Shown here: in pieces, positions 1 through 64,000 of the stretch
Layout of the letters: the number at the start of each line of letters is the position of its first letter
How positions within the stretch are numbered: the first letter of the stretch is position 1
Assembly: GCA_963971425.1 (NCBI GenBank)
Contig: OZ020515.1
Span: 15,950,291 to 16,014,290 of the forward strand
Direction: 5' to 3'
From: Bryoerythrophyllum caledonicum
Lineage: Eukaryota; Streptophyta; Bryopsida; Pottiales; Pottiaceae
Length of the DNA stretch: 64,000 bases
Made by a program: the position numbers and the translations under genes
The notes under the pieces: model-generated
Told to the model about the DNA's origin: nothing
Databases searched by the model: none
What the model saw: the letters and a program-made list of their open reading frames with translations, nothing else

Positions 1-1
1 T

Positions 2-946
2 TGTGAGGCTATTAGGATTCATTTGAGGCCATTAGTTTTTCAGAAACCAACCTTGGCTAGAGTGAAAAAAATTGCTTCAGAATTTGAAGCAATGCATGGC
101 ATTCCGTTTATACTTGGAGCTATTGATGCTAGTCATATTCCTATCGTAGCACCTTCACATGATCCTATATCATATCATTGCCGAAAGGGCTTTTATTCAT
201 GTCTCCTCCAAGGGATTGTAGATGCCAAATGTAAATTTTGGGATTATGATTTTGGATGGGCTGGCCAAATACATGATTGAGCATTATTTCAAAAATCAGA
301 AATAGGGAAGAGGACAATGAAAAGGGCATTATTCCCTTACAAGTTCATTGGAGATGCGGCTTATCCTATGAGGCCTTGGTTTTATTCACCTTTCAAAGGA
401 GAAAAAGAAGGAATGTCTAGAGAGAAGGCTCATTGGAATTTTATTCAATCTAGCACACGTATGGCCGTGGAGAGGGCATTTGGGATCTTGAAGGGTAGAT
501 GGCGCATATTATTGAAGATAATTGACATGCCTCTACGTCATGTACCGGACATTGTCACGACTTGCATTTGTCTACATAATTTATGCATTTTGGAGGATGA
601 TGAATTTGATATGGATTGGGCCAAAGAAGCAGAGATAGAGATGTCAGATGAGGCAAATAAATGGCTAGGAGATATGCAAAATTGTAACATGTTTAATATT
701 CTTGAAGCATCATTGAAGGAGATGAGGGCATTACAAGGATCAACTATGAATGTTGAAGAAAATATATATGTTGAAGAAGAAGAAGGAAAGGAAGATGAAG
801 ATGAAGATGACCATGAAGAAGAAGAAACGAAGAAAGAAAGACAAGAGAAGATCAAAAAGATGTTGACCGAAGCAACAAGAATGCACAAATTATTGGCAAA
901 GAGTTTTTATCGAGAGAATTTGAAACGGAAGTCAAGCATGGAATGA
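2..946 (+). pseudogene. HARBI1-like DDE transposase, partial, one in-frame stop
   Basis: The frame is open from the window edge, so the N-terminus is missing. The catalytic DDE residues are visible: first Asp in GAIDASHIPI, second Asp in IGDAAYPM and Glu in VERAFGILKGRW. A single TGA at 278-280 interrupts the frame just after WAGQIHD; related transposases have a serine here, so TCA to TGA is the likely change. The same frame then runs to 946 without a shift. The C-terminus is a long Glu/Asp/Lys-rich stretch (about 755-870). The product would cut and rejoin the transposon ends in the nucleus. The tail-to-tail partner gene ends only 11 bp downstream. Confidence 0.85.
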
Positions 947-956
947 CCCAATGATT

Positions 957-2013
957 CTAATTCTGATTCTGAATAGGAGGAAAAATTAACAATTTATTGA
1001 TCAAACAGACAAATTGATGGTCTACCCTTTCTAGCAATTCGTTTGTCCTCTCGAAATTTTTCAATAAAGAGGAACTAGTTTCTGCCATTTTCTCAAAAAT
1101 ATCAATTGCTCTATCATTGAAATTTTGTTTACCTTTTGATGGTTGTGGAGTCGTGTTTGATGTAGAGTGCGGCGAGTTGGTCGTATTCGGTGTAGTGCTG
1201 GTTTGAATTTCGGCGCTGTCATATGTTGTGGCCGAAACAGGCTTCCTTACTTGATCGGCTTGATACCACCATTCATCCATTGCTTCAAAGAATCTGCTCC
1301 CATGACGGTCGTTCCCTGAAATTCCATTTGCCATCTTGTCTTCTTTGTATGACTTAAAAATGGCGACGAATTTCTTCTTGCATGCCATACTTGTCCGATT
1401 AAACTTTGGGTGCATTGCAAGTAATCTAGCATGTAGCCTAACCCATGTATCGATTCCTAGCATCCAAACCACCAAAAAGCATCAAGAATTGGCCAAAAAA
1501 TGTGGGCGAAAAAAATTCCAGCACAATAACCCATAGCATTTGTCAAAGTGCAAATCAATTTCCACAACATATACCCCGGTATGGAAGGAAAGGGGGGCCG
1601 GGGGGCCGGGCAAGGCGCTTGGCGGCTAAGGCAAAGAGGCAAAGATAATGGTAAAAAATACCTTGTTTCTTGCAGTTTCTGACAAATCCAGGCTCCATCT
1701 CCCCTTGAAGCGCAATCAACGTGTGAACCTCTGAATCAAGCCAAGTACGACCTCCTCCGTCTTCTTCTTCGCCTTCAATTTTCATAGTGGTTGATGTTGC
1801 CTTCTTCCTTGGTGCCGCCCTCTTCTTTGAAGAATTCACAACGACCACATCATCATCATCATTATCCTCAATTCTCTCCTCTCTTCTTTCATCCCCATTT
1901 TGTGCTGAAAATTGTTGGAATGCACTATACGAATGTAGCCCAAAAAAGTTCTCCTCACCAACTAAATCTTCCGATTGGCTATCAAAGTATGGGGTGTTGG
2001 AATAACGCTACAT
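957..2013 (-). pseudogene. Harbinger Myb/SANT-like ORF1 protein, two exons, early stop
   Basis: Exon 1 is about 2013-1662 and exon 2 about 1456-957, joined by a GT-AG intron (1661-1457) in phase 1. After splicing the protein has the trihelix/SANT spacing: TWLDSEVHTLIAL, then GIDTWVRLHARL, then MACKKKFVAIFKSYKEDK and a FFEAMDEWW block. The C-terminus has a low-complexity Ser/Thr/Asn segment and a short coiled-coil-like region (FEKMAETSSSLLKNFERTNELL). In PIF/Harbinger elements this protein brings the transposase to the DNA ends and into the nucleus. The only nearby in-frame Met (2013-2011) is followed at once by TAG (2010-2008), so this copy seems dead unless an upstream exon supplies another start. 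Confidence 0.7.
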
Positions 2014-2253
2014 TCTCACAGAATTTGGGAGAAGAAAAAAGGTGGGGTACAACAATCAAACAACCCAAAAAAATTGACAAAAACAAAGAAATCAGCATAA
2101 GCAAGAACAAAGGAAGATGAGAGAGAGGTTTAGGAGAAAGAGAGGGGAACAAAGATAAAGGCAACGGTTCCTTCATTCAAGGTAAAAAAAACTAGCCGTT
2201 TCAATCTAGCGGTTGAAATCTAGTCAGATTTTGAATATTTTAATGAGAAAATG

Positions 2254-2486
2254 TTCGGCCCCTCGGCAAGAGTTTGGGTTTCTATTCTTGTTGGACCCAA
2301 ACTCTCCTCGATGGGCCAAACTCTTGGCGCCAAAATTCTCAAAAAGTGCTGCCATGTAAGCATTTTGGTGCCCTTTGGCCCTTGGCCCCTAGTGTGAAGC
2401 CCCACGGGCCGATTTTCAGCTCTAGGCCAATCAAATTGCTAGAATTGCTCGGCCCCTCGAGCTCGGCCCCTAGTGTGAAACTCCCC
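2254..2486. repeat. Harbinger subterminal and terminal repeats
   Basis: CGGCCCCTAGTGTGAA-type motifs occur at about 2383-2398 and again at 2464-2479 next to the terminus. Between 2260 and 2340 lie inverted copies of AGAGTTTGGGT / ACCCAAACTCT and of GGCAAGAGTTTGG / CCAAACTCTTGGC. Repeated subterminal motifs are typical transposase-binding arrays. The terminal motif resembles that of the small MITE at 63680-63817. Confidence 0.7.
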
Positions 2487-2489
2487 TTA

Positions 2490-3218
2490 GAGGTACAACA
2501 AAACAACTATTATGGCTTGCACAAGTGATGCAATTGACAAGGGATGGTGATGAAAATATGAAGGACAGTGGATCAAAACTTTACAAAAATTAAATCAAAT
2601 GTTTCTAAGAGAATCTTAACAATATAATGCATAATAAAAAAATTAACTCATTCAAATTTTTCTTTGAAATGTATTCTTTGAATATCTGCTTATTTTAATA
2701 TTTTAATAAACCTAGAATGTCACACATAATACATTAACAATATTGCCTCAATATTCTAAACCCCCAAACTTAAATTATTGCCGGAATTTGCCTATAACAT
2801 ATTCTCACTACTAAAATTTTATCACCTTTCTACAATATTGCAAGATTTTCACAATTGTGTAATGGTACAACTTCAATAATAAAAACAAGGTAACATTCAT
2901 ATTTAATTCTTATATTGCAAACAAATTAAATTTCAAGATTCATGTGGACCTCTTTGAACAGAATAGATGATACCGCATAAGTGTAGTCATTGGTAATGAA
3001 TTATGTATTTACAAATTTGTTTGAAGTACACCTTGAAGTTAAGCTATTTTTAAATTTTTAAGACTGATGATGCAATAGAAGCAATCTAACTTTATACAAT
3101 ATTGTTTCAATAATTTTTTCTTTGTATGGATGATGGAGGACTTCTTTGGACTTTAAGACCAACTTGGCTCCAATTTGAGGGCCTCACACATTTAAGCAAG
3201 CATGCTTCATTGGGCCAC
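2490..3218. other. AT-rich intergenic DNA
   Basis: I see no coding potential, RNA gene or clear repeat structure here, only AT-rich unique-looking sequence. Confidence 0.5.
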
Positions 3219-3297
3219 TTAACCCTTTGAAGCCAAACCTGCTCCAAATACACCCAAGATCGACCCTGTTTGGGCTCCCTCGGCCTTAAAGGGTTAA
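3219..3297. repeat. Very short TTAA-bounded element (71 bp inside)
   Basis: TTAA at 3219-3222 and 3294-3297 flank a 71-bp segment. Its ends are imperfectly inverted: CCCTTTGAAGCC on the left, and CCCTTTAAGGCC when the right end is reverse-complemented. This matches the TTAA/CCC pattern of larger repeats later in the window, but such a short unit could be chance. Confidence 0.4.
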
Positions 3298-4332
3298 AAC
3301 CCTCCATCGGGTCCTCGAAATGCATAAGACCTTCAAATAGGACCCTCTTGCTATGGAATACCACTCCTCCCACCCACCCAATTGTCACCAAAATATCAAT
3401 TAATCCCTAAGTATTACCCGTTCAATACATTGGAGTTAGTATTGTGCCACTAACATGATACACCAACATACATATGGAGCCATGCACATGATTATATATT
3501 GAGATATCTTTTGGTAATAGGATTATTTGTAAACTCATATAAATAAGTCTTTTGATCTGTAATACTACTATTTGTTCCCTCCTAATAGCTATTAAGTAAG
3601 GAAGAATTTAATGGTAAACCTTTATCAAATTTGAAAGAGCTTGGTGGTCTCTCAATTCAAGTAAGAAGGTTCTGTATTAGTTGCCTTTGAGTAAAGGTGA
3701 GAAGTCATGTTGAATACAAAATTTAGCCACATTTTTCTTCTTTGAGTTGATAATGAAAATTATAGCTGTTTAGAACTAATTTAATTATTCAATGTCAAGA
3801 CTTTTGATATCTTTGTCGGACTTTGCAAATAACTCTAATATCCTCATGATATCTTGAGATTTCTTTTGGTATTCAATAAATTAGATGTTATGAGTGAAGG
3901 ATATTCAAATTAGCAAAGAAGTTCCATTGATTTGAAGCAACTTGGTTTTGATGATGATAGGGGTATTCAAAGCATATGTGGGTAATGTTGGGAGGATTGT
4001 TGGGAGGATTGTTGGTAAACATCCAACAACCAATCAAGAGGCCAGATGTTGATTGTGTTTTGACTCCCCCAAGGTACATTTGACATTTGTTACCAAGTGG
4101 TTCATGATGTGGCCTACTAGAAGAGTGAATAAAATTGTAACCACAAGAAGACAATCCAAAAACCTGTAACCTTCAATGAAGGACAATTGGCACTCATAAT
4201 TGAAGCCCAAATTTCAACCTTCCACAATATGTTTCATGTACAACTAGCTTCCTTTACAAGAGCATCTATTACAACAACCGTTTCATTGTAATAGCCGACT
4301 TGTGGGTCCATTACAAATATTTGCTCTGTACA
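3298..4332. other. Intergenic DNA left of the LINE nest
   Basis: No supported gene. A small direct repeat of GTTGGGAGGATT occurs at about 3988-4012. The sequence just left of 4333 should contain the target duplication of the older LINE, but I could not match it with confidence to a right-hand copy. Confidence 0.5.
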
Positions 4333-4637
4333 AGAAGAAGAAGAAGAACGTCGGTCTCCGAAGGAAGCCGACATGAATAAAATGTCTGTTCGTTCCACTA
4401 CTAAGACCATGCCCACCGGACAGGGAATTACTAAGTTGGAACTACTTTCCCCTTTCAAGGGTAGACACTATGTAATAAGTAGCCAAGGACCACAGAACCT
4501 ACCAACCACAAAAGAAACAAGGAAGGAAGCATGCGGGGAAGAGAGAGGGAAGAGAGAGAAAATATGAAGGGGAGGGAAAGATGGGGAGGAGGGTCTGTAT
4601 TGCGATTTCATGGATGAACTAAAATAAAGAGGAAGTT
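4333..4637 (-). other. 3' UTR and TTC tail of older LINE copy
   Basis: In sense orientation the tail ends with GACCGACGTTCTTCTTC and further TTC units. The block CATGGTCTTAGTAGTGGAAC is shared exactly with the younger copy's 3' UTR (about 11480-11500). Microsatellite tails instead of poly(A) are known in several RNase-H-bearing LINE clades. Confidence 0.8.
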
Positions 4638-5348
4638 TTATGGGGGGTCTTGAATGTCGGGAAGGGCTTGGTTGTTTTCAATTTTGCGTTTATGTAAAAG
4701 GATGGACATAGCGTGTTGTATGGCAATGACGTTAATATTCTTGAAAGTGTTAGTAATTGTATTAATAGGGATTTTGAAGTTATCTTCTAGGGTTTTTATA
4801 GATGGGGTAAAGGTGGTGGCGCGAGCCCCGGCAGTGATTACCATAAGGGGGTCCACTTTCCATCCGAGGGCAATGATGTCATCAATAAGGGGTTGATATT
4901 TATTTATTTTGTTGTCGATTGTTTCAGGGGAAAATCTGTCATTACAATATGTAAATTCGATGAATTAAATTGTGTAGTCTAGGTTTATGTGGTCGGGTGG
5001 GGGTCATTGAATGGTTGGCCTCTAACGCAGAGTATGTCCGGTTTGAGTCAAGCATTGCAGTGGCATCGTTGAGTTTCACATGTACATGGGAGTAGCCATG
5101 GTGGGACCGTATTTTCTTGTGGGTTGTTATTAAAGGTGTCGGCATTCATGAGGATAAAACATCTCGATTTATTATGGGAGGTGATTAATTTACGGATTTC
5201 CCATACGGCTTTGTTATGTCTTTTGATGATTAGGGAGTGTATGTGGTGGTTGTGACATTTAAGAAGAACATGTAGCCATGTGTCGGGATCCGTGGATGTG
5301 CATATTGGGCATGTTATGGATGGGAATCTTTCTATTCCAAAGAAGAGT
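4638..5348 (-). pseudogene. ORF2 C-terminal region, older LINE copy
   Basis: The last about 70 codons (4856-4638) align closely with the end of the younger copy's ORF2: DPLMVITAGARATTF, then IAIQHAMSILLHKRKIENNQALPD. Further upstream the frame is shifted, but a DTWLHVL-type zinc-knuckle remnant can be followed to about 5345. There it joins directly to sequence that in the younger copy lies about 1.27 kb further upstream, so the RNase H domain is missing. Confidence 0.7.
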
Positions 5349-5353
5349 TATAC

Positions 5354-8330
5354 CTTTACCGATCCATTTATAGTCAAAGATCTTTCCCAAAGAGCCAAAT
5401 ATTTTATTTCTTTCAAAGGGTGAGTAGATTTTTTTTAATTTGGTGGAGCATGTGACAGGGGAGGAGAATTATGATTGTTCGATGTTAAAGGATGAAATTA
5501 ATGAGTCTAGAATAGGTGTGAGTATTGTGTATTGTGCACTTTTGAGGGGATTATTTTTTGGGATGCGATATTTATATCTTTGGTATAGCCAAATTGATTC
5601 GGTTTCGAATGGTTGGGTTGCTGGTTCGATGTTTGTAGGAGTTTGTAGTTTCAAATTATATTGGTTCCATAGCCATTGGAGTCTAGTAGTGGGAATAGTG
5701 TGAAAATGCTGGCCATTTGCTTCATATAGGTGGGCTTGATTGTTCTCTATTTTAATTGTGTTCGAGATTGTGATAATATCTTTTTCGAGGTTACATTCCT
5801 TTGTATAGATGTTTAGGAGTGGGATGGTTATAGGTGGAATTACGGATCTTGAGTCTTGTAATTGTTCTTGAGGGTGGTGGGCTTGAATGATTTCCGAGTA
5901 GAATTTATTTTGGATTCTTTGATAATATTGTTTTAGTTTTTCGGTGTTATATATGGAGGTGTTACATCGTGTCTTGGAAAGAGGTTTCTTTGAGGGAGCC
6001 ATTTATTGAATGTGTTGTTGTTGTGTTGCCATTGGCATAAGTATTTTGTATAGGTATTATGTATTCTGTTGGTATCTATGTGTTGTATATGTTTATGTTG
6101 TATGATGTTATTAATGGGGTATGTGATGGGATTTTTGGTGATGTATGTTGGGGGCGGGGGTGGTATGGATATAAGAGGTTGAGAGGATGGATTGGTGGTA
6201 TGGTAGTTCTTGGGAGGATGTTGTTGTTGATGGTGATGAATGGGTCTTGGAGTATGTGGGAGTATGGGTGTATGTTTGCAAGGGGTATCACATGTGGTGG
6301 GGTATGTAGGATGGCAAAAAAGTTGTTTTGCAACATTTAGGGCGCTCTTGATTAGTTTGGATGGGGTGAAGTGGAAGGTTTTGAAGTTATTATTCATGAT
6401 GTGTGTGTCGTTGGGTAGAGTAATTTGTTTTAATTCGATTTTTTTTTTTGATAGGAGTTTGTATAAAAGTTTTTGGGAGAGTTGGGCATTGAGTGTGTTA
6501 TGGTTTTGTGTTTCTTGTTGCCATACTACTTCTAATGATGTGGCGTTAAAAAGGAAATTTGGAAGTGTACTTTTAAGGTGAGCTTTAGCTACGTGTTTTA
6601 ATTGGAATAATGTACGAGTTATTGGTGATCTTATACAGTCCGTTTTTTTAATTCTAGGTATATTGTCGGCACCACCGTATTGAGCAAGAACATAATGAGT
6701 TAGCCCATTATATATTTTTCCGAGCCTACCTTTGTCATTTAGGGCGTTTTGTAATTGTTCCCCTATACATTGTAGATAGGCATCTTTGAGGGAGAAAGCT
6801 TCAAGTCCAAATAGGTTATGTGGGAGTTGGATTATTGCGTTTAACATGCATTTGGGCATACCACAGATGGTTTTTTGTATGGCTATAATTTTTTGGTCAA
6901 TTTTTTTAATGGCTGGCATAGAGTATGGTACTGCGTAAAAGTTGTATGCTACGCCTGGGCGTATTACGGTGTCAACCATTTTAATTTTTTGTTTCATAGT
7001 GGCTGGGCATGTTGTTAATTCTTTGCATTGTTTAATGAGTTTTGTGGTCGTGGTGTGAGTTTGAATTTTCCATTTTAGAGAGGGGACAAGGTTTGTGCCT
7101 AGGTATACATATGATTCATTTTGGTGTAGTATGGGGATTGGTTGACTACGGTAGTTAATGTTAGAAGCTTGCATAGGGCTTTAAATGTAGTTGGGTTCAT
7201 TTTGGATTTGTTTGGGCATCTTGTAGCAGTGCATCTTGGGATGCCTACGTCCACACCAGTCCATTTACAATATCTATCAATTTTATCAATTTGTGTTTGT
7301 AATGATTTTATTTTGTTAGTTATAGTAGCAAGGTTGTCGGCATATGCAACGGAATTTATGGTGATTTGTGATGTACCAAAAGTATATCCATTATTGCCCC
7401 GCTCTAGCCATCTAAGTAGTGGCTCTAAAAATATAATGAATAGGTATGGACTAAGGGTGTCTCCTTGTATAGTGCCTCTATGGATTGGGATGAACTTAGT
7501 TTTACCAAAGTGCTCTCCGGTGTAGTAAGTAGATGATTGGGAGTAGATATTTCCAATTAGTTTAGTTGCATCTTTAGGGTAGCCAACATCAGTCATTATT
7601 GCTAATAGACGGGCGTGGTCTATAGAGCCAAATGCGTTTTTGAAGTCAACATATAAAACATATATGTCTTGATTTGTGAATCTTGCGTCTTCTAGTGGCG
7701 CTATTATAGTTTGTATTTGTCCAGAGGTACTTCTCTCTGCTCTAATCCTTCTTGGCTATCGTGTAGCATTTTAAATTTTTCACCATATGAGGATAATATT
7801 GAGGTAAGTGTACTGGTGTAGGGTTTATATATTGTGTTGGCTAATGCAATTGGTCTATGATTTGGTAGAATTGAGGGATCACCTTTTTTGTATAGTAAAA
7901 TTGTTGCACTTGTTTTCCATGAGGCACGTATTTGTTTTTGTTTACGACAATGAGAGAAGAATAGAAATAGTAATTTATTGAATCTTGGGGGCATGTGTTT
8001 AAGTATTGAATTTGGTATACGGTCTGGCCCTGGGGCTTTGTTATTTCCGAGGTTGTGGAGACATGTGTCATATATAGCTCTATTGAAATATGTGTAGTGG
8101 AATTTCGGGTTCGCCTCGTTTGTCTAAAGTAAATCCATCTAGGTCATGCCATGGGTATTGACGTACTGCACATGTGCATTCGGTTGGGTGTTGTGGTTGG
8201 TAGTTGCATGTTAGTACTGTGGGTCTACTGATTTTTGTCTGTTGGTTGAATATTTCGTTTGCTATGTCTTCCGGGCTAGTTAGAATGTTACTATATTGAT
8301 CAGTGATACAATCTAGTGGTCGAGTTTCTA
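5354..8330 (-). pseudogene. Reverse transcriptase remnant, older LINE copy
   Basis: Fragments in several frames (8071-7841, 7994-7704, 7596-7099, 7174-5933, 6002-5469) together cover the RT domain of the family. Recognisable blocks are TSATILLYKKGDPSILPNHRPIAL, QGDTLSPYLFIIFLEPLLRWLERG and the motif-C position INSVAYADNLATI. The active-site motif reads YADN instead of YADD, so the second catalytic Asp is lost. The C-terminal thumb and linker region follows to about 5470. Several frameshifts separate the pieces. Confidence 0.8.
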
Positions 8331-8339
8331 ATTTTTCAA

Positions 8340-9800
8340 AAACTTTTCTGTTTATTTTTTTAGGGCTAATTTCATATAATTGTCTGTATTTTGAAATGAC
8401 TTTTTTGATATTGTCTTTTGAGTATTTTGTAGTTATTTTCCGGGCTTGTATAATGGCATTTTTTGTGATTAGTGCAATGTCTTTTATCCATGTATCATGG
8501 GGAAGTTCCGGGGGAGGGGGTGGAGCAGGAATTTGGGTGTGGTTTAAAGCTAGTAGTTCGTTATTTATGGGATGATTACACCAGTGCGGGTTGTCTTTTT
8601 ACGGTTCTTATAGTTTTTTGTATTATATGGTATGTAGTTAGGTGTTGTTTCCATATTTTAGAAAGTTTACGGGGTAAATAACCTCATTGTTGTGATGTTC
8701 GATTTGTCATTTGTGGTATTGGTTGGGCTTTGCAAGTTTGTTCTACTGTATCAGAGATATTGTTGATGAGTGTATCTAGGCTGTAGCATGTTTTATGCCA
8801 TTGTGTTTGAGAGAGTTGATTATTATTTTTGAGTATGTTTATGAGAGAGTCAATTTGTGTGGAATTTTCTTCAAAGAACTTGGTGTTGAATTTTTCTAAG
8901 TTATCTTTTGGGATGGGGTTAAGTATGCGTTTAGTATTATTATTCGTGTTTATAGGGGTACGGCTTACTAATATGTTATTTGGGATGTGGAGTTATATGG
9001 GCGAGTGATCGGAGTTGAGAATAATGTCTTTGTTTGTTGTGGAGGTGTATTGTGTATTATTATTTGTGTTTATATAGAAGCCGTCTATTAGGCTCCAATC
9101 ACTGTAGTTATAGCCGCCTTGTCTAGAATATTGGGTATCAGTATTTATGTAGGTGAAGTTTAGGTTTTCTGTGAAGTGTCGCCATTGGTAATCTATGCTT
9201 TGAGGGGGGGGGTGGTATGATTTCCATTTTGTCTACCAATTAGTGCTATGTCTCTGTTGAAGTCTCCATAGATCAAGTAAGTATGATTTGGGTTTAAATT
9301 CATTTGGGATGTTATATTGTTTTGTATGTCTTGTAAATCTGGTATCTTCGGGGTGGGATGGCATATACATGTGAAAGATTAACCATGGTTGTAGTGGTTG
9401 ATTAGTAATTCTGATTATTTGAAGGTAGGGAGATATGTTCATTGGGGTAGGGATTTTTTTGATGTTGCATGGGAAGGCATATTTTTTGTGTATTAGAGTA
9501 AGGAGGCCACCGCGACCCAGTGTGTATGGTCTCCGTTGTAGGATGCATCTCGTTAGTGAATGTGTGTTATTAAATATAAGTTTATAGTCATGGAATATGT
9601 TTTGTATGTATTTTGTAGATTTTGTGGCTGATATTTTTGTTTCTTGAATGGTTATTAGGCCCGGTAGTGTTTCTGTATATGTGGTCAAAGTTTTTAAGCT
9701 GGGGAGAGCGGTGTTTAGGGATGATGCGTTCCATGTAATGATGTTTGTATTGTCGTTGTTTGTGCTAGTGTTTTGGTTTTGTGGGGGAAGATAGAGGGGG
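8340..9800 (-). pseudogene. APE-type endonuclease remnant, older LINE copy
   Basis: The fragment 9688-9233 contains LPGLITIQETKISATKSTKY, corresponding to the catalytic-Glu motif, and WLIFHMYMPSHPEDTRF. The rest of the domain is present but shifted in frame; for example a YSDWSLIDGFYI-type block lies at about 9075-9110. By analogy with APE-type LINEs, the intact domain would nick target DNA to prime reverse transcription. A poly-C run near 9795 shifts the frame relative to the preceding 2A-containing region. Confidence 0.75.
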
Positions 9801-9820
9801 GGAGGGGGTGGGTGGGTATA

Positions 9821-11163
9821 TTATGTTATGGGGTCTAAACATTTTAGTGTCTCATTGATTAGGTTGTTAGGAAAGTACGGGAATTTTTGTTTTAATGTGT
9901 CGTTTGAGGGTGGTATGATTTGTGTGTGTATGAAGTTGTATAATTCTTTGTGTATTGAGTGCTCGGGATTTATGATATTTTGATTTTCTTCAAGAAATTT
10001 TGTAAATGGGTGTGGGATATGGATATGTCTTTCGGATGGATTTTGTAAATTTGATAAAGTTTGTAATAGTGTATGTGTCCATGTAGTTGTGTTCGGGATT
10101 TGTAGGTTTAGAAGATGGTTACATTCATTTATGTTTGGATGGGTGGTTATTACTAGAGCATATAAAATGTGTGTTGGTGGATGAATATTTTGTTGTTGTA
10201 TGTATTGGGCAATATTTGGGTGTGTGGTGTTGTGTAAATGATGTAGTGCATGTGTTGTTTTTAAGAGAGGTGCATATGTTTGGGCTATGTGTTTGTATTC
10301 CGGATGCAGTTTTATGGTATTTGGTATACAATATATTTTAGCATTTTTCTTATGTGATGAGGGATGTGTTTTTAATATGTTAGGCATTGGCCCTGGGTTG
10401 GTTTCTATGTCTCTGCCTAGGAGTAGTAGGAGTTTTATGTGTTTGGATTTGGTGTTGTGTTTTGAAATTTTTGTTTTTTGTGTGGATTTTGGATGTTTCT
10501 TTCTGTTTTTGAGATTGTGTTTGTTTGAATGTGTATGTGTGTCTTTGGTTGGGTGTGTTGTTTTTGTATTTGTTTTTCTAGAAAATGTAAGGATAGTGAA
10601 TGCATAAATGTGTAGCATTGTATTTTTTCTTGTGGTTATGGTGTCTATTTTATTTTTATTGTCTATTTTGTGTGTGTTGGTTTTCTTGTGGGGCTTTTTG
10701 TTGGTGTTGATGGGATTGTGGTTTTTTTCATTAGAGTATATTGTGGTCTGGGTGTTGTTGCGGTTAACAAGGGTGTGGTTTGATTGTGGATGTTTGTATA
10801 GTTGGTGTGGTGTGTTGGATTGGTGTAGTATGTTTGTGGTATATGGTGTATTAATTTTGGTGAGTATGTGTTTGTGAGAGTGTGTGAGTGGGGGGAGGTG
10901 TCTAGCTTTTTGGGTGATGAGTATATGTGGTAGTGTAGTTTGTGATTGGTGTTTGTCTTTGCGCGGTATTGGGATGAGTGTGTTAGGTATTAGTAGTGTT
11001 TTATAATCTATTGGTAATGTGGTGTGAGGGTGTTTATATGTGTCACTTGTGGTCAATTGCTTTTGTTGTTGGCAAAGTTGTGGTGATATTTCATGTTTTC
11101 TGGCGTGTGGTATGTGTGTGGTAGTGGAAATTTTGGTAGTATGCCAATGCCATTGGCAATGTC
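9821..11163 (-). pseudogene. ORF2 N-terminal region with 2A-like peptide, older LINE copy
   Basis: Open frame rich in Thr, Asn, His, Lys and Pro. About 214 residues into the 11056-9821 part lies LLLLLGRDIETNPGP followed by MPNILKTHPSSHKK. After this comes a more ordered region (EYKHIAQTYAPLLKTTHALHHL to FPYFPNNLINETLKCLDP) that is conserved in the younger copy and leads into the endonuclease. The frame also extends upstream from 11056 to a single TGA at 11164-11162, and beyond it into 11165-11413 in the same phase. The Thr/Asn/His-rich part looks like a disordered linker. I know no function for the region between 2A and endonuclease. Confidence 0.75.
10388..10417 (-). other. 2A-like ribosome-skipping peptide, older LINE copy
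   Basis: The ten codons encode GRDIETNPGP, directly after a Leu-rich run (LLLLL). This fits the 2A consensus D(V/I)ExNPG|P, where the ribosome releases the chain after Gly and resumes at Pro. It would detach the N-terminal low-complexity part from the endonuclease/RT protein. Confidence 0.85.
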
Positions 11164-11403
11164 AAGAAGTGTGTATATTATAGTGGTGGTATTGATCACA
11201 TAACTTTGTCATAAGAGTTAGAGGAGCCCATGGGAGAGGTTGTGGCCTTCTCATGCGTTTATACTCACACGAATGACATGTGTGTACAAGAAAATACCTA
11301 TTGGAAGCTACAATAAGTTCTAGGGAGGTAGAAGGTGTAGAAGGAGTAAGGAGGGTTGTAGGTGTGTGGAGAGAACAATAATGAGTGATTATAGTGAGAT
11401 ATA

Positions 11404-11415
11404 TCACTAACAATA
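11404..11415. repeat. Target-site duplication of young LINE copy, left
   Basis: TCACTAACAATA here is identical to 24600-24611. Together they bracket the young LINE. The codon phase of the older copy's ORF2 is the same on both sides. Confidence 0.9.
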
Positions 11416-11696
11416 AGAAGAAGAAGAACGCTGGTCTCCGAAGGAGCCGGCGTGAATAAAGTGTCTGTTCGTTCCACTACTAAGACCATGCCCACAGGAC
11501 AAGGAATTAGTAAGCTGGAACTACTTCCCTCTCTCGAGGGTAGACACTGTGTAACAAGAAGCCAAAGAACCACAAATCAATCAACCGACCAACGAATCAC
11601 AAACCAAGCAATAAGCCAACAAACAAACCACAAACCAAGCAAGTAGTCAAAAATCTCAAAACCAACTAGTCATGAAAATCAAGGCGGGGGAAGAAT
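11416..11696 (-). other. 3' UTR and TTC tail of young LINE copy
   Basis: Non-coding end after the ORF2 stop. In sense orientation it ends CCAGCGTTCTTCTTCTTCT and then enters the target duplication. The last about 80 bases are shared with the older copy and with the tiny insertion at 51419-51500, so this is the conserved end presumably recognised by the RT. Confidence 0.85.
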
Positions 11697-13652
11697 TTAG
11701 GGGGGGTCCTGTGTATCGGGGAGGGCTCGGTTGTTTTCGATTTTGCGTTTATGTAGAAGAATGGACATGGCATGTTGGATAGCTATGGTGTTAATATTTT
11801 TAAAGGCGGTTTTAATTGTATCATTGGATATCTTGAAGGTGTCTTCTAGAGTTTTCATAGATGGGATAAAGGTGGTGGCCTGAACGCCGGCTGTGATTAC
11901 CATAAGGGGGTCGACATTCCATCCTAGGGCGATGATGTCGTCAATAACGGGTTGGTATTTGTCTATTTTGTTTTGGATTGTTTCCGGGGAAAATCTGTGG
12001 TTGCAATATGTGAATTCAATAAATTGAATGATGTAATCTTGGTTGACGTTATCGGGTGGTGGGTCATTATATGGTAAACCTTTGACACAAAGGATGTCCG
12101 GTTTGAGCCTAGCGTTGCAATGACATCTTTGGGTCGTACATGAGCATGGGAGTAGCCACGGGGGGACCGTATTTTCTTGTGGATTGTTATTAAAAGTGCA
12201 TGCGTTCATTAGTATAAAACATCTCGATTTATTGTAGGAGGTGATTAGTTTTCGGATTTCCCATACCGCTTTATTATGTCTTTTAACAATTAGGGAGTGT
12301 ATGTGGTGGTTTTGGCATTTGAGTAGAACATGTAGCCATGTGTCGGGGTCCGTTGAGGGGCATATGGGGCATGTTATGGATGGAAATCTTTCTATTCCAA
12401 AGAAGAGTTGTTTACGGGCGTTTCCCATGTATTGAACGGTACGGAATTTGATAAGGCATGTTATTTGTGAATCGGTGATGATGGGGTTTTTCCAAAAATT
12501 TGTAGAGAGGTCGTTGTCTATGTCGTTATTGTTAGTCCATTTTTCTATGTTAGGAATACTTTCTGAGATTGTATCCAAGTTGTTGTAGAGGTCTTGTTTT
12601 TTGAGGTATTTGCCCAAAAATCTAATTGGGCCTTTGTCAGGGGTATCTTCTTTGGAAGGCCATAATTCTTTTTGAAAGTAGTATGGGGTAGCATGGGCAT
12701 GTTCGTGTGGGTCTTTGGCATTTTTGTGTGTTTTTTCTCGGCCCTCTTTTGCTAATTTGTCTGCTTGTTCGTTGCCATCAATGTTGGCATGGGCTCTTAA
12801 TTTATGTAGGATTGTGATTTGTGTATGGTTTTGTAACATTTGGACCATAGATGTTAATATGATTTGATCGGGGTGACTACTATGAAGGGTAGGGTGGGTT
12901 ATTTGAGTGTTTAGTAGGTAAAGTGCATTTATGCAATCGGTGAATATGTGTGCGGGTGCATTGTTGTATTTTGTTGTGATGATATGTAGTGTTTTGTGGA
13001 TGGCCATGAGTTCTGCTCTGAGGATATTTTGTAATCCATGGAGTCTTTTGGCTAGTTTGATTTCCTTGGTAGAATTATATATGCCATAGCCAGCTTTTTC
13101 TCTGCGCCAGGAGCCCGGGCTAATTTGTTCGGGTAGTTTAAAGGAGCCATCAGTGTAGTAGCTGTGTGCGGGGTTGAATTTTGGTGTGGTATGAGTTGAG
13201 TAGTCTGGAAGAGGGGGTGGTGTGACGGAGTAGTTTATTGTGTTGTTGACATAGTTTAGTTTTGACCAGTTTTTACTTTTGTTTACAGGGGTTTGTGTGG
13301 GTGTTGGTGGGGCTAGTTTTATGTATGGTCGCTGTATGTCTAGATTGTCTGTTATGGAGGTGAGTTCCGCAATTTGTTCGAGGGAGCCAAGGGTTTGGTT
13401 TTGATGATGGACGCATAGTATTTGTAATGTAGATGGCTCGAATTGGGGTTTTTTTAGCTCGGGTGGAATAGTAGATTCTTCGTATGGTATTGTGTCTGCT
13501 TCAAATAATGTAATGATATGGGAATCTGGGAATGGATTTGAATGTGGGTTGTTGTTTTGGTACCAATTGTTATTCGGTTTGATGATGTTTATATTTGTGT
13601 TGTTTGGATCTTGTTTGGCGGCAAGTCGAGCCCAATGTATTGCTTGTTCCAT
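11697..13652 (-). pseudogene. ORF2 C-terminal part: RNase H, CCHC knuckle, C-terminal domain
   Basis: This open segment of 651 codons is a piece of ORF2 shifted in frame from the RT. RNase H starts near residue 160: YYTDGSFK (Asp), then ELMAIHKTL (Glu), FTDCINAL (Asp, about 235) and HANIDGNEQADKLAKEG (His/Asp, about 285), so all catalytic carboxylates are present. Near residue 420 is CPICPSTDPDTWLHVLLKC, a C-x2-C-x9-H-x4-C zinc-binding pattern, followed by RHNKAVWEI. A conserved domain ends the protein (DPLMVITAG to RALPDTQDPP). The part itself looks undamaged; it counts as a pseudogene because it is separated from the RT by a frameshift. Confidence 0.85.
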
Positions 13653-14979
13653 ATCTTTCTTGTTGTGGGGGTGAGCTATACCATTGCCGATCCATTTATA
13701 GTCAAAGGCCTTCTCTAGGGATCCGAATACTTTGTCTCTTTCATAAGGTGAGTAGATTTTTTTTAGTTTGGTAGAACATGTGACCGGGGAAGAAAAATAT
13801 GATTGTTCAATGTTAAAGGATGAGATTAGTGATTCTAAAATGGAGGTGGGTATTGTGTATTGTGCATTTTTTAGAGGGTCAGTTTTTGGTATTCGGTATT
13901 TGTATCTTTGGTATAACCAGATTAGTTCAGTTTCAAAGGGTTGAGTCTTTGGTTAGATGTTTGTGGGGGTTTTTAATTTTGTATTGTATTGATTCCATAA
14001 CCATTGAAGTCGAGTAATGGGGATGGTGTGTAAGTGTCGGCCATTTTCTTCATATAGATGTGCTTGATCGTTATCTATTTGAATTATGTTTGAGGATGTA
14101 AGGATATCTTTTTCGGGGTTGCATTCTGTTGTGTAAATGTTTAAGAGTGGGATAATTATGGGAGGTGTTACAGATCTTGAGTCTAAAAGTTGTTCTTGTG
14201 GGTGATGGGCTTGGATGATATCTGAGTATGTTTTGTTTTGGGTTTGTTGGTAGTATTGTTTTAGTTTTTCGGTGTTATGCGTGGAGGTATTAGTGTCGTG
14301 TCTTGGAAATAGGTCTCTTTGGGGGAGCCATTTATTATATGTGTTATCATTGTATTGCCATTGGCATAAATATTTTGTGTATGTGTTTTGTATGTTATTT
14401 GTGTCTATGTGTTGGATATGTTTATGGCATATGATGTTATTAATGGGGTATGTGGTAGGGTTTTTGGAGATGTATGTTGGGGGGCGGGGATGGTATGTAT
14501 GTGGGGGGGTTAGGGGGGTTGATTGGTGTGAGAATATTTCTTGGGGTGATGTTATTATTGAGGGTGATGAATGAATCTTTAAGTATATGCGAGTATGGGT
14601 GTATGTTGCAAGAAGTTTGACATGTAGTGGGGCATGTTGGGTGACAAAATAGTTGTTTAGCAATGTTAAGGGCACTTTTTAATAGTTTGGTTGGGGTGAA
14701 GTGGTAGATTTTGAAGTCTTCATAGTTCATGATGTGTGTGCCGTTAGGTAGAGTAATTTGGGTTAGTTCAAAAATATTTTTTGAGAGGAGTTTTTGAAGA
14801 AACTTTTGGGAGAGTTGGGCATTGAGTGTGTTGTGGTTTAGTGTTTCTTGTCGCCATAATGTTTCAAGTGTTGTAGGATTAATGAGGAAGTTTGGGAGTG
14901 TGCTTTTAAAGTGGACTTTGGCTATATGTTTTAATAAGAAGAATGTTCGTGTTATTGGTGATCTTATACAGTCATTTTT
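13653..14979 (-). pseudogene. ORF2 linker between RT and RNase H, frame-broken
   Basis: After the stop that ends the RT frame, homology continues in three frames, for example SPITRT-like and FHFTPTKLLKSALNIAKQLFCHPTCPTTCQTSC (14730-14640), then SRSVTPPIIIPLLNIYTTECNPEKDI and ITRLQWLWNQYNTKLKT (14200-13970). The Cys/His-rich piece near 14600-14660 may be another zinc-binding spot. At least one stop and two frameshifts interrupt this region compared with the older copy. Confidence 0.65.
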
Positions 14980-16749
14980 TTAAATTCTGGGTATGTTTTC
15001 GGCGCCACCGTATTGGGCAAGGATGTAATGAGTTAATCCATTGTATATTTTTCCAAGTCTACCTTTATCGTTTAAGGCATTTTGTAGTTGTTCTCCTATA
15101 CATCGGAGATATGCGTTTTTTAGGGAGAAAGCTTCAAGTCCAAATAGGTTATGTGGGAGTTGTGTTATTGCGTTTGACATACATTTTGGTAATCCACATA
15201 TGGTTTTTTGTATGGCGATTATTTTTTGATCAAGTTTTTTAATGGCTGGCATAGAGTATGGTACTCCATAAAAATTGTATGCCACACCTGGGCGTAGTAC
15301 GGTATCAACCATCTTTATTTTTTGTTTCATGGTGGCCGGACGTGTTGTAAGTTCTTTGCAGTGTTTGCTGAGCTTTGTGGTTGTAGTGTGAATTTGGATT
15401 TTCCATTTTAGTGAGGGAACAAGGTTTGTACCTAAGTATGTGTATGGTTCGTTTTGGTGTAGTATAGGGATTGGTTGGTTGCGGTAGTTGATGTTAGAGG
15501 TTTGCATTAGGGCTTTGAAAGTGGTAGGTTTCAATTTAGATTTATTTGGGCATCCGGTAGCAGCACATTTTGGGACTCCCACATCCATGCCAGCCCATTT
15601 ACAATATCTATCAATTTTATTGAGTTGTATTTGGATTGATTTGATTTTGTTAGTTGTGGTGGCTAGGTCATCCGCGTATGCGGCGGAGTTTATTGTGACT
15701 TGTGATGTGCCGAAAGTATATCCGTTATTGCCTCTTTCAAGCCATCTAAGTAGTGGTTCTAAAAATATAATGAATAGGTACGGGCTTAGGATGTCCCCTT
15801 GTATAGTTCCTCTTAGGATGAGTATAGGTTTTGTTTTTCCAAAGTGTTCACCGGTGTAACAGGTAGATGATTGAGAATAGATGTTTCCAACAAGTGTAGT
15901 TGCCTCTTTTGGGTATCCAAGGTCTGTCATTATTGCTAGAAGTCTGGCATGGTCAATTGAGCCAAAGGCATTTTTGAAGTCCACGTATAGTATGTATATA
16001 TCTTGGTGAGTAAATTTAGCGTCTTCTAGTGCGGCTATTTTAGTTTGTATTTGTCGTGCGGTACTTCTCTCCGTTCTAAATCCTTCTTGACTATCATGTA
16101 GGATTTTGAATTTTTCGCCGTATGAGGATAGTATGTGGGTGAGTGTACTGGTAAAGAGTTTATATATTGTGTTAGCTAGTGCAATTGGTCTATGATTGGG
16201 TAGCATGGACGGATCGCCTTTTTTGTATAGTAAAATTGTTGTGTTTGTTTTCCATGAGTTTGGTATTTGTTTTTGTTTATAGCAGTGAGAGAAGAATAGG
16301 AATAGTAGATTATGAAATCTTGGAGGCATGTTTTTGAGTATTGAGTTTGGTACGCGGTCTGGGCCTGGGGCTTTATTATTTCTTAGATTTTGAAGGCATG
16401 TGTCGTATGTGGCTCTGTTGAGGTATTTATATGTTGGAATTTCTGGTTCTCCCCGTCTGTCAAGGGTATATCCGTCCAAGTCATGCCATGGGTATTGGCG
16501 TACTGCACATGTGCATTCTAATGTATGTTGTGGTTGGTAATTACATGTTGGTACTGTTGGTCTATTGGTTTTTGTTTGTTGGCTGAATATTTCATTCGCA
16601 ATGTCTACGGGACTAGTTAGAATATTATTATATTGATCTGTGATACAATCCATTGGTGGGGATTCAAGGTTTTTAAAGACTTTTTTGTTGATTTTTTTGG
16701 GGCTGGTTTCGTATAGTTGTCTGTATTTTGATATGGCTTTTTAAATATT
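14980..16749 (-). pseudogene. Reverse transcriptase domain of young LINE ORF2
   Basis: The main open part is 16653-14980 (557 codons). RT motifs occur in order: NNKAPGPDRVPNSIL, TTILLYKKGDPSMLPNHRPIAL, motif A ILYVDFKNAFGSIDH (catalytic Asp, about residue 220), motif B GTIQGDILSPYLFIIF and motif C INSAAYADDLATT (YADD, about residue 324). The catalytic triad is intact. Just upstream, two TAA codons lie in the same frame as the endonuclease (16752-16750 and 16743-16741), where the older copy reads through with Asp and Lys. Another TAA ends the segment where the older copy has Lys (PRIKKTDCIRS). Confidence 0.9.
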
Positions 16750-18162
16750 TTATTTGGTGTATTTTGTGATTATTTTCCGGGCTTGTATGTTGGCATTTTT
16801 TGCAATTAGCGCGATATCGTTTATCCATGTATCGTGGGGAAGGTCCAGAGGCGGCGGGGTAGGGATTTGGGTGTGTTGTAGAGTTAGTAGTTCATTGTAT
16901 ATGGGGTCGTTACGCCATTGAGGGTTGTTTTTTACAATTCTAATGGTTTTGCGTATGGTATGGTATGTGGTTAAGTGTTGTTTCCAAATTTTTGAGAGTT
17001 TGCGAGGTAGGTACCCGCCTTCTTGAGAAGTTCTATTTGTTATATGAGGTATTGGGTGTGCTCTACAAGTTTGTTCTAGTGTATCAGAGATTTTGTTGAT
17101 GAGTTTGTCTAGGGTGTGGCATGCTTCTTGCCATTGTGTTTGTGTTAATTGACTATTATTTTCAAGAGTGTTTATGAGGGAGTCTATTTGTGCGGAGTTT
17201 TCTTCGAAGAATTTTGAGTTGAATTTTTCTATGTTGGTTTTTGGGATGGGGTTGAGTATGCGTATAGTGTCTTTGTTTAGGATTATAGGAGTTCTACTAA
17301 TTAGTGTGTTATTTGGGATGTGCAATTGTACGGGTAAGTAGTCTGAGTTGAGGATAATATCTTTGTTTGTTGTGGAGGTGCATTGTGTATTGTTGTTTGT
17401 ATTTATATAGAATCCATCTAATAGACTCCAATCACTATAATTGTAGCCACCTTGTCTAGAGAATTGTGTATCAATATTGATGTAAGTGAAGTTTAAGTTT
17501 TCTGTGAAGCGGCGCCATTGGTAATCAATGTTTTGAGGGGGGGTGTGATGGTTTCCATTTTGGCAGCCAATTAGTGCTATGTCTCTGTTGAAGTCTCCAC
17601 ATAATAGATATGTATGGTTGGGATAATTATTAATTTGGGATGTAATAGTGTTTTGTATATCTAAGAGAAATCTAGTATCTTCGGGATGGGATGGCATATA
17701 CATGTGAAAGATTAACCACGGTTGTAGTGGATGATGAGTGATTTTAATTATTTGAAGGTATGGTGATATGTGCATTGGGGTAGGGATTTTGTTGATGTTG
17801 TCTGGGAACGTATATTTTTTGTGTATTAATGTAAGGAGGCCACCGCGGCCCGATGTGTATGGTCGCCGTTGTTGTATGCATCTTGTAAGTGCATGTGTAT
17901 TGTTAAAGATGAGTTTATAGTTTTGGAATATATTTTGTATATATTTTGTAGATTTTGTGGCGGTTAGTTTTGTTTCTTGTATAACTATGAGGGCTGGTGG
18001 CGTGTCTGTGTTTGTGACTAAATTTTTTAAGCTAGGAAGGGCAGTGTTTAGTGAGGAGGCATTCCATGTGATTATGTATGTATTTTCTTGGTTTGCTCTA
18101 ATGTTTTGATTTAGAGGAGGGATGTAGGGAAGAGGTGGGGGTAGGTGGGTGTATTCTGGCAT
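16750..18162 (-). pseudogene. APE-type endonuclease domain of young LINE ORF2
   Basis: The 470-codon segment is in the same frame as the RT. Exonuclease/endonuclease/phosphatase motifs are present: TYIITWNASSLN (Asn), ALIVIQETKLTA (Glu, about residue 60), LIFHMYMPSHPED, YLLCGDFNRDIAL (Asp/Asn, about 186), NYSDWSLLDGFYI (about 244) and NSDYLPVQL, where the usual SDH triad reads SDY. The last third (LPRKLSKIWKQHLTTYH to IQARKIITKY) links to the RT. The domain would nick the target strand. The 12-bp duplication around this element fits such target-primed insertion. Confidence 0.9.
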
Positions 18163-18721
18163 AGGATCTAGACATTTTAGTGATTCATGTATGAGGTTGT
18201 TAGGGAGGTAAGGGAATTTTTGTTTTATTGTATCATTTGAAGGTGGTGTGTCTTGACTATGTAAGAAGTCGTATAGTCTTTTATGTATTGATTTCTCATG
18301 GTTTATAATATTTTGGTTGTCTGTCAGGAATTCAGTATAAGGGTGTGGAGTGTAAATGTGTCCTTCTGGTGGGTTTTGTAAGTTTATTAAAGTTTGTAGG
18401 AGTGTATTGGTCTATGTAACTGCATTCAAATTTTGTGGATTTAGAAGAAGGTTGCATTCATCTATGTTTGGATAGGTAGTGATTATTAGTGCATATAAAA
18501 TGTGGGGTGGTGGATGCGTATTTTTTAGTTGTATGTATTGGGCGATGTTTGGGTGGGAAGTGTTGTGTATGTGGTGTAGTGTATGTGTGTTCTTGAAGAA
18601 AGGTGCGAAGGATTTTGCAATGTGCTCATATTCTGGTTGGAGTTTTATGGTATTAGATATGAAGTATATTTTGGCAATTTTTTTTTTGCGTTCGGGGGTG
18701 TCTTTTTAGTATATTAGGCAT

Positions 18722-18751
18722 GGGTCCGGGGTTGGTTTCTATATCTCCTCC
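18722..18751 (-). other. 2A-like peptide number 2, young LINE
   Basis: The ten codons encode GGDIETNPGP after a run of five Leu. They fit the 2A consensus and lie directly before MPNILKRHP, as in the other two sites. Confidence 0.85.
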
Positions 18752-18948
18752 TAGAAGTAGTAATAGTTTGTTATATGTATGTTTTGTGTTGTATTTTAAC
18801 ATTTTTCTTTTTTGTGTACTAGATTTTTTAGGCTTTGTTATGTTGTTATGGTCTTGTTTGTTTCGGGGGATGTGGATGTTTTTATTTTGTATGTGGGTAA
18901 TAAATGTTTTGTTATTGATTTCTATAATGGGTGTAGTTGAGTTTATTT

Positions 18949-20007
18949 TTAACTTTTTTTTTGTGCCCATGTGTTTATTAGTTTAGTGGTTGTTGTTTTA
19001 TTAATGATGTATAGGTGTGTGTATTCTTGTTTGTATATTTTTGTGGTTGCGTTTGGTTTTGTGTGTCTGTGTTTATTGGGTGTAAAAATATTTATATATG
19101 AGTTTGTGTTGGTATTTGCGGGGGTTTTTAAGTCATTGTTGTGGCAATGGTTAATAATAATAATAATAATAATTTTTTGGTGCGAGGCGGGGTGTCTTTT
19201 TAGTAAGTTTGGCATGGGTCCTGGGTTAGTTTCTATGTCTCCTCCAATTAGTATTATTATTTTGTGGTAGGTGGGTTTTTTGTTTTGTTTTAGGTTGAGA
19301 TTTTTTTTGGTTTTTGTATGTGGTTTTGGTATTTTATTATTTTTTTGTTTATTTGATTGTATGTATTCTTCTTTGAATGAGTGTAAGTCTATGTTTTTTT
19401 GATGGTGTGAGGTTGGTTTTGTATATGTGTGTGTGTATGTAGTTGTATTTGGTTTTATATTAGTATTCATACATATGTTTGTATTGGTATGTGTCTTTAT
19501 TTTTGTCTTGGTATTTGTATCCATGTTCGTATCAGTATTTATGTTAGTATTTGTATCAGTATTTGTACCAGTATTTGTATTATTATTTGTGTCGATTTTT
19601 ATAAAGTTCATTGGAGTATTGGTACCAGTATATGTTCCAGTGTGTTTAATATTGTACGTACGAGTATACTTAATAGTATACATATCAGTATACACCCCAG
19701 TGTATTTGCCTTGGTACGTATCATTATATGTGCTACTGTACGTATCAGTGTGTGTATCGGTATTTGCACCAGTAGATGTACCATTATATGTAGCGGTATA
19801 TGTACTAATATTTGTAATTGTACAGCAGTATACATGTATGTATTTGTATTTATCATCGAAGGAGATATAGTGTAAGTATTGAATGTCTAGTTTTGGTACT
19901 ATTTTGTAGTGTATATAGGTAGTAACTAGGCGTATTCTACTGCGGTCGTATTTTATGCAATACGGGTGGGATATTGAGATATTGGCCTTGAGGTTGCTGT
20001 CCTTCAC
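18949..20007 (-). CDS. ORF2 5' segment with first 2A peptide, young LINE
   Basis: Frame of 352 codons beginning at a GTG that overlaps the ORF1 stop (ATGTGA context). No ATG lies between the preceding in-frame stop and that GTG, so expression would need re-initiation, a non-AUG start, a frameshift from ORF1 or an internal Met. Residues about 75-200 are a degenerate Thr/Tyr/Asn/Asp repeat. At about 255-264 is ILIGGDIETNPGP followed by MPNLLKRHPASHQK. The frame closes just after an A9 run, where the frame bearing the second 2A takes over. No known domain is visible besides 2A. Confidence 0.55.
   Translation of the reverse strand: MKDSNLKANISISHPYCIKYDRSRIRLVTTYIHYKIVPKLDIQYLHYISFDDKYKYIHVYCCTITNISTYTATYNGTSTGANTDTHTDTYSSTYNDTYQGKYTGVYTDMYTIKYTRTYNIKHTGTYTGTNTPMNFIKIDTNNNTNTGTNTDTNTNINTDTNMDTNTKTKIKTHTNTNICMNTNIKPNTTTYTHTYTKPTSHHQKNIDLHSFKEEYIQSNKQKNNKIPKPHTKTKKNLNLKQNKKPTYHKIIILIGGDIETNPGPMPNLLKRHPASHQKIIIIIIINHCHNNDLKTPANTNTNSYINIFTPNKHRHTKPNATTKIYKQEYTHLYIINKTTTTKLINTWAQKKS
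18952..18962 (-). other. A9 run joining two ORF2 frames (possible -1 slippery site)
   Basis: In sense orientation the context is GCA CAA AAA AAA AGT TAA. The zero-frame codons allow a canonical A_AAA_AAA heptamer. A -1 slip there leads into the frame carrying the second 2A. A simple indel in the homopolymer would look identical. Confidence 0.5.
19216..19245 (-). other. 2A-like peptide number 1, young LINE
   Basis: The codons encode GGDIETNPGP preceded by a hydrophobic IIILI stretch and followed by MPNLLKRHP. It uses different codons (ACT, CCA, GGA) from peptide number 2, so the two sites are not a very recent exact duplication. Confidence 0.85.
19420..19870 (-). repeat. Coding low-complexity Thr/Tyr/Asn repeat in ORF2
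   Basis: Sense-strand sequence built from short ACA/TAC/AAT-rich units encodes strings such as TYNDTYQGKYTGVYTD and TNTGTNTDTNTNINTD. The plus strand appears as long Val/Phe/Cys-rich open frames that are only shadows of this repeat. The older copy has a different Thr/Asn/His-rich stretch at the same place. Confidence 0.75.
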
Positions 20008-22373
20008 ATTTTTGACGAGTCTTCTTCAATCAAGATGGATGGTTTGGACCCCGTGATGTTTTGCAACATTGCGAAGGTAGTGCCAACACATTCTTGGATC
20101 TTCAACATTTGGTTTTTGATTTCTTGGAGCTCCTTAGCTTTTGCCTCCGCTTGTTCTTTGACTTCTTGTCGCAAAATTTTGTTGTTTGCCTCAAATGCCT
20201 CCGCTAGGTCCTTCTTGGTGATGGTTTGAGACGGGTTTTGAAGTTTGAAGGTCTCCACCGTGTTGATGATGGCTTTGTTGATGTCTTCAAAGCCAAACTC
20301 TATGAGTTGAGCTTGGGTAGGGGGCTCAATTCCATCAATGCTCCTCCTATGAGGGGCAAACTCCACAAAGTGGCCTTCTATGGGAATGGTTTTTCCCACA
20401 AACGTCCTATATACAATTGGGTTAGCACACGCAACATTTGCACTTCCGTTATGGCAAACACCATTGTCTTTGTGAAACCAAATGGAGCAAATGTTAGATT
20501 CTCCTACAATCTTGTAGATAGCACTAGTAGTCTCATTAACATTCATTAGTATGGGGAGATGGGAGAGAGTAAGGGTGAGGGCATCTTTCTTAGCCTTCAT
20601 TTCCTTGGAAATGTGAGTTCCTCCAAGGAGCTTCTTTGTTTGCATGATTTCTTGGCGTGCGGTTACTTGTAGTTCTTGGATTTTCTTGGCTTGTTGTGGT
20701 GTGGTGGTCAAAATGAAGGCAAATCCATCCTGTTTTGCTTTCTGCACGTTAGTCACTTCGAAATCATGCCCACGTTTGAAGCTAGACTCAAGGACCTCTT
20801 TGAAGAGGTGGTTAACGGTAATGTTATGCAAGGAGGGACTTTGTATTTTAACCGAAATGCTAGAATGATGAGCAATGCCATGATAGGTTTTACATACCTT
20901 TCCCACCACGTTAGTCGCATCAATTTTGAGGATGAAGGGTCTAATCCCCTTGAGGAGGAGTAAACCATCAATTTCAGGTTTAGCATGATGCAACTTGATA
21001 AGTCCAGACCATACACCTTTTATCCTCCCTCCTTGTTTGATACTTAAACAATGAATGGAGATTGGTTCAATGAGTTTCTTACCGAGAGGGATGTCCATGT
21101 CTTTGAGTCGGTTAGTAACCATCATTTTGACTTCATCATGCAACATAGGATTAGTAGGTAGTTCAAAGTGAATAGCAATTTGAAAGTCAAGAGCCAAGCC
21201 CGTACCTTCGTCTACAGGGATGTTGGTGGGCACTTGGGTAAGATTGTAGTATTGTCCTCCAAGGCCTCCTGCTTCACGCGAATGTGGATAGTGGATCTGT
21301 GGGATGCGTGGAAAGGCTATCCTTGCTTGTTTGACTTCTTGAGCTTCGCTTTCCTTAAGGCCTCTGGTCACCATGTCTTCAATTGTTTCCTCGTTGAGGA
21401 GTTCATCTAATCCCTCTTCCAGTGCTAGCTCCTCCATCACATGGAAACCGAGCCAAAACTTGAAACAACTAATCTCGGGGATAGTGATGAGAGCCGTACC
21501 TTCTTTCCCCTTGTTCTCTTCCGGAATAGGCTTTTGTTTTTTGCTAGCAGATGCTTCTCCATGTTGATGTTTCTCCATTTGCTTTCCTTGAAGCCTCTTG
21601 AGACTTTCGCTAGGGGACTCAATCTCCATGTGGTCTACATAGTTGAGGGCTTTCTTTGCACTTCGCGTGTCCATATCTGCCCCTCCCCAATTTATTACAA
21701 CTACTAATGTGCACTGGTTAGTCAGGGGAAGGGTGGAGTGACTTACCTTGAGTGGGTCGCTGGAGGGTTGTTGAAGCTTGCAGGGTCTGTAGGTGAGATT
21801 GGTTTGTTGTGGAGGGGGGATAGGAGGTCGCTGTGGGAGTGTGGTAGGTCGTTGGGAGGTTGTATTAGGTCGTTGGAGGGGTTTAGAGGGTCGCTGGGGG
21901 GATTGAGTAGGTCGCTGGGGGGGTTGGGTAGGTCGTTGGAGGGAATTAGCAGGTCGCTGTTGTTGTGTATTGGGTCGCTGAGCTGTAGGTGGACGTTGGG
22001 AGCGGGTGTGTGAGTTGGAGGCAGGTTGCCTTATGTCTTGATGCCTCCCTTTTGTTGGGGCACTCCAGTTCAGCCTTGCATAATGTGCTTGTGGTGGACG
22101 TCCTTCGGTGCGTGGACTGTGTCTTGCCTGAAGTCCCTTTGTGTTGTCTTGATGTACGTCCCGAGTGCTGTTGTACGTCCTCGCCTTGTATTCTTGCTTG
22201 CTACACCTGCGAGTGTCTCTGCTTTTTGTGCGTCTGATGATGTATGCTTCTTGTTGTACTTGTGCTCGTCTTTCAATGTCTTGCGGGGTTCGTGTATGTG
22301 TCAGGTCATAGGTGTTCGGGGTTGGAGTGGGTGTATGACTCTTGGGTTCTTCGTTCCTGGTTCCGTGCTTCAA
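20004..22373 (-). CDS. LINE ORF1 protein (putative RNA-binding/chaperone)
   Basis: Open frame of 789 codons. The first about 230 residues are low-complexity, Arg/Gln/Pro-rich and contain a repeated QRP-type motif; a more conserved protein may start at MDTRSAKKALNYVDHMEIES (about residue 234). From about 290 on, the sequence is globular and shared with the older copy: FWLGFHVMEELALEEGL, PRIPQIHYPHSREAGG, GGQYYNLTQVPTNIP, ALDFQIAIHFELP, WSGLIKLHHAKPEIDGLLLLKG, VCKTYHGIAHH. The C-terminus (about 715-765) is a charged heptad region that may form a coiled coil, as in L1 ORF1 trimers. I recognise no named domain. The stop overlaps the start of the ORF2 frame, suggesting coupled translation. Confidence 0.75.
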   Translation of the reverse strand: MKHGTRNEEPKSHTPTPTPNTYDLTHTRTPQDIERRAQVQQEAYIIRRTKSRDTRRCSKQEYKARTYNSTRDVHQDNTKGLQARHSPRTEGRPPQAHYARLNWSAPTKGRHQDIRQPASNSHTRSQRPPTAQRPNTQQQRPANSLQRPTQPPQRPTQSPQRPSKPLQRPNTTSQRPTTLPQRPPIPPPQQTNLTYRPCKLQQPSSDPLKVSHSTLPLTNQCTLVVVINWGGADMDTRSAKKALNYVDHMEIESPSESLKRLQGKQMEKHQHGEASASKKQKPIPEENKGKEGTALITIPEISCFKFWLGFHVMEELALEEGLDELLNEETIEDMVTRGLKESEAQEVKQARIAFPRIPQIHYPHSREAGGLGGQYYNLTQVPTNIPVDEGTGLALDFQIAIHFELPTNPMLHDEVKMMVTNRLKDMDIPLGKKLIEPISIHCLSIKQGGRIKGVWSGLIKLHHAKPEIDGLLLLKGIRPFILKIDATNVVGKVCKTYHGIAHHSSISVKIQSPSLHNITVNHLFKEVLESSFKRGHDFEVTNVQKAKQDGFAFILTTTPQQAKKIQELQVTARQEIMQTKKLLGGTHISKEMKAKKDALTLTLSHLPILMNVNETTSAIYKIVGESNICSIWFHKDNGVCHNGSANVACANPIVYRTFVGKTIPIEGHFVEFAPHRRSIDGIEPPTQAQLIEFGFEDINKAIINTVETFKLQNPSQTITKKDLAEAFEANNKILRQEVKEQAEAKAKELQEIKNQMLKIQECVGTTFAMLQNITGSKPSILIEEDSSKM
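21740..21990. repeat. GGTCGCTGGGGGG-type minisatellite in ORF1 5' end, young LINE
   Basis: About nine degenerate units of roughly 24 bp, containing GGTCG(C/T)TGGNGGG on the plus strand, encode the QRP repeats of ORF1 on the minus strand. A similar GGTCGCAGGG array lies at the matching place in the older copy (27060-27270). Confidence 0.8.
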
Positions 22374-24599
22374 TGGTGTAGCTCCAGGTCTTTCCCTCCT
22401 GCTGCCGCGTTATCTTCTTTTGTGTGACAGGGCTTCTGCTGCTGCTGATGCCCTTGTTTCAGGTGACGTGGTGTTGGGATGAACTGTACCTTGGTGCTGG
22501 TGTTCTTCTACCTGATCTGCATGGAGAAGAGAGGATCTTGTGACGTACCTTTCGACGATCTCTGGTGAGTATGTTGCTTTGGATCTGTAGCCGTAAGTTA
22601 TCGTGGACGTTGCATGTTGATGATGTGGTTGTTTTGGTCTGCAGGATGGTAGTCTGGATGCGGGTCTCATGGCGGTTTTTTCAAATCTCTGGGAAGGTTG
22701 ACAGTATTTCTGCAGGGCATACGCAAGTCTAGATCTAGAAGAAGGTTGTTTACTAGAGATGTTAGCTTGTATACAACTGCTTTTCGTATATTGTGTGAGA
22801 TTTTTAGGGTTAGTACGTAGTTAGATTTTTGGTCTAGCTTGTATAAGCAATGAGTATACGAGGAGAGGATGTTAGGATAATCATGAAGTAGATGTGCACT
22901 GAGGTAGGAAGGGCGGAACCTGATTGTGGTACGAGGTGGTCGCTCGTTCTGTGTGGGCGTTATAACTCCTTTTGCCTTCTTCTCGTGTGATCTTAGTGGC
23001 TTCTTGCCTGGTTGACTTTGAATTGCTGCTGACACACATTCGCTGCAAATGGTGTAAGAGAAAAGAGTGGAGGGAGGATAGAGGAGGGGAACATGTGGTA
23101 TGGATCTTCTTGGTGTGGCGCTTGGTTTTCGTCGCCCTTGTGCTGTGTGTTGTCTCAGGTCTTGGTGTTGGGTTTGCGGTATCTGGTCCTGTTCATGTGT
23201 ATGCCCTGTTGCAGCTAACACACATACATTGTGGTCGATGGAAGAGGAAAGAGTTAGTGGAGGGTAGGGGAGGGGAACCTGTGGTATGGATCTTCGTGTA
23301 GCGTGTGCTTTTGGTCGCCCTTGTGCTGTGTGTGTTGTGTGTTGTCTCAGGACTTGGTGTTGGGTTTGCGGTTCCTAGTCATGTTCATGTGTATTCTCTG
23401 TTGCAGCTAACACACATTCACTTCGGTCAGTGTAAGAGGAAAAAATTAAGGGAGGGTAGAGGAGGGGAACCTGTGTTGTCGATCTGCTTTGTATGTCGTA
23501 TGGATCTTGTCGTTCTTGTATTGTGTGTTGCGTCGTGTCTTGATGTTGGGCTTGCTGGTCGGGGACGTTTTTCTGTGTACTCTCTTTTGCAGTACGTGTT
23601 TGCTCCCAGTCTAGGTACTGTTGTTGTCTTTTTTGCTCCTTGTCGCGTGTGTTGCCTGTCACGGTTCTTGCGTATTCCCTGTTGCAGTTTGTGTCTAGTC
23701 CTTGTTGCTTCGGAGCTTGCTCGTGTCTGACCTATGCACAGCTTGTACAGTTCGTAAAATATTTGCAATTTTTTTGTTTTAGTTGTCTGCAATAGTGTTG
23801 AGTGCAATGGTGATTGTAAATTTTTTGACAGCGCTTCCGCGTGATTTTTTTAGATCTAACTATACTAAGATATTGTTTTAAAATGTGGTAGTGTTCTTGT
23901 TGTTCTTCTAACGTGTTATTAGATCTTTTTTGTTGTTGATATTGATTAGAATGTAAACTATTAGGACTAGGGGATTTGCTAAAGTTTTGTGAATCTAGTC
24001 TAGTGGTGAAACCTAGTTGAAATTGTGTGCTTATCATGGGGTATCTAGTGGTAGTTTGAAAAAAGCCAACATAAAGCAAGAAAAAGACTATGCAAAAATA
24101 AGAGAGAGGGTTGAGGGAAATGCGTAGCTCAAGAGTAGGCAGTGAAGGCGCTGATTGCAGCTCGTATTGATCTTCTTGCTCCAGCTTTGTTAGGTTGATG
24201 TTTCTGGATCTGGCTTGCCTTGGGAGTTTGTGTATGAGCTATGTACGTATATCTTTCTATGCTATCAGATCTACCACTTGTTCTTCCGATCTGGGTGAGG
24301 TTCAGACCTACTTGCCCAACACTTAAAATTCCAGCTCTACACAAGACTTGCAACAAGATCTTGCAACTAAGCACACTCTCACATCCAGAAGGTTTGCACG
24401 GGTAGATCTGACTAGCATAACCCCTCTTCCAACACTTCACGTCTTTCCCAAGCTCATTCACTTCTAGATCTGGAGTAAAGGTGGGATCATCAACAAGCCC
24501 AGCACCCCTTGATGCCCTCTACTCAAGATCTCTGACTAACTCCCAAAACGCCCCTCACCAGAAAACTCGGAGCTCCTTAGTTCTCCATCTCGCACTTGT
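22374..24599 (-). promoter_or_regulatory. Long 5' UTR/promoter region of young LINE
   Basis: About 2.2 kb upstream of ORF1 without a supported gene. It contains the about 188-bp tandem units at 23028-23592 and, near the 5' end (24130-24500), many AGATCT/GATCTG motifs. Non-LTR elements carry an internal promoter at their 5' end, so this is the expected place for it. Short open frames here (22670-22410, 23221-22667, 24461-24129) have no recognisable domains and I do not call them genes. Confidence 0.6.
23028..23592. repeat. About 188-bp tandem repeats in LINE 5' UTR
   Basis: Three diverged units start at 23028, 23214 and 23406, each with GC(T)GACACACATT or GCTAACACACAT, then AAGAGGAAA and AGAGGAGGGGAACCTGTG, CTTGGTGTTGGGTTTGCGGT and CTGTTGCAG. 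A shorter fourth relic follows to about 23690. Tandem 5' monomers recall the promoter monomers of rodent L1. Confidence 0.8.
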
Positions 24600-24759
24600 T
24601 CACTAACAATACTATAGGGTGGAAGGGAGAAAGGGAAGTGATAAGGTAGATATACGAGGTAATGAAGAGAGATGTGACTACCAAGGGAAATGAAGCTAGG
24701 TAAGGAGGAGTTCGGTGATCACCGTGTTGTTGCAGAGTTCGTGGGCGGTCTTTGGTCAA
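24577..24759 (-). pseudogene. ORF2 start of older LINE copy, cut by the insertion
   Basis: This frame opens at TTG overlapping the ORF1 TGA (24758-24756) and runs MTKDRPRTLQQHG to PFHPIVLLV. There the young LINE begins, so the last codons before the stop at 24577 are foreign. The same codon phase continues at 11413 with IYLTIITHYCS. This is the 5' end of the older copy's ORF2. Confidence 0.75.
24600..24611. repeat. Target-site duplication of young LINE copy, right
   Basis: TCACTAACAATA, identical to 11404-11415. Immediately left is the 5' end of the young element; immediately right the older copy resumes. Confidence 0.9.
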
Positions 24760-26668
24760 TCCACATTTGACAGGTCATCCAAAGGGGGGAGAGATGGCTT
24801 TCCTTGGTTGGATTTGATACCCTTCATCATAGACAAGGCGGCACTCATTAGTTTCTCAACATCATCAAGTTTTGAGTATACCTCGGCGTTGTGGGCGTCG
24901 GTGTTTCGCGAGTCTCCCGAATGATGTCTTTCTTGAGAGTGGATAGCTCCAAGCGGAGTTATTGTGCCCATCCGCCACAATAGCGGCCATCTCTTCACGT
25001 GTATTGGTGGTGGAAACGGTGGTGGGGTTGATGGCGGCAACCGTGTTCACCAAGGCGGTGTTGATGTCATTGAATCCCAATTTCTCCACCAAAGTCGTGG
25101 AGGTGGGATCAATGCCATCAAGACTACGGCGGTGGGGTCGTATTTAAACTTGGTGGCAACCAATGTTGAAGGTTTGGTGAAGGTATTGTCTATAGACAAT
25201 AGGATTAGCGACTTGCACATTGGCAGAGCCATTGTGCTTGCCATTAATCTGCCGGTGGAACCAAATGTTCTCAATGCTCTTGGCCTCCAAAGCTTTCATG
25301 GTGGCCTCCGTGGTTTCAACCACGCTCAGCAAGATTGGCAACTGAAATAGCGTGAGTGTGAGCGCGTCCTTCTTGGCCCTATCAGTGGTAGAAAAGGTTC
25401 CACCTTTGCTGGGCTTCGTAGGGATGATCTCGTGGAAGGTCGTAATGTGGTGCATCTCCTGTTTCTTCGATTGGGTAGGAGTGGGTGCCACGATCTACGC
25501 AAAGGGCTCCTTCTCCTGCTTCTAGACATCAGTGATTTCAAACTCAAGGTTACGGGAAAAATCATTAAGTACCACATTATAGAACAAGATGTGTGCAGGG
25601 ATACCACATAGGTTGTCACTCTTGATGTTGACAGATAGTCCTTGCCGAGCCACCGCGTGCCATGTTTTGCAAACTTTTTCCGAGGACAACGGTCCCATAG
25701 GATCAAGTTGCAACATGAAATATCTTGTGCCTTTGAGTAGAGATATGGCGTCCGTTGCTGGGTTGAGTAGGTGCAACTTGATCAATCCTGAGAAAACATG
25801 TTTTTGACCTTCCCTTTTCACCCCTTTGCAGTGGATGGCGAGGGGATCCAAGAGATTAGTGCCAAGAGGGACGTTCATCTTAGCAAGCCTATCTCTAGCA
25901 AGCCTTTTGAAACAATGGGGTCTTAGGCAGTTCAAACAAGATGGCAATTTGGAAGTCATAGGATAGGCCAGTTTCAGGGTGAGTAGGGATATCGAATGGG
26001 AGTTGTGTGAGGTTGTAGTGTTGTCCCACAACACCGTCCTCTCTCACCTTGGAATATAGCATTTGTGAAATTCGGGGATAAGAGATTGTGGCATTTAGGA
26101 CTTCCTCTGCCTCCGACTTGGGTACTTGTCTGATCATCATATCAGAGATACTATCACCACTAAATAGTGGGTCAAGGTTTGCGTCCCTTGCAAGCTTCTC
26201 CATGTTGGGGAAGCCCAACCAAAAACGGGATGTAGGTTGGCCAACTTGGCCTAGGATGCTGCTGCTAGGATTTGGATCTGGGGTACTGCCTCTTTCTTTC
26301 TTTGTAGGGTGTTGTATTTCAGTAGGATGAGAGGTTAAGGTTTTATTAGTGCAAATCACTTCACCGTTCTCTGTGTCCATGGCTTCGGTGGTAATACTAG
26401 ACTCCTTCAAGGGCTACTCCATGGTGTTCCACGCGTTAGTGGAGGAGAGTTGGTTTTTGTGGTCAGGGCATGGGGGAAGAGAACTAGTGAGCCTCCGTTT
26501 CTTGCTTGTTCTGGAGAAGATGAGAGGGGCTTCTTCTTGGTTGTCTAAGAGGTGAATTGGGGGCTCTAGATGGTGTTGTTGGGGCGGGGTGGGGTTGGTG
26601 TCCAAGGTCTTCTTCTTCCTACCTCGCGGTTTGGGGGTGATGTCACGTTTCGAGATTGGGGCTGCCAA
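24756..26668 (-). pseudogene. ORF1 remnant of older LINE copy
   Basis: Fragments in changing frames align along the young copy's ORF1: FWLGFPNMEKLARDANLDPLF, YPRISQMLYSKVREDG, VGQHYNLTQLPFDIP, SYDFQIAILFELP, then (shifted near 25915) FSGLIKLHLLNPATDAISLLKG and KVCKTWHAVARQGLSVNIKS, then KKDALTLTLFQLPILLSVVETT and HNGSANVQVANPIVYR. One TAG at 26416-26414 and at least four frameshifts break it. Divergence from the young ORF1 is high, much higher than between the RT regions. Confidence 0.8.
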
Positions 26669-27059
26669 TTTCTTCGTAGTCGATGGTCTGGTCTTGGTTG
26701 GTGTGGCTTCTATTCTAGAGGTGCTAGTGGGTTTGGCTTGTCGTGGGTGTGTGTTGTTTTTGGGGTTTTCTCGGGGTTCTTCACTATTGGCCCTGCGTTG
26801 TACGTTTTCACCACTATGTTTTTCTCAATGGTTTTACGAGAGGTGGTTTGACGATGACCTCCAGAACTCATGCGTTTGTGTCTGACTCTATGAGTAGTGA
26901 TGGGGGGAAGGGTTGTAAATAAAGAGAAGGGGATTGGAGAAATGATACAAGTGGACTTAGTATGTATGTCGTAGGTTGTAAGGTGGAGGTGATAGATTGT
27001 ATGAGGGTATGGGAAGGTCGATGATGAATAGGGAGGTCTCAAAAAGGGAGGGAGGTAGC

Positions 27060-27270
27060 AATTTTGGGAGAGAGGGGGTCGCAGGGAGGAGGGAAGTGAT
27101 ATAGGAGGGTCGCAGGGGGTGTGAGAGGGTCGCAGGGAGTAAGAGAGGGGGGTCGCAGGGAAGGGAGGGTCGTGAGAAGCGGGTAGCAGAGAGTGAGTGG
27201 GGGGGTCGCAAAGAGGGGGAAGGTCGCAAGATGGAGGTCGATGGCGGGTGGAGGGTCGCAGAGGGTTGTT
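27060..27270. repeat. GGTCGCAGGG minisatellite, older LINE copy
   Basis: Roughly nine degenerate units of GGGTCGCAGGG(N) spaced about 20-26 bp. It lies at the same position relative to ORF1 as the array in the young copy. The minus strand encodes CDPP/LRPP-type strings; the Gly-rich plus-strand frames are shadows. Confidence 0.75.
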
Positions 27271-27753
27271 GTGTGGGCAGTGGGGGAGTCTACGGGGGGG
27301 CCAGAGTTTACATTCGAGGGTAAACGGGTTGCGGGGGAGCAGCTGAGGGAGACTATGAGTAGACAACTTGTGGGGGAGCAATTGAGGGAGAGTGGGACGA
27401 GGATTCTGTATGTATGAGCAGGGGTTCTGTGTGTAGGAGCGGCGGTGTGTGCGTAGGTGTGAGGGTGCGTGCACAAGGGCAGAGGTGTGTACACAGGGGT
27501 GGGCTCTGGGGTTATGTGTGTGGGAGCCAGGGTCGTGTTGACAGGGGTTGGGTCGGGGTTTGTGCGTTCAAGGGCGGGGGTTGGGTTTGTGCTCGCAGGG
27601 GCTGGGTCGGGAGGTGTCTGCACAGGGGTAGGGGCAGGGAATCTGTGCACAGGGGTGGGGGAGTATAGGGAGGCTGGGGTTGAGGTCCCTGTATTGTTTT
27701 TTTTCCTTTTTTCTATCTATATCAGCTATTGCTGTGGGGAGTGTAGAGCCTAA

Positions 27754-29505
27754 ATCCTTAAAATGGCTTTTTTCAGAAAATTAAGTGTAAAAAGGATTGT
27801 TGACATATGAAAAAATAAATAATTAATGATTAAGTTTACATTAAATAGTTAATTAATCAAAAAGTGTCTCTTCATAGCTAAGAGGTATAAGATAGTGGGA
27901 AAAGGGGTGAACTCACACCCTTTGGAAAGGGTGTACCTTTTCATAAGTAGATATGAATGGGTGTGAGGTTCAAGTGAAGTTAGTTTTAACGGTTAGTTGT
28001 TGGAAAAATCGTTTTCCCAAGAGGTGTGCCTCTTGGCTTTGAGTAGAATTAATAGCTTGAATTTTTAGCATTTTTGGCCATTTCCGTAAACATTCCTTGG
28101 AGGAAGATTGGAGTGAGCCCTAGCTTAGGTGGAAAAAGCTAGCAATTGAAGAAATCTCTTATGTTGTAAGAGTATTATGTTGTGTGTGAAATTATTAATA
28201 CATAATTATTATTGAATTTGCATATGTAAAGTCGGGTGTGTGACTTAAATAATATGTATAAATTGCAATAATATTAAGTGCTTCATAAAATAAATTTGAC
28301 ATTGTGTTTGTAAATGCAATTATATGCATGAGGTATTAATTGTGAATAAAATCCTATGCATAAATGCATTAATTATTTTATTTAGATCTTCATTGTAAAA
28401 ATTAGGATACTATCCTAATTAATTATGTGACATGAAATTGTGAGTGTGTTAATGAATTAAATATAATGTATTACATATGAGTGAAATATGAATACTTAAA
28501 TATTGAAACTTCAAGAGATAAAGTTAGGGAAGATCCTAACTATGTCAAAGTGACATTGTGAATATTAATGAAATAAATCTAAATGTATGTAAGGCATTTA
28601 GAAATTAATTTGAAGTAAGAAACTTAATGCATTTATGTGAGAAATGCATAAGTAATTAATGTTAGACTTAAGTTTTAGTATGGAAACTTAAGTTTTAAGT
28701 CATAAGACGGGAGTCTTATGCATGTGTAAATAAGTAAACTTAAGTCTAAAGTGGAATAGAATTTAAGTTTAAGTGATAAAATTTAAGTCTAGAGTGATAG
28801 GACTTAAGTTTGAGTGAGAAAGAACTTAAGTATAAGCGATAGGACTTAAGTCTAAGTGTTAGGACTTAAGTCTACAACGAGGGAAAACTTAAGTTTGGAT
28901 GATAGAACTTAAGTTTGAGTTAGAAAACTTAAGTCATACAAGTATAAGAGTGAAGATACTCTTTTGGCATTCAAGTGTTAAAGACTAATAGATAGTTAGA
29001 CTTAAGTCGGGACTTAGAGTAGGATTATTTAGGAACTTAATCTAACTTATATGTTTTTTGAACTTAATACTTGTAATGAATGCGTGAGGGGATTGGATGC
29101 ACGTGAAAAGTAAAGTAAAGTGTATGAGGTAACATTGTAAATTTAAATGGAATTAATTAAGGAACAAACAATGAGTGCAATGGATAGAATCCATGAGCCG
29201 AAGATGGCAAATACTAAGAAACTAACCAACAAGCACATTCATAGTTAATTCAAGAGCAAGGCTCTTTAGAGGAGCAAGGCTCTACCTAAGCATATAAATC
29301 CTTGGGATTAATACCTTAAAAGTGAAATGCTAAGTGTGAGGCATTTTAAGGCTTAATTCCCTAAAAACAAATGCATAAACTTAAGTAATCCACTAAAAGA
29401 TAACTTTTGACCTACAATTAAAGACAAACTACTTAACGGTTGACGCTAGACCATCCCGGGACGAAGAACTTGGATCAAGAGTGATTCTCGGGTATTTTTG
29501 GAGAG
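27754..29505. repeat. 1.75-kb interspersed repeat of unknown class, copy 1
   Basis: Closely similar, with indels, to 57017-58435. Shared landmarks are AGCC(T)AAA near the left end, GGTGTACCTTTTCATAAG, GAGTAAGCC/GAGTGAGCCCTAGCTT, ATAGAATCCAT and GACGCTAGACCATCCCGGGA near the right end. No coding capacity is visible. Length and lack of genes would fit a solo LTR or a large non-autonomous element, but I see no clear TG...CA ends or target duplication. Confidence 0.7.
28660..29045. repeat. CTTAAG-rich minisatellite inside the unknown repeat
   Basis: About 15-20 degenerate units of roughly 20 bp of the type AACTTAAGTCTAAGTGATAG. It accounts for much of the length difference from the copy at 57017-58435, which has only a few units (about 57785-57960). 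Confidence 0.8.
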
Positions 29506-30740
29506 TGGAATTTTTGGGCAACAGGGAGGGAGATTGAGAGGGTTAGGAAGGGCTTGAGGTGGTGAGGAGGGGGGACTTGAGGAAAAATGGGAGAGGGGGG
29601 GAAGGGGGGGAAGGGGGGGAGATAATTAGTGGAGAAGGAGAGGGGGGCCAGGGGGGCCAGGGGGGAAGGGGACATGTTGCAGAGATAGAGAGGTTGTAGA
29701 GGGTGAGAAGAGTTGAGGGTTTCGCAGGTATACTTACCGTTTTTTTGGGTTGTTTTCTTGTTTTTTCATGTTCGTGTGGCACTCGTCCGTATGTTGTTGT
29801 TGCATGTCTGCTAGTCACCTTTCGGGGGCTGCGTCTAGATCACTTGTCTCTATTGATGGTGACGTATGACGTTGTGGTGGTGTCGTAGATCAGCTGTGGG
29901 TGCGCACGGATTAACTTTGAGTTGGCGTCTCCTCTTGTTTGTTGTTTAAATCTGCAAAAAATTTGCCAGCACTGCCGCATGCGGCATGTATATACCCACG
30001 TCTTATTATTGTGCCTAAGGGTTAAGGATTAGTGACAAGGTGATTGTGCGTAATGTTGTACTTAGTGTGTGTGGTGGCTGAGGTGATGTGTCTATAGAGT
30101 GTGGTGTGCCTATGTAGAAAGATCCATAATATGTAAAAATAATGCGATGAGTAAAGTATAACCTCAAGCGAGAGAAAGTTAATGCCGGATACCGATGTCG
30201 AGTTGATCTCTTGTTCAATCTTGCGTGTGGAGTGTCTGGGTCAGGAAGGAGGGAGAGACTTGTGAGACGTTGCAGATCTACCGTGTCCTCACCAGATCTG
30301 AGTTAGATCTGATTTCTAACGGCTCGTAGGCATGGATCTATGCACCAACACAAACCCTCGCTCTCATATCTACTTTGCATAGATCAACCCCTCATACACG
30401 TTTTGTAGCCAACTAACCTTAGATCTAGCGTGCGAGCACTTCTCAACAGAAATCACTGCTTCCCAAACCTCTCTGCAACTCAGATCTACAACTTATGGAG
30501 GCTCTCGACAAGGCCAGCCACTCTTGTCGCCCATAAACCTTACTTCTGAGGCTAAGTCCTTCCTCCTCCCTCACCACAAAAAACAGAGCTCACCTAGACC
30601 TCATCTCTTAACCCTCCGCAAAAATTCTTTGTACAACAACAGTTTGCTTATAACAACAAAATCCATCAAGCCAATAGTTACAACAACATCTATCAAGCCG
30701 AAAGTCACCCCTCATGACATTCATTATGTGTAACAACCAT
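29506..30740. other. G-rich tract and AGATCT-rich DNA, possible 5' end of older LINE
   Basis: 29520-29700 is a purine-rich tract with runs of G. 30260-30500 is rich in AGATCT/GATCTG motifs and short pyrimidine runs, much like the 5' end of the young LINE at 24130-24500. This suggests the older LINE's 5' UTR, but I could not prove its boundary or target duplication. No supported gene. Confidence 0.45.
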
Positions 30741-30879
30741 AATCAACCATGCCCACTATAACAAGCGTTGCAAATATCAACCACTCTTTATAACAAGTAA
30801 ATTTTTGGTAAAACAAACATGGCTATTGTAGAGGGAGTTGATACGAACCTGCTTCCAAATGCTTCTCCAGCTTCATCTT

Positions 30880-31265
30880 AACCCTTAAAGGTCAGAGAAG
30901 CCACTCTTGGATTGCAACATGATGTTTTCTATGACATACAAGGTGTAAGAATAATTGATGTATACAATATTTACAAAAGTTTGTATTTGTGTCGAGTCCA
31001 ATCCAATGACATTGTATGATAATTTTGATTCAGATCATTATTGCACCTACTACATGCTTGAGAAGTTGCAAAATGGTCACATATTCTAAATGTATGGTGT
31101 TGTATTTGAGCATTATAACGTTCATATATTAAAATGACCTCCAAATGAAAGATGTTGGTAGAAGGTGTATGTGTTGCTAAATTTTGATATATTTTTTGTA
31201 TGTTAAAAGTAAAATAAGTGACCGTATATTTATGGTCCCCCACTAACCTTTAACGGTGAAGGTAA
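30880..31265. repeat. TTAA-type MITE, family 2
   Basis: The left end reads TTAACCCTTAAAGGTCAG; the right end, reverse-complemented, reads TTCACCGTTAAAGGTTAG. The interior (CCTCCAAATGAAAGATG, AAGTGACCGTATATTTATGG) recurs at 45600-45880. No coding potential. Confidence 0.6.
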
Positions 31266-31590
31266 GGCGTTCTTCCTCAAAATTTGAAGTGACTTGCCGT
31301 ATCTTTCTTTGAGATGTCACGGACATGTCGACAAACGTTTGGCGAGGTTTCTGTGAGAAAGGGAGAGTTGCTGAATTTTGGGGAGTGACTGTCGTTAACT
31401 TGACGTTCGTGAAAACAATTGATCAATGACGAATTGAGCTTGTAGACGAAAGATTTCGAAGTACTTTCGGCGAGTACAATAAACTAGGTTTTGAGGTTTG
31501 ATGATAGTGTCCTCTGCTTGTAATGCTTCGGTAATCACCTTGGTCTATGATTGGCAAGCTCTGTCCATGGTCTCGGAAACCTTGTCTCTG

Positions 31591-31606
31591 TGAGGTACGT
31601 ACCTCA
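31591..31606. promoter_or_regulatory. 16-bp perfect palindrome upstream of H1-like gene
   Basis: TGAGGTACGTACCTCA lies about 440 bp before the ATG of the H1-like gene. Its GTAC core is the core bound by plant SBP-box factors, but a regulatory role here is only a guess. Confidence 0.35.
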
Positions 31607-32047
31607 TGTGCATGGTTTGCATGTGTTGCAGTATCATGTGCAGAGTAGTGATATTCAGTGGAAGTCTATGATTTTGAGTTGTATCGCCGGATCGGACGTC
31701 AGCGCCGTGTAATCTGGGTCCCAAGAGGTTCGTAACCTCCAGTCGAGGATGCAGGTCAATGGACGTGACCTTCCAATGGGCGCGAGCATGAATCGTCTCC
31801 TTCGTCGCTTGATCAGGTTCTCCTCCCTGCTACGACGTCCATCAGATATCATGTTTCGGTCCCAGTGTCTGCTCCTGCGACCGCGGAGGAACCCTGGGCC
31901 CCGGTCCCATGGAGCTATGGTCTCCCCACTCACGCTTCGCTTTCAAGGAAGACGTTCCGCTCACATTTCACGCCTGAGGAGATCGAGTGCAGAGTGAGCA
32001 AACTCTTCTCAGCTACTCGTCTAGTCTAGTAACAGCCACAGCTCGCC

Positions 32048-32611
32048 ATGTCGACGACGTACCGCCCCAAGCCCGCATGCATGCTCCGGAACGCCATGCT
32101 GCACCTCAAGGAGTGCGCCTTGGGCGCGAGCTTCGCGCAGATCCGGAAGCACCTGGAGCAACGCAACAGGATCTGCGGCGCGAAGCTGGACCCGGACCGC
32201 AAGCGCCTCCTCAGGACTGCGCTCCGGCGCCTGGTGAGGTCCGGGGACGTCGCCAAGCACGGTCTCATGTACGTCCTCAAGCCCGCAGCAGCCGATAAAG
32301 ACGAGGAAGATATCACCGCCGCGACCCAGCATAAACGCACTGGTGCGAAGCGCGTCCCCGGAGAAAAGTACTGCAAAACCCACAGCAACTACCACTACGC
32401 CAAGAAGACACATCATCATCGTCACCACCGTCGAAGGCGACATCACAAGAAGCATCACCGAAGGCGGCATCACCGGAAAGGAAAGAGCCGCAAACCTGGG
32501 CACCATCACCGACGGCCTCGTTGCAAGGAACATCCTGGACGACGAGTGCATTGCCATAAACGCCCCCGAATTATATTTCCACTTCGGGACAGCAACAAGA
32601 AGAGATACTAA
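32048..32611 (+). CDS. Histone-H1-like protein with His/Arg-rich basic tail (protamine-like)
   Basis: Intronless, 187 codons. The ATG is in good context (GCTCGCCATGTCG). Residues about 8-75 fit the H15 linker-histone winged helix: an ACMLRNAMLHLKECALGASF helix, AQIRKHLEQRN, then DPDRKRLLRTALRRLVRSGDV and HGLMYVLKP, with the usual KALKKLV-GxL-type spacing. Residues about 110-180 are strongly basic with clusters such as HHRHHRRRRHHKKHHRRRHH. The domain binds the nucleosome dyad; a tail this rich in Arg and His recalls sperm-type protamine-like H1 proteins. The GC-rich, GC3-biased sequence contrasts sharply with its AT-rich surroundings. A second frame (32343-32714) also looks GC3-biased over the tail, so the tail's true frame should be confirmed. 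Confidence 0.65.
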   Translation: MSTTYRPKPACMLRNAMLHLKECALGASFAQIRKHLEQRNRICGAKLDPDRKRLLRTALRRLVRSGDVAKHGLMYVLKPAAADKDEEDITAATQHKRTGAKRVPGEKYCKTHSNYHYAKKTHHHRHHRRRRHHKKHHRRRHHRKGKSRKPGHHHRRPRCKEHPGRRVHCHKRPRIIFPLRDSNKKRY

Positions 32612-32624
32612 GGAAAGAAGGATG

Positions 32625-32885
32625 TGCATATTAATGGGCTTAACTTTCAGTGATAGCCAAATTTGGAATTACAATTTCAACCCAAGTGATTTCATATTTT
32701 CCGATGAAATGTGAATTAGTTGTGAAAGTTGTGAATTAGTGTGAATTAGTTGTGAATTCCCATGTTTAGCCGGTGGCCGCCAAAAGCAGTAAGGGGTCCT
32801 CGTTCATGGCAACCCTCCATGTGGAAGTGAATGGGTGATAATGGGATGGAAGTGGGTTTGGTATACCCCAATTTGGTTTCTTCAC
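32625..32885 (+). repeat. Interspersed repeat R4, copy 1
   Basis: Begins right after the H1-like gene. Shared landmarks are GTGCATATTAATGGGCTTAAC, CAGTGATAGCCAAATTTGGAATTACAATTTC, GTGATTTCATATTTTCCGATG, CCTCCATGTGGAAGTG and GTATACCCCAATTTGG. It may provide the 3' UTR and poly(A) site of the gene. Other copies are at 37295, 43265 and 46940. Confidence 0.7.
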
Positions 32886-32889
32886 ATCT

Positions 32890-35302
32890 TTGAATTCGTC
32901 GAGTGGTCATATGTCACATGCAAGTGTGACGTTTTACATGAATACTATATTTTGGTGAATGTTGGTATGATTAGATTGAATTTCTTCACAATCTAGAAAG
33001 CCTTGGTGGGAGGGGAGAGAATCTTTAGACATTTGCAAAAATTCTCAAGCTATTCCATAATCTTTGACGAAATGCCAGAAGATGGATTAGTTGTAATATA
33101 AAACATTAGTTTGTGGGAAACCAGTGTAATGTGACAGCTAGATTTAACATTTTATGATGTTTTTTCTTTCATGAAACACATTATTTGTGAAGCGTCGATA
33201 TTTGTAAAGATGGTATTCTTATATTAGCCCAACCCAAGTGGGTGATAGTGAATATGTGGTCATGTGTATAATTTTAGAACTCTATCTTTGGCCATCATTA
33301 TAAACAAATGGTTCCGCTTTAGAGTTGGCATTATATTTATTTGTGAAAACATCATTTATGACATTTTTATACACCATGTGAAGCTTTTGACAAATACTTT
33401 GATATAAGTTGTAAAATAAGCCAAGAATGATTTTATTACGCTATTTAGACAAAACATTGATTTGTATACAACAACACCAAATCAAAAAGAGAGGTCATGA
33501 TATTCTTAATAGAGACAAGTTATTGTATAAATTACATGTTGTATGAACTTACTATATGATTTTTTTATATGAAGATATTGTTTAGAGAAAATGTTGTAAT
33601 AAACCTATATTCAATGATGTTCCAAATGCATCTTAATATTATTTGATATACTCTATAATGTCTTTTTATTTTATCGAAGAAAAGAAAAAAATACAATCAT
33701 GCATTTTTTAGGTGTGTTGACAAAAGTACGTTGTGTTTTCTTTTTCTTCACCTAATTTTCAAGATGATTATATCACATGAAACATGCAATTAACAATTAT
33801 GCCCTTGGAGTTTAAAAATGCACTTGCCTACAATGGTGACGATTGCGTACAAATATACCAAAATTGTGGAATTCTTAGGAGTTTTTCCTATGAAAAGCAC
33901 ATTTTCAACTCATCCCATGCAGTCATACATGGCTGACCGTAGGTTTGTTCCCAAGTTTACCCCATGCAGTTGCATAAATTTGGGATCACTATTAATCACA
34001 ATTAATCTTGGGGCCAATGCACTTGGCGAGGGCATAATTGCTAAATATGTGTTATGAGTCAAGCATTAAAATCACTCCAAAACATTCCACATGACTCTTT
34101 GAGCTCTTCCTTTTAAATTCAACCTTTATTGCAATACAAATACAAATATTATGGTAATGTCAAACCCAAATTTCAACAAATAAGGAATTCAAGCTCAAAA
34201 AACTACTAAAGTTGATCAAAACTGGTTGTGAAACATTAGAAGATACATTATGAAAACTCTATGTCTCCATACCTTTTTACCTTTGTTTATAATGAAGATA
34301 ACTAGTGCCAAGTATGTAGACATTATACAATAAATAGTCATGAGAAGGTGGTGTACTATAAATACCACTCTAAAACAATTAGGTTTTCAAGGTCAAGAAT
34401 GAAGGCAACTTTGATTATGTTGAAAGACATATCATATGTCTTTGAAAAGAGAAAGTTTGATTTTCATTCTTGTCAAATTTAACTTTAGAAGTAATGTCAT
34501 CACCAAATGTGTCTTCATTTCATTGGATTACTACTTTCCAAGCAAAAAAATAAATTGAAAGCCCTAACTTCAAGGTGGCATGCATGGATTTGTCATAGGG
34601 ATGACTTGTCACATGTCTGTTTTTTGGAATAATGGTATTGTCATATTATGGAATGTCATATTAAGGAGGGTAGAGTCAATTTGGTGGATACACCGAATGA
34701 GCTCTATGCATCCAAGTATGCAAAAGCTCTAAAATTTCATCCCTCGCCATGTACCACATGTAAAAGGTCAGATTTGATAGACATCTCCCAATAAAAAAAT
34801 AAACCTTCAAAGGGTGGTTTTGGCATAATGGATATCACACAGGCATTACATAAGTATCACCTTGACATCACATATTTATCACCTAGACAAATCTCTCGAG
34901 TTTTCCGATTTTTTTGAACATTTTCCATTGTGAATTAATTATGTACAAAAGGAATGCAAGATGGGTTTGCATGTCCCAAGATAATTCCATTTGAAGCATA
35001 GGCATTGGATGATTTGAAGCATACGCGCTGAATGATTGAAACCCAACCGACAATGGAATGAGAGGCAAAAGTTGGAATGGCAATCAAGAATTCGAGACCC
35101 GATGCTTCAGCAAAAAGCCAGACAAGTGAGGAATGCATTCTAAATTATGATCTTAGTCCTCGAGACTACAAATGCACAGGTATCTAGAACATTCATGTAC
35201 AGTACTGTGAAGAAGCGCTACTACCAAGATGTATTGGATGATCCTAAGTCCACAACGTTGTGGTTAGTAAGGTCCATATCACTACCGAAATGGTGACAAG
35301 TA
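32890..35302. other. AT-rich intergenic DNA
   Basis: No supported gene. 34600-34930 shares GGCATAATGGATATCA and TATCACCTAGACAAAT blocks with 48890-49060, so an old dispersed repeat is present. Confidence 0.5.
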
Positions 35303-35522
35303 ATTAACCCCTAGAGGACCAAGTGTTTATTTGAGAAACAATCTTTCTCACTTTCCCTGCAATTTATCTTTCAATCCATACCGCCGAAATCCATGAAATT
35401 TTTACCACATCATCTCACATAAGATGAAAAGAAGATCCTACGGTTACATTCTAAAAAAATCACCACGCAGTTGTTAATCAATGGAGTAGAGATTCCTCTA
35501 AAATGCCAAAGTCCTTTTAGCA
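35303..35522. repeat. TTAA-type MITE, family 3, copy 1
   Basis: Starts TTAACCCCTAGAGGACCAAGTG and ends near AAGTCCTTTTAGCATTAA. It is similar along its length to 49308-49531 (TTTTTACCACATCATCTCA, TTAATCAATGGAGTAGAGATTCC). Confidence 0.65.
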
Positions 35523-36424
35523 TTAAAGGCTAGCACCACATCTTTACAGGTTCACAACTGCACTTGAGCTCCACATCTTGTACTTGAGCTAATTGGAGGT
35601 AGTTAGTTGGTCTGCATTAGTACCCAATTAGTTGGGTGGCTACATATGCCAAGAAAGATAGTGACATGGGGACCTGAGCCATTCATATCACATAACTTAA
35701 ATGTTGATAAATGAATTTGTGCTTTGATTGAGTTCTATTCATGGGCGACTAAAACAAATTTCAAAGTAAACTTGATTGAAATATTGATCATATGAATTTT
35801 TTAAGTAAGTTACATGTCAAACATGACAGTAATTTAGCAGCTAGTCCTTTCATTCTCAGGCATATTTCAGAGTCATAGGGAAAACCAAATCACACTCTTT
35901 GGAGAGCAACTATCCGCTAGAAAGCATCTATCATTCATCTCAAATATACATGTATTTCATCTATCATTTCCCCTTACCAAGCTATTCTTGAGCAAGGTTA
36001 TCGAATACATGTATTTGGCCAACAGAGTAAATGTATACAACGAATACATCTGAATAATCTGAATTGAATCATATGAGTACACTTTGTACCATAATTTGTA
36101 TTCAATTATGATATTGTATATTTGAATACAAATGTAGTGTAATACTACATGTATTCAGATGTATTTGGTATACATGTATTTGAATATACGAGTATACTTT
36201 GTTGCCAGCGGTGCATTTATTGTTGATCAAGGCTTCTCTGCCTCACTCACTCTTGTATTTGGGAGTATTTGAAATATGGAATACAATTGAATACATATGT
36301 TTGTATTTGGTATTAAAATACAATATTTAATAACCTTGTTCTTGAGTTGCTTTCAACACCATTGCCATGGCCCTTTTTCCTAGCCACAAATAAGCACATA
36401 TAAGCCTTATTTTTAACATTCTAG
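35523..36424. repeat. AT-rich DNA with ATACATGTATT low-complexity tract
   Basis: 35940-36350 is built from many GAATACATGTATT/TGTATTTG-type units on both strands. A similar shorter tract occurs at 63060-63150. I see no gene. Confidence 0.6.
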
Positions 36425-36427
36425 CTA

Positions 36428-36970
36428 GGTAGAGGCACCCAATTCCGATCGGCCACCCAATTCCGACGAGTAGAGTATGCATGACATGGTGCATGAAAAT
36501 GGTAAATGCTTGAAATGGTGCATGAAGCGACCCAAAACTAATAACTCAAAATCTGAAAATACCAGTCATTATCGGCATTGGGTCATGAAGTGTGCAATTT
36601 TGGATTGCTCCACCTCAATTGAGCTCTCATTGGTGGCCTTGCCTCGAAAGCCGAACAAGGCCGATCGGCATTGGGTACCCTCGAAGAATTGGTTATCAAT
36701 GGCATGTCTTCTCTCTTTTACTCACTCTCACTTGTTGGCATTGGACAAAGGAGGGCACCAAATCTCACCTACTCCGTAGTTTGATTATGGGCTCAGGCGG
36801 TTTCTCAGCTTTTAAATTCTACATCAATTCCAAATCTTTGTGATTAAATTTGAAAATATATTTGTTGAGTTTCATTCCTAATTCCGCATCTTTCTACATA
36901 AATGTTTTTGACATACAATGTCATTTGAGTCCTCAACTGGCTGAAGTGATCGGAATTGGGTGCCTCTACC
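36428..36970. mobile_element. 543-bp MITE with 23-bp perfect inverted ends
   Basis: 36428-36450 (starting GGTAGAGGCACCCAATTCC) is perfectly inverted at 36948-36970. The flanks are CTA (36425-36427) and TTA (36971-36973), close to the TWA duplication of PIF/Harbinger. Interior copies of CACCCAATTCCGA and GATCGGCATTGGGT suggest subterminal binding sites. No transposase is encoded. Confidence 0.8.
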
Positions 36971-37294
36971 TTAAAAGCACGTCAATCATCTTCTGATTGG
37001 TGACATGCCCCAATCTAACAACAGCATATTCAACAAAGGCACATCACAACTTGCATCACCATGTGCTCTCAGACTTCTTAGAACTCGTACTGACAATCAC
37101 ATCATCATCCACTGCCCACAAAAGGCAACCTCTTTTCCATGTACATGAAGGGACAAAATCCAAAACCATTATTCTGAAAGAGCAAACCAATCATATCGTA
37201 CTATCATTCACTTTCCTCCAAAAACATCGGTTTCCATGTGAAAAACAATCACAAAATGCATTACTTCTTTGCATCGAACTCCGAGCAAGGTAAG

Positions 37295-37560
37295 CCCCCC
37301 TAAAACCAACAAGTTAAGGAATGTGCATGTATGGAGAGAGGAGATAATTATACTATTATTTTTCAGTGACAACCAAGAGAATTACAATTCCAACCTAGGT
37401 GATTTCATATTTTTTCAATGAAAACAAAACTAGTTATGTGGGGTACCCACCAGTAGGTACCCCACATAACCAACGACCAAAAGTTAGGGTCTTCACTAAT
37501 ATCAAACCTCCATTTGGAACTGAGTTGGTGGTAATGGAATGGAAGAGGGTTGGATATACC
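37295..37560 (+). repeat. Interspersed repeat R4, copy 2
   Basis: Runs from GGTAAGCCCCCCTAAAACC to GGATATACCCCAATG. It is the inverted partner of the copy at 43265-43560 on the other side of the GDT1 gene. Inside it, 37434-37471 is a perfect hairpin (GTTATGTGGGGTACC stem of 15 bp, 8-nt loop) that the other copies lack. Confidence 0.75.
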
Positions 37561-37839
37561 CCAATGTTATAGGCGTTGGCAATGGGTTTTTGTTGGTTAT
37601 TGGGGGGCTTCCCTTACTTTGCCCCCTCACACAACATGGATTTTCCATTTCCAGCCACTCCACATAAATGTGTGTAGAAAAATCCCAAAATTGATAAAAA
37701 TCCAAAACTCGGAGTGCATACCTACCACATGTTTTCATGAAGATTCCTTAGGCCTTAGAGTTTTATAACATTTTACATTAATATAGACCAGTACTTTGAC
37801 TTCCACTGATTGGCTATCATTCCAGATTATATTGTGGAA

Positions 37840-39283
37840 TTCGTCCTTACCACGAACGAAGAGTCGCAGATGCTTTGGTTCGACAACGAAAGTAGTCGCT
37901 CATCTGTCCGTCTCGGTCACGGACGCGACAGACGTTTCGTTGTGGTTTCCTTCAAACGAACGATAGTTTCTGGACGTAAGGCAGGGAAATCGTTTCGTTG
38001 ATTCAACCGCGTGTGCTAGCGTTGACGATCCACGAACGCCTCGTTGACGCTTCTCGGACGAACGTAACGAACGTATCGGATACGTAACGAACAGATTCAT
38101 CCACTTGACATCCATCCAGCGCGTCCAACTACCGAGAGTCTGCGAAGGCTGCACATTGTTTGGACGCTTGCTCGCTCGCCATCCTTGCCAGGTGCTCCCC
38201 CATCGCCTCCGCTCGCCTTCGCCGCGCCCAAGCACACTCTCCGCGCGCGTCCTACCGCGCCCGCGCCCCAGTCCCGACGAGCGCTTTCCGACGAGCTATC
38301 ACACGCCGCAAACCCGGCTGATTTGCTCCACTTGCAGACATCGCCGCTACCGGAGGTTCGTCACCCGTCTCTGCAGGTGAAACCTCGCTCGTTTCACTGA
38401 GTTTCCAATGGCGGAGGTGCGATTGGAGATCTGTTGGTGTGGTGAAAATCGAGACGAATTTTTAAATCGTTTTGAATATTTTTCGATATTTTTAGTTTCG
38501 CGTCGGTTTTTTAGCATTGAATCTTGGAGGCGGAGATGGCCTCGGATTGGAACCGAGTTTTTGAGCCGCTGAGGGAGTGTGGAGACGAGCGGATTTGTTC
38601 TTGTAGAGGAATGTGGATTTGTTGGAAGGTCAGGCTTGGTGAGGAGAAGCTGAGTTTCGGTTTGGCGCTTGGATTTCTTGTGATGAGGAAGCTCGCTGGA
38701 TTGGATTAGCTGCCGTGGCGAGTGTGCCTGTGATTTTTTTAATTCTCAGTCGCGTTTTTCATCTCGCTGCGGTCGTGGTTTGGTTTTTAAACCTTTGTTG
38801 CATTATTAAACTGTAAGACCGTGATTAGGTTGAGGATTTTAGTGATCCGAACGGAGGTCCGCGGTCGTTTTTGAGAGTTTCCAATGCTTGCATGTCGTTG
38901 GCGCCTGGTTTTGTTGTGAGCGGAATCTTAGATTTTTGTCTGTGTTTTTTGAGTTCTTTTGGTCCTCTATCAGCAGCGTGAATTTCCTGTAAGTCCGGTT
39001 CTATTGAGAGAGTGTTCTTTCTGGAGATGAGAGTCTTTTGTGTGAGTTGATTGTTTGTTGAAACTCTGTCTTATGTCTTCGTGTGTTGATGTCTCTGTGA
39101 TCTCTGTAACGCAAGCGGAGCTTCATTTTGAAGTTTAGGTTTTTACGATTCTTTCTCTTCATTGCTTTCGTTGAATTAGTGTTTTTTTTTAAAATTGTGT
39201 CTCTAGCCTTAATATCCGTTGCTTATTTCACTTTAAATTTCTTCTTGGGGTATCAGGTGAAGGGGGAGTATTGAAGAAGCGCG
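37840..39283 (+). promoter_or_regulatory. Promoter and 5' UTR region of GDT1 gene
   Basis: 37840-38100 is CpG-rich with repeated CGAACG/ACGAACG motifs, and 38100-38380 is GC-rich. A leader intron is likely: a donor candidate CAG|GTGAAA lies near 38376 and an acceptor TATCAG at about 39256, shortly before the coding ATG at 39284. No TATA box stands out. Short open frames here have no recognisable product. Confidence 0.5.
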
Positions 39284-42200
39284 ATGGGGCTCCTCGAGGT
39301 ATTTTATCAATAATAAAATCTGTTATTTCGTCAGTGGTAGAAATAGGAAATCTTTCGTTTAAGACAGTATGCAGTAGCATTGCATTAATGAATGCAAGGC
39401 TTTAGAGTAAGTTTTTATTGTTGTTAGATTTTGCGACCTTCGTAGGGTTTTGCGAGAGTTTCTCGACGGATGCGACCTGACCCTTTGCTAACAGCTTCAA
39501 GATGCTTCAGGGGTTGCATCATTTTTCGTGAAGCATATTTCTGGAAGAGAACAATCTGTTGCATTCAGTCGCCAGTTCCGTGTGGTCCACCAATATCTGT
39601 CCGTACAATTGAGTTTGACAGTACTCTGCTTGTATGGGGTACAGGGGTTCATCAAATCGACATCTATGATACTTGTCTCCGAAATTGGAGATAAAACTTT
39701 CTTTGTAGCAGCGGTAAGAATCTCGGTTGTCTTCTGTTTCATTGTTTATTCATTTTTTTAGTATTCTTAATTGATGGCTAAACTGTTAAAGATGACTTTG
39801 CAGCATGTAGGTATCTAACAAAATGCTTTAATTTTTCTCCTCCTAGCTTTTGCGTGAGTACTATCTGTATTTCTTTGGCATGTGTGACGATGATTGTCAT
39901 ATTAAGTTCAATTTTTATGGAAGTGCAGCTTATGGCCATGCGCTATTCTCGAGGCACTGTCTTCCTCGGCGCTCACAGTGCTCTTGTGGTTAGTAATTTT
40001 TCATTAGTATGTTCGATGGTTCTTTCGTTGATGAGCCTTTCCATTGCGTTTATGTTCAACTTGCTGATTGTGAGAGAATACTCATCCCTTCATGCATGTA
40101 AGATCTTGTGAGGGTTTTTGTAACTGAAGTGGAGCTTAGCTTGTTTTCTGAATGACAACGGATGTGGTTCTTGTTTAACTTTCAAGTGTTAAGTGATATT
40201 TCATATTGGTTAAAAACGATAGGGTTTCCATATACACCTGTTTCTTTTTTTCTTCTCCTTGAACACACGATTATGTTAATTTAGCTTCCATGAATTGGTT
40301 CTCTGAAGAACAGCATTTGGTCAATGGTTGGAGAGGATGAGGGCTCATTTTTTTCGTCTTTTTCCTCTGTGCAGGTAATGACTGTGTTTTCTGCCTTCTT
40401 CGGTTGGGCAGCTCCAAACTTGGTAATTATTATCCTGTACACACCTGCGCTTATTGTTCAGATAGATTAAAATTCATCTGGGGTATCATCCATGTTTGGT
40501 TGCTGTTCGTTGTGATGTTTGGCTTCTCGTTTTTCACGTTTTTCATGTTTTACCTGACGTAGTAATTCTAAACGTGTTGTGTTTCAATACCTGTAGATGT
40601 TTGGAGATAAACAACTTGACACTTTCCTCATTTTCATCTGTTTTTGACAGTACGGTCATGGTATTGCTTACACTTTTCCTCTGATGGCAGATTCCTCGAC
40701 ATTGGACACATTATGCAGCCACCGCATTGTTCTTCATATTTGGTTTGAGATCGCTCTATGATGGATTCACACATGAAGGAGGGTAAGATTCTTAACACTA
40801 GAATTGTTGGTGTTAACAATTTTAAAAGCTAGAATATACTCTTGACTTTCTCTTAAGGTTAATTCTTAATCATAATTAGTCGTTTGTGATTATGATATTT
40901 TTTCTGGGTTTTTCAGGAAATTTGTAATTGAAGATGACTATCTAGAGAGCCCGATAAATTTTCGCCTCGGAATGTCTCAACTGCCTATGTTTGAACTAAT
41001 TGTTCAACTCTTTGGTGCAGAGAATCTGCAGAGCTTGCGGAAGTTGAAGCTCACTTGCTGGCAGAGGATAAGCGTGATGATGATGCCACATCCAAGTCGC
41101 AAAAGGTAAATTTAAGGCGCTTTATGTTGTGCTCATTTGTTGCTACTTTTGACAGTAGGAGGTTTGTTATGAGTTCGTCATGATCTTGTAGGACAAGTTT
41201 GATGTGTATGCTACTCATCCAGCATGAGTTGGTGGATGTTCTCTATTTCCTTAAAGTTACATGGCATTGATATCGTCAATCTTTCATGTTTAATTGCTCA
41301 TTGCGGCTTGTTTGTTGCTTCTATTAGTGTTTTCGCCTCCTTTAGCATCTTGCCAAACGATTTAAGGTGCCGCTTGATTTTGTTGCAGGGAAATTCTGAA
41401 AAGAAGCAGCCAAAAGGTGGCCAGTACAAGTTGTTTTCACCTGTTCTGTTAGAGGTACGTAGTTGTAGTGATACTTGATCATCTCTGAGAACTAGTTTTC
41501 ACTGCAAACTCTCTGAAATGAACAAAATGTTTCTAATACGTTATTTGTTTGTATGTGTGCGTGTAGGCATTTACTCTCACATTCCTAGGAGAATGGGGTG
41601 ATCGAAGCCAGGTATTGTCGACCAGCTAATTTCTCTGCTCAATCTTGCTTGTATGATTGTATATATGATCGATCTTTGCTGTAAGTGCTATTATCTCGGG
41701 CTAGATTCTTGTCGCTAACTATCGAGTGTGAATCAGATCGCAACGATAGGCCTTGCTGCCCAGGAGGACGTTGTCGGAGTAACTCTAGGTGGCATCTTGT
41801 AAGTTCCTCCTCTGGTTTCCAGTATCTTAATCGTCTAAAATTTATCTTCAGAATCCTGTTTCCAGCTTCACGATACTGGGCAGATAGCTAGGATCTTTCA
41901 AAGGGAAAATACCAGACGAGGAAATACTTGTCCTCGTACGTTCAGGTGTGATTTGATTCAGAGCTGTCACAATGTTATACGGGAGCTCCCTCTAGAGAAC
42001 AACAACACGTGATCAATCGTCGGTTATGATCTCAGTCAAATGCGGGTGATATAACAGTGGATTAAGGAGAGTGTGCTCAACGCTTTGCAGGGGCCACGGG
42101 ATATGTACTGGAGCTGCGGTTATTGGAGGAAAGCATCTAGCCAGCTCCATTTCAGAGAAAACGGTACATCTTTTAAACTGTCATCATACTCTTCTAATTA

Positions 42201-42421
42201 TACTCGTCGAATTAAATTAATGTAACCGGAAGCAGTGACATAGTTCTACTTGAGTACAGCCACGTATAGAATTGTTCGAGATGACCTTATTCCGTGTTTT
42301 TTTGTTTCAAGATTCAGTAATAACATTGCTGAGTTCTCTTTATGTTCAGGTGGCGATCTGTGGAGGCGTTCTGTTTTTAATTTTCGGTGTCCACGCAGTT
42401 ATTACTGGTGCTGGAAATTAG
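39284..42421 (+). CDS. GDT1-family (UPF0016) Ca2+/Mn2+:H+ antiporter, 11 exons
   Basis: Exons: 39284-39298, 39645-39713, 39929-39988, 40375-40422, 40691-40782, 41021-41105, 41389-41454, 41567-41611, 41737-41798, 42091-42163, 42350-42421. All introns are GT-AG and splicing gives 228 codons plus TAG, matching the short PML4/5-type plant members. Both family signatures are intact: E-I-G-D-K-T at residues 18-23 and E-W-G-D-R-S at 154-159, which form the cation site in two inverted three-helix repeats. Hydrophobic helices precede and follow an acidic, charged loop (about 93-140: EVEAHLLAEDKRDDD). No transit or signal extension, so ER/Golgi placement is more likely than plastid. The family moves Ca2+ and Mn2+ into secretory compartments in exchange for protons. 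The start fits well: MGLLEGF leads straight into the first motif helix. Confidence 0.95.
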
Positions 42422-43264
42422 CCACATCTTATTTTTCGCTCATTCTTGTCCGAGTGACACCTGCATGACCACGTCTAAATATCAGCCTCTGTGGTTACGA
42501 GAGCGCCAGCACAAGTACTCCTAGCGAGGATTTCTAACCGAAGAACGTCGAAACCCAACCGAAAGCTACGAGGGGCGTTCCTTCGTCCTCGCAAAGTTTT
42601 CGTAAGGTCGTTACAGGTTTGTTTCAACCCTCGGCTAGAGTACCTTGTTGATTAACCGTGATCTTGCAAGCTAGTTTATACAAGTCAGTCCCATGTGATA
42701 GTCAGTGCTGCACAAATTTACCAGCGAGAGAGTTTAGAGGTTACAGTAATATGATTGTTTTCCAGAGTCAGGAGCGGAGTTAGTTTCCAAGGGATGTGTA
42801 ACAAATCTAGGGAATGCATGACGCCCTTGTGGATTTGTCGTCAGTTGAAACCTTCTGCGGTCATTTCGTCACATATATTTGAAAAATTATTATCTGTCCG
42901 TCCATGATTTTGTACGGTCTCCTGGGATCTGTTTAAGTGTGGCATAACTTATGTGTATTTCTGTGCTGCCGGGCACTATGCTCAAGAACATAATATTTCA
43001 ATATTTTAAGAATCGTTTGAGAGTTTCATGAGAGCCTGCTGGATGACAGCACCTGACGATGTTGTTGGACCCGGAGAGGGGTTGAGGCGTGTGGCAGATG
43101 ACAGGTAAACCTGAGCTTGTATTGAAAGTCCATGTCCGACCAGGGTCTGCAAAATTCACTTCCGGAACATGCTAAGAGCAGGCCGAGCAGTCACGCCACA
43201 TGTGGCCACCATAAGCAGGCGCTACATCATCTCAATTTGTGAATATGTTGCGTGGGGCTTGGGC
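42422..43264 (+). other. 3' UTR of GDT1 gene and short intergenic DNA
   Basis: GC content stays above that of the distant flanks up to about 43200, consistent with transcribed 3' sequence. I cannot fix the poly(A) site. No other gene seen. Confidence 0.5.
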
Positions 43265-43560
43265 CTTTCCATCCCATTACCACCAACTCAGCTCCAAATG
43301 GAGGTTTGCTATTAGTCAAGACCCTTACTTTTGGTCGTTGCTTATGGGGGTACCTACTGTTGGTCACCCACTAAACGTGGCTGCACAGTTTGAAAATTCA
43401 TAACTAATTCAGTTTTCATCGGAAAAATATGAAGTCACTTGGGTTGGAATTGTAATTCTATTGGCTATCACTGAAAAATAATAGTGTAATTATCTCCTCT
43501 CTCCATATATGCACATTCCTTAACTTGTCGGTTTTAGGGGGGCTTACCTTAGTGTTCTCT
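43265..43560 (-). repeat. Interspersed repeat R4, copy 3 (inverted)
   Basis: Reverse-complement relative of 37295-37560 and 32625-32885. It holds CCATTACCACCAACTCAGCTCC, AAGTCACTTGGGTTGGAATTG, TTGGCTATCACTGAAAAATAATA and the GGTTTTAGGGGGGCTTACC end. With copy 2 it frames the GDT1 gene as a 5.7-kb inverted pair. Confidence 0.75.
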
Positions 43561-43632
43561 AAGTATCTCCATATATGCACATTCCTTAACTTGCCGGTTT
43601 TAGGGGGGCTTACCTTAGTGTTCTCTAAGTAA
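43497..43632. repeat. Tandem duplication of the R4 end (two 67-68-bp units)
   Basis: TCTCCATATATGCACATTCC ... GGGGGGCTTACCTTAGTGTTCTCTAAGTA occurs twice in a row with a single T/C difference, so the duplication is recent. Confidence 0.85.
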
Positions 43633-43639
43633 GAGGATG

Positions 43640-45600
43640 GTTGTCTGATACGTAGTTGGATCATGGTTGAGCTTCAGCAGTCATCTGTTGATTAACCTTT
43701 GAGCCTTGACCAAATTAGTCCACTGGCAATTTGTGTATGTTTCAACCACATCGTTGTCCTAACTTCACATTCATGACATCTATCTATTTATACATTCATA
43801 GAACCTACTCTACATGAACTCATCATCTAATTTGCTCATTGGGTTGTTTTCTCATGATTTTTGGGTGCCTACACTTGATTGCATGCATTGCAAAATCAAA
43901 ATTAATCACGAAGGCGTATTCAAAATACCCTTGATTTTTAAAAAACCATAAGTACTTCATTTGTATCTTTTTTTGAGACACGATATGTTCAATTAGAGAA
44001 TGTATCCTTCTTGGGTTTCTAAGTGTACCAAATTGTGTACATCCTCAATTTAGCCCCTGAACTTCCAAGGCATTTCACACCAAAAACACTTCAAAATTGC
44101 TTGTTCTAGTGCAATGACCAAGGAAGAAAACAAAAATTATTTTTTAAAATTATGATCGTAGTATTAAATTAAGACTTACCGAGTAACATATTTATAAAAT
44201 TCATAAACTTTAGTTGCATAGATTTGAAAGACAATAGTGTTTAAAGTAGAGATAACAGTTCATTTTCTTCAGTGTAATAGGTGGATTGGCAAAATTTGAC
44301 TTCGCTGATTCAATACTTTGGACTATAGAAGGTCTAAATCCATTACCATCATGTTGAGCATGATATTAGTTCCTTGTACACCAATTTTTAGAGGTAAAGA
44401 AGGGGTGTGGCATATTAAAAAACAATTGTGCAAGGAGTGGAGGTTCAAAAATTGCCAACTCACATTATTTTTTTGTGAACTTGATACGTTTTAGAACAAT
44501 AATCCGAATTGTCGATAACAAGGTTTGTGGGAAAATTAAACCCTAAAGGACCAAAGTCCCCCCTAAAGGGACTATTTGAGTTTCAATTAAGTTCTTCAAT
44601 CTCAAATTTGGCATGATTTTTTTTTAAATGATTGAAAGAGCAATTTTTTAATAGCCTTCTATTGACCTCATTTTTGTAGAAATCTGACTTACGGTTCAAA
44701 AGTTACAAACATTATTTAGTAACATATACAAATAGTGCAACAATGTGTGTCATATAACCAATAGTGTAGCAAGAATTTAATTAATTCAATAGAAATTTGA
44801 GTTTTTGTCCAATTAAATATTAAAAAATCCTTCTTGGAAAGGGAATGGAAATCTTTGCTTCTATCAGACTGGTTTTTGAATTTAAAAAATATGAGAAGGA
44901 AATGATATATGCAAAACTTGTTAGGGAATTGAACAAAAAATTTACCACACTTATACAATCCTAGTACAAGATCCTACGGTTAGGTATGTAAAATGTGTTC
45001 ATTTGCATTTTGTGTTGAATGCATTGAAACTCGCAATTTTTAGTGAGTTTGGGTGCTAAAACGTCAAAGAACTTTAGGGATTAATATGTAAAAAAAAATG
45101 AAGATCTCTAAGTTATATGTGGAAAATGTAAAAGTTCCAAGGGGACTCAGGGGAATTTTAGGGGTTAAAAAAATACGTATATGAAAGATTGGAATCCAAC
45201 AATTGTTTACTCCAAGATGGCCAATTCAATTCAAATAAATTTTCCACCAACAAATGGCATCATAATAACCACTTGGGCTTCCAAAAAAACCCACATCGAA
45301 TCAACAATCTTCTCAAAGATTAATACACAATTTCATAACAATGCATAAAACCATAAGAAATTCTTTAAATTATCATACGGAAAGTTTTTAGGTTGGTGCT
45401 TACAGAAGGGGCCATCTCTAATGTAACTGTTGAAGTAAACAATGCATTCAACAGTTCATTTGCATTTTGTGTTGAATGCATTGAATGCATAGATTATCTT
45501 GTTTACTTTAACTCAACTTAATAATAAAAATCTAGATTAATTGTGGAATTACAACAAAGTTTAAGTTGAAGAATATTCAGTCCGGAGGTGAATATCTTGC
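43640..45600. other. AT-rich intergenic DNA with old TTAA-type repeats
   Basis: No supported gene. 44531-44710 begins GGAAAATTAAACCCTAAAGGACC and resembles the family-3 MITE in part. Confidence 0.45.
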
Positions 45601-45884
45601 AAGAATTTCATATTCTTAGAGTAAAATATGTGACCGTATACATAGCCCCCAACAAACCTTTAAGGGTTAACCCTTAACTATCATGTATGGTATCATATTT
45701 GAACATGCTAGGCTTCAAATATTGAGATCACCTCCAAATGAAAAAGATCACCTCCAAATTTGAGTTCAAGAATCTTCAATCCATAGGTGTAAGTCTTGCT
45801 ATAATTTAGTACATTTTTGTATTCTAGATAGTAGAATATGTGTCTGAATATATGGCTCCCAAGTGACGTTTAAGGGTTGACCCT
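45600..45884. repeat. TTAA-type repeats, family 2 pieces
   Basis: AATATGTGACCGTATACATAG...CAACAAACCTTTAAGGGTTAA is followed by a second diverged copy ending GTTTAAGGGTTGAC at 45885. The ends match the MITE at 30880-31265. Confidence 0.55.
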
Positions 45885-46560
45885 GTAGCGCCCAGGAAGC
45901 CTGAAATGAGACTCCGGAGTTGCTAAAACTCAATTTGCATAAAATCCATGAGGAACTAGGCTTTCAAATACCAAGTTCAGATTTGCGCACTCATTACACA
46001 AACACTCTCCAACAATCACATCATGATTTGGATTTATAGAACTCTTGGAAAAGCTAGGAATACAACACAAAATACACCAAACACACTAAAACACAGTGAA
46101 TACAGTGAATACCATGCCACATACTATGTTGTATTTCACACACATCCACATTGATTTTGGTCTTGAATTTTGATTGAACTTCGTCTTTAAGACATTCTTC
46201 ATTGTTTTGTGATTGTTGATCTCTCTCCTCACATACAAAACTTCCGTTTTGGTTGAAACATTTTAGTATACAATCAAGCAGAAAAAAGCCAAAAAATCAC
46301 CAATAATTGTGTATAAATATTTTCTTCACATATGATATGTCAATGCGAAGCTATCAACCTAGTGCACATGTGAACCGCTCTAATTCAAAGTAAAAAAATT
46401 CTTGCAAGAATCTATTGATGGTTAAAGTAGTACATCCTCCAAATTCCACAGTTTTCACTACCAATATATGGTAACTTTAAACACTTCCATCAATCGTTGG
46501 ATGTTGTACAAAATTTCCCCAAAGTTCAGGTCATGGATTAAGTTAAATAGTTGTACAGAT
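45885..46560 (+). repeat. TTAA-type element, family 1, copy 1 (right end lost)
   Basis: Starts CCCTGTAGCGCCCAGGAAGCCTG next to TTGA (a decayed TTAA). It is collinear with 49536-50324 up to CAGGTCATGGATTAAGTT and then stops matching. Confidence 0.75.
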
Positions 46561-46939
46561 GTTGAGCCTAATCAGAGGCATGGTTCTAATAACCACTTGC
46601 CACCAACCCTGATGCGAGTAAGGTAAGCCTGCCAAAAACCGCCATTATCCCATGGCCGCCAGCTACTTTTTCACTAAAAACCGCCACTATATGCACATGT
46701 AACCAACTCTCTATTTTTAATGGCGGGAGAAAAGGCTAGGGTGGCATGAATTGGATGCACAATTGGTGGTTTTAGGTGAATGGGATCTTCTAGACTTATT
46801 GTACATGCAACAGTGGAGAAAATGGAATATTTCTAGAATTAGTTTAAGGTTGACTCATTGCCGGTTTTTGGTTGTTATGCATGCGGTTTTAGGCCATTTG
46901 TGGAGGGTCATGGCCCCCACCTAATGATGCTCACCCAAC

Positions 46940-47112
46940 TTTCTTCACAGGTGCCTTTGAAAATTCATAACTAATTCATAACACATCGGAAAAATATGAA
47001 ATCACTTGGGTTGAAATTGTAATTCTATTGGCTATCACTGAAAAATAATTTAATAATTATCTAGGTTCTCCATATATGCAAACTGCTTAACTTAACGGTT
47101 ATGGGGGGTTTA
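46940..47112 (-). repeat. Interspersed repeat R4, copy 4 (partial)
   Basis: AAATCACTTGGGTTGAAATTG, TTGGCTATCACTGAAAAATAAT and the terminal ACGGTTATGGGGGGTTTACC align with the inverted copy at 43390-43560. Confidence 0.7.
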
Positions 47113-47459
47113 CCTTACATAAAAACAGTTTCAACATAACAAACAAACGCTGAACATTTTCAATTTAGGATGAAAGTTTTGATTGCCAACAACTTAGCTC
47201 AACATCATAATGTTGACGGTCATGTTCATTATGGTTGGCATTAACTAGACTACCCATTACTTTCCATATCAAATTATTAGACGGTGTGTGGTAATTTATG
47301 AAAACCTCTCACATGTGATGGTATTTAAGTTGGGAAAAGAGGTTTCACTCAGTCTTTGCTGTCACAATTTGTTGTGGAACATTCAGTTTCAAGCACGGTC
47401 AAACAACAGTTTAATGTGTAAAGTACGGAGTGATGAAGAGGTCTACACGTGCTTCTTCT

Positions 47460-47790
47460 TTATTGTGCTAAATCTCAATTTGCATGAAATGCATGAGATA
47501 GGCGAGGACGATGATTGTGAAGTTTAGCGCACACAATTCATGAAAATCTTGCAAAAATCATATCATGGTTCGGAGTAGAAAACTTTGGAATACATTGCCA
47601 AATACATCAAAAACAATTAATACCTACATATACAACACTACATATTCTAAAGTATTTTATATACATGGATAAAGATTTTAATCTAAAATTTTAGTTGAAA
47701 TTTTTCTCTAAGAGACTCTTCATTGTTATGTAGTTATTGATGTCTTTCATCTCATATAAAACTTTTGATTAAATTTGTAAATTTTTTGAA
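47460..47790 (+). repeat. TTAA-type element, family 1, diverged fragment
   Basis: CTCAATTTGCATGAAATGCATGAG, CGCACACAATTCATGAAA and GAGACTCTTCATTGTTATGTAG align with the family-1 element, with many differences. No intact ends. Confidence 0.55.
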
Positions 47791-49070
47791 ACATCTTCAT
47801 ATACAATCAAGTAAATCAAAGTTTGAAAAATCATTAAAAATCATGCACAAGTGTTTACATTACTTCAATATCTCTATAATAAAATTAGAAGCAACTTTAG
47901 CCAACTTTGAGAAGTAAGAAGGAAAAATCATGAAAGATAATTGCAAAGTGCCTCAAAGTTTTTGAAAGTTTGATGAGTCATTCATAATGTTTGTTGGTCT
48001 TCATATCATGGTAAGATTACACAATACTCAAGGCATTTTGCCAACCTCCAGAATAGCATTGTTATTCATCCAATAGTAAGATTTGCCTTGTATTTGTTTT
48101 TAAAAGTCATATTCATTGTTTTTGCCTCCAAATTCCTTATCTATGAGGATATCTCTATCTCATACCATGAATCTTAGCCACTTCTCTTCTCTTTGAGTTG
48201 AGCTATATTAAGACTGATTAATGATGTCTTATTGAAAAAAAGGGTCAAAACTCTGGGTATCTTTTCTCATTTAGAAAGTACTCTAGTAACATCTACTTGC
48301 ATTTCATCAATCGTCAAGATTAAGTATTGGCATTCAAGACCTTCTCAAAGCTGACAAAATAGAGGAAGCATGAACAAGATTCATAATCATGGAGAATATG
48401 AAGTTTCACCCTTCACTGTATGTAGTGTGGATCATGCTATTTCAAAATACCTGCACTAATTCCTATAAAATGTAAATTATAGTGTTCCACCTCAAATCAT
48501 GTACCTCATAAAATAGTGTGGGATGTTTCAAAATTGTTGACACAAAATTAATGTGGAGCGAAGGAGAGGCGGTGATGAGTGGCGATGAGGTGGTAGTGAG
48601 TGGTGGGGAGTGGAAGATATTCCGTGCTGAAGGATAGTGAGGTGATAGTGAGTGGCATGACACATGTTAAAATGTTTCCACACAAGTTTTGTTATGGAAC
48701 CTGAATTGATGTGGTCCACATCATTTCTCACCAACATTACTTATGCATCCACACTATATTCAATGAATAGTGTAGTTACTTGCTTGCCATGTGGAGTCCT
48801 CTCATGGCCAATTGAAAAATGGTAAAGTGAAAAGTTGCATGAAATGCTTGCCCAAATTAGAATATATACAAAGTGGTCACTTTTGGGCACTATTTGCCAA
48901 ACTAATTATTTTTCTAGATCGTAGTGGTTTGGGCATAATGGATATCAATGGGTATCATGTGGGCATTGCATGGGTATCACCTAGACAAATATGTTGAAAT
49001 TTCCAGAAAATTTAGACATTCTCCATACAGAATTATTTATATACAAAACTCACCAATGCATAGGGTATAA
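47791..49070. other. AT-rich intergenic DNA
   Basis: No supported gene. 48560-48660 has short GTGGCGATGAGGTGGTAGTGAGTGG-like repeats, and 48890-49060 resembles 34810-34930. Confidence 0.45.
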
Positions 49071-49077
49071 TTCATAC

Positions 49078-49290
49078 TTGTCCCCAAAAGGACCAAGTGT
49101 CAGATTGGGAGACAAATTTTTTCATCTTGTTTGCGATATCTTTTGATCCGTATGATCAAAATTCACAACTTTTATACCACATTATCTCATATAAGTTTAG
49201 AAAAATATTCTATAGTTACATTCTCAAAAATTCCTTAATCAATGGAATAGAGATTCTTCTAAAATGCTTTGGTCCTTTAGAGATTAAGTC
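49078..49290. repeat. TTAA-type MITE, family 3, copy 2
   Basis: From CTTGTCCCCAAAAGGACCAAGTG to GGTCCTTTAGAGATTAAG. The left TTAA has decayed. It lies in tandem with the next copy. Confidence 0.65.
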
Positions 49291-49307
49291 TCATAAAACA
49301 AGGTTTA

Positions 49308-49531
49308 ACCCCTAAAGGACCAAGTGTATGTTCGAAGGACAAATGTTTTGACTTTATCTGCAAATATTTTTCAATCGGTATGGTTGAAATTCACAAGATT
49401 TTTACCACATCATCTCATATAAATTCATAAGTAGGTCTTGACTCCTACCGTTGCATTGTCAAAAGGTTCATTTGGGAAGTTTTTAATCAATGAGGTAGAG
49501 ATTCCTTCAAAATGCTATGATCCTTTAGGAG
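49308..49531. repeat. TTAA-type MITE, family 3, copy 3 (224 bp)
   Basis: Flanked by TTAA at 49304-49307 and TTAA at 49532-49535. Ends are CCCCTAAAGGACCAAG on the left and CTCCTAAAGGATCATAG when the right end is reverse-complemented. The right TTAA is shared with the family-1 element that starts at 49536. Confidence 0.75.
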
Positions 49532-49535
49532 TTAA

Positions 49536-50324
49536 TCCTTTACCGCCCAATAAGCTTGAAATGGGACTCCGGAGGTGCTAAAACTCAAATTGCATGAAAT
49601 CCACGAGGAATTAGGCTTTGAGATACAAGGTTCAAATTTGCGCACAAATTACGTGAACACTCTCCAACAATCAAATCATGATTTGGATTTATCGAACTCT
49701 TGGAAAAGCTAGGAATACAACATATCATATATCAAATACACTAAGATACAGTGAATACACTAAATACCATGCCACATACTATGTTGTATTTCATACACAT
49801 GCACATTGATTTTGGTCTTAAATTTTGATTGAACTTCGTCTTTACGACATTCTTCATTGTTTTGTGATTGTTGATCTCTCTCCTCACATACAAAACTTCC
49901 GTTTTGGTTGGAACATTTTTGTATACAACCAAGTTGGAAAAAGAAAAAAAATCACCAATAATTGTGTATAGGTATTTTCTTCACATATGATATGTCAATG
50001 CAAAGCTATCAACCTAGTGCACATGTGAACCGCTCTAATGCAAAGTAAAAGAATTCTTGCAAGAATCTATTGGTGGTTAAAGTAGTACACCCTCCAAGAT
50101 CCACAGCTTTCACTACCAATATACGGTAACTTGAAACACAATAATCTATTCCATCAATCGTTGGATGTTGTGCAAAATTTCCCCAAAGTTCAGGTCATGG
50201 GTTAAGTTCAATTTTGTAAGGTTAGATTTTAATAAAGAGCATTGTATTTCCATCAAATCCGGTTCAAAGAAAAAAATCAGCAGAAATATTGGTTTTTCCA
50301 GAAACATCCCTGGGCCGTAAAGGG
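49536..50324 (+). mobile_element. TTAA-type element, family 1, complete (789 bp, piggyBac-like ends)
   Basis: TTAA at 49532-49535 and 50325-50328. Left end TCCTTTACCGCCCAATAAG; right end reverse-complemented CCCTTTACGGCCCAGGG, so the inverted ends are about 14 bp (CCCTTTAC(C/G)GCCCA). TTAA targets and CCC termini are hallmarks of piggyBac elements. No transposase is encoded; the ORF at 49932-49741 is not conserved as a protein with known domains. Confidence 0.7.
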
Positions 50325-50328
50325 TTAA

Positions 50329-51192
50329 GCATGCTATCCAAGCATGCGTGATTCAAATTCAAAACGGCCACTTCCATGTTTTTGGTTTAGCATACATTTT
50401 CTCGTGAATTAAAGGTCTGCAGTGTGGGTGACCACTAAACACTACACATAAAGTTGGTTTGTTCTTGTTTAAGTTGGTAAGGGATGGGTCCTGAAATCAT
50501 GCTTCGTGTCTAGTCATGGTTTACATAGTTATGATCTTTCCTGTTTTCATTGGGTGTATACAATGTGTTGTTCACATGTTTTCATGTCCAAATCACCTAC
50601 ACTTTGACAATTTCACAAATTGAGCACCTTCTTAAGCCCAGGGCAAATTGACCCCTCGTTAGAAGTTACCGGAGGTGGGTCCGTCTTAATTGGAGGGGGT
50701 CATTTTTCTAGCCCTCTTATTTAGGGGGATCCAAAGGATTTTTTTAAATTTTTTGGGGGAAAATTTGGGGGCTACATCCATCCTGTACCCAATAAGACTC
50801 TCCCTTGCTGTAATCAGGGCCCTATCCAAAAACAAAATATGGGCCAGGTTTTAGGGGACTTGCCGAGGGGACCACATCGTGGCCCCCTCGGGTAACTCCC
50901 AACGAGGGGGTCAGTTTTCCCTTTGCGAGTCAGAACTATAGCACAATTGGTAATTTTACTTTATGTAATGAGACCCAGATGAGCTAGTGGATGCTTGTTT
51001 TTAATCCCTCGGGGTCTCCAACTATGTTTATCCCTTCAAGGGCGACGATGGAGGTTTGACCCCTCCTTCTAGCAGTGAATTTTTGCGGTCTTGCTCATTT
51101 TCAACTTTTGACAACACAAATTTTATTGCCAAATTTGGTGTCACAAACTCACTGTAGGTTTTGAGACTCACCATAGAGGCCACCGTTGTCCC
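50329..51192. other. Intergenic DNA between two family-1 elements
   Basis: No supported gene. 50660-50910 has GC-richer stretches (GGGGGATCC, CGAGGGGGTCA) with no recognised structure. Confidence 0.45.
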
Positions 51193-51196
51193 TAAC

Positions 51197-52074
51197 CCTT
51201 TACCACCTAGGAATGTTTCTTGAAAAACCAAGAGTTCTGGCTTATTTTTTCTTTGAACCGGATTTGATGGAAATACAATGACTAATATTAATATGTAACC
51301 TTACAAAATTGAACTTAACCCATGACCTAAACTTTGGGGAAATTTTGCACAACATCCAACGGTTGATAGAATAGATTATTGTGTTTCAAGTTACCGTATA
51401 TTGGTAGTGAAAATTGTGTGGGCACGGTCTTAGTGGTGGAACGAACAAACACTTTACTCACGCCAGTCCCCGCCGGGAACCGACATTCTTCTTCTTCTGG
51501 AAATTGTGAAATTTGGAGGGTGTACTACTTTAACCATCAATAGAATCTTGCAAGCATTTTTTTACTTTGAATTAGAGAAATTCACATGTGCACTAGGTTG
51601 ATAGCTTTGCATTGACATATCATATGTGAAGAAAATACTTATACACCATTGTTGGTGATTTTTTTGCTTTTTTCTACTTGATTGTATACAAAAATGTTCC
51701 AACCAAAACGGAAGTTTTGTATGTGAGGAGAGAGATCAACAATCACAAAACAATGAAGAATATTGTAAAGACGAAGTTCAATCAAAATTTAAGACCAAAA
51801 TCAATGTGCATGTGTATGAAATACAACATAGTATGTGGCATGGTATTCACTGTATTCACTGTATCTTAGTGTATTTGATGTATGATATGTTGTATTCCTT
51901 GCTTTTCCAAGAGTTCAATAAATCCAAATCATGGTTTGATTGTTGGAGAGTGTTCATGTAATGAGTGGGAAAATCTAAACTTGGTATCTTGAAGCCTAGT
52001 TTATCATGGATTTCATGCAAATTGAGTTTTAGCACCTCCGGAGTCCCATTTCAAGCTTTCTAGGCGCTAAAGGG
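51197..52074 (-). mobile_element. TTAA-type element, family 1, inverted copy with nested LINE tail
   Basis: Bounded by CTAA (51193-51196, decayed TTAA) and TTAA (52075-52078). The right end here reads TCTAGGCGCTAAAGGG, matching the left end of the plus-strand copies. It is 878 bp long; the extra about 90 bp relative to 49536-50324 is the insertion at 51419-51500 with its 8-bp duplication. Confidence 0.75.
51419..51500 (+). mobile_element. Tiny 5'-truncated LINE insertion (about 82 bp 3' tail)
   Basis: TGGGCACGGTCTTAGTGGTGG ... CGACATTCTTCTTCTTCT matches the last about 80 bases of the 2A-bearing LINE family, in plus orientation. AAATTGTG flanks it on both sides (51411-51418 and 51501-51508). 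It is either an extreme 5' truncation or a SINE using the same tail; I see no tRNA-like A/B boxes. Confidence 0.8.
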
Positions 52075-52078
52075 TTAA

Positions 52079-53535
52079 AGGGTTATGGAGAATAACTCTA
52101 TAAATGTAGTTAAGATGACCATAATAACACATTCACAAATAATGATCTCATTCCACTTTTAATCATAGGATCTTGTTATGTACTACTAGGAGGACACATC
52201 ATGATATTTTAATATAATTATTGACGGCACGGATTGGAAGATTATAGGATTGAAGACGTGTAAGATGGTATTTTTGCACTCTATAAAATGAAAGTTTTCA
52301 TTCTTGCACTCTAAGTCTTTTTGATAAAATAAAAAAATTTACACTACTTTAAGTTGGTACTCTTTACCATCACAGTCTACGAAATTAAGGTTCTCACTTC
52401 AAAGAGTAAATTAGGTATATAAAAGGTGTTTAACATATCCAAAACAACTCTGCACTAGGAAGGGGTTCCATATCATATTTTTGGTAAACCACTTAAACTA
52501 ACCACTCTCACACAAAATTGCTTTGGATAAACTAATTATTTCATCAAATGTTGGATTCTTAAAAAAATATACTCCCTCAAAGCTTTTAGAAGTGCTCTTA
52601 GACATAGAAAAACTCAAAGAGATTTGTTGCAAATTGACACCATACAAATCTACTTAAGTTCTAAAAAAGGACCATTCTTAGACATTTGATATCTACAGAT
52701 GAAAAAAGTTGTGAGTAAATGAAACCTTATTTTGATGGTGGCATGGACAAGATGTTGCACTAGTATCTCGGTGAAGTGAAGCACAATTAATCCCTGAAGT
52801 TCCTTGACTATTTGACAGAAGACACACTTAAAAGTGCCCATTCAAGTGTAAAGAGAGTAAAAAGAAGAAATAAAATCAGTTTTTAATTGTAAGATCTTGA
52901 TCTAGGCTAGTAAGATAACATTCTTACAAAATTTCATAAACTTTAACTACATATATAAGAAGATTATAGTGTTTGAAGTGAAAAGGTTCTATTTATCTAT
53001 GTGTTGAGAAGATCAACAAACTTGACTTCACTTGGTATTGAATTGTTGCATTACTCAAGGTCTAAACTTCATACCATTATGTTTTAAATGATGTCAATTG
53101 CTTGTGCACCAATCCTTAAAGGTAGAAGACATGTGTAGCATGTTCAAATAAATTAAGCAAAAATAAGGTGTTCAAGAATTGCCAACGCACATTATAACTC
53201 TATGTGAATTGGATTTGCAATGGAATGAGAATCCAAGTGGTCAAAATGAAGATTCATACTACATCTTGTAGCACTAAAAAACACATATCAAAGTATCAAA
53301 ATCTCTAGCTTTTAAGTAGAAAGGAAGAAGACTTTTGCTACCCTATCTAAGAATGTGTGGAAATGTTTGATATGTATCGAAAGAGAAATTTTGCACCAAA
53401 GATAAGATTTTTTTGGACAACTTTTATAGGAAAGATTATCTTTGATTTGAACATGAACCCTCAATGTAAATACAGATAAGTATATTTTGGTAAATAATCG
53501 GAAGGGGCACAATATCACCCCTGCTTTAACTGCAA
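52079..53535. other. AT-rich intergenic DNA
   Basis: I see no supported gene or repeat boundary. Confidence 0.5.
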
Positions 53536-53580
53536 TTTTAGCTCAAAAATGAACCTTGTAATAAAAACTAATTTTATGTA

Positions 53581-54158
53581 CAATAGGGTGACATTCAAAT
53601 TGGCCGTTTAGTAGTTCCAGGGATAGTGTCCTACACTGCTGCCAACTTTGACACCCTCCCCAAAGCTGAGAAATTGTTATTTTACCATGAAAATTTGGAG
53701 ACAGCATCATCTTTATGTTGAAAACATGCATACCAAATTTCAATTCCAGGAGACTTATACAAAAAAACTTATGCAAGATCTACCAACATGAGATAGCTGT
53801 GAGAAAAGTGTCACAGCTGCCAACTTTGACACCCTCCCAAGAATTGAGGAAATTTTTTTGCCCATGAAATTTTTGGAGCAAAAAATTTTTTATGTTGTTT
53901 GCATGTGTGGAAAATTTCAAGTCCAAAAGACCCATACAAAAAATAATATTCCAAATCTACCAACATGTGTAGTTTTGAGAAACAAAGGGGAAAACCATTT
54001 TACTACTTCCAACTTTGACGCCCTCCTTAGGATTGGGTTTTTGTTGATACATAATGAAATTTTTGGCACAAGATCATCTCTACGCTGGTAACATGTGAGA
54101 TAAATTTCAAAGCCAAAAGATGTACACAAAAAAGTTATTCCATATCTACCAACATGTA
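53581..54158 (+). repeat. Left inverted repeat of Tc1-like element
   Basis: About 578 bp, complementary to 55817-56396 with few differences. The CCAACTTTGAC motif recurs at 53642, 53820 and 54009, and each unit ends with ATCTACCAACATG. Confidence 0.85.
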
Positions 54159-55156
54159 TGTCCTCCATTAGCGTCAATCACTGCTAGTAACCTAGAGGGC
54201 ATAGAATGACATAGTTGAAGGAGCTTTGTACCATTGACTAACTTCCACTCTCTTTCAAGAACTACCTTCAACACATCTAAGCTTCTAGGGCATTGTTTGT
54301 CATGTTGCACAACATCTTTTAACATCCTCCAAACGTTCTCGATTGGATTGAGATCGGGAGAGTTTGCAGGCCAGTTGAGCTTTTCGAGAAGGTGACTTTG
54401 TCTCCATTGTTCACATATTTTGCTCCTATGGACGGGTGCCCCATCTTCCATAAGCACTCATTGTGGAATTTGACCCATAAAATGAACCAATTTGGCATCG
54501 TAAACCACTTCTATAAAATCCTTAGCAGAACGTTGACCTTTAGGCATAAAGACAAGTTCTGACTTTTGTCCTCCGGCAAATGCGCCCCAAATCATTAAAG
54601 AAGTCCTTCCACTTTTAAAAGTAGGAGCTAGACAACTTGATGAATAACGCTCGTATGCACTTCTCCAAACATGAATTTACCGAGAATTTTTTCCAATTTC
54701 AAAAGTAGATTCATCTGTCCAAACAACACGCTCCCACTCTTTTGCACTCCATCCACGGTACTTCTGAGCAAAAGCTAATCGTTGAGACATGTGACGAGGT
54801 GTCAAAAAAGGTTTTTTGACTGCAATTCGACTAAAAATGCCATTTTTATGTAAGACCCTTTGAGTAGTACGTCTACACACTTGAGTAGGACATGCATTGG
54901 TAATCTTTGAGAGTGAAAAGCAACGATGAATTTTTGAATAATGCACAATACTACGAACATCTCTATCACTAAGTTTTTTAGCGTGACTTCCACCGCAAGG
55001 TTTGCGCTTCTAGGTTCCATCTTCTCTAAATGTTTTTACTAACCTTGTAACTGTTCTAATAGGAACTCCAATAGTAGCTGCAATTTGAACTCCTGTAAAT
55101 CCTCCCTCACTCAAACCTATGATGCGAGCACGAATTTCATCTGAAATTGCCATCAT
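54146..55156 (-). pseudogene. Tc1-like transposase, full length, three in-frame stops
   Basis: A frame of 336 codons from ATG at 55156 to the stop at 54146, without frameshifts. The N-terminal helix-turn-helix is visible (DEIRARIIGLSEGGFTGVQIAATIGVP, TVTRLVKTF), then TPRHMSQRLAFAQKY, the first catalytic Asp in ERVVWTDESTF, the second in MEDGAPVH and the Glu in SPDLNPIENVW. 34 residues separate the second Asp and the Glu, hence DD34E. Three stops break the frame: TAG after FREDGT (about 55012), TAA after GKNSR (about 54678) and TGA after GQIPQ (about 54459). All three could be single-base changes. Confidence 0.9.
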
Positions 55157-55198
55157 AAACTTATAGAGTGCGTGATGCTAGCTACAGCAGTAGAGTAG

Positions 55199-55400
55199 GG
55201 GTTAGAGCAGAGCACGGGGGAGAGAAGGGGGCCAAGGGGCTAGAGCAGAGCACGGGGGAGAGAAGGGGGCCAAGGGGCTAGAGCAGAGCAAAGGGGTTGT
55301 AGGATTGACACGTGACAATTGGCAGAGGAAGGAGAACAGGGCTCGAGCAGAGCAAGGGGGAGAGAAGGGAGCCAAGGCGCTGGAGCAGAGAGGAGAGAGA
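55199..55400. repeat. 38-bp GC-rich tandem repeat inside Tc1-like element
   Basis: AGAGCAGAGCACGGGGGAGA ... CCAAGGGGCT occurs twice exactly (about 55205-55280), with a third partial and a fourth diverged copy (about 55337-55395). The Pro/Leu/Ser-rich minus-strand frames here are shadows. Confidence 0.8.
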
Positions 55401-55816
55401 AGGGTCGCCAAAACACAAGCCCATATGCATACATGAAAAATCGTTTTGCTCTTAATCACTCATCATGTATGCCCAATGTGAATCAACACTCATGCATCCC
55501 ACAATACAACACTCTTTGTTTTGAGGATTGTCTCAACATTCAGTCTATCACAAATCACAGACACCATTCCCTTTACATAGTGTTCAATAGATATTTAGAA
55601 GAAAAAAATTGGCATGTGTCTAATGCACACGTTATGGCCAAGTGGATTCTTCTGCATGGAACACCTCTTCACTTCTTCATTTAGATGTTATTGATCTTTT
55701 TGAGAAGCATTTATGTTTGGTGGCTTACTCACATGATTGAGTTCAATGAAAAAGCATGAGGTGTCAAAGATATTTTGACGTTTTCAATATGACCTTCAAA
55801 TTGTTTATCATAGTTA

Positions 55817-56396
55817 CACATGTTGATAGATATAGTATCACTTTTTTTATGTATGTCTTTTGGCTTTGAAATTTATCCCACATGTTACCAGCGTAGAGAT
55901 GATCTTGTGCCAAAAATTTCATTATGTATCAACAAAATCCCAATCCTAAGGAGGGCGTCAAAGTTGGAAGTAGTAAAATGGTTTTCCCCTTTGTTTCTCA
56001 AAACTACACATGTTGGTAGATTTGGAATATTATTTTTTGTATGGGTCTTTTGGACTTGAAATTTTCCACACATGCAAACAACATAAAAATGTTTTTGCTC
56101 CAAAAATTTCATGGGCAAAAAAAATTTCCTCAATTCTTGGGAGGGTGTCAAAGTTGGCAGCTGTGACACTTTTCTCACAGCTATCCCATGTTGGTAGATC
56201 TCGCATAAGTTTTTTTGTATAAGTCTCTTGGACTTGAAATTTGGTATGCATGTTTTCAACATAAAGATGATGCTGTCTCCAAATTTTCATGGTGAAATAA
56301 CAATTTCTCAACTTTGGGGAGGGTGTCAAAGTTGGCAGCAGTGTAGGGCACTATCCCTGGAACTACTAAACGGCCAATTTGAATGTCACCCTATCG
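55817..56396 (-). repeat. Right inverted repeat of Tc1-like element
   Basis: Reverse complement of the left arm, ending next to TA at 56397-56398. It holds the same three about 180-bp units. Confidence 0.85.
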
Positions 56397-56456
56397 TACA
56401 AAGTTTTTAGATGACCCTATTCATTGTTGATACTAGGACATGTACAATGTTGATAT

Positions 56457-59164
56457 ATGAACATACATGCACGGAAAAGGTGCATGAAAAGTTTTCTAAT
56501 GTTGGTTATGCAATCTCAAAACAAAAGTCTCATCAAACCTTTTGGTAAGGAAGAGTTCAAGGAGGCAATTAAAATGCTTCTAGGTTTCAAGGCATCCGGT
56601 GAGGATGGGATTCCCTCTAAGGTGTATAAGACTTGTTGTGATAAACAAGGGCCCTTGTTGAGAGAACAAATGGAGGAAGCATTGGAGAATTTGCAACTAC
56701 ACCCTCAACTGAACACATGGTTGCAATCTTTGGTGCCAAAGGGAGGCTCTAAGTTGCAAATATTCAATTATTGTCCCATATCAGCGCTTCCCTCGACTTA
56801 TAAAGTCATGGCCAAAGTTATGGCCAACATGTTACAAACCAAACTTCTAGAATAGATTAAAACATCTCAAAGTGGTTGGTGAAAGATTGCTATATTCTTG
56901 ATAACATCTTTTTGGCGTACAAAGCAATGGCGTATGCTAAGGAAATTAAACAAGAAATTGTCTTGCTCATGATAGACTTCAAAAAGGCTTATGACGAAAT
57001 AAACTTGAAGTTTCTTTATTTTAAAGCCAAAATATTAAAAATAGTTATTTTCAAAAATATTAATGTATAAAGGGTTGTAGACATATTAAGATTTAGATAA
57101 TTGGTGGTAATATTTACTCTAAGTAGCTAATTTGTTAAAAAGTACCTATTCATATCTAAAAAATAAATAATAGTGAGAAAAGGGTTTGCTTCGCATCCTT
57201 TGGTAGGAATACACCTTTTCATGAAGAGGTGTGGGAATTAAACTAGAAGAAGCCTATTGGTTAGGAAATGGGAAAAACCTCTTGGTAAGAGGTGCACCTT
57301 TTAGAAAATAAGTAGCATAAATAACTACTTTTGTGGGCATTCATTGCTATTACTGTTACCAGAAGGAAGATTGGAGTAAGCCTTAGCTTTAGGAGAGAAA
57401 TCTAGTTGATAACTCTTAATGTTATAAGAGTATTATATATTAATATATATTTATTTTTTATTGTATTTGCATGTGTTAAAAGTCTTGTGTGACTTGAGTC
57501 ATATGTGTAATTGCAATAATATTAGATCTTCATAGAATAATTTAGAAATTGTGTGTTGTATATGTAATTGCATGCATAAGGATTTAGTTATGAATAAAAG
57601 TCCTCTGCATGAATGCATTACATATTTGTTCTTCATATATTAAGTTAGGAAAAGACCCTGACTAGGTTGAAGCGACCTTGTGTGTGTTTACAAATTAATC
57701 ATTAGTATGTGTGATTTTGATGTAACTTTGTCAGTTAATGTGTAATTTAAGAATTAAGTCATAAGAGTGTTATCTTATGCATGTGTAATGGAGTAACTTA
57801 AGTCTACAATGAGTTAGAACTTAAGTATAAATAAAAAAACCTTAGGTCTTTGAGACATAATTTAAGGTATTTAAATGTAAGAGTGTGGGACATTGCTTAC
57901 ATTAAAGTGTTAAATATTAATTAGAAAATATACTTAAGTCAAAACCTTAAATATAACTAATTTTGACTTGGTTTAACTTGTGTGTTGTTTAAGACTAATA
58001 ATTGTGATGAAGACATGAGTACATGAATTGTTGGACGTACGTGATAAATGGAGCTTATTGTACGAGATAAACTTGTTATTTCTAAGAAGATTAATTAAGG
58101 ATCAAGAAGTGAGTACAATAGATAGAATCCATTAGCGGAATATGGCTAGGTCCAGAAGTCTAACCAAGCACATGCACAACTATTAAAGAGCAAGGTTCTT
58201 TTTAGGCACTTAGATCCTTGGCAAATAAGTTTTAAGAGTGTGATGCTAAAAGTGATGTGTACAAAGACTTAAATTCCTAAAATAAGTACAAAACCTTAAG
58301 TAACTTAATAAGAAGACATCTTTTAATGCATAATTAGAGCATAACTACTTAACATTAGACGCTAGACCATCCCGGGAGAATGAACTTAGAATATGAGTGA
58401 ACCTTGGGTGTTTTGAAAGTGTGGATTTTATGGTTTACATATATCAACCATGCAGAAGATGGGTTTCTCTAAACGGTGGATTAAATAGACACAAGTCTTT
58501 TTTCAAGGTGCTGAATCTTTGGTGCTTATCAACGGCCAACCTGGAGCTAAATTTGAGATGAAAAGAGGAGTACGGAAGAAATGCCCGATGGCCCCATATT
58601 TGTGCTTGTTGTACATGATGTCTCGGTCATATGATAGCAGATCCAAAGTACTCCATTGAAGGCTTGATTCTCCCTGACAACTCAGTGTTACAAGAGATGT
58701 TCTTTGCTGATGATTTTGTCCTCTACTTCAAAGGCATAAGAACAACCCTCTCTAGAAAGCAATTGTGGACCTTGACCTTTTTTGTGAAGGGAGTGTTTCA
58801 AACAAGAATATGAACAAGACTAATGCAACCTGGATTTCTAAGACTCTCTGCTTTTAGAATTTTGGAGAGGAGAAAGGACTTTTGTGGCTTACTACTGAAG
58901 TTACAGTCCTTAACCTTGGCTTTCGTCATCCATAATGTGTCTCAAGCGGAGAAGATCAATAAAATTCTCCACCAATTTAGAATGAAGCTTGCTCAATGGT
59001 CCCATAAATCATTGTTGATGATCGCAAGAGTCCTGGTTACAAATCAAGTTGTTTTGGCGTTAATATGGTCCCCTCAATCTCCGACAAACGTCCATGGGTG
59101 GTCTTTTGTCATTGCATTTCTGGCAGTTATGGTGCCAGAAGTGTGTTTTTTATTTAAAGGATGA
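56457..59164 (+). pseudogene. L1-type LINE reverse transcriptase relic, interrupted
   Basis: RT pieces in order: IKPFGKEEFKEAIKMLLGFKASGEDGIPSKVYK, then WLQSLVPKGGSKLQIFNYCPISALPSTYKVMAKVMANML, then (frame shifted) CYILDNIFLAYKAMAYAKE and the motif-A block EIVLLMIDFKKAYDEINLKFL at 57014. The unknown repeat interrupts here. The frame resumes at about 58450 with MQKMGFSKRWIK, ESLVLINGQPGAKFEMKRGVRKKCPMAPYL and the motif-C block MFFADDFVLYF (about 58700-58735; FADD intact). The post-RT region NVSQAEKINKILHQFRMKLAQWSHKSLL follows. Several stops and shifts make it inactive. There is no RNase H or 2A; this is the common plant L1 type. Confidence 0.85.
57017..58435. repeat. Interspersed repeat of unknown class, copy 2 (1.42 kb)
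   Basis: Second copy of the repeat at 27754-29505, inserted between motif A and the next helix of the L1 RT relic. Because the RT homology resumes directly on the other side, the insertion limits are known to within about 20 bp. TTTAT on both sides (about 57018 and 58431) might be a 5-bp duplication. Confidence 0.75.
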
Positions 59165-60106
59165 AGACTTCCATATGGATGTTGCCTTTTTTTAGGTGTG
59201 ACAAATGACCATTTAAGATTGAGATGGGTGCTTGGAAAGAGCTGACCAAATACAACAAGGAGTACAGATCCACATAACAACAAGAAAATGAAGAAGCCTT
59301 CCAAAATTCATGAGGTGTTGGTGGAATCTTCTGTTGCCAAGAGTCCAACCTTTGTTGGAACATAATTCCACTCAAGGACTTTCTTCACTATGATCTTGCT
59401 AACAGAAACAAATCCTTTTGGTCAGGTCTTTCTCAACCAAGCTTGCCAATGGAGGATTCTGATACTCATGTCCTTTCTCATGTGAGTGAACCTTTCTCAC
59501 AGCCTGAGTCAATAATTTCCATTCCCTTTGTTTCTAAATAGTTAGATTTTGAAGAACGTATGGTTGTTGTCCAATTTCATGCTGAGGATATCTATGCTAC
59601 CATTATTCTTGACTTGGAGTCTAAAGATGACTCGATCTCAGTGGAGGAGGCGATCATTCCTCCTGAATCATTGCAATTGGCTTTTGATCTTAACGATCAG
59701 GCCCATTTTTGGGTTGGTAATTCTCATGGGTGGAGATCTTCTTTGGTTGATCAAGACCTCGGCCAAGCTCTGGTTTGTTTGTCCTGCTCCTCTCATGGCA
59801 ATCTTTCCTCTTAAGACATTTATCATCTCTTGATCATTCTAAGGAGTGTTCTTCTACTTGTGAGCCTGATTGTCATTTTTTCTTCTTGAAACTCTTTGCA
59901 TGCTCTTCTATTGGAATTCTGCTTGGGGTTTACTTGTTTTACTTCCTTGCTCTTTGCTTGGCTGTTGTTTTTTCTTCCCCACTAGTTGTCATTGCTTTGG
60001 CCTTTGTATGTGGCTCTTATTATGACTGGGCTCTTTGATAATTTGCTCGTGGCCCTCGGGCTTCTTTGTTTCTTTGGTTTCTTTTAATTTATCCCAAGTC
60101 GGGTCT
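59165..60106 (+). other. 3' region of L1-type LINE relic
   Basis: Short open frames (for example 59560-59814 and 59775-60038) show no certain domain. The stretch ends in T-rich sequence common at plant L1 ends. I interpret it as the decayed ORF2 C-terminus and 3' UTR. Confidence 0.5.
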
Positions 60107-60126
60107 TTTTAGCTCAAAAATGAACC

Positions 60127-61969
60127 ATTTCAAGTTATTTTCCCAAATGTGCTACTAACCTTTGCCAACCGGCAAATACATTCATCATTTCCAAATGAAG
60201 GATGCGTAGACAAAGTAATGGGAGACCAAGAATTTTGAGCTAAACAATCCTTGTGGTAATGGACAATAGTTTGGCAATCATTTTAATCCGAGTAAGAGAT
60301 TCTTTATCAATTAGCAGCAAATGCAATTGAAGATGTTAACAGGCTTGTCAACCGTGACAACATATCTTATGTTAGAAAATCTGTGATTCTATGTAGCTTA
60401 GCTTTGAGCATAGATGGCACTTGGATTACTATTTAGTTTTTTCCCGCACTTTGAAGATATTGTAGCACAATATTTTTCCATATAGAGAAGGATAGAAATG
60501 CCATAGTTACCTAGAGCACACAAAGGTTTATGTTTTCTATGTTAATATATCTATAATATTATAAAGTAGTTATCTTATCTTTCTTCCATATCAAAGCTTT
60601 AAAATTTTCAATATTTTAATTTCAAATGAATGTTTTTAATAATGTGTACATATCCTTGTTCAGTTTCAATACTCTAATCCAATATTTAAGCAAAGTTGGA
60701 CTTTAAAATTCCCATAACACACTCAAATTTTGTCCATATTGGATAAATGAGGTGTTTTTTTTGGTGTTAATAGTTTTCATAGATGTCAAAAAGCACCTCA
60801 TATGTCCAATGCGGACAAAATTTGAGTGAGTTATAATCTGCAAAAGGTTGCTGATATTTTCGTAGCTCTCTGTAGACAACCACAATATTTCTGGACTGTT
60901 TTCCCCACATTTTGTTGATTATCACGTCTTAACATCATACATCAACAAGTAAAAGAGAAATATTTCAAATTTTTCTAGAATTGACAAATAGTGTTTGCAT
61001 TGCCATTTAGTGTACCATATTGTTCCTATACTAAATGCATAGTTTGCAATTAATATCCAAGTCTGCATTTAGTGTCCTCTACACTAGACATGGATTTTAG
61101 TGTAATTTGGTGAAGGACTCCAATGACAATTCAATTAAGCTTACTTTCTAGCACTCAACCTTTCATTTCTTGGCTCTCTTCTCCCAAGAGATCTTTTGGA
61201 TGTAGAGATAAACTTTCATGGAGCACTTATTACATAAGAATAGCATATTCATTTCGGTAGCCTTAAATATTTACCTATACTTGAGTTTTTTCAAAAGTGA
61301 AATGAGATCACCCTACATGTCACTCTCTGCTTTATGGTCTTATGTTAGTAAATGGAACGACATGGACAAGGTGACTTGGCATGGGAAAGGTGTAGGGGAA
61401 CTATTGATCAACTCTTTGAGAACTTAGAGTATTATGGGGAAAGCTTTAACTTGCATTGGGTAGGGCCCAAGAGCATTGATTGCCATGCACTAGTGCAAAA
61501 AAAGGAGCATGAAATTCCTCTTACTCACTTTTTGACTGCATGTAATTTCATCCAACCTTTTTCATTTTTTTCCTCTTCAAGGAGCACTCATTTCAATACA
61601 AAGATTTGGATTTCTTTTAATTCAATTTTATTTATTTATTTGGTTTGTTCATTGAATGTATCAATAAATCAAAAATAAATACAAATGTGGAGGTGACCTT
61701 AACCCTTTGACATCTAATTGGACCATGGGGCCCTGAGAGAATCTACAAGTGTGATATATTACGCACCACATCTTCTACATAACATGTACATTTCATTGCA
61801 AGCACACTTCACGGAAATCATCATAGTTTGCTAATGCTTGGATCGATTGAAGATCAGGGAGATGTGTTGAAAAGCTCCCAAGGAGCTCCAAGTGTGTATT
61901 GATGATTGCGACAATAACAACCAATTGTGGGAAAAGTTACAACACCCAAAGAACCAAAATGGAAGATCC
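60127..61969. other. AT-rich intergenic DNA with one strong inverted repeat
   Basis: No supported gene. The only clear structure is the hairpin at 60714-60834. Confidence 0.5.
60714..60834. repeat. 41-bp inverted repeat with 39-bp loop
   Basis: 60714-60754 (ATAACACACTCAAATTTTGT...) pairs with 60794-60834 with about five mismatches. It could be a MITE relic or a small-RNA hairpin. Confidence 0.7.
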
Positions 61970-62192
61970 CTTTATTTACCCCCGGTTGAGCGGTGCACCA
62001 CACCTCAGCCCCAAGAGGGTCCATTTTTCTGGCAGTCTCACTTTTGGAGCTCTTGAAGCTTATTTTGGAAAAAAATTGGTCAAAATTTAGGCCTTTGATT
62101 TTGACCTAAAAACAAAGGCCGGTTTTGCCCCTACCCTCCCCCACCCTCCCGAGCCTAAGGCTTGGTGCACCCCTCGACCGGGGTAAATAAAG
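61970..62192. mobile_element. 223-bp MITE with about 30-bp inverted ends
   Basis: Left end CTTTATTTACCCCCGGTTGA...GGTGCACCA; right end reverse-complemented CTTTATTTACCCCGGTCGAG...GTGCACCA. They differ by one indel and two substitutions. A partial repeat of the right end (ACCGGGGTAAATGAAG) follows at 62193. No clear target duplication. Confidence 0.7.
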
Positions 62193-62624
62193 ACCGGGGT
62201 AAATGAAGAGATTCGGATAAAATCAAAATGCCTGGTGGACTTTTTGGTAAAGTTTTAGTCAAATGTAAGTCAAACCTTGAGCTGGTAAGTGGTAATAATC
62301 AAGCACCTGAGCAACTTCAAGATTGACTGACCGCTTGGGGCTCACCTGAATTCAACACTTTGTTACAAAACAAAGTTCATAAATGATAAACCTTTGTCTA
62401 CCAGATTCAGTACATACTGACTGACATACAATTCAGACAGTACGTTAGGCACTTGGCTAGCCACATCCTTCAAAGTTCACACCCTAAAGTTTAAACCAAA
62501 GTTGCTACAGTACTCATGCCCATAATTGACCCTGTGACGAAGACTATTCCATCCTATTCACGGATGGACATCAATGTAGAGATGAATGGTTAGAACACTT
62601 TCATTAACACTTTCGTGCCGACAA
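62193..62624. other. Intergenic DNA
   Basis: No gene or clear repeat seen. Confidence 0.45.
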
Positions 62625-62970
62625 GACCCAAAATGGGACTTTGGAGATGTTGAAACTCAATTTGCATGAGATTCATGACAGATTAGGTTGTGAAAATGAA
62701 AGTTCAAATTTGCGCACACATTACATGAACACTCTGCAAAAAAATCAGATCATGATTTGGAGGTATAGAGCTCATGGAAAAGCTAGGAGTACAACACAAA
62801 ATACATCAAATACACTAAAATACAATGAATACCATGCCACATGATGTGTTGTATTTCATACACGTGCAAAATCATTTCGGTCTTTGATTTTTATAGAAAT
62901 TTTTCTTTAAGAGAATCTTCTTTGTTTTGTGATTGTTGATCTCTCTCATCACTTACAAAACTTTTTTTTT
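62625..62970 (+). repeat. TTAA-type element, family 1, left half
   Basis: AGACCCAAAATGGGACTTTGGAG, CTCAATTTGCATGAGATTCATGA, TTTGCGCACACATTACATGAACACTC and GTGATTGTTGATCTCTCTC align with the left half of 49536-50324. Confidence 0.7.
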
Positions 62971-63676
62971 CAATAATAATAGTTTGTGTTTCCGAAATGA
63001 ATGATTGAGTGTGGGCAGAGAAAGGAGAGGGTCAACAATAAATGTGCCATTAGAAACAATTGAGGTACAACATGTATTAGTACATCTCAATACATGTGTA
63101 GAACCAATACATTTGAATACATGTATTCAATTGTTTTAGTACATGGGTTTGATAACCTTGGGCTAAATATGGATAATTCTTACTATAATCTATAGGATGA
63201 AGTGAGACAAAGATGGGCTAGGGAGGAATGACCCTCTTGTTGCCCAAGAGGATGGACGGAGATGGATGAGAGTCATCCCCTCCGTGCTCCCTCCAACGAC
63301 CACCTAATAGGGTTTAAAACTCATGGATTGAGGTTTAGGATTCACGGATCAAACTTTAGGATTTAGAGTTGAGGGATTGATTGGGGCTATCAAAACGAGC
63401 AGGAGAACGAGATTGTAGGAACGGGCAGGGAATGGGTTGCAGGAAGGGGGAGGGGATGATCCCATCTCCATCCATCTCCTGGGGGGGGCAACTAGACGGT
63501 CATTCCACCGCGGCCAATAGAGATGACACACAGGGAGAAAATGGGAAGTAAAGCAAGACAATCCAAAACCGACCAACCGTCCCAATACCGCTCCCTTCTA
63601 TACCCTTCCAAGATTTCAAGGAGGAAAACGTAGATGGTCATCACACCACTTACATATTCATTACTTATTACAGAAG
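62971..63676. other. Intergenic DNA
   Basis: A short ATACATGTATT-type tract lies at 63060-63150. No supported gene. Confidence 0.45.
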
Positions 63677-63679
63677 TCA

Positions 63680-63817
63680 GGGGCGGTTTACACTACAGAC
63701 CAAGAACTCGTCCCATGCACTTCTAAAATCTGTGATTGGCTCCATCAACTCAATTGGCCAATCACAGATTTTAGAGGTGCATGGGACGAGTTCTTGGTCC
63801 ATAGTGTGAACCGCCCC
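63680..63817. mobile_element. 138-bp Harbinger-type (Tourist-like) MITE hairpin
   Basis: Almost perfect palindrome: two arms of about 61 bp with about four mismatches and a loop of about 16 bp. The ends are GGGGCGGTTTACACTA and, reverse-complemented, GGGGCGGTTCACACTA. TCA flanks both sides (63677-63679 and 63818-63820). The GGGG..TT.ACACTA end resembles the terminal repeat of the Harbinger element at 1-2486 (GGGGAGTTTCACACTA). Confidence 0.85.
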
Positions 63818-64000
63818 TCATGTAAAGAGAGGCTACATTTCTTCCCTAGGTTCTAGAAAGGTAGAGAAGATAACGGTATTGAGTCGCCGGTCGGTTTTGG
63901 GTTGTCCTTCCTTAAGTGATGCAAGTTACAACCGCCCTTTTACAATAATGTGAAGTCAAATCTCCATCTACTTGATCATGATGAAGGGCAGAGGAGGACC

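Follow-up and report, generated by a model that had tools for sequence, protein, structure and literature searches.

Candidate 2A (StopGo) peptides encoded by ORF2 of a high-copy moss family of non-LTR retrotransposons

Element copies and 2A sites in the window

Self-alignment of the window, the 64-kb stretch of DNA analyzed here, revealed two minus-strand copies of a LINE, A and B, which are about 80% alike. Copy B spans about 4332-11161 and has one 2A site, and copy A extends from its 3' tail at 11414 up to an ORF1 at 20007-22409 and has two. Six-frame translation of the window detected four NPGP sites, exactly three of which fit the strict pattern D(V/I)ExNPGP. These three are minus-strand sites: the first (upstream) octapeptide of copy A (19216-19239), the second one of copy A (18722-18745) and that of copy B (10388-10411). 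At each of these a Leu/Ile run precedes and MPN(I/L)LK(R/T)HP follows, as the initial annotation had described for three (G/R)DIETNPGP-encoding sites; the sites are real, but they belong to two elements and not to three. The strict motif occurred in none of 60 simulations under an order-3 Markov model of the window. At the level of sequence, the three sites match the core (D/G/C/N)(V/I)ExNPGP, in frame between predicted coding parts.

Regarding the 5' part of copy A (minus strand), ORF1 is an 801-codon frame with a conserved part from about 21461 and ATGs at 21674 and 21629; it is homologous to the ORF1s of genome copies, with 42-55% amino acid identity (35-36% to copies c7a and c4a), and a Pfam search of five ORF1 frames gave no match above a cut-off. 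The end of ORF1 is overlapped by 19 nt (22 with the stop codon), in -1 phase, by an open, low-complexity leader found in the ORF list (18949-20025), which contains the first octapeptide, DIETNPGP. The second, also DIETNPGP and followed by MPNILKRHP, is in tandem with the first, 494 nt apart and in a different frame, and an in-frame stop lies 23 codons past its NPGP; copy A is thus decayed, with an early in-frame stop and its two 2A sites out of frame with each other. Two pairs of 2A sites with 510-nt spacing were found on a single strand in C1.

Downstream, on the same strand, copy A encodes an APE-type endonuclease (17341-18072; Exo_endo_phos, 5e-5, 23.6 bits, below the cut-off of 24.5) in which the SDH motif is altered, while APE motifs were found in genome copies and the relatives P0124 and P0018 exceed the Pfam cut-offs. 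Next are a reverse transcriptase (RVT_1, YADD; 15424-16215; Pfam 4e-28, with PDB matches), a PCIF1-like domain with HPH where PCIF1 has NPP (13629-13949; Pfam 5e-7, 29.8 bits, below the cut-off of 31.1) and an RNase H domain identified by Pfam and alignment, with D-E-D-H-D present (12738-13163). Motif alignment placed a CCHC zinc finger and RHN motif at 12273-12371 and a putative restriction-like endonuclease (RLE) core, PD...E...K..KY, at 11955-12101, and the 3' end (11414-11453) is a hairpin followed by (TTC)n. A weak chromodomain-like stretch of copy A (14307-14399, minus strand) was not adopted (Pfam Chromo, E = 0.15 only).

The leader, 2A and post-2A region of copy B form an open stretch of 446 codons (9821-11161, minus strand; from the ORF list, with relatives aligned), where R replaces G just before the octapeptide and MPNILKTHP follows it. 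The rest of this copy (4332-9820, minus strand) comprises APE, reverse transcriptase, C-terminal part, 3' hairpin and (TTC)n, and has no counterpart of positions 12409-13673 of copy A. No Rfam match was detected in the window at the gathering threshold.

Conservation of the 2A motif

The family was found at 147 loci, which are spread over 13 large and two small scaffolds. In protein labels, the prefix Pp denotes Physcomitrium patens. A moss-like host was deduced from one LHCII protein, whose top PDB row, 9vfj_2, matches in two stretches and whose best match in a single stretch is 8htu_U, named PpPSI-L in PMC10005731. The coding pattern for G-D-I-E-T-N-P-G-P-M-P had 1,320 matches in the genome (437 Mb) vs. 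none for the reversed pattern, and 28 distinct versions from the listing of these matches differ synonymously at every codon except Met; the pattern fixes the residues itself. The core was compared among 32 sequences (18 loci, ten long copies, one young copy and the three window sites), 28 of them distinct, none of which was removed by a D.E.N.GP-MP filter. Among the 28 distinct sequences, Ile was present in 28, the first Pro in 24, and T at position x in 27. Codons of the sampled sites vary synonymously and the 2A core hardly varies; the copies sampled thus retain the motif, in frame, as a protein sequence. The initial annotation would have been refuted had further copies in the genome failed to retain the motif in frame; many do retain it, as seen in the pattern matches and the sampled loci.

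Regarding relatives from outside, NPGP was present in 20 of 23 and the strict motif in 19; the exceptions were one NPGR, one DTAHNPGP and two sequences without the motif, including P0134, which is called only from MPN onward. The variable position x is T, P, S, L or A in relatives and copies, and the MPN.L..HP residues after the motif are as conserved as the motif itself. Among the 18 loci, which were picked by hand from the 147, 15 had no stop within 130 codons, and the 2A core was broken in four, all of which have an upstream in-frame stop, compared with three of the 14 others (Fisher p = 0.011).

Enzyme domains, ORF1 and leader

The enzyme encoded after the 2A has the order APE endonuclease, reverse transcriptase, PCIF1-like domain, RNase H and a CCHC/RHN/PD-E-K end, with about 225 codons, lacking a convincing Pfam match, separating the 2A from the endonuclease motif that comes first. 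Its alignment gave a pN/pS of 0.23, falling to 0.08-0.11 at the C-terminal end, and purifying selection acts on the enzyme-coding portion of ORF2. In comparisons of the reverse transcriptase with PDB, for which pairwise scores only are available, three R2 entries were best (105-107 bits), followed by human L1 (67-68) and by 8gh6 and 8ibw (53-57), which we take to be R2Bm.

The PCIF1-like domain was detected in 21 of 52 sequences at E <= 0.01, and its top two PDB matches were PCIF1 entries (E = 0.0098 and 0.016). NPPF is the catalytic motif of PCIF1 methyltransferases; at this position Asn was found in none of 27 sequences and His in 26, so that the domain is PCIF1-like in sequence only and the NPPF motif is absent. 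RNase H was present in 51 of the 52 sequences, with the active-site His in 48 and Tyr or Gln in the remaining three. Regarding the C-terminal motif set, Asp was conserved in 31/32, Glu in 30/32 and both Lys in 30/30 sequences; the RHN/PD-E-K residues are presumably a restriction-like endonuclease signature, and the best PDB match of the C-terminal profile was 8gh6, to the CCHC-RHN part only and not significant (E = 0.41). Domain matches and motif together agree with the initial description of an RNase-H-bearing land-plant LINE with 2A-type motifs in ORF2, to which the putative RLE motif set and the PCIF1-like domain are additions.

Open copies consist of ORF1, a leader of 1.2-4.3 kb, the 2A and an enzyme of 2,350 codons, and in these copies the 2A lies between low-complexity leader and endonuclease, as proposed at the outset. 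The leader reaches up to about 1,400 codons, back to ORF1; in the ORF2 frame it had no stop in nine of ten long copies and one in c2a, compared with 13-148 in each other frame. These ten were taken for their frame length from the 75 scored matches listed (12 of which reach 3,400 codons and 36 reach 2,380), and the openness of the leader is therefore partly selected, a bias that the young type and the 18 loci lessen only in part. An untranslated nature of the 3.2-4.3 kb before the 2A was rejected on the basis of the stop counts. The ORF2 frame is in -1 phase relative to ORF1 in all ten tabulated copies, representing about seven distinct 5' types, while c8a has no recognizable ORF1, c2a combines its leader stop with the lack of an ORF1/ORF2 overlap, and a search of the overlap for a classical X-XXY-YYZ slippery heptamer found none. 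The sequence YCAAAC recurs close to the stop of ORF1.

The leader had a pN/pS of 0.24-0.53 in about the last 244 aligned codons and of 0.64-0.74 farther upstream. In the long copies, an open frame runs from the end of ORF1 to the 2A across this leader, which is under weak constraint. Among ten young copies, a 150-codon stretch starting 30 codons before the motif had a pN/pS of 0.63, the maximum of the enzyme alignment, so that constraint is seen at the motif and not across the whole stretch. Copies that differ in ORF1 type shared 31-69% identity in ORF1, compared with 95.5-98.2% in their DNA on the enzyme side.

Proposed expression of ORF2 and related elements

We regard the sites as probable working-type 2A (StopGo) peptides, located in the ORF2 of a non-LTR family that is abundant in a moss-like plant and was probably mobile until recently; they would free the enzyme from an exchangeable ORF1/leader part. 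Ribosomes would enter the ORF2 frame from ORF1 in -1 phase, read through the leader and skip the Gly-Pro bond at the 2A, releasing ORF1/leader-2A and making the APE-RT-PCIF1-like-RNase H-RLE enzyme as a separate protein that would always start with Pro-Met-Pro-Asn. If made separately in this way, the enzyme would be shielded from the long, repetitive and often swapped 5' part. A fuller model, which we advance tentatively as somewhat short of an even prospect, is that of a dual-endonuclease plant LINE with the 2A as an insulator, in which a -1 shift from ORF1 leads into a kilobase-long open leader and the 2A resets the enzyme N-terminus. If so, elements could swap ORF1/leader modules without constraint, including modules that contain fossil 2A sites, and leave the enzyme unharmed, and more than 1,000 sites of natural 2A use would be encoded in a plant genome.

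Alternatively, the 2A may be active while ORF2 begins at a leader Met of its own, located 100-170 codons ahead of the 2A; skipping would then cut off no more than a short N-terminal peptide with the 2A, as in trypanosome L1Tc, and ORF1 would play no part. We consider this rather unlikely, although an SA(Y/S)RPR block lies about 100 residues before the 2A in many relatives, often with a Met ahead, a Met occurs at -169/170 in all ten long copies, the drop in leader pN/pS covers this region and c8a lacks ORF1; in the tabulated copies the frame is open upstream of such a Met to the end of ORF1, with 47-135 codons from the frame opening to the first Met and 1-10 stops in each other frame. It is improbable that the octapeptide is conserved for another reason, such as a linker or protein contact, and does not skip: the MPN.L..HP residues are equally conserved, but what is conserved in the motif is the StopGo core, in which x varies, behind a hydrophobic run, and cores of this type are described as skipping in both viral and sea-urchin contexts (PMC12846837, PMC4981915). 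That the family stems from contamination or a viral insertion is highly improbable given the spread of the 147 loci over an assembly with 58 light-harvesting-family matches, and searches among viral contigs, phages and contigs of prokaryote genomes turned up no relative. A chance match or single odd copy is scarcely conceivable in view of the simulations and the reversed-pattern count.

Regarding known systems, 2A LINEs occur in trypanosomes (L1Tc) and animals, and 2A-bearing non-LTR retrotransposons were reportedly treated by Odon et al. in 2013. The moss LINE shares with L1Tc and animal 2A LINEs D(V/I)ExNPGP in the same protein as an APE-type endonuclease and reverse transcriptase, and differs from them in its land-plant host, the long leader that extends back to ORF1, the presence of 2A copies in tandem and as fossils, RNase H, the PCIF1-like domain and the RLE motif set. 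Such elements of trypanosomes and animals are cited in PMC12846837 and PMC11512398, and no 2A LINE in plants was found in the literature searched. 2A is described as working in plant cells, and a survey from 2026, which covered nearly 10,000 StopGo sequences of viruses, reports no evidence that plant viruses use them naturally (PMC12846837). In the present case, about 1,320 exact coding-pattern sites lie in the genome of a plant itself, with protein-level retention in sampled ones, which suggests that natural genes yielding two proteins from a single frame may exist in plants too. The family would provide a native set of plant 2A-type peptides and a test case for LINE ORF2 expression.

Dualen carries a cysteine protease. 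No Pfam protease match was detected in the window pieces, five ORF1 frames or a set of 24 sequences, for which remote homology is possible. Dualen/RandI elements are described as combining APE, a restriction-like endonuclease and RNase H (Kojima and Fujiwara, 2005, via PMC4640811 and PMC3636483) and have been described in both green algae and cryptophytes (PMC8226300, PMC12747079). The moss LINE appears to resemble this dual-endonuclease plan, with an APE-type endonuclease upstream of the reverse transcriptase, RNase H and, for the C-terminal RLE, a conserved and constrained candidate motif set (R2 profile match, not significant, E = 0.41), and may connect APE with RLE elements in land plants; 2A and a PCIF1-like domain are not mentioned in the portions of the Dualen descriptions consulted. 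Like plant L1, it is a plant LINE with APE and RNase H; unlike plant L1 with archaeal-type RNase H, in which Arg is described as replacing the active-site His (PMC4640811, PMC5348765), it keeps this His and has the CCHC-RHN-PD-E-K end. In R2-type elements, the RLE is described as lying at the C-terminus, behind a CCHC finger (PMC10499050), an arrangement to which the finger and putative RLE core of the moss LINE would correspond, and R2 entries were the best reverse transcriptase matches, whereas the presumed R2Bm entries scored below human L1 and the moss LINE, unlike R2, has APE, RNase H and two ORFs.

Integration may proceed by target-primed reverse transcription with the 3' hairpin and the (TTC)n tail, compared with tails of (ATT)n and (CTATTT)n given for RandI (PMC3747384). 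On the plus strand of the window, positions 51418-51498 hold a short LINE 3'-tail copy that shows a target-site duplication (about 10 bp), and uninserted paralogues lie at 46447 and 50102.

2A motifs in the window and across the genome

Six-frame translation of the window revealed four NPGP sites, three of which have the strict D(V/I)ExNPGP form, all on the minus strand, bearing out the initial annotation, which had placed ribosome-skipping (StopGo) 2A motifs of the DIETNPGP type at 10388-10417, 18722-18751 and 19216-19245; simulating the window 60 times under an order-3 Markov model never produced the strict motif. Self-alignment identified two related minus-strand elements, about 80% identical, with element B at about 4332-11161 and element A running from 11414 up to an ORF1 at 20007-22409; B lacks about 1.26 kb matching A at 12409-13673. 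The sites at 19216 and 18722 both seem to be parts of element A, because a single ORF1 and a single enzyme region enclose them and because their surroundings are 65% copies of each other in the self-alignment. Among the genome matches listed, same-strand site pairs 510 nt apart were present at C1:6319947/6320457 and C1:44910457/44910967 (C1 being a scaffold of the assembly), a spacing that is a multiple of three.

Regarding conservation, a pattern coding G-D-I-E-T-N-P-G-P-M-P occurred 1,320 times (679 + 641) in the genome and the reversed pattern 0 times, and 28 distinct versions taken from the first hundred or so places listed, all on C1, showed synonymous variation at all codons except Met. 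Comparison of 32 2A sequences, 28 of them distinct (18 loci picked by hand, ten long copies picked for long frames, one young copy and the three window sites), which were gathered with a D.E.N.GP filter and then MP, degenerate upstream sites being left out of the count, showed the filter residues unchanged in all 32. At unfiltered core positions Ile was present in 28/28, x was Thr in 27 and Ala in one, and the first Pro of NPGP was kept in 24/28; positions -19 to -9 were mostly variable. At all four loci with broken cores (NLGP twice, NRGP, NSGP) a stop interrupts the frame no more than 210 codons upstream, compared with three of the 14 other loci (Fisher p = 0.011), for which stops were counted within the available stretch only. 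NPGP was detected in 20 of 23 outside relatives matching the 2A region and the strict motif in 19, the exceptions being one DTAHNPGP (within the 20), one NPGR and two without the motif, one of which was called from MPN onward only. Over 150 codons, counted from 30 codons ahead of the motif, pN/pS was 0.63 among the ten young copies, which counts against constraint across that stretch as a whole.

The 2A is taken to be real, abundant and conserved, in a plant LINE whose composition is unusual, and we infer that skipping would occur at it. PMC12846837 reports that natural use of StopGo was not seen among plant viruses and cites 2A in non-LTR elements; PMC11512398 names virus families, non-LTR elements and NOD-like receptors as 2A holders, and a sea-urchin 2A works in plant cells according to PMC4981915. 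Among the papers listed on 2A-like non-LTR elements, NPGP retrotransposons, Dualen/RandI, mosses and 2A in plant genomes, Repbase and most subscription papers aside, titles and abstract openings do not mention a plant LINE with a 2A.

The enzyme part of ORF2

The distance from motif to stop was 2,348-2,350 codons in nine of the ten long copies (2,236 in c2c), and motifs of the apurinic-type endonuclease (APE), reverse transcriptase (RT), RNase H, CCHC, RHN and restriction-like endonuclease (RLE) were present in all ten with hardly any change in spacing, the exceptions being the SDHSP motif, missing from c15, and the final two RLE motifs, missing from c2c. Across the whole post-2A alignment pN/pS was 0.23. 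In the window Pfam detected RVT_1 and RNase_H; for APE, relatives scored above the cut-off. Against PDB sequences, the RT matched three R2 entries best (105-107 bits), followed by human L1 (67-68 bits); 8gh6 and 8ibw, which we take to be R2Bm, scored 53-57 bits, below human L1.

With alignment rows gapped at a position set aside, the RLE-like motifs retained the PD Asp in 31/32 sequences, Glu in 30/32, both Lys in 30/30 and the His and Asn of RHN in 35/35, and pN/pS at the C-terminal end was 0.08-0.11. A profile of this end placed 8gh6 first among 177,635 PDB sequences, at CCHC-RHN, a match that is not significant (E = 0.41). The C-terminal end is a constrained domain, with motifs that read like an R2-type restriction-like endonuclease. 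Dualen/RandI elements are described in PMC4640811 and PMC3636483 as having an APE plus RLE plan, with RNase H reported, a plan that the present family, with its APE, RNase H and putative RLE, may share. The RNase H of the family keeps its His in 48/51 sequences, unlike the archaeal-type RNase H described in PMC4640811. A cysteine protease was not found by Pfam in the window pieces, five ORF1 frames or 24 sequences.

Of 52 sequences, 21 matched PF12237 at E <= 0.01, the window piece falling slightly below the cut-off, and the top two PDB matches of a profile of this PCIF1-like domain were PCIF1 entries (E = 0.0098 and 0.016). The NPP of PCIF1 is HPH in the LINE family (Asn 0/27, His 26/27). Papers listed for PCIF1 in combination with retrotransposons and methyltransferase domains concerned RNA modification. 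Between the RT and this domain, 13956-14678 (minus strand) bears a weak chromodomain resemblance (E = 0.15).

ORF1 and the leader

A low-complexity leader separates the ORF1 stop from the 2A; its stop codons were counted in nine long copies (c8a has no recognisable ORF1) and the young one. The ORF2 frame had no stops in nine of these ten and one in c2a; each of the other two frames had 95-148 in the long copies, and the counts for the young copy were 21 and 13. Within the 130 codons before the motif, 15 of the 18 loci had no stops and three had 1-5. ORF1 and the ORF2 frame share 16-175 nt, in -1 phase, in all ten tabulated copies, including that of the window (22 nt, stop codon included), across about seven distinct 5' types, and the first Met lies 47-135 codons downstream of the frame opening; c2a is also in -1 phase, but without the overlap. 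Ribosomes probably enter the ORF2 frame from ORF1. A classical slippery heptamer was not found at the overlap. Although the ORF1s of the genome copies otherwise diverge, YCAAAC recurs no more than four codons from their stop (window, about 20004-20020), with the variants ACAAAC in c9 and TCAAAA in the window.

ORF1 shows constraint, at ratios of 0.19-0.38, most pairs having a pS close to saturation; the c2b-c4b ratio is 0.96, c4b being frameshifted. The last 500 codons of ORF1 are 31-69% identical between copies of unlike ORF1 type, whereas the DNA of the same copies between the late leader and the 3' end (joined positions 5500-14500) is 95.5-98.2% identical. Leader pN/pS was 0.24-0.53 over the last ~244 aligned codons and 0.64-0.74 in the more distant part. 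Both copies read over their full length have a fossil site, DMETNPRPMPN, upstream, and GELEINPGP is carried by four of the ten long copies. Together, the ORF1 divergence against constant enzyme DNA, the leader data and the fossil 2A sites suggest that the 5' part has been repeatedly replaced, the constant part beginning at the 2A.

The leader (about 4850-5700 in joined coordinates) of c7a, c4a, c2c, c2b, c4b, c7b, c15, c9 and c8a holds tandem repeats in varying copy number, whose 123-nt unit is a multiple of three. On the 5' side of the ORF1 of element A, another ORF1-like sequence, which is broken and shares 44-51% identity with the ORF1 of the window, occupies 24985-26227 (minus strand).

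Family size, 3' ends and neighbouring features

The window belongs to a 437 Mb assembly in which the light-harvesting family has 58 matches. For one LHCII protein, 9vfj_2 heads the PDB matches with an alignment in two stretches, and 8htu_U, labelled PpPSI-L in PMC10005731, is the best match in a single stretch, so that the host is a land plant, most likely a moss. Searching the assembly with the RT piece gave at least 75 scored copies, one being that of the window and the other 74 being 93-95% identical; among the 75 listed, the open frame is 2,380 codons or longer in 36 and reaches 3,400 in 12. The 2A region gave at least 150 matches at no fewer than 147 loci. An identical 2,809-codon frame was shared by 14 listed 2A-region matches, 13 of them with equal score, which points to recent mobility of the family.

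The ten long copies end 3' in a hairpin, perfect in most, followed by (TTC)n, as do copy A (11414-11453), with an imperfect stem, and copy B (4332-4374), whose stem has one paired change and one G-U; this is probably the end recognised by the RT. At 51418-51498, comparison with uninserted paralogues at 46447 and 50102 shows that an 81-nt copy of the LINE tail carries a target-site duplication of ~10 bp, in which one position is mismatched. This short insertion sits inside one copy of a separate repeat family, about 78-91% identical, at 45869-46584, 49524-50327, 51193-52078 and 62604-62970.

Elsewhere in the window, an open frame at 281-946 (plus strand) reads like part of a PIF/Harbinger-type transposase, by reading only; an inverted pair at 53543-54157 and 55818-56430 is 94% identical and contains ~178-nt tandem repeats, and a long imperfect palindrome occupies 63549-63914.
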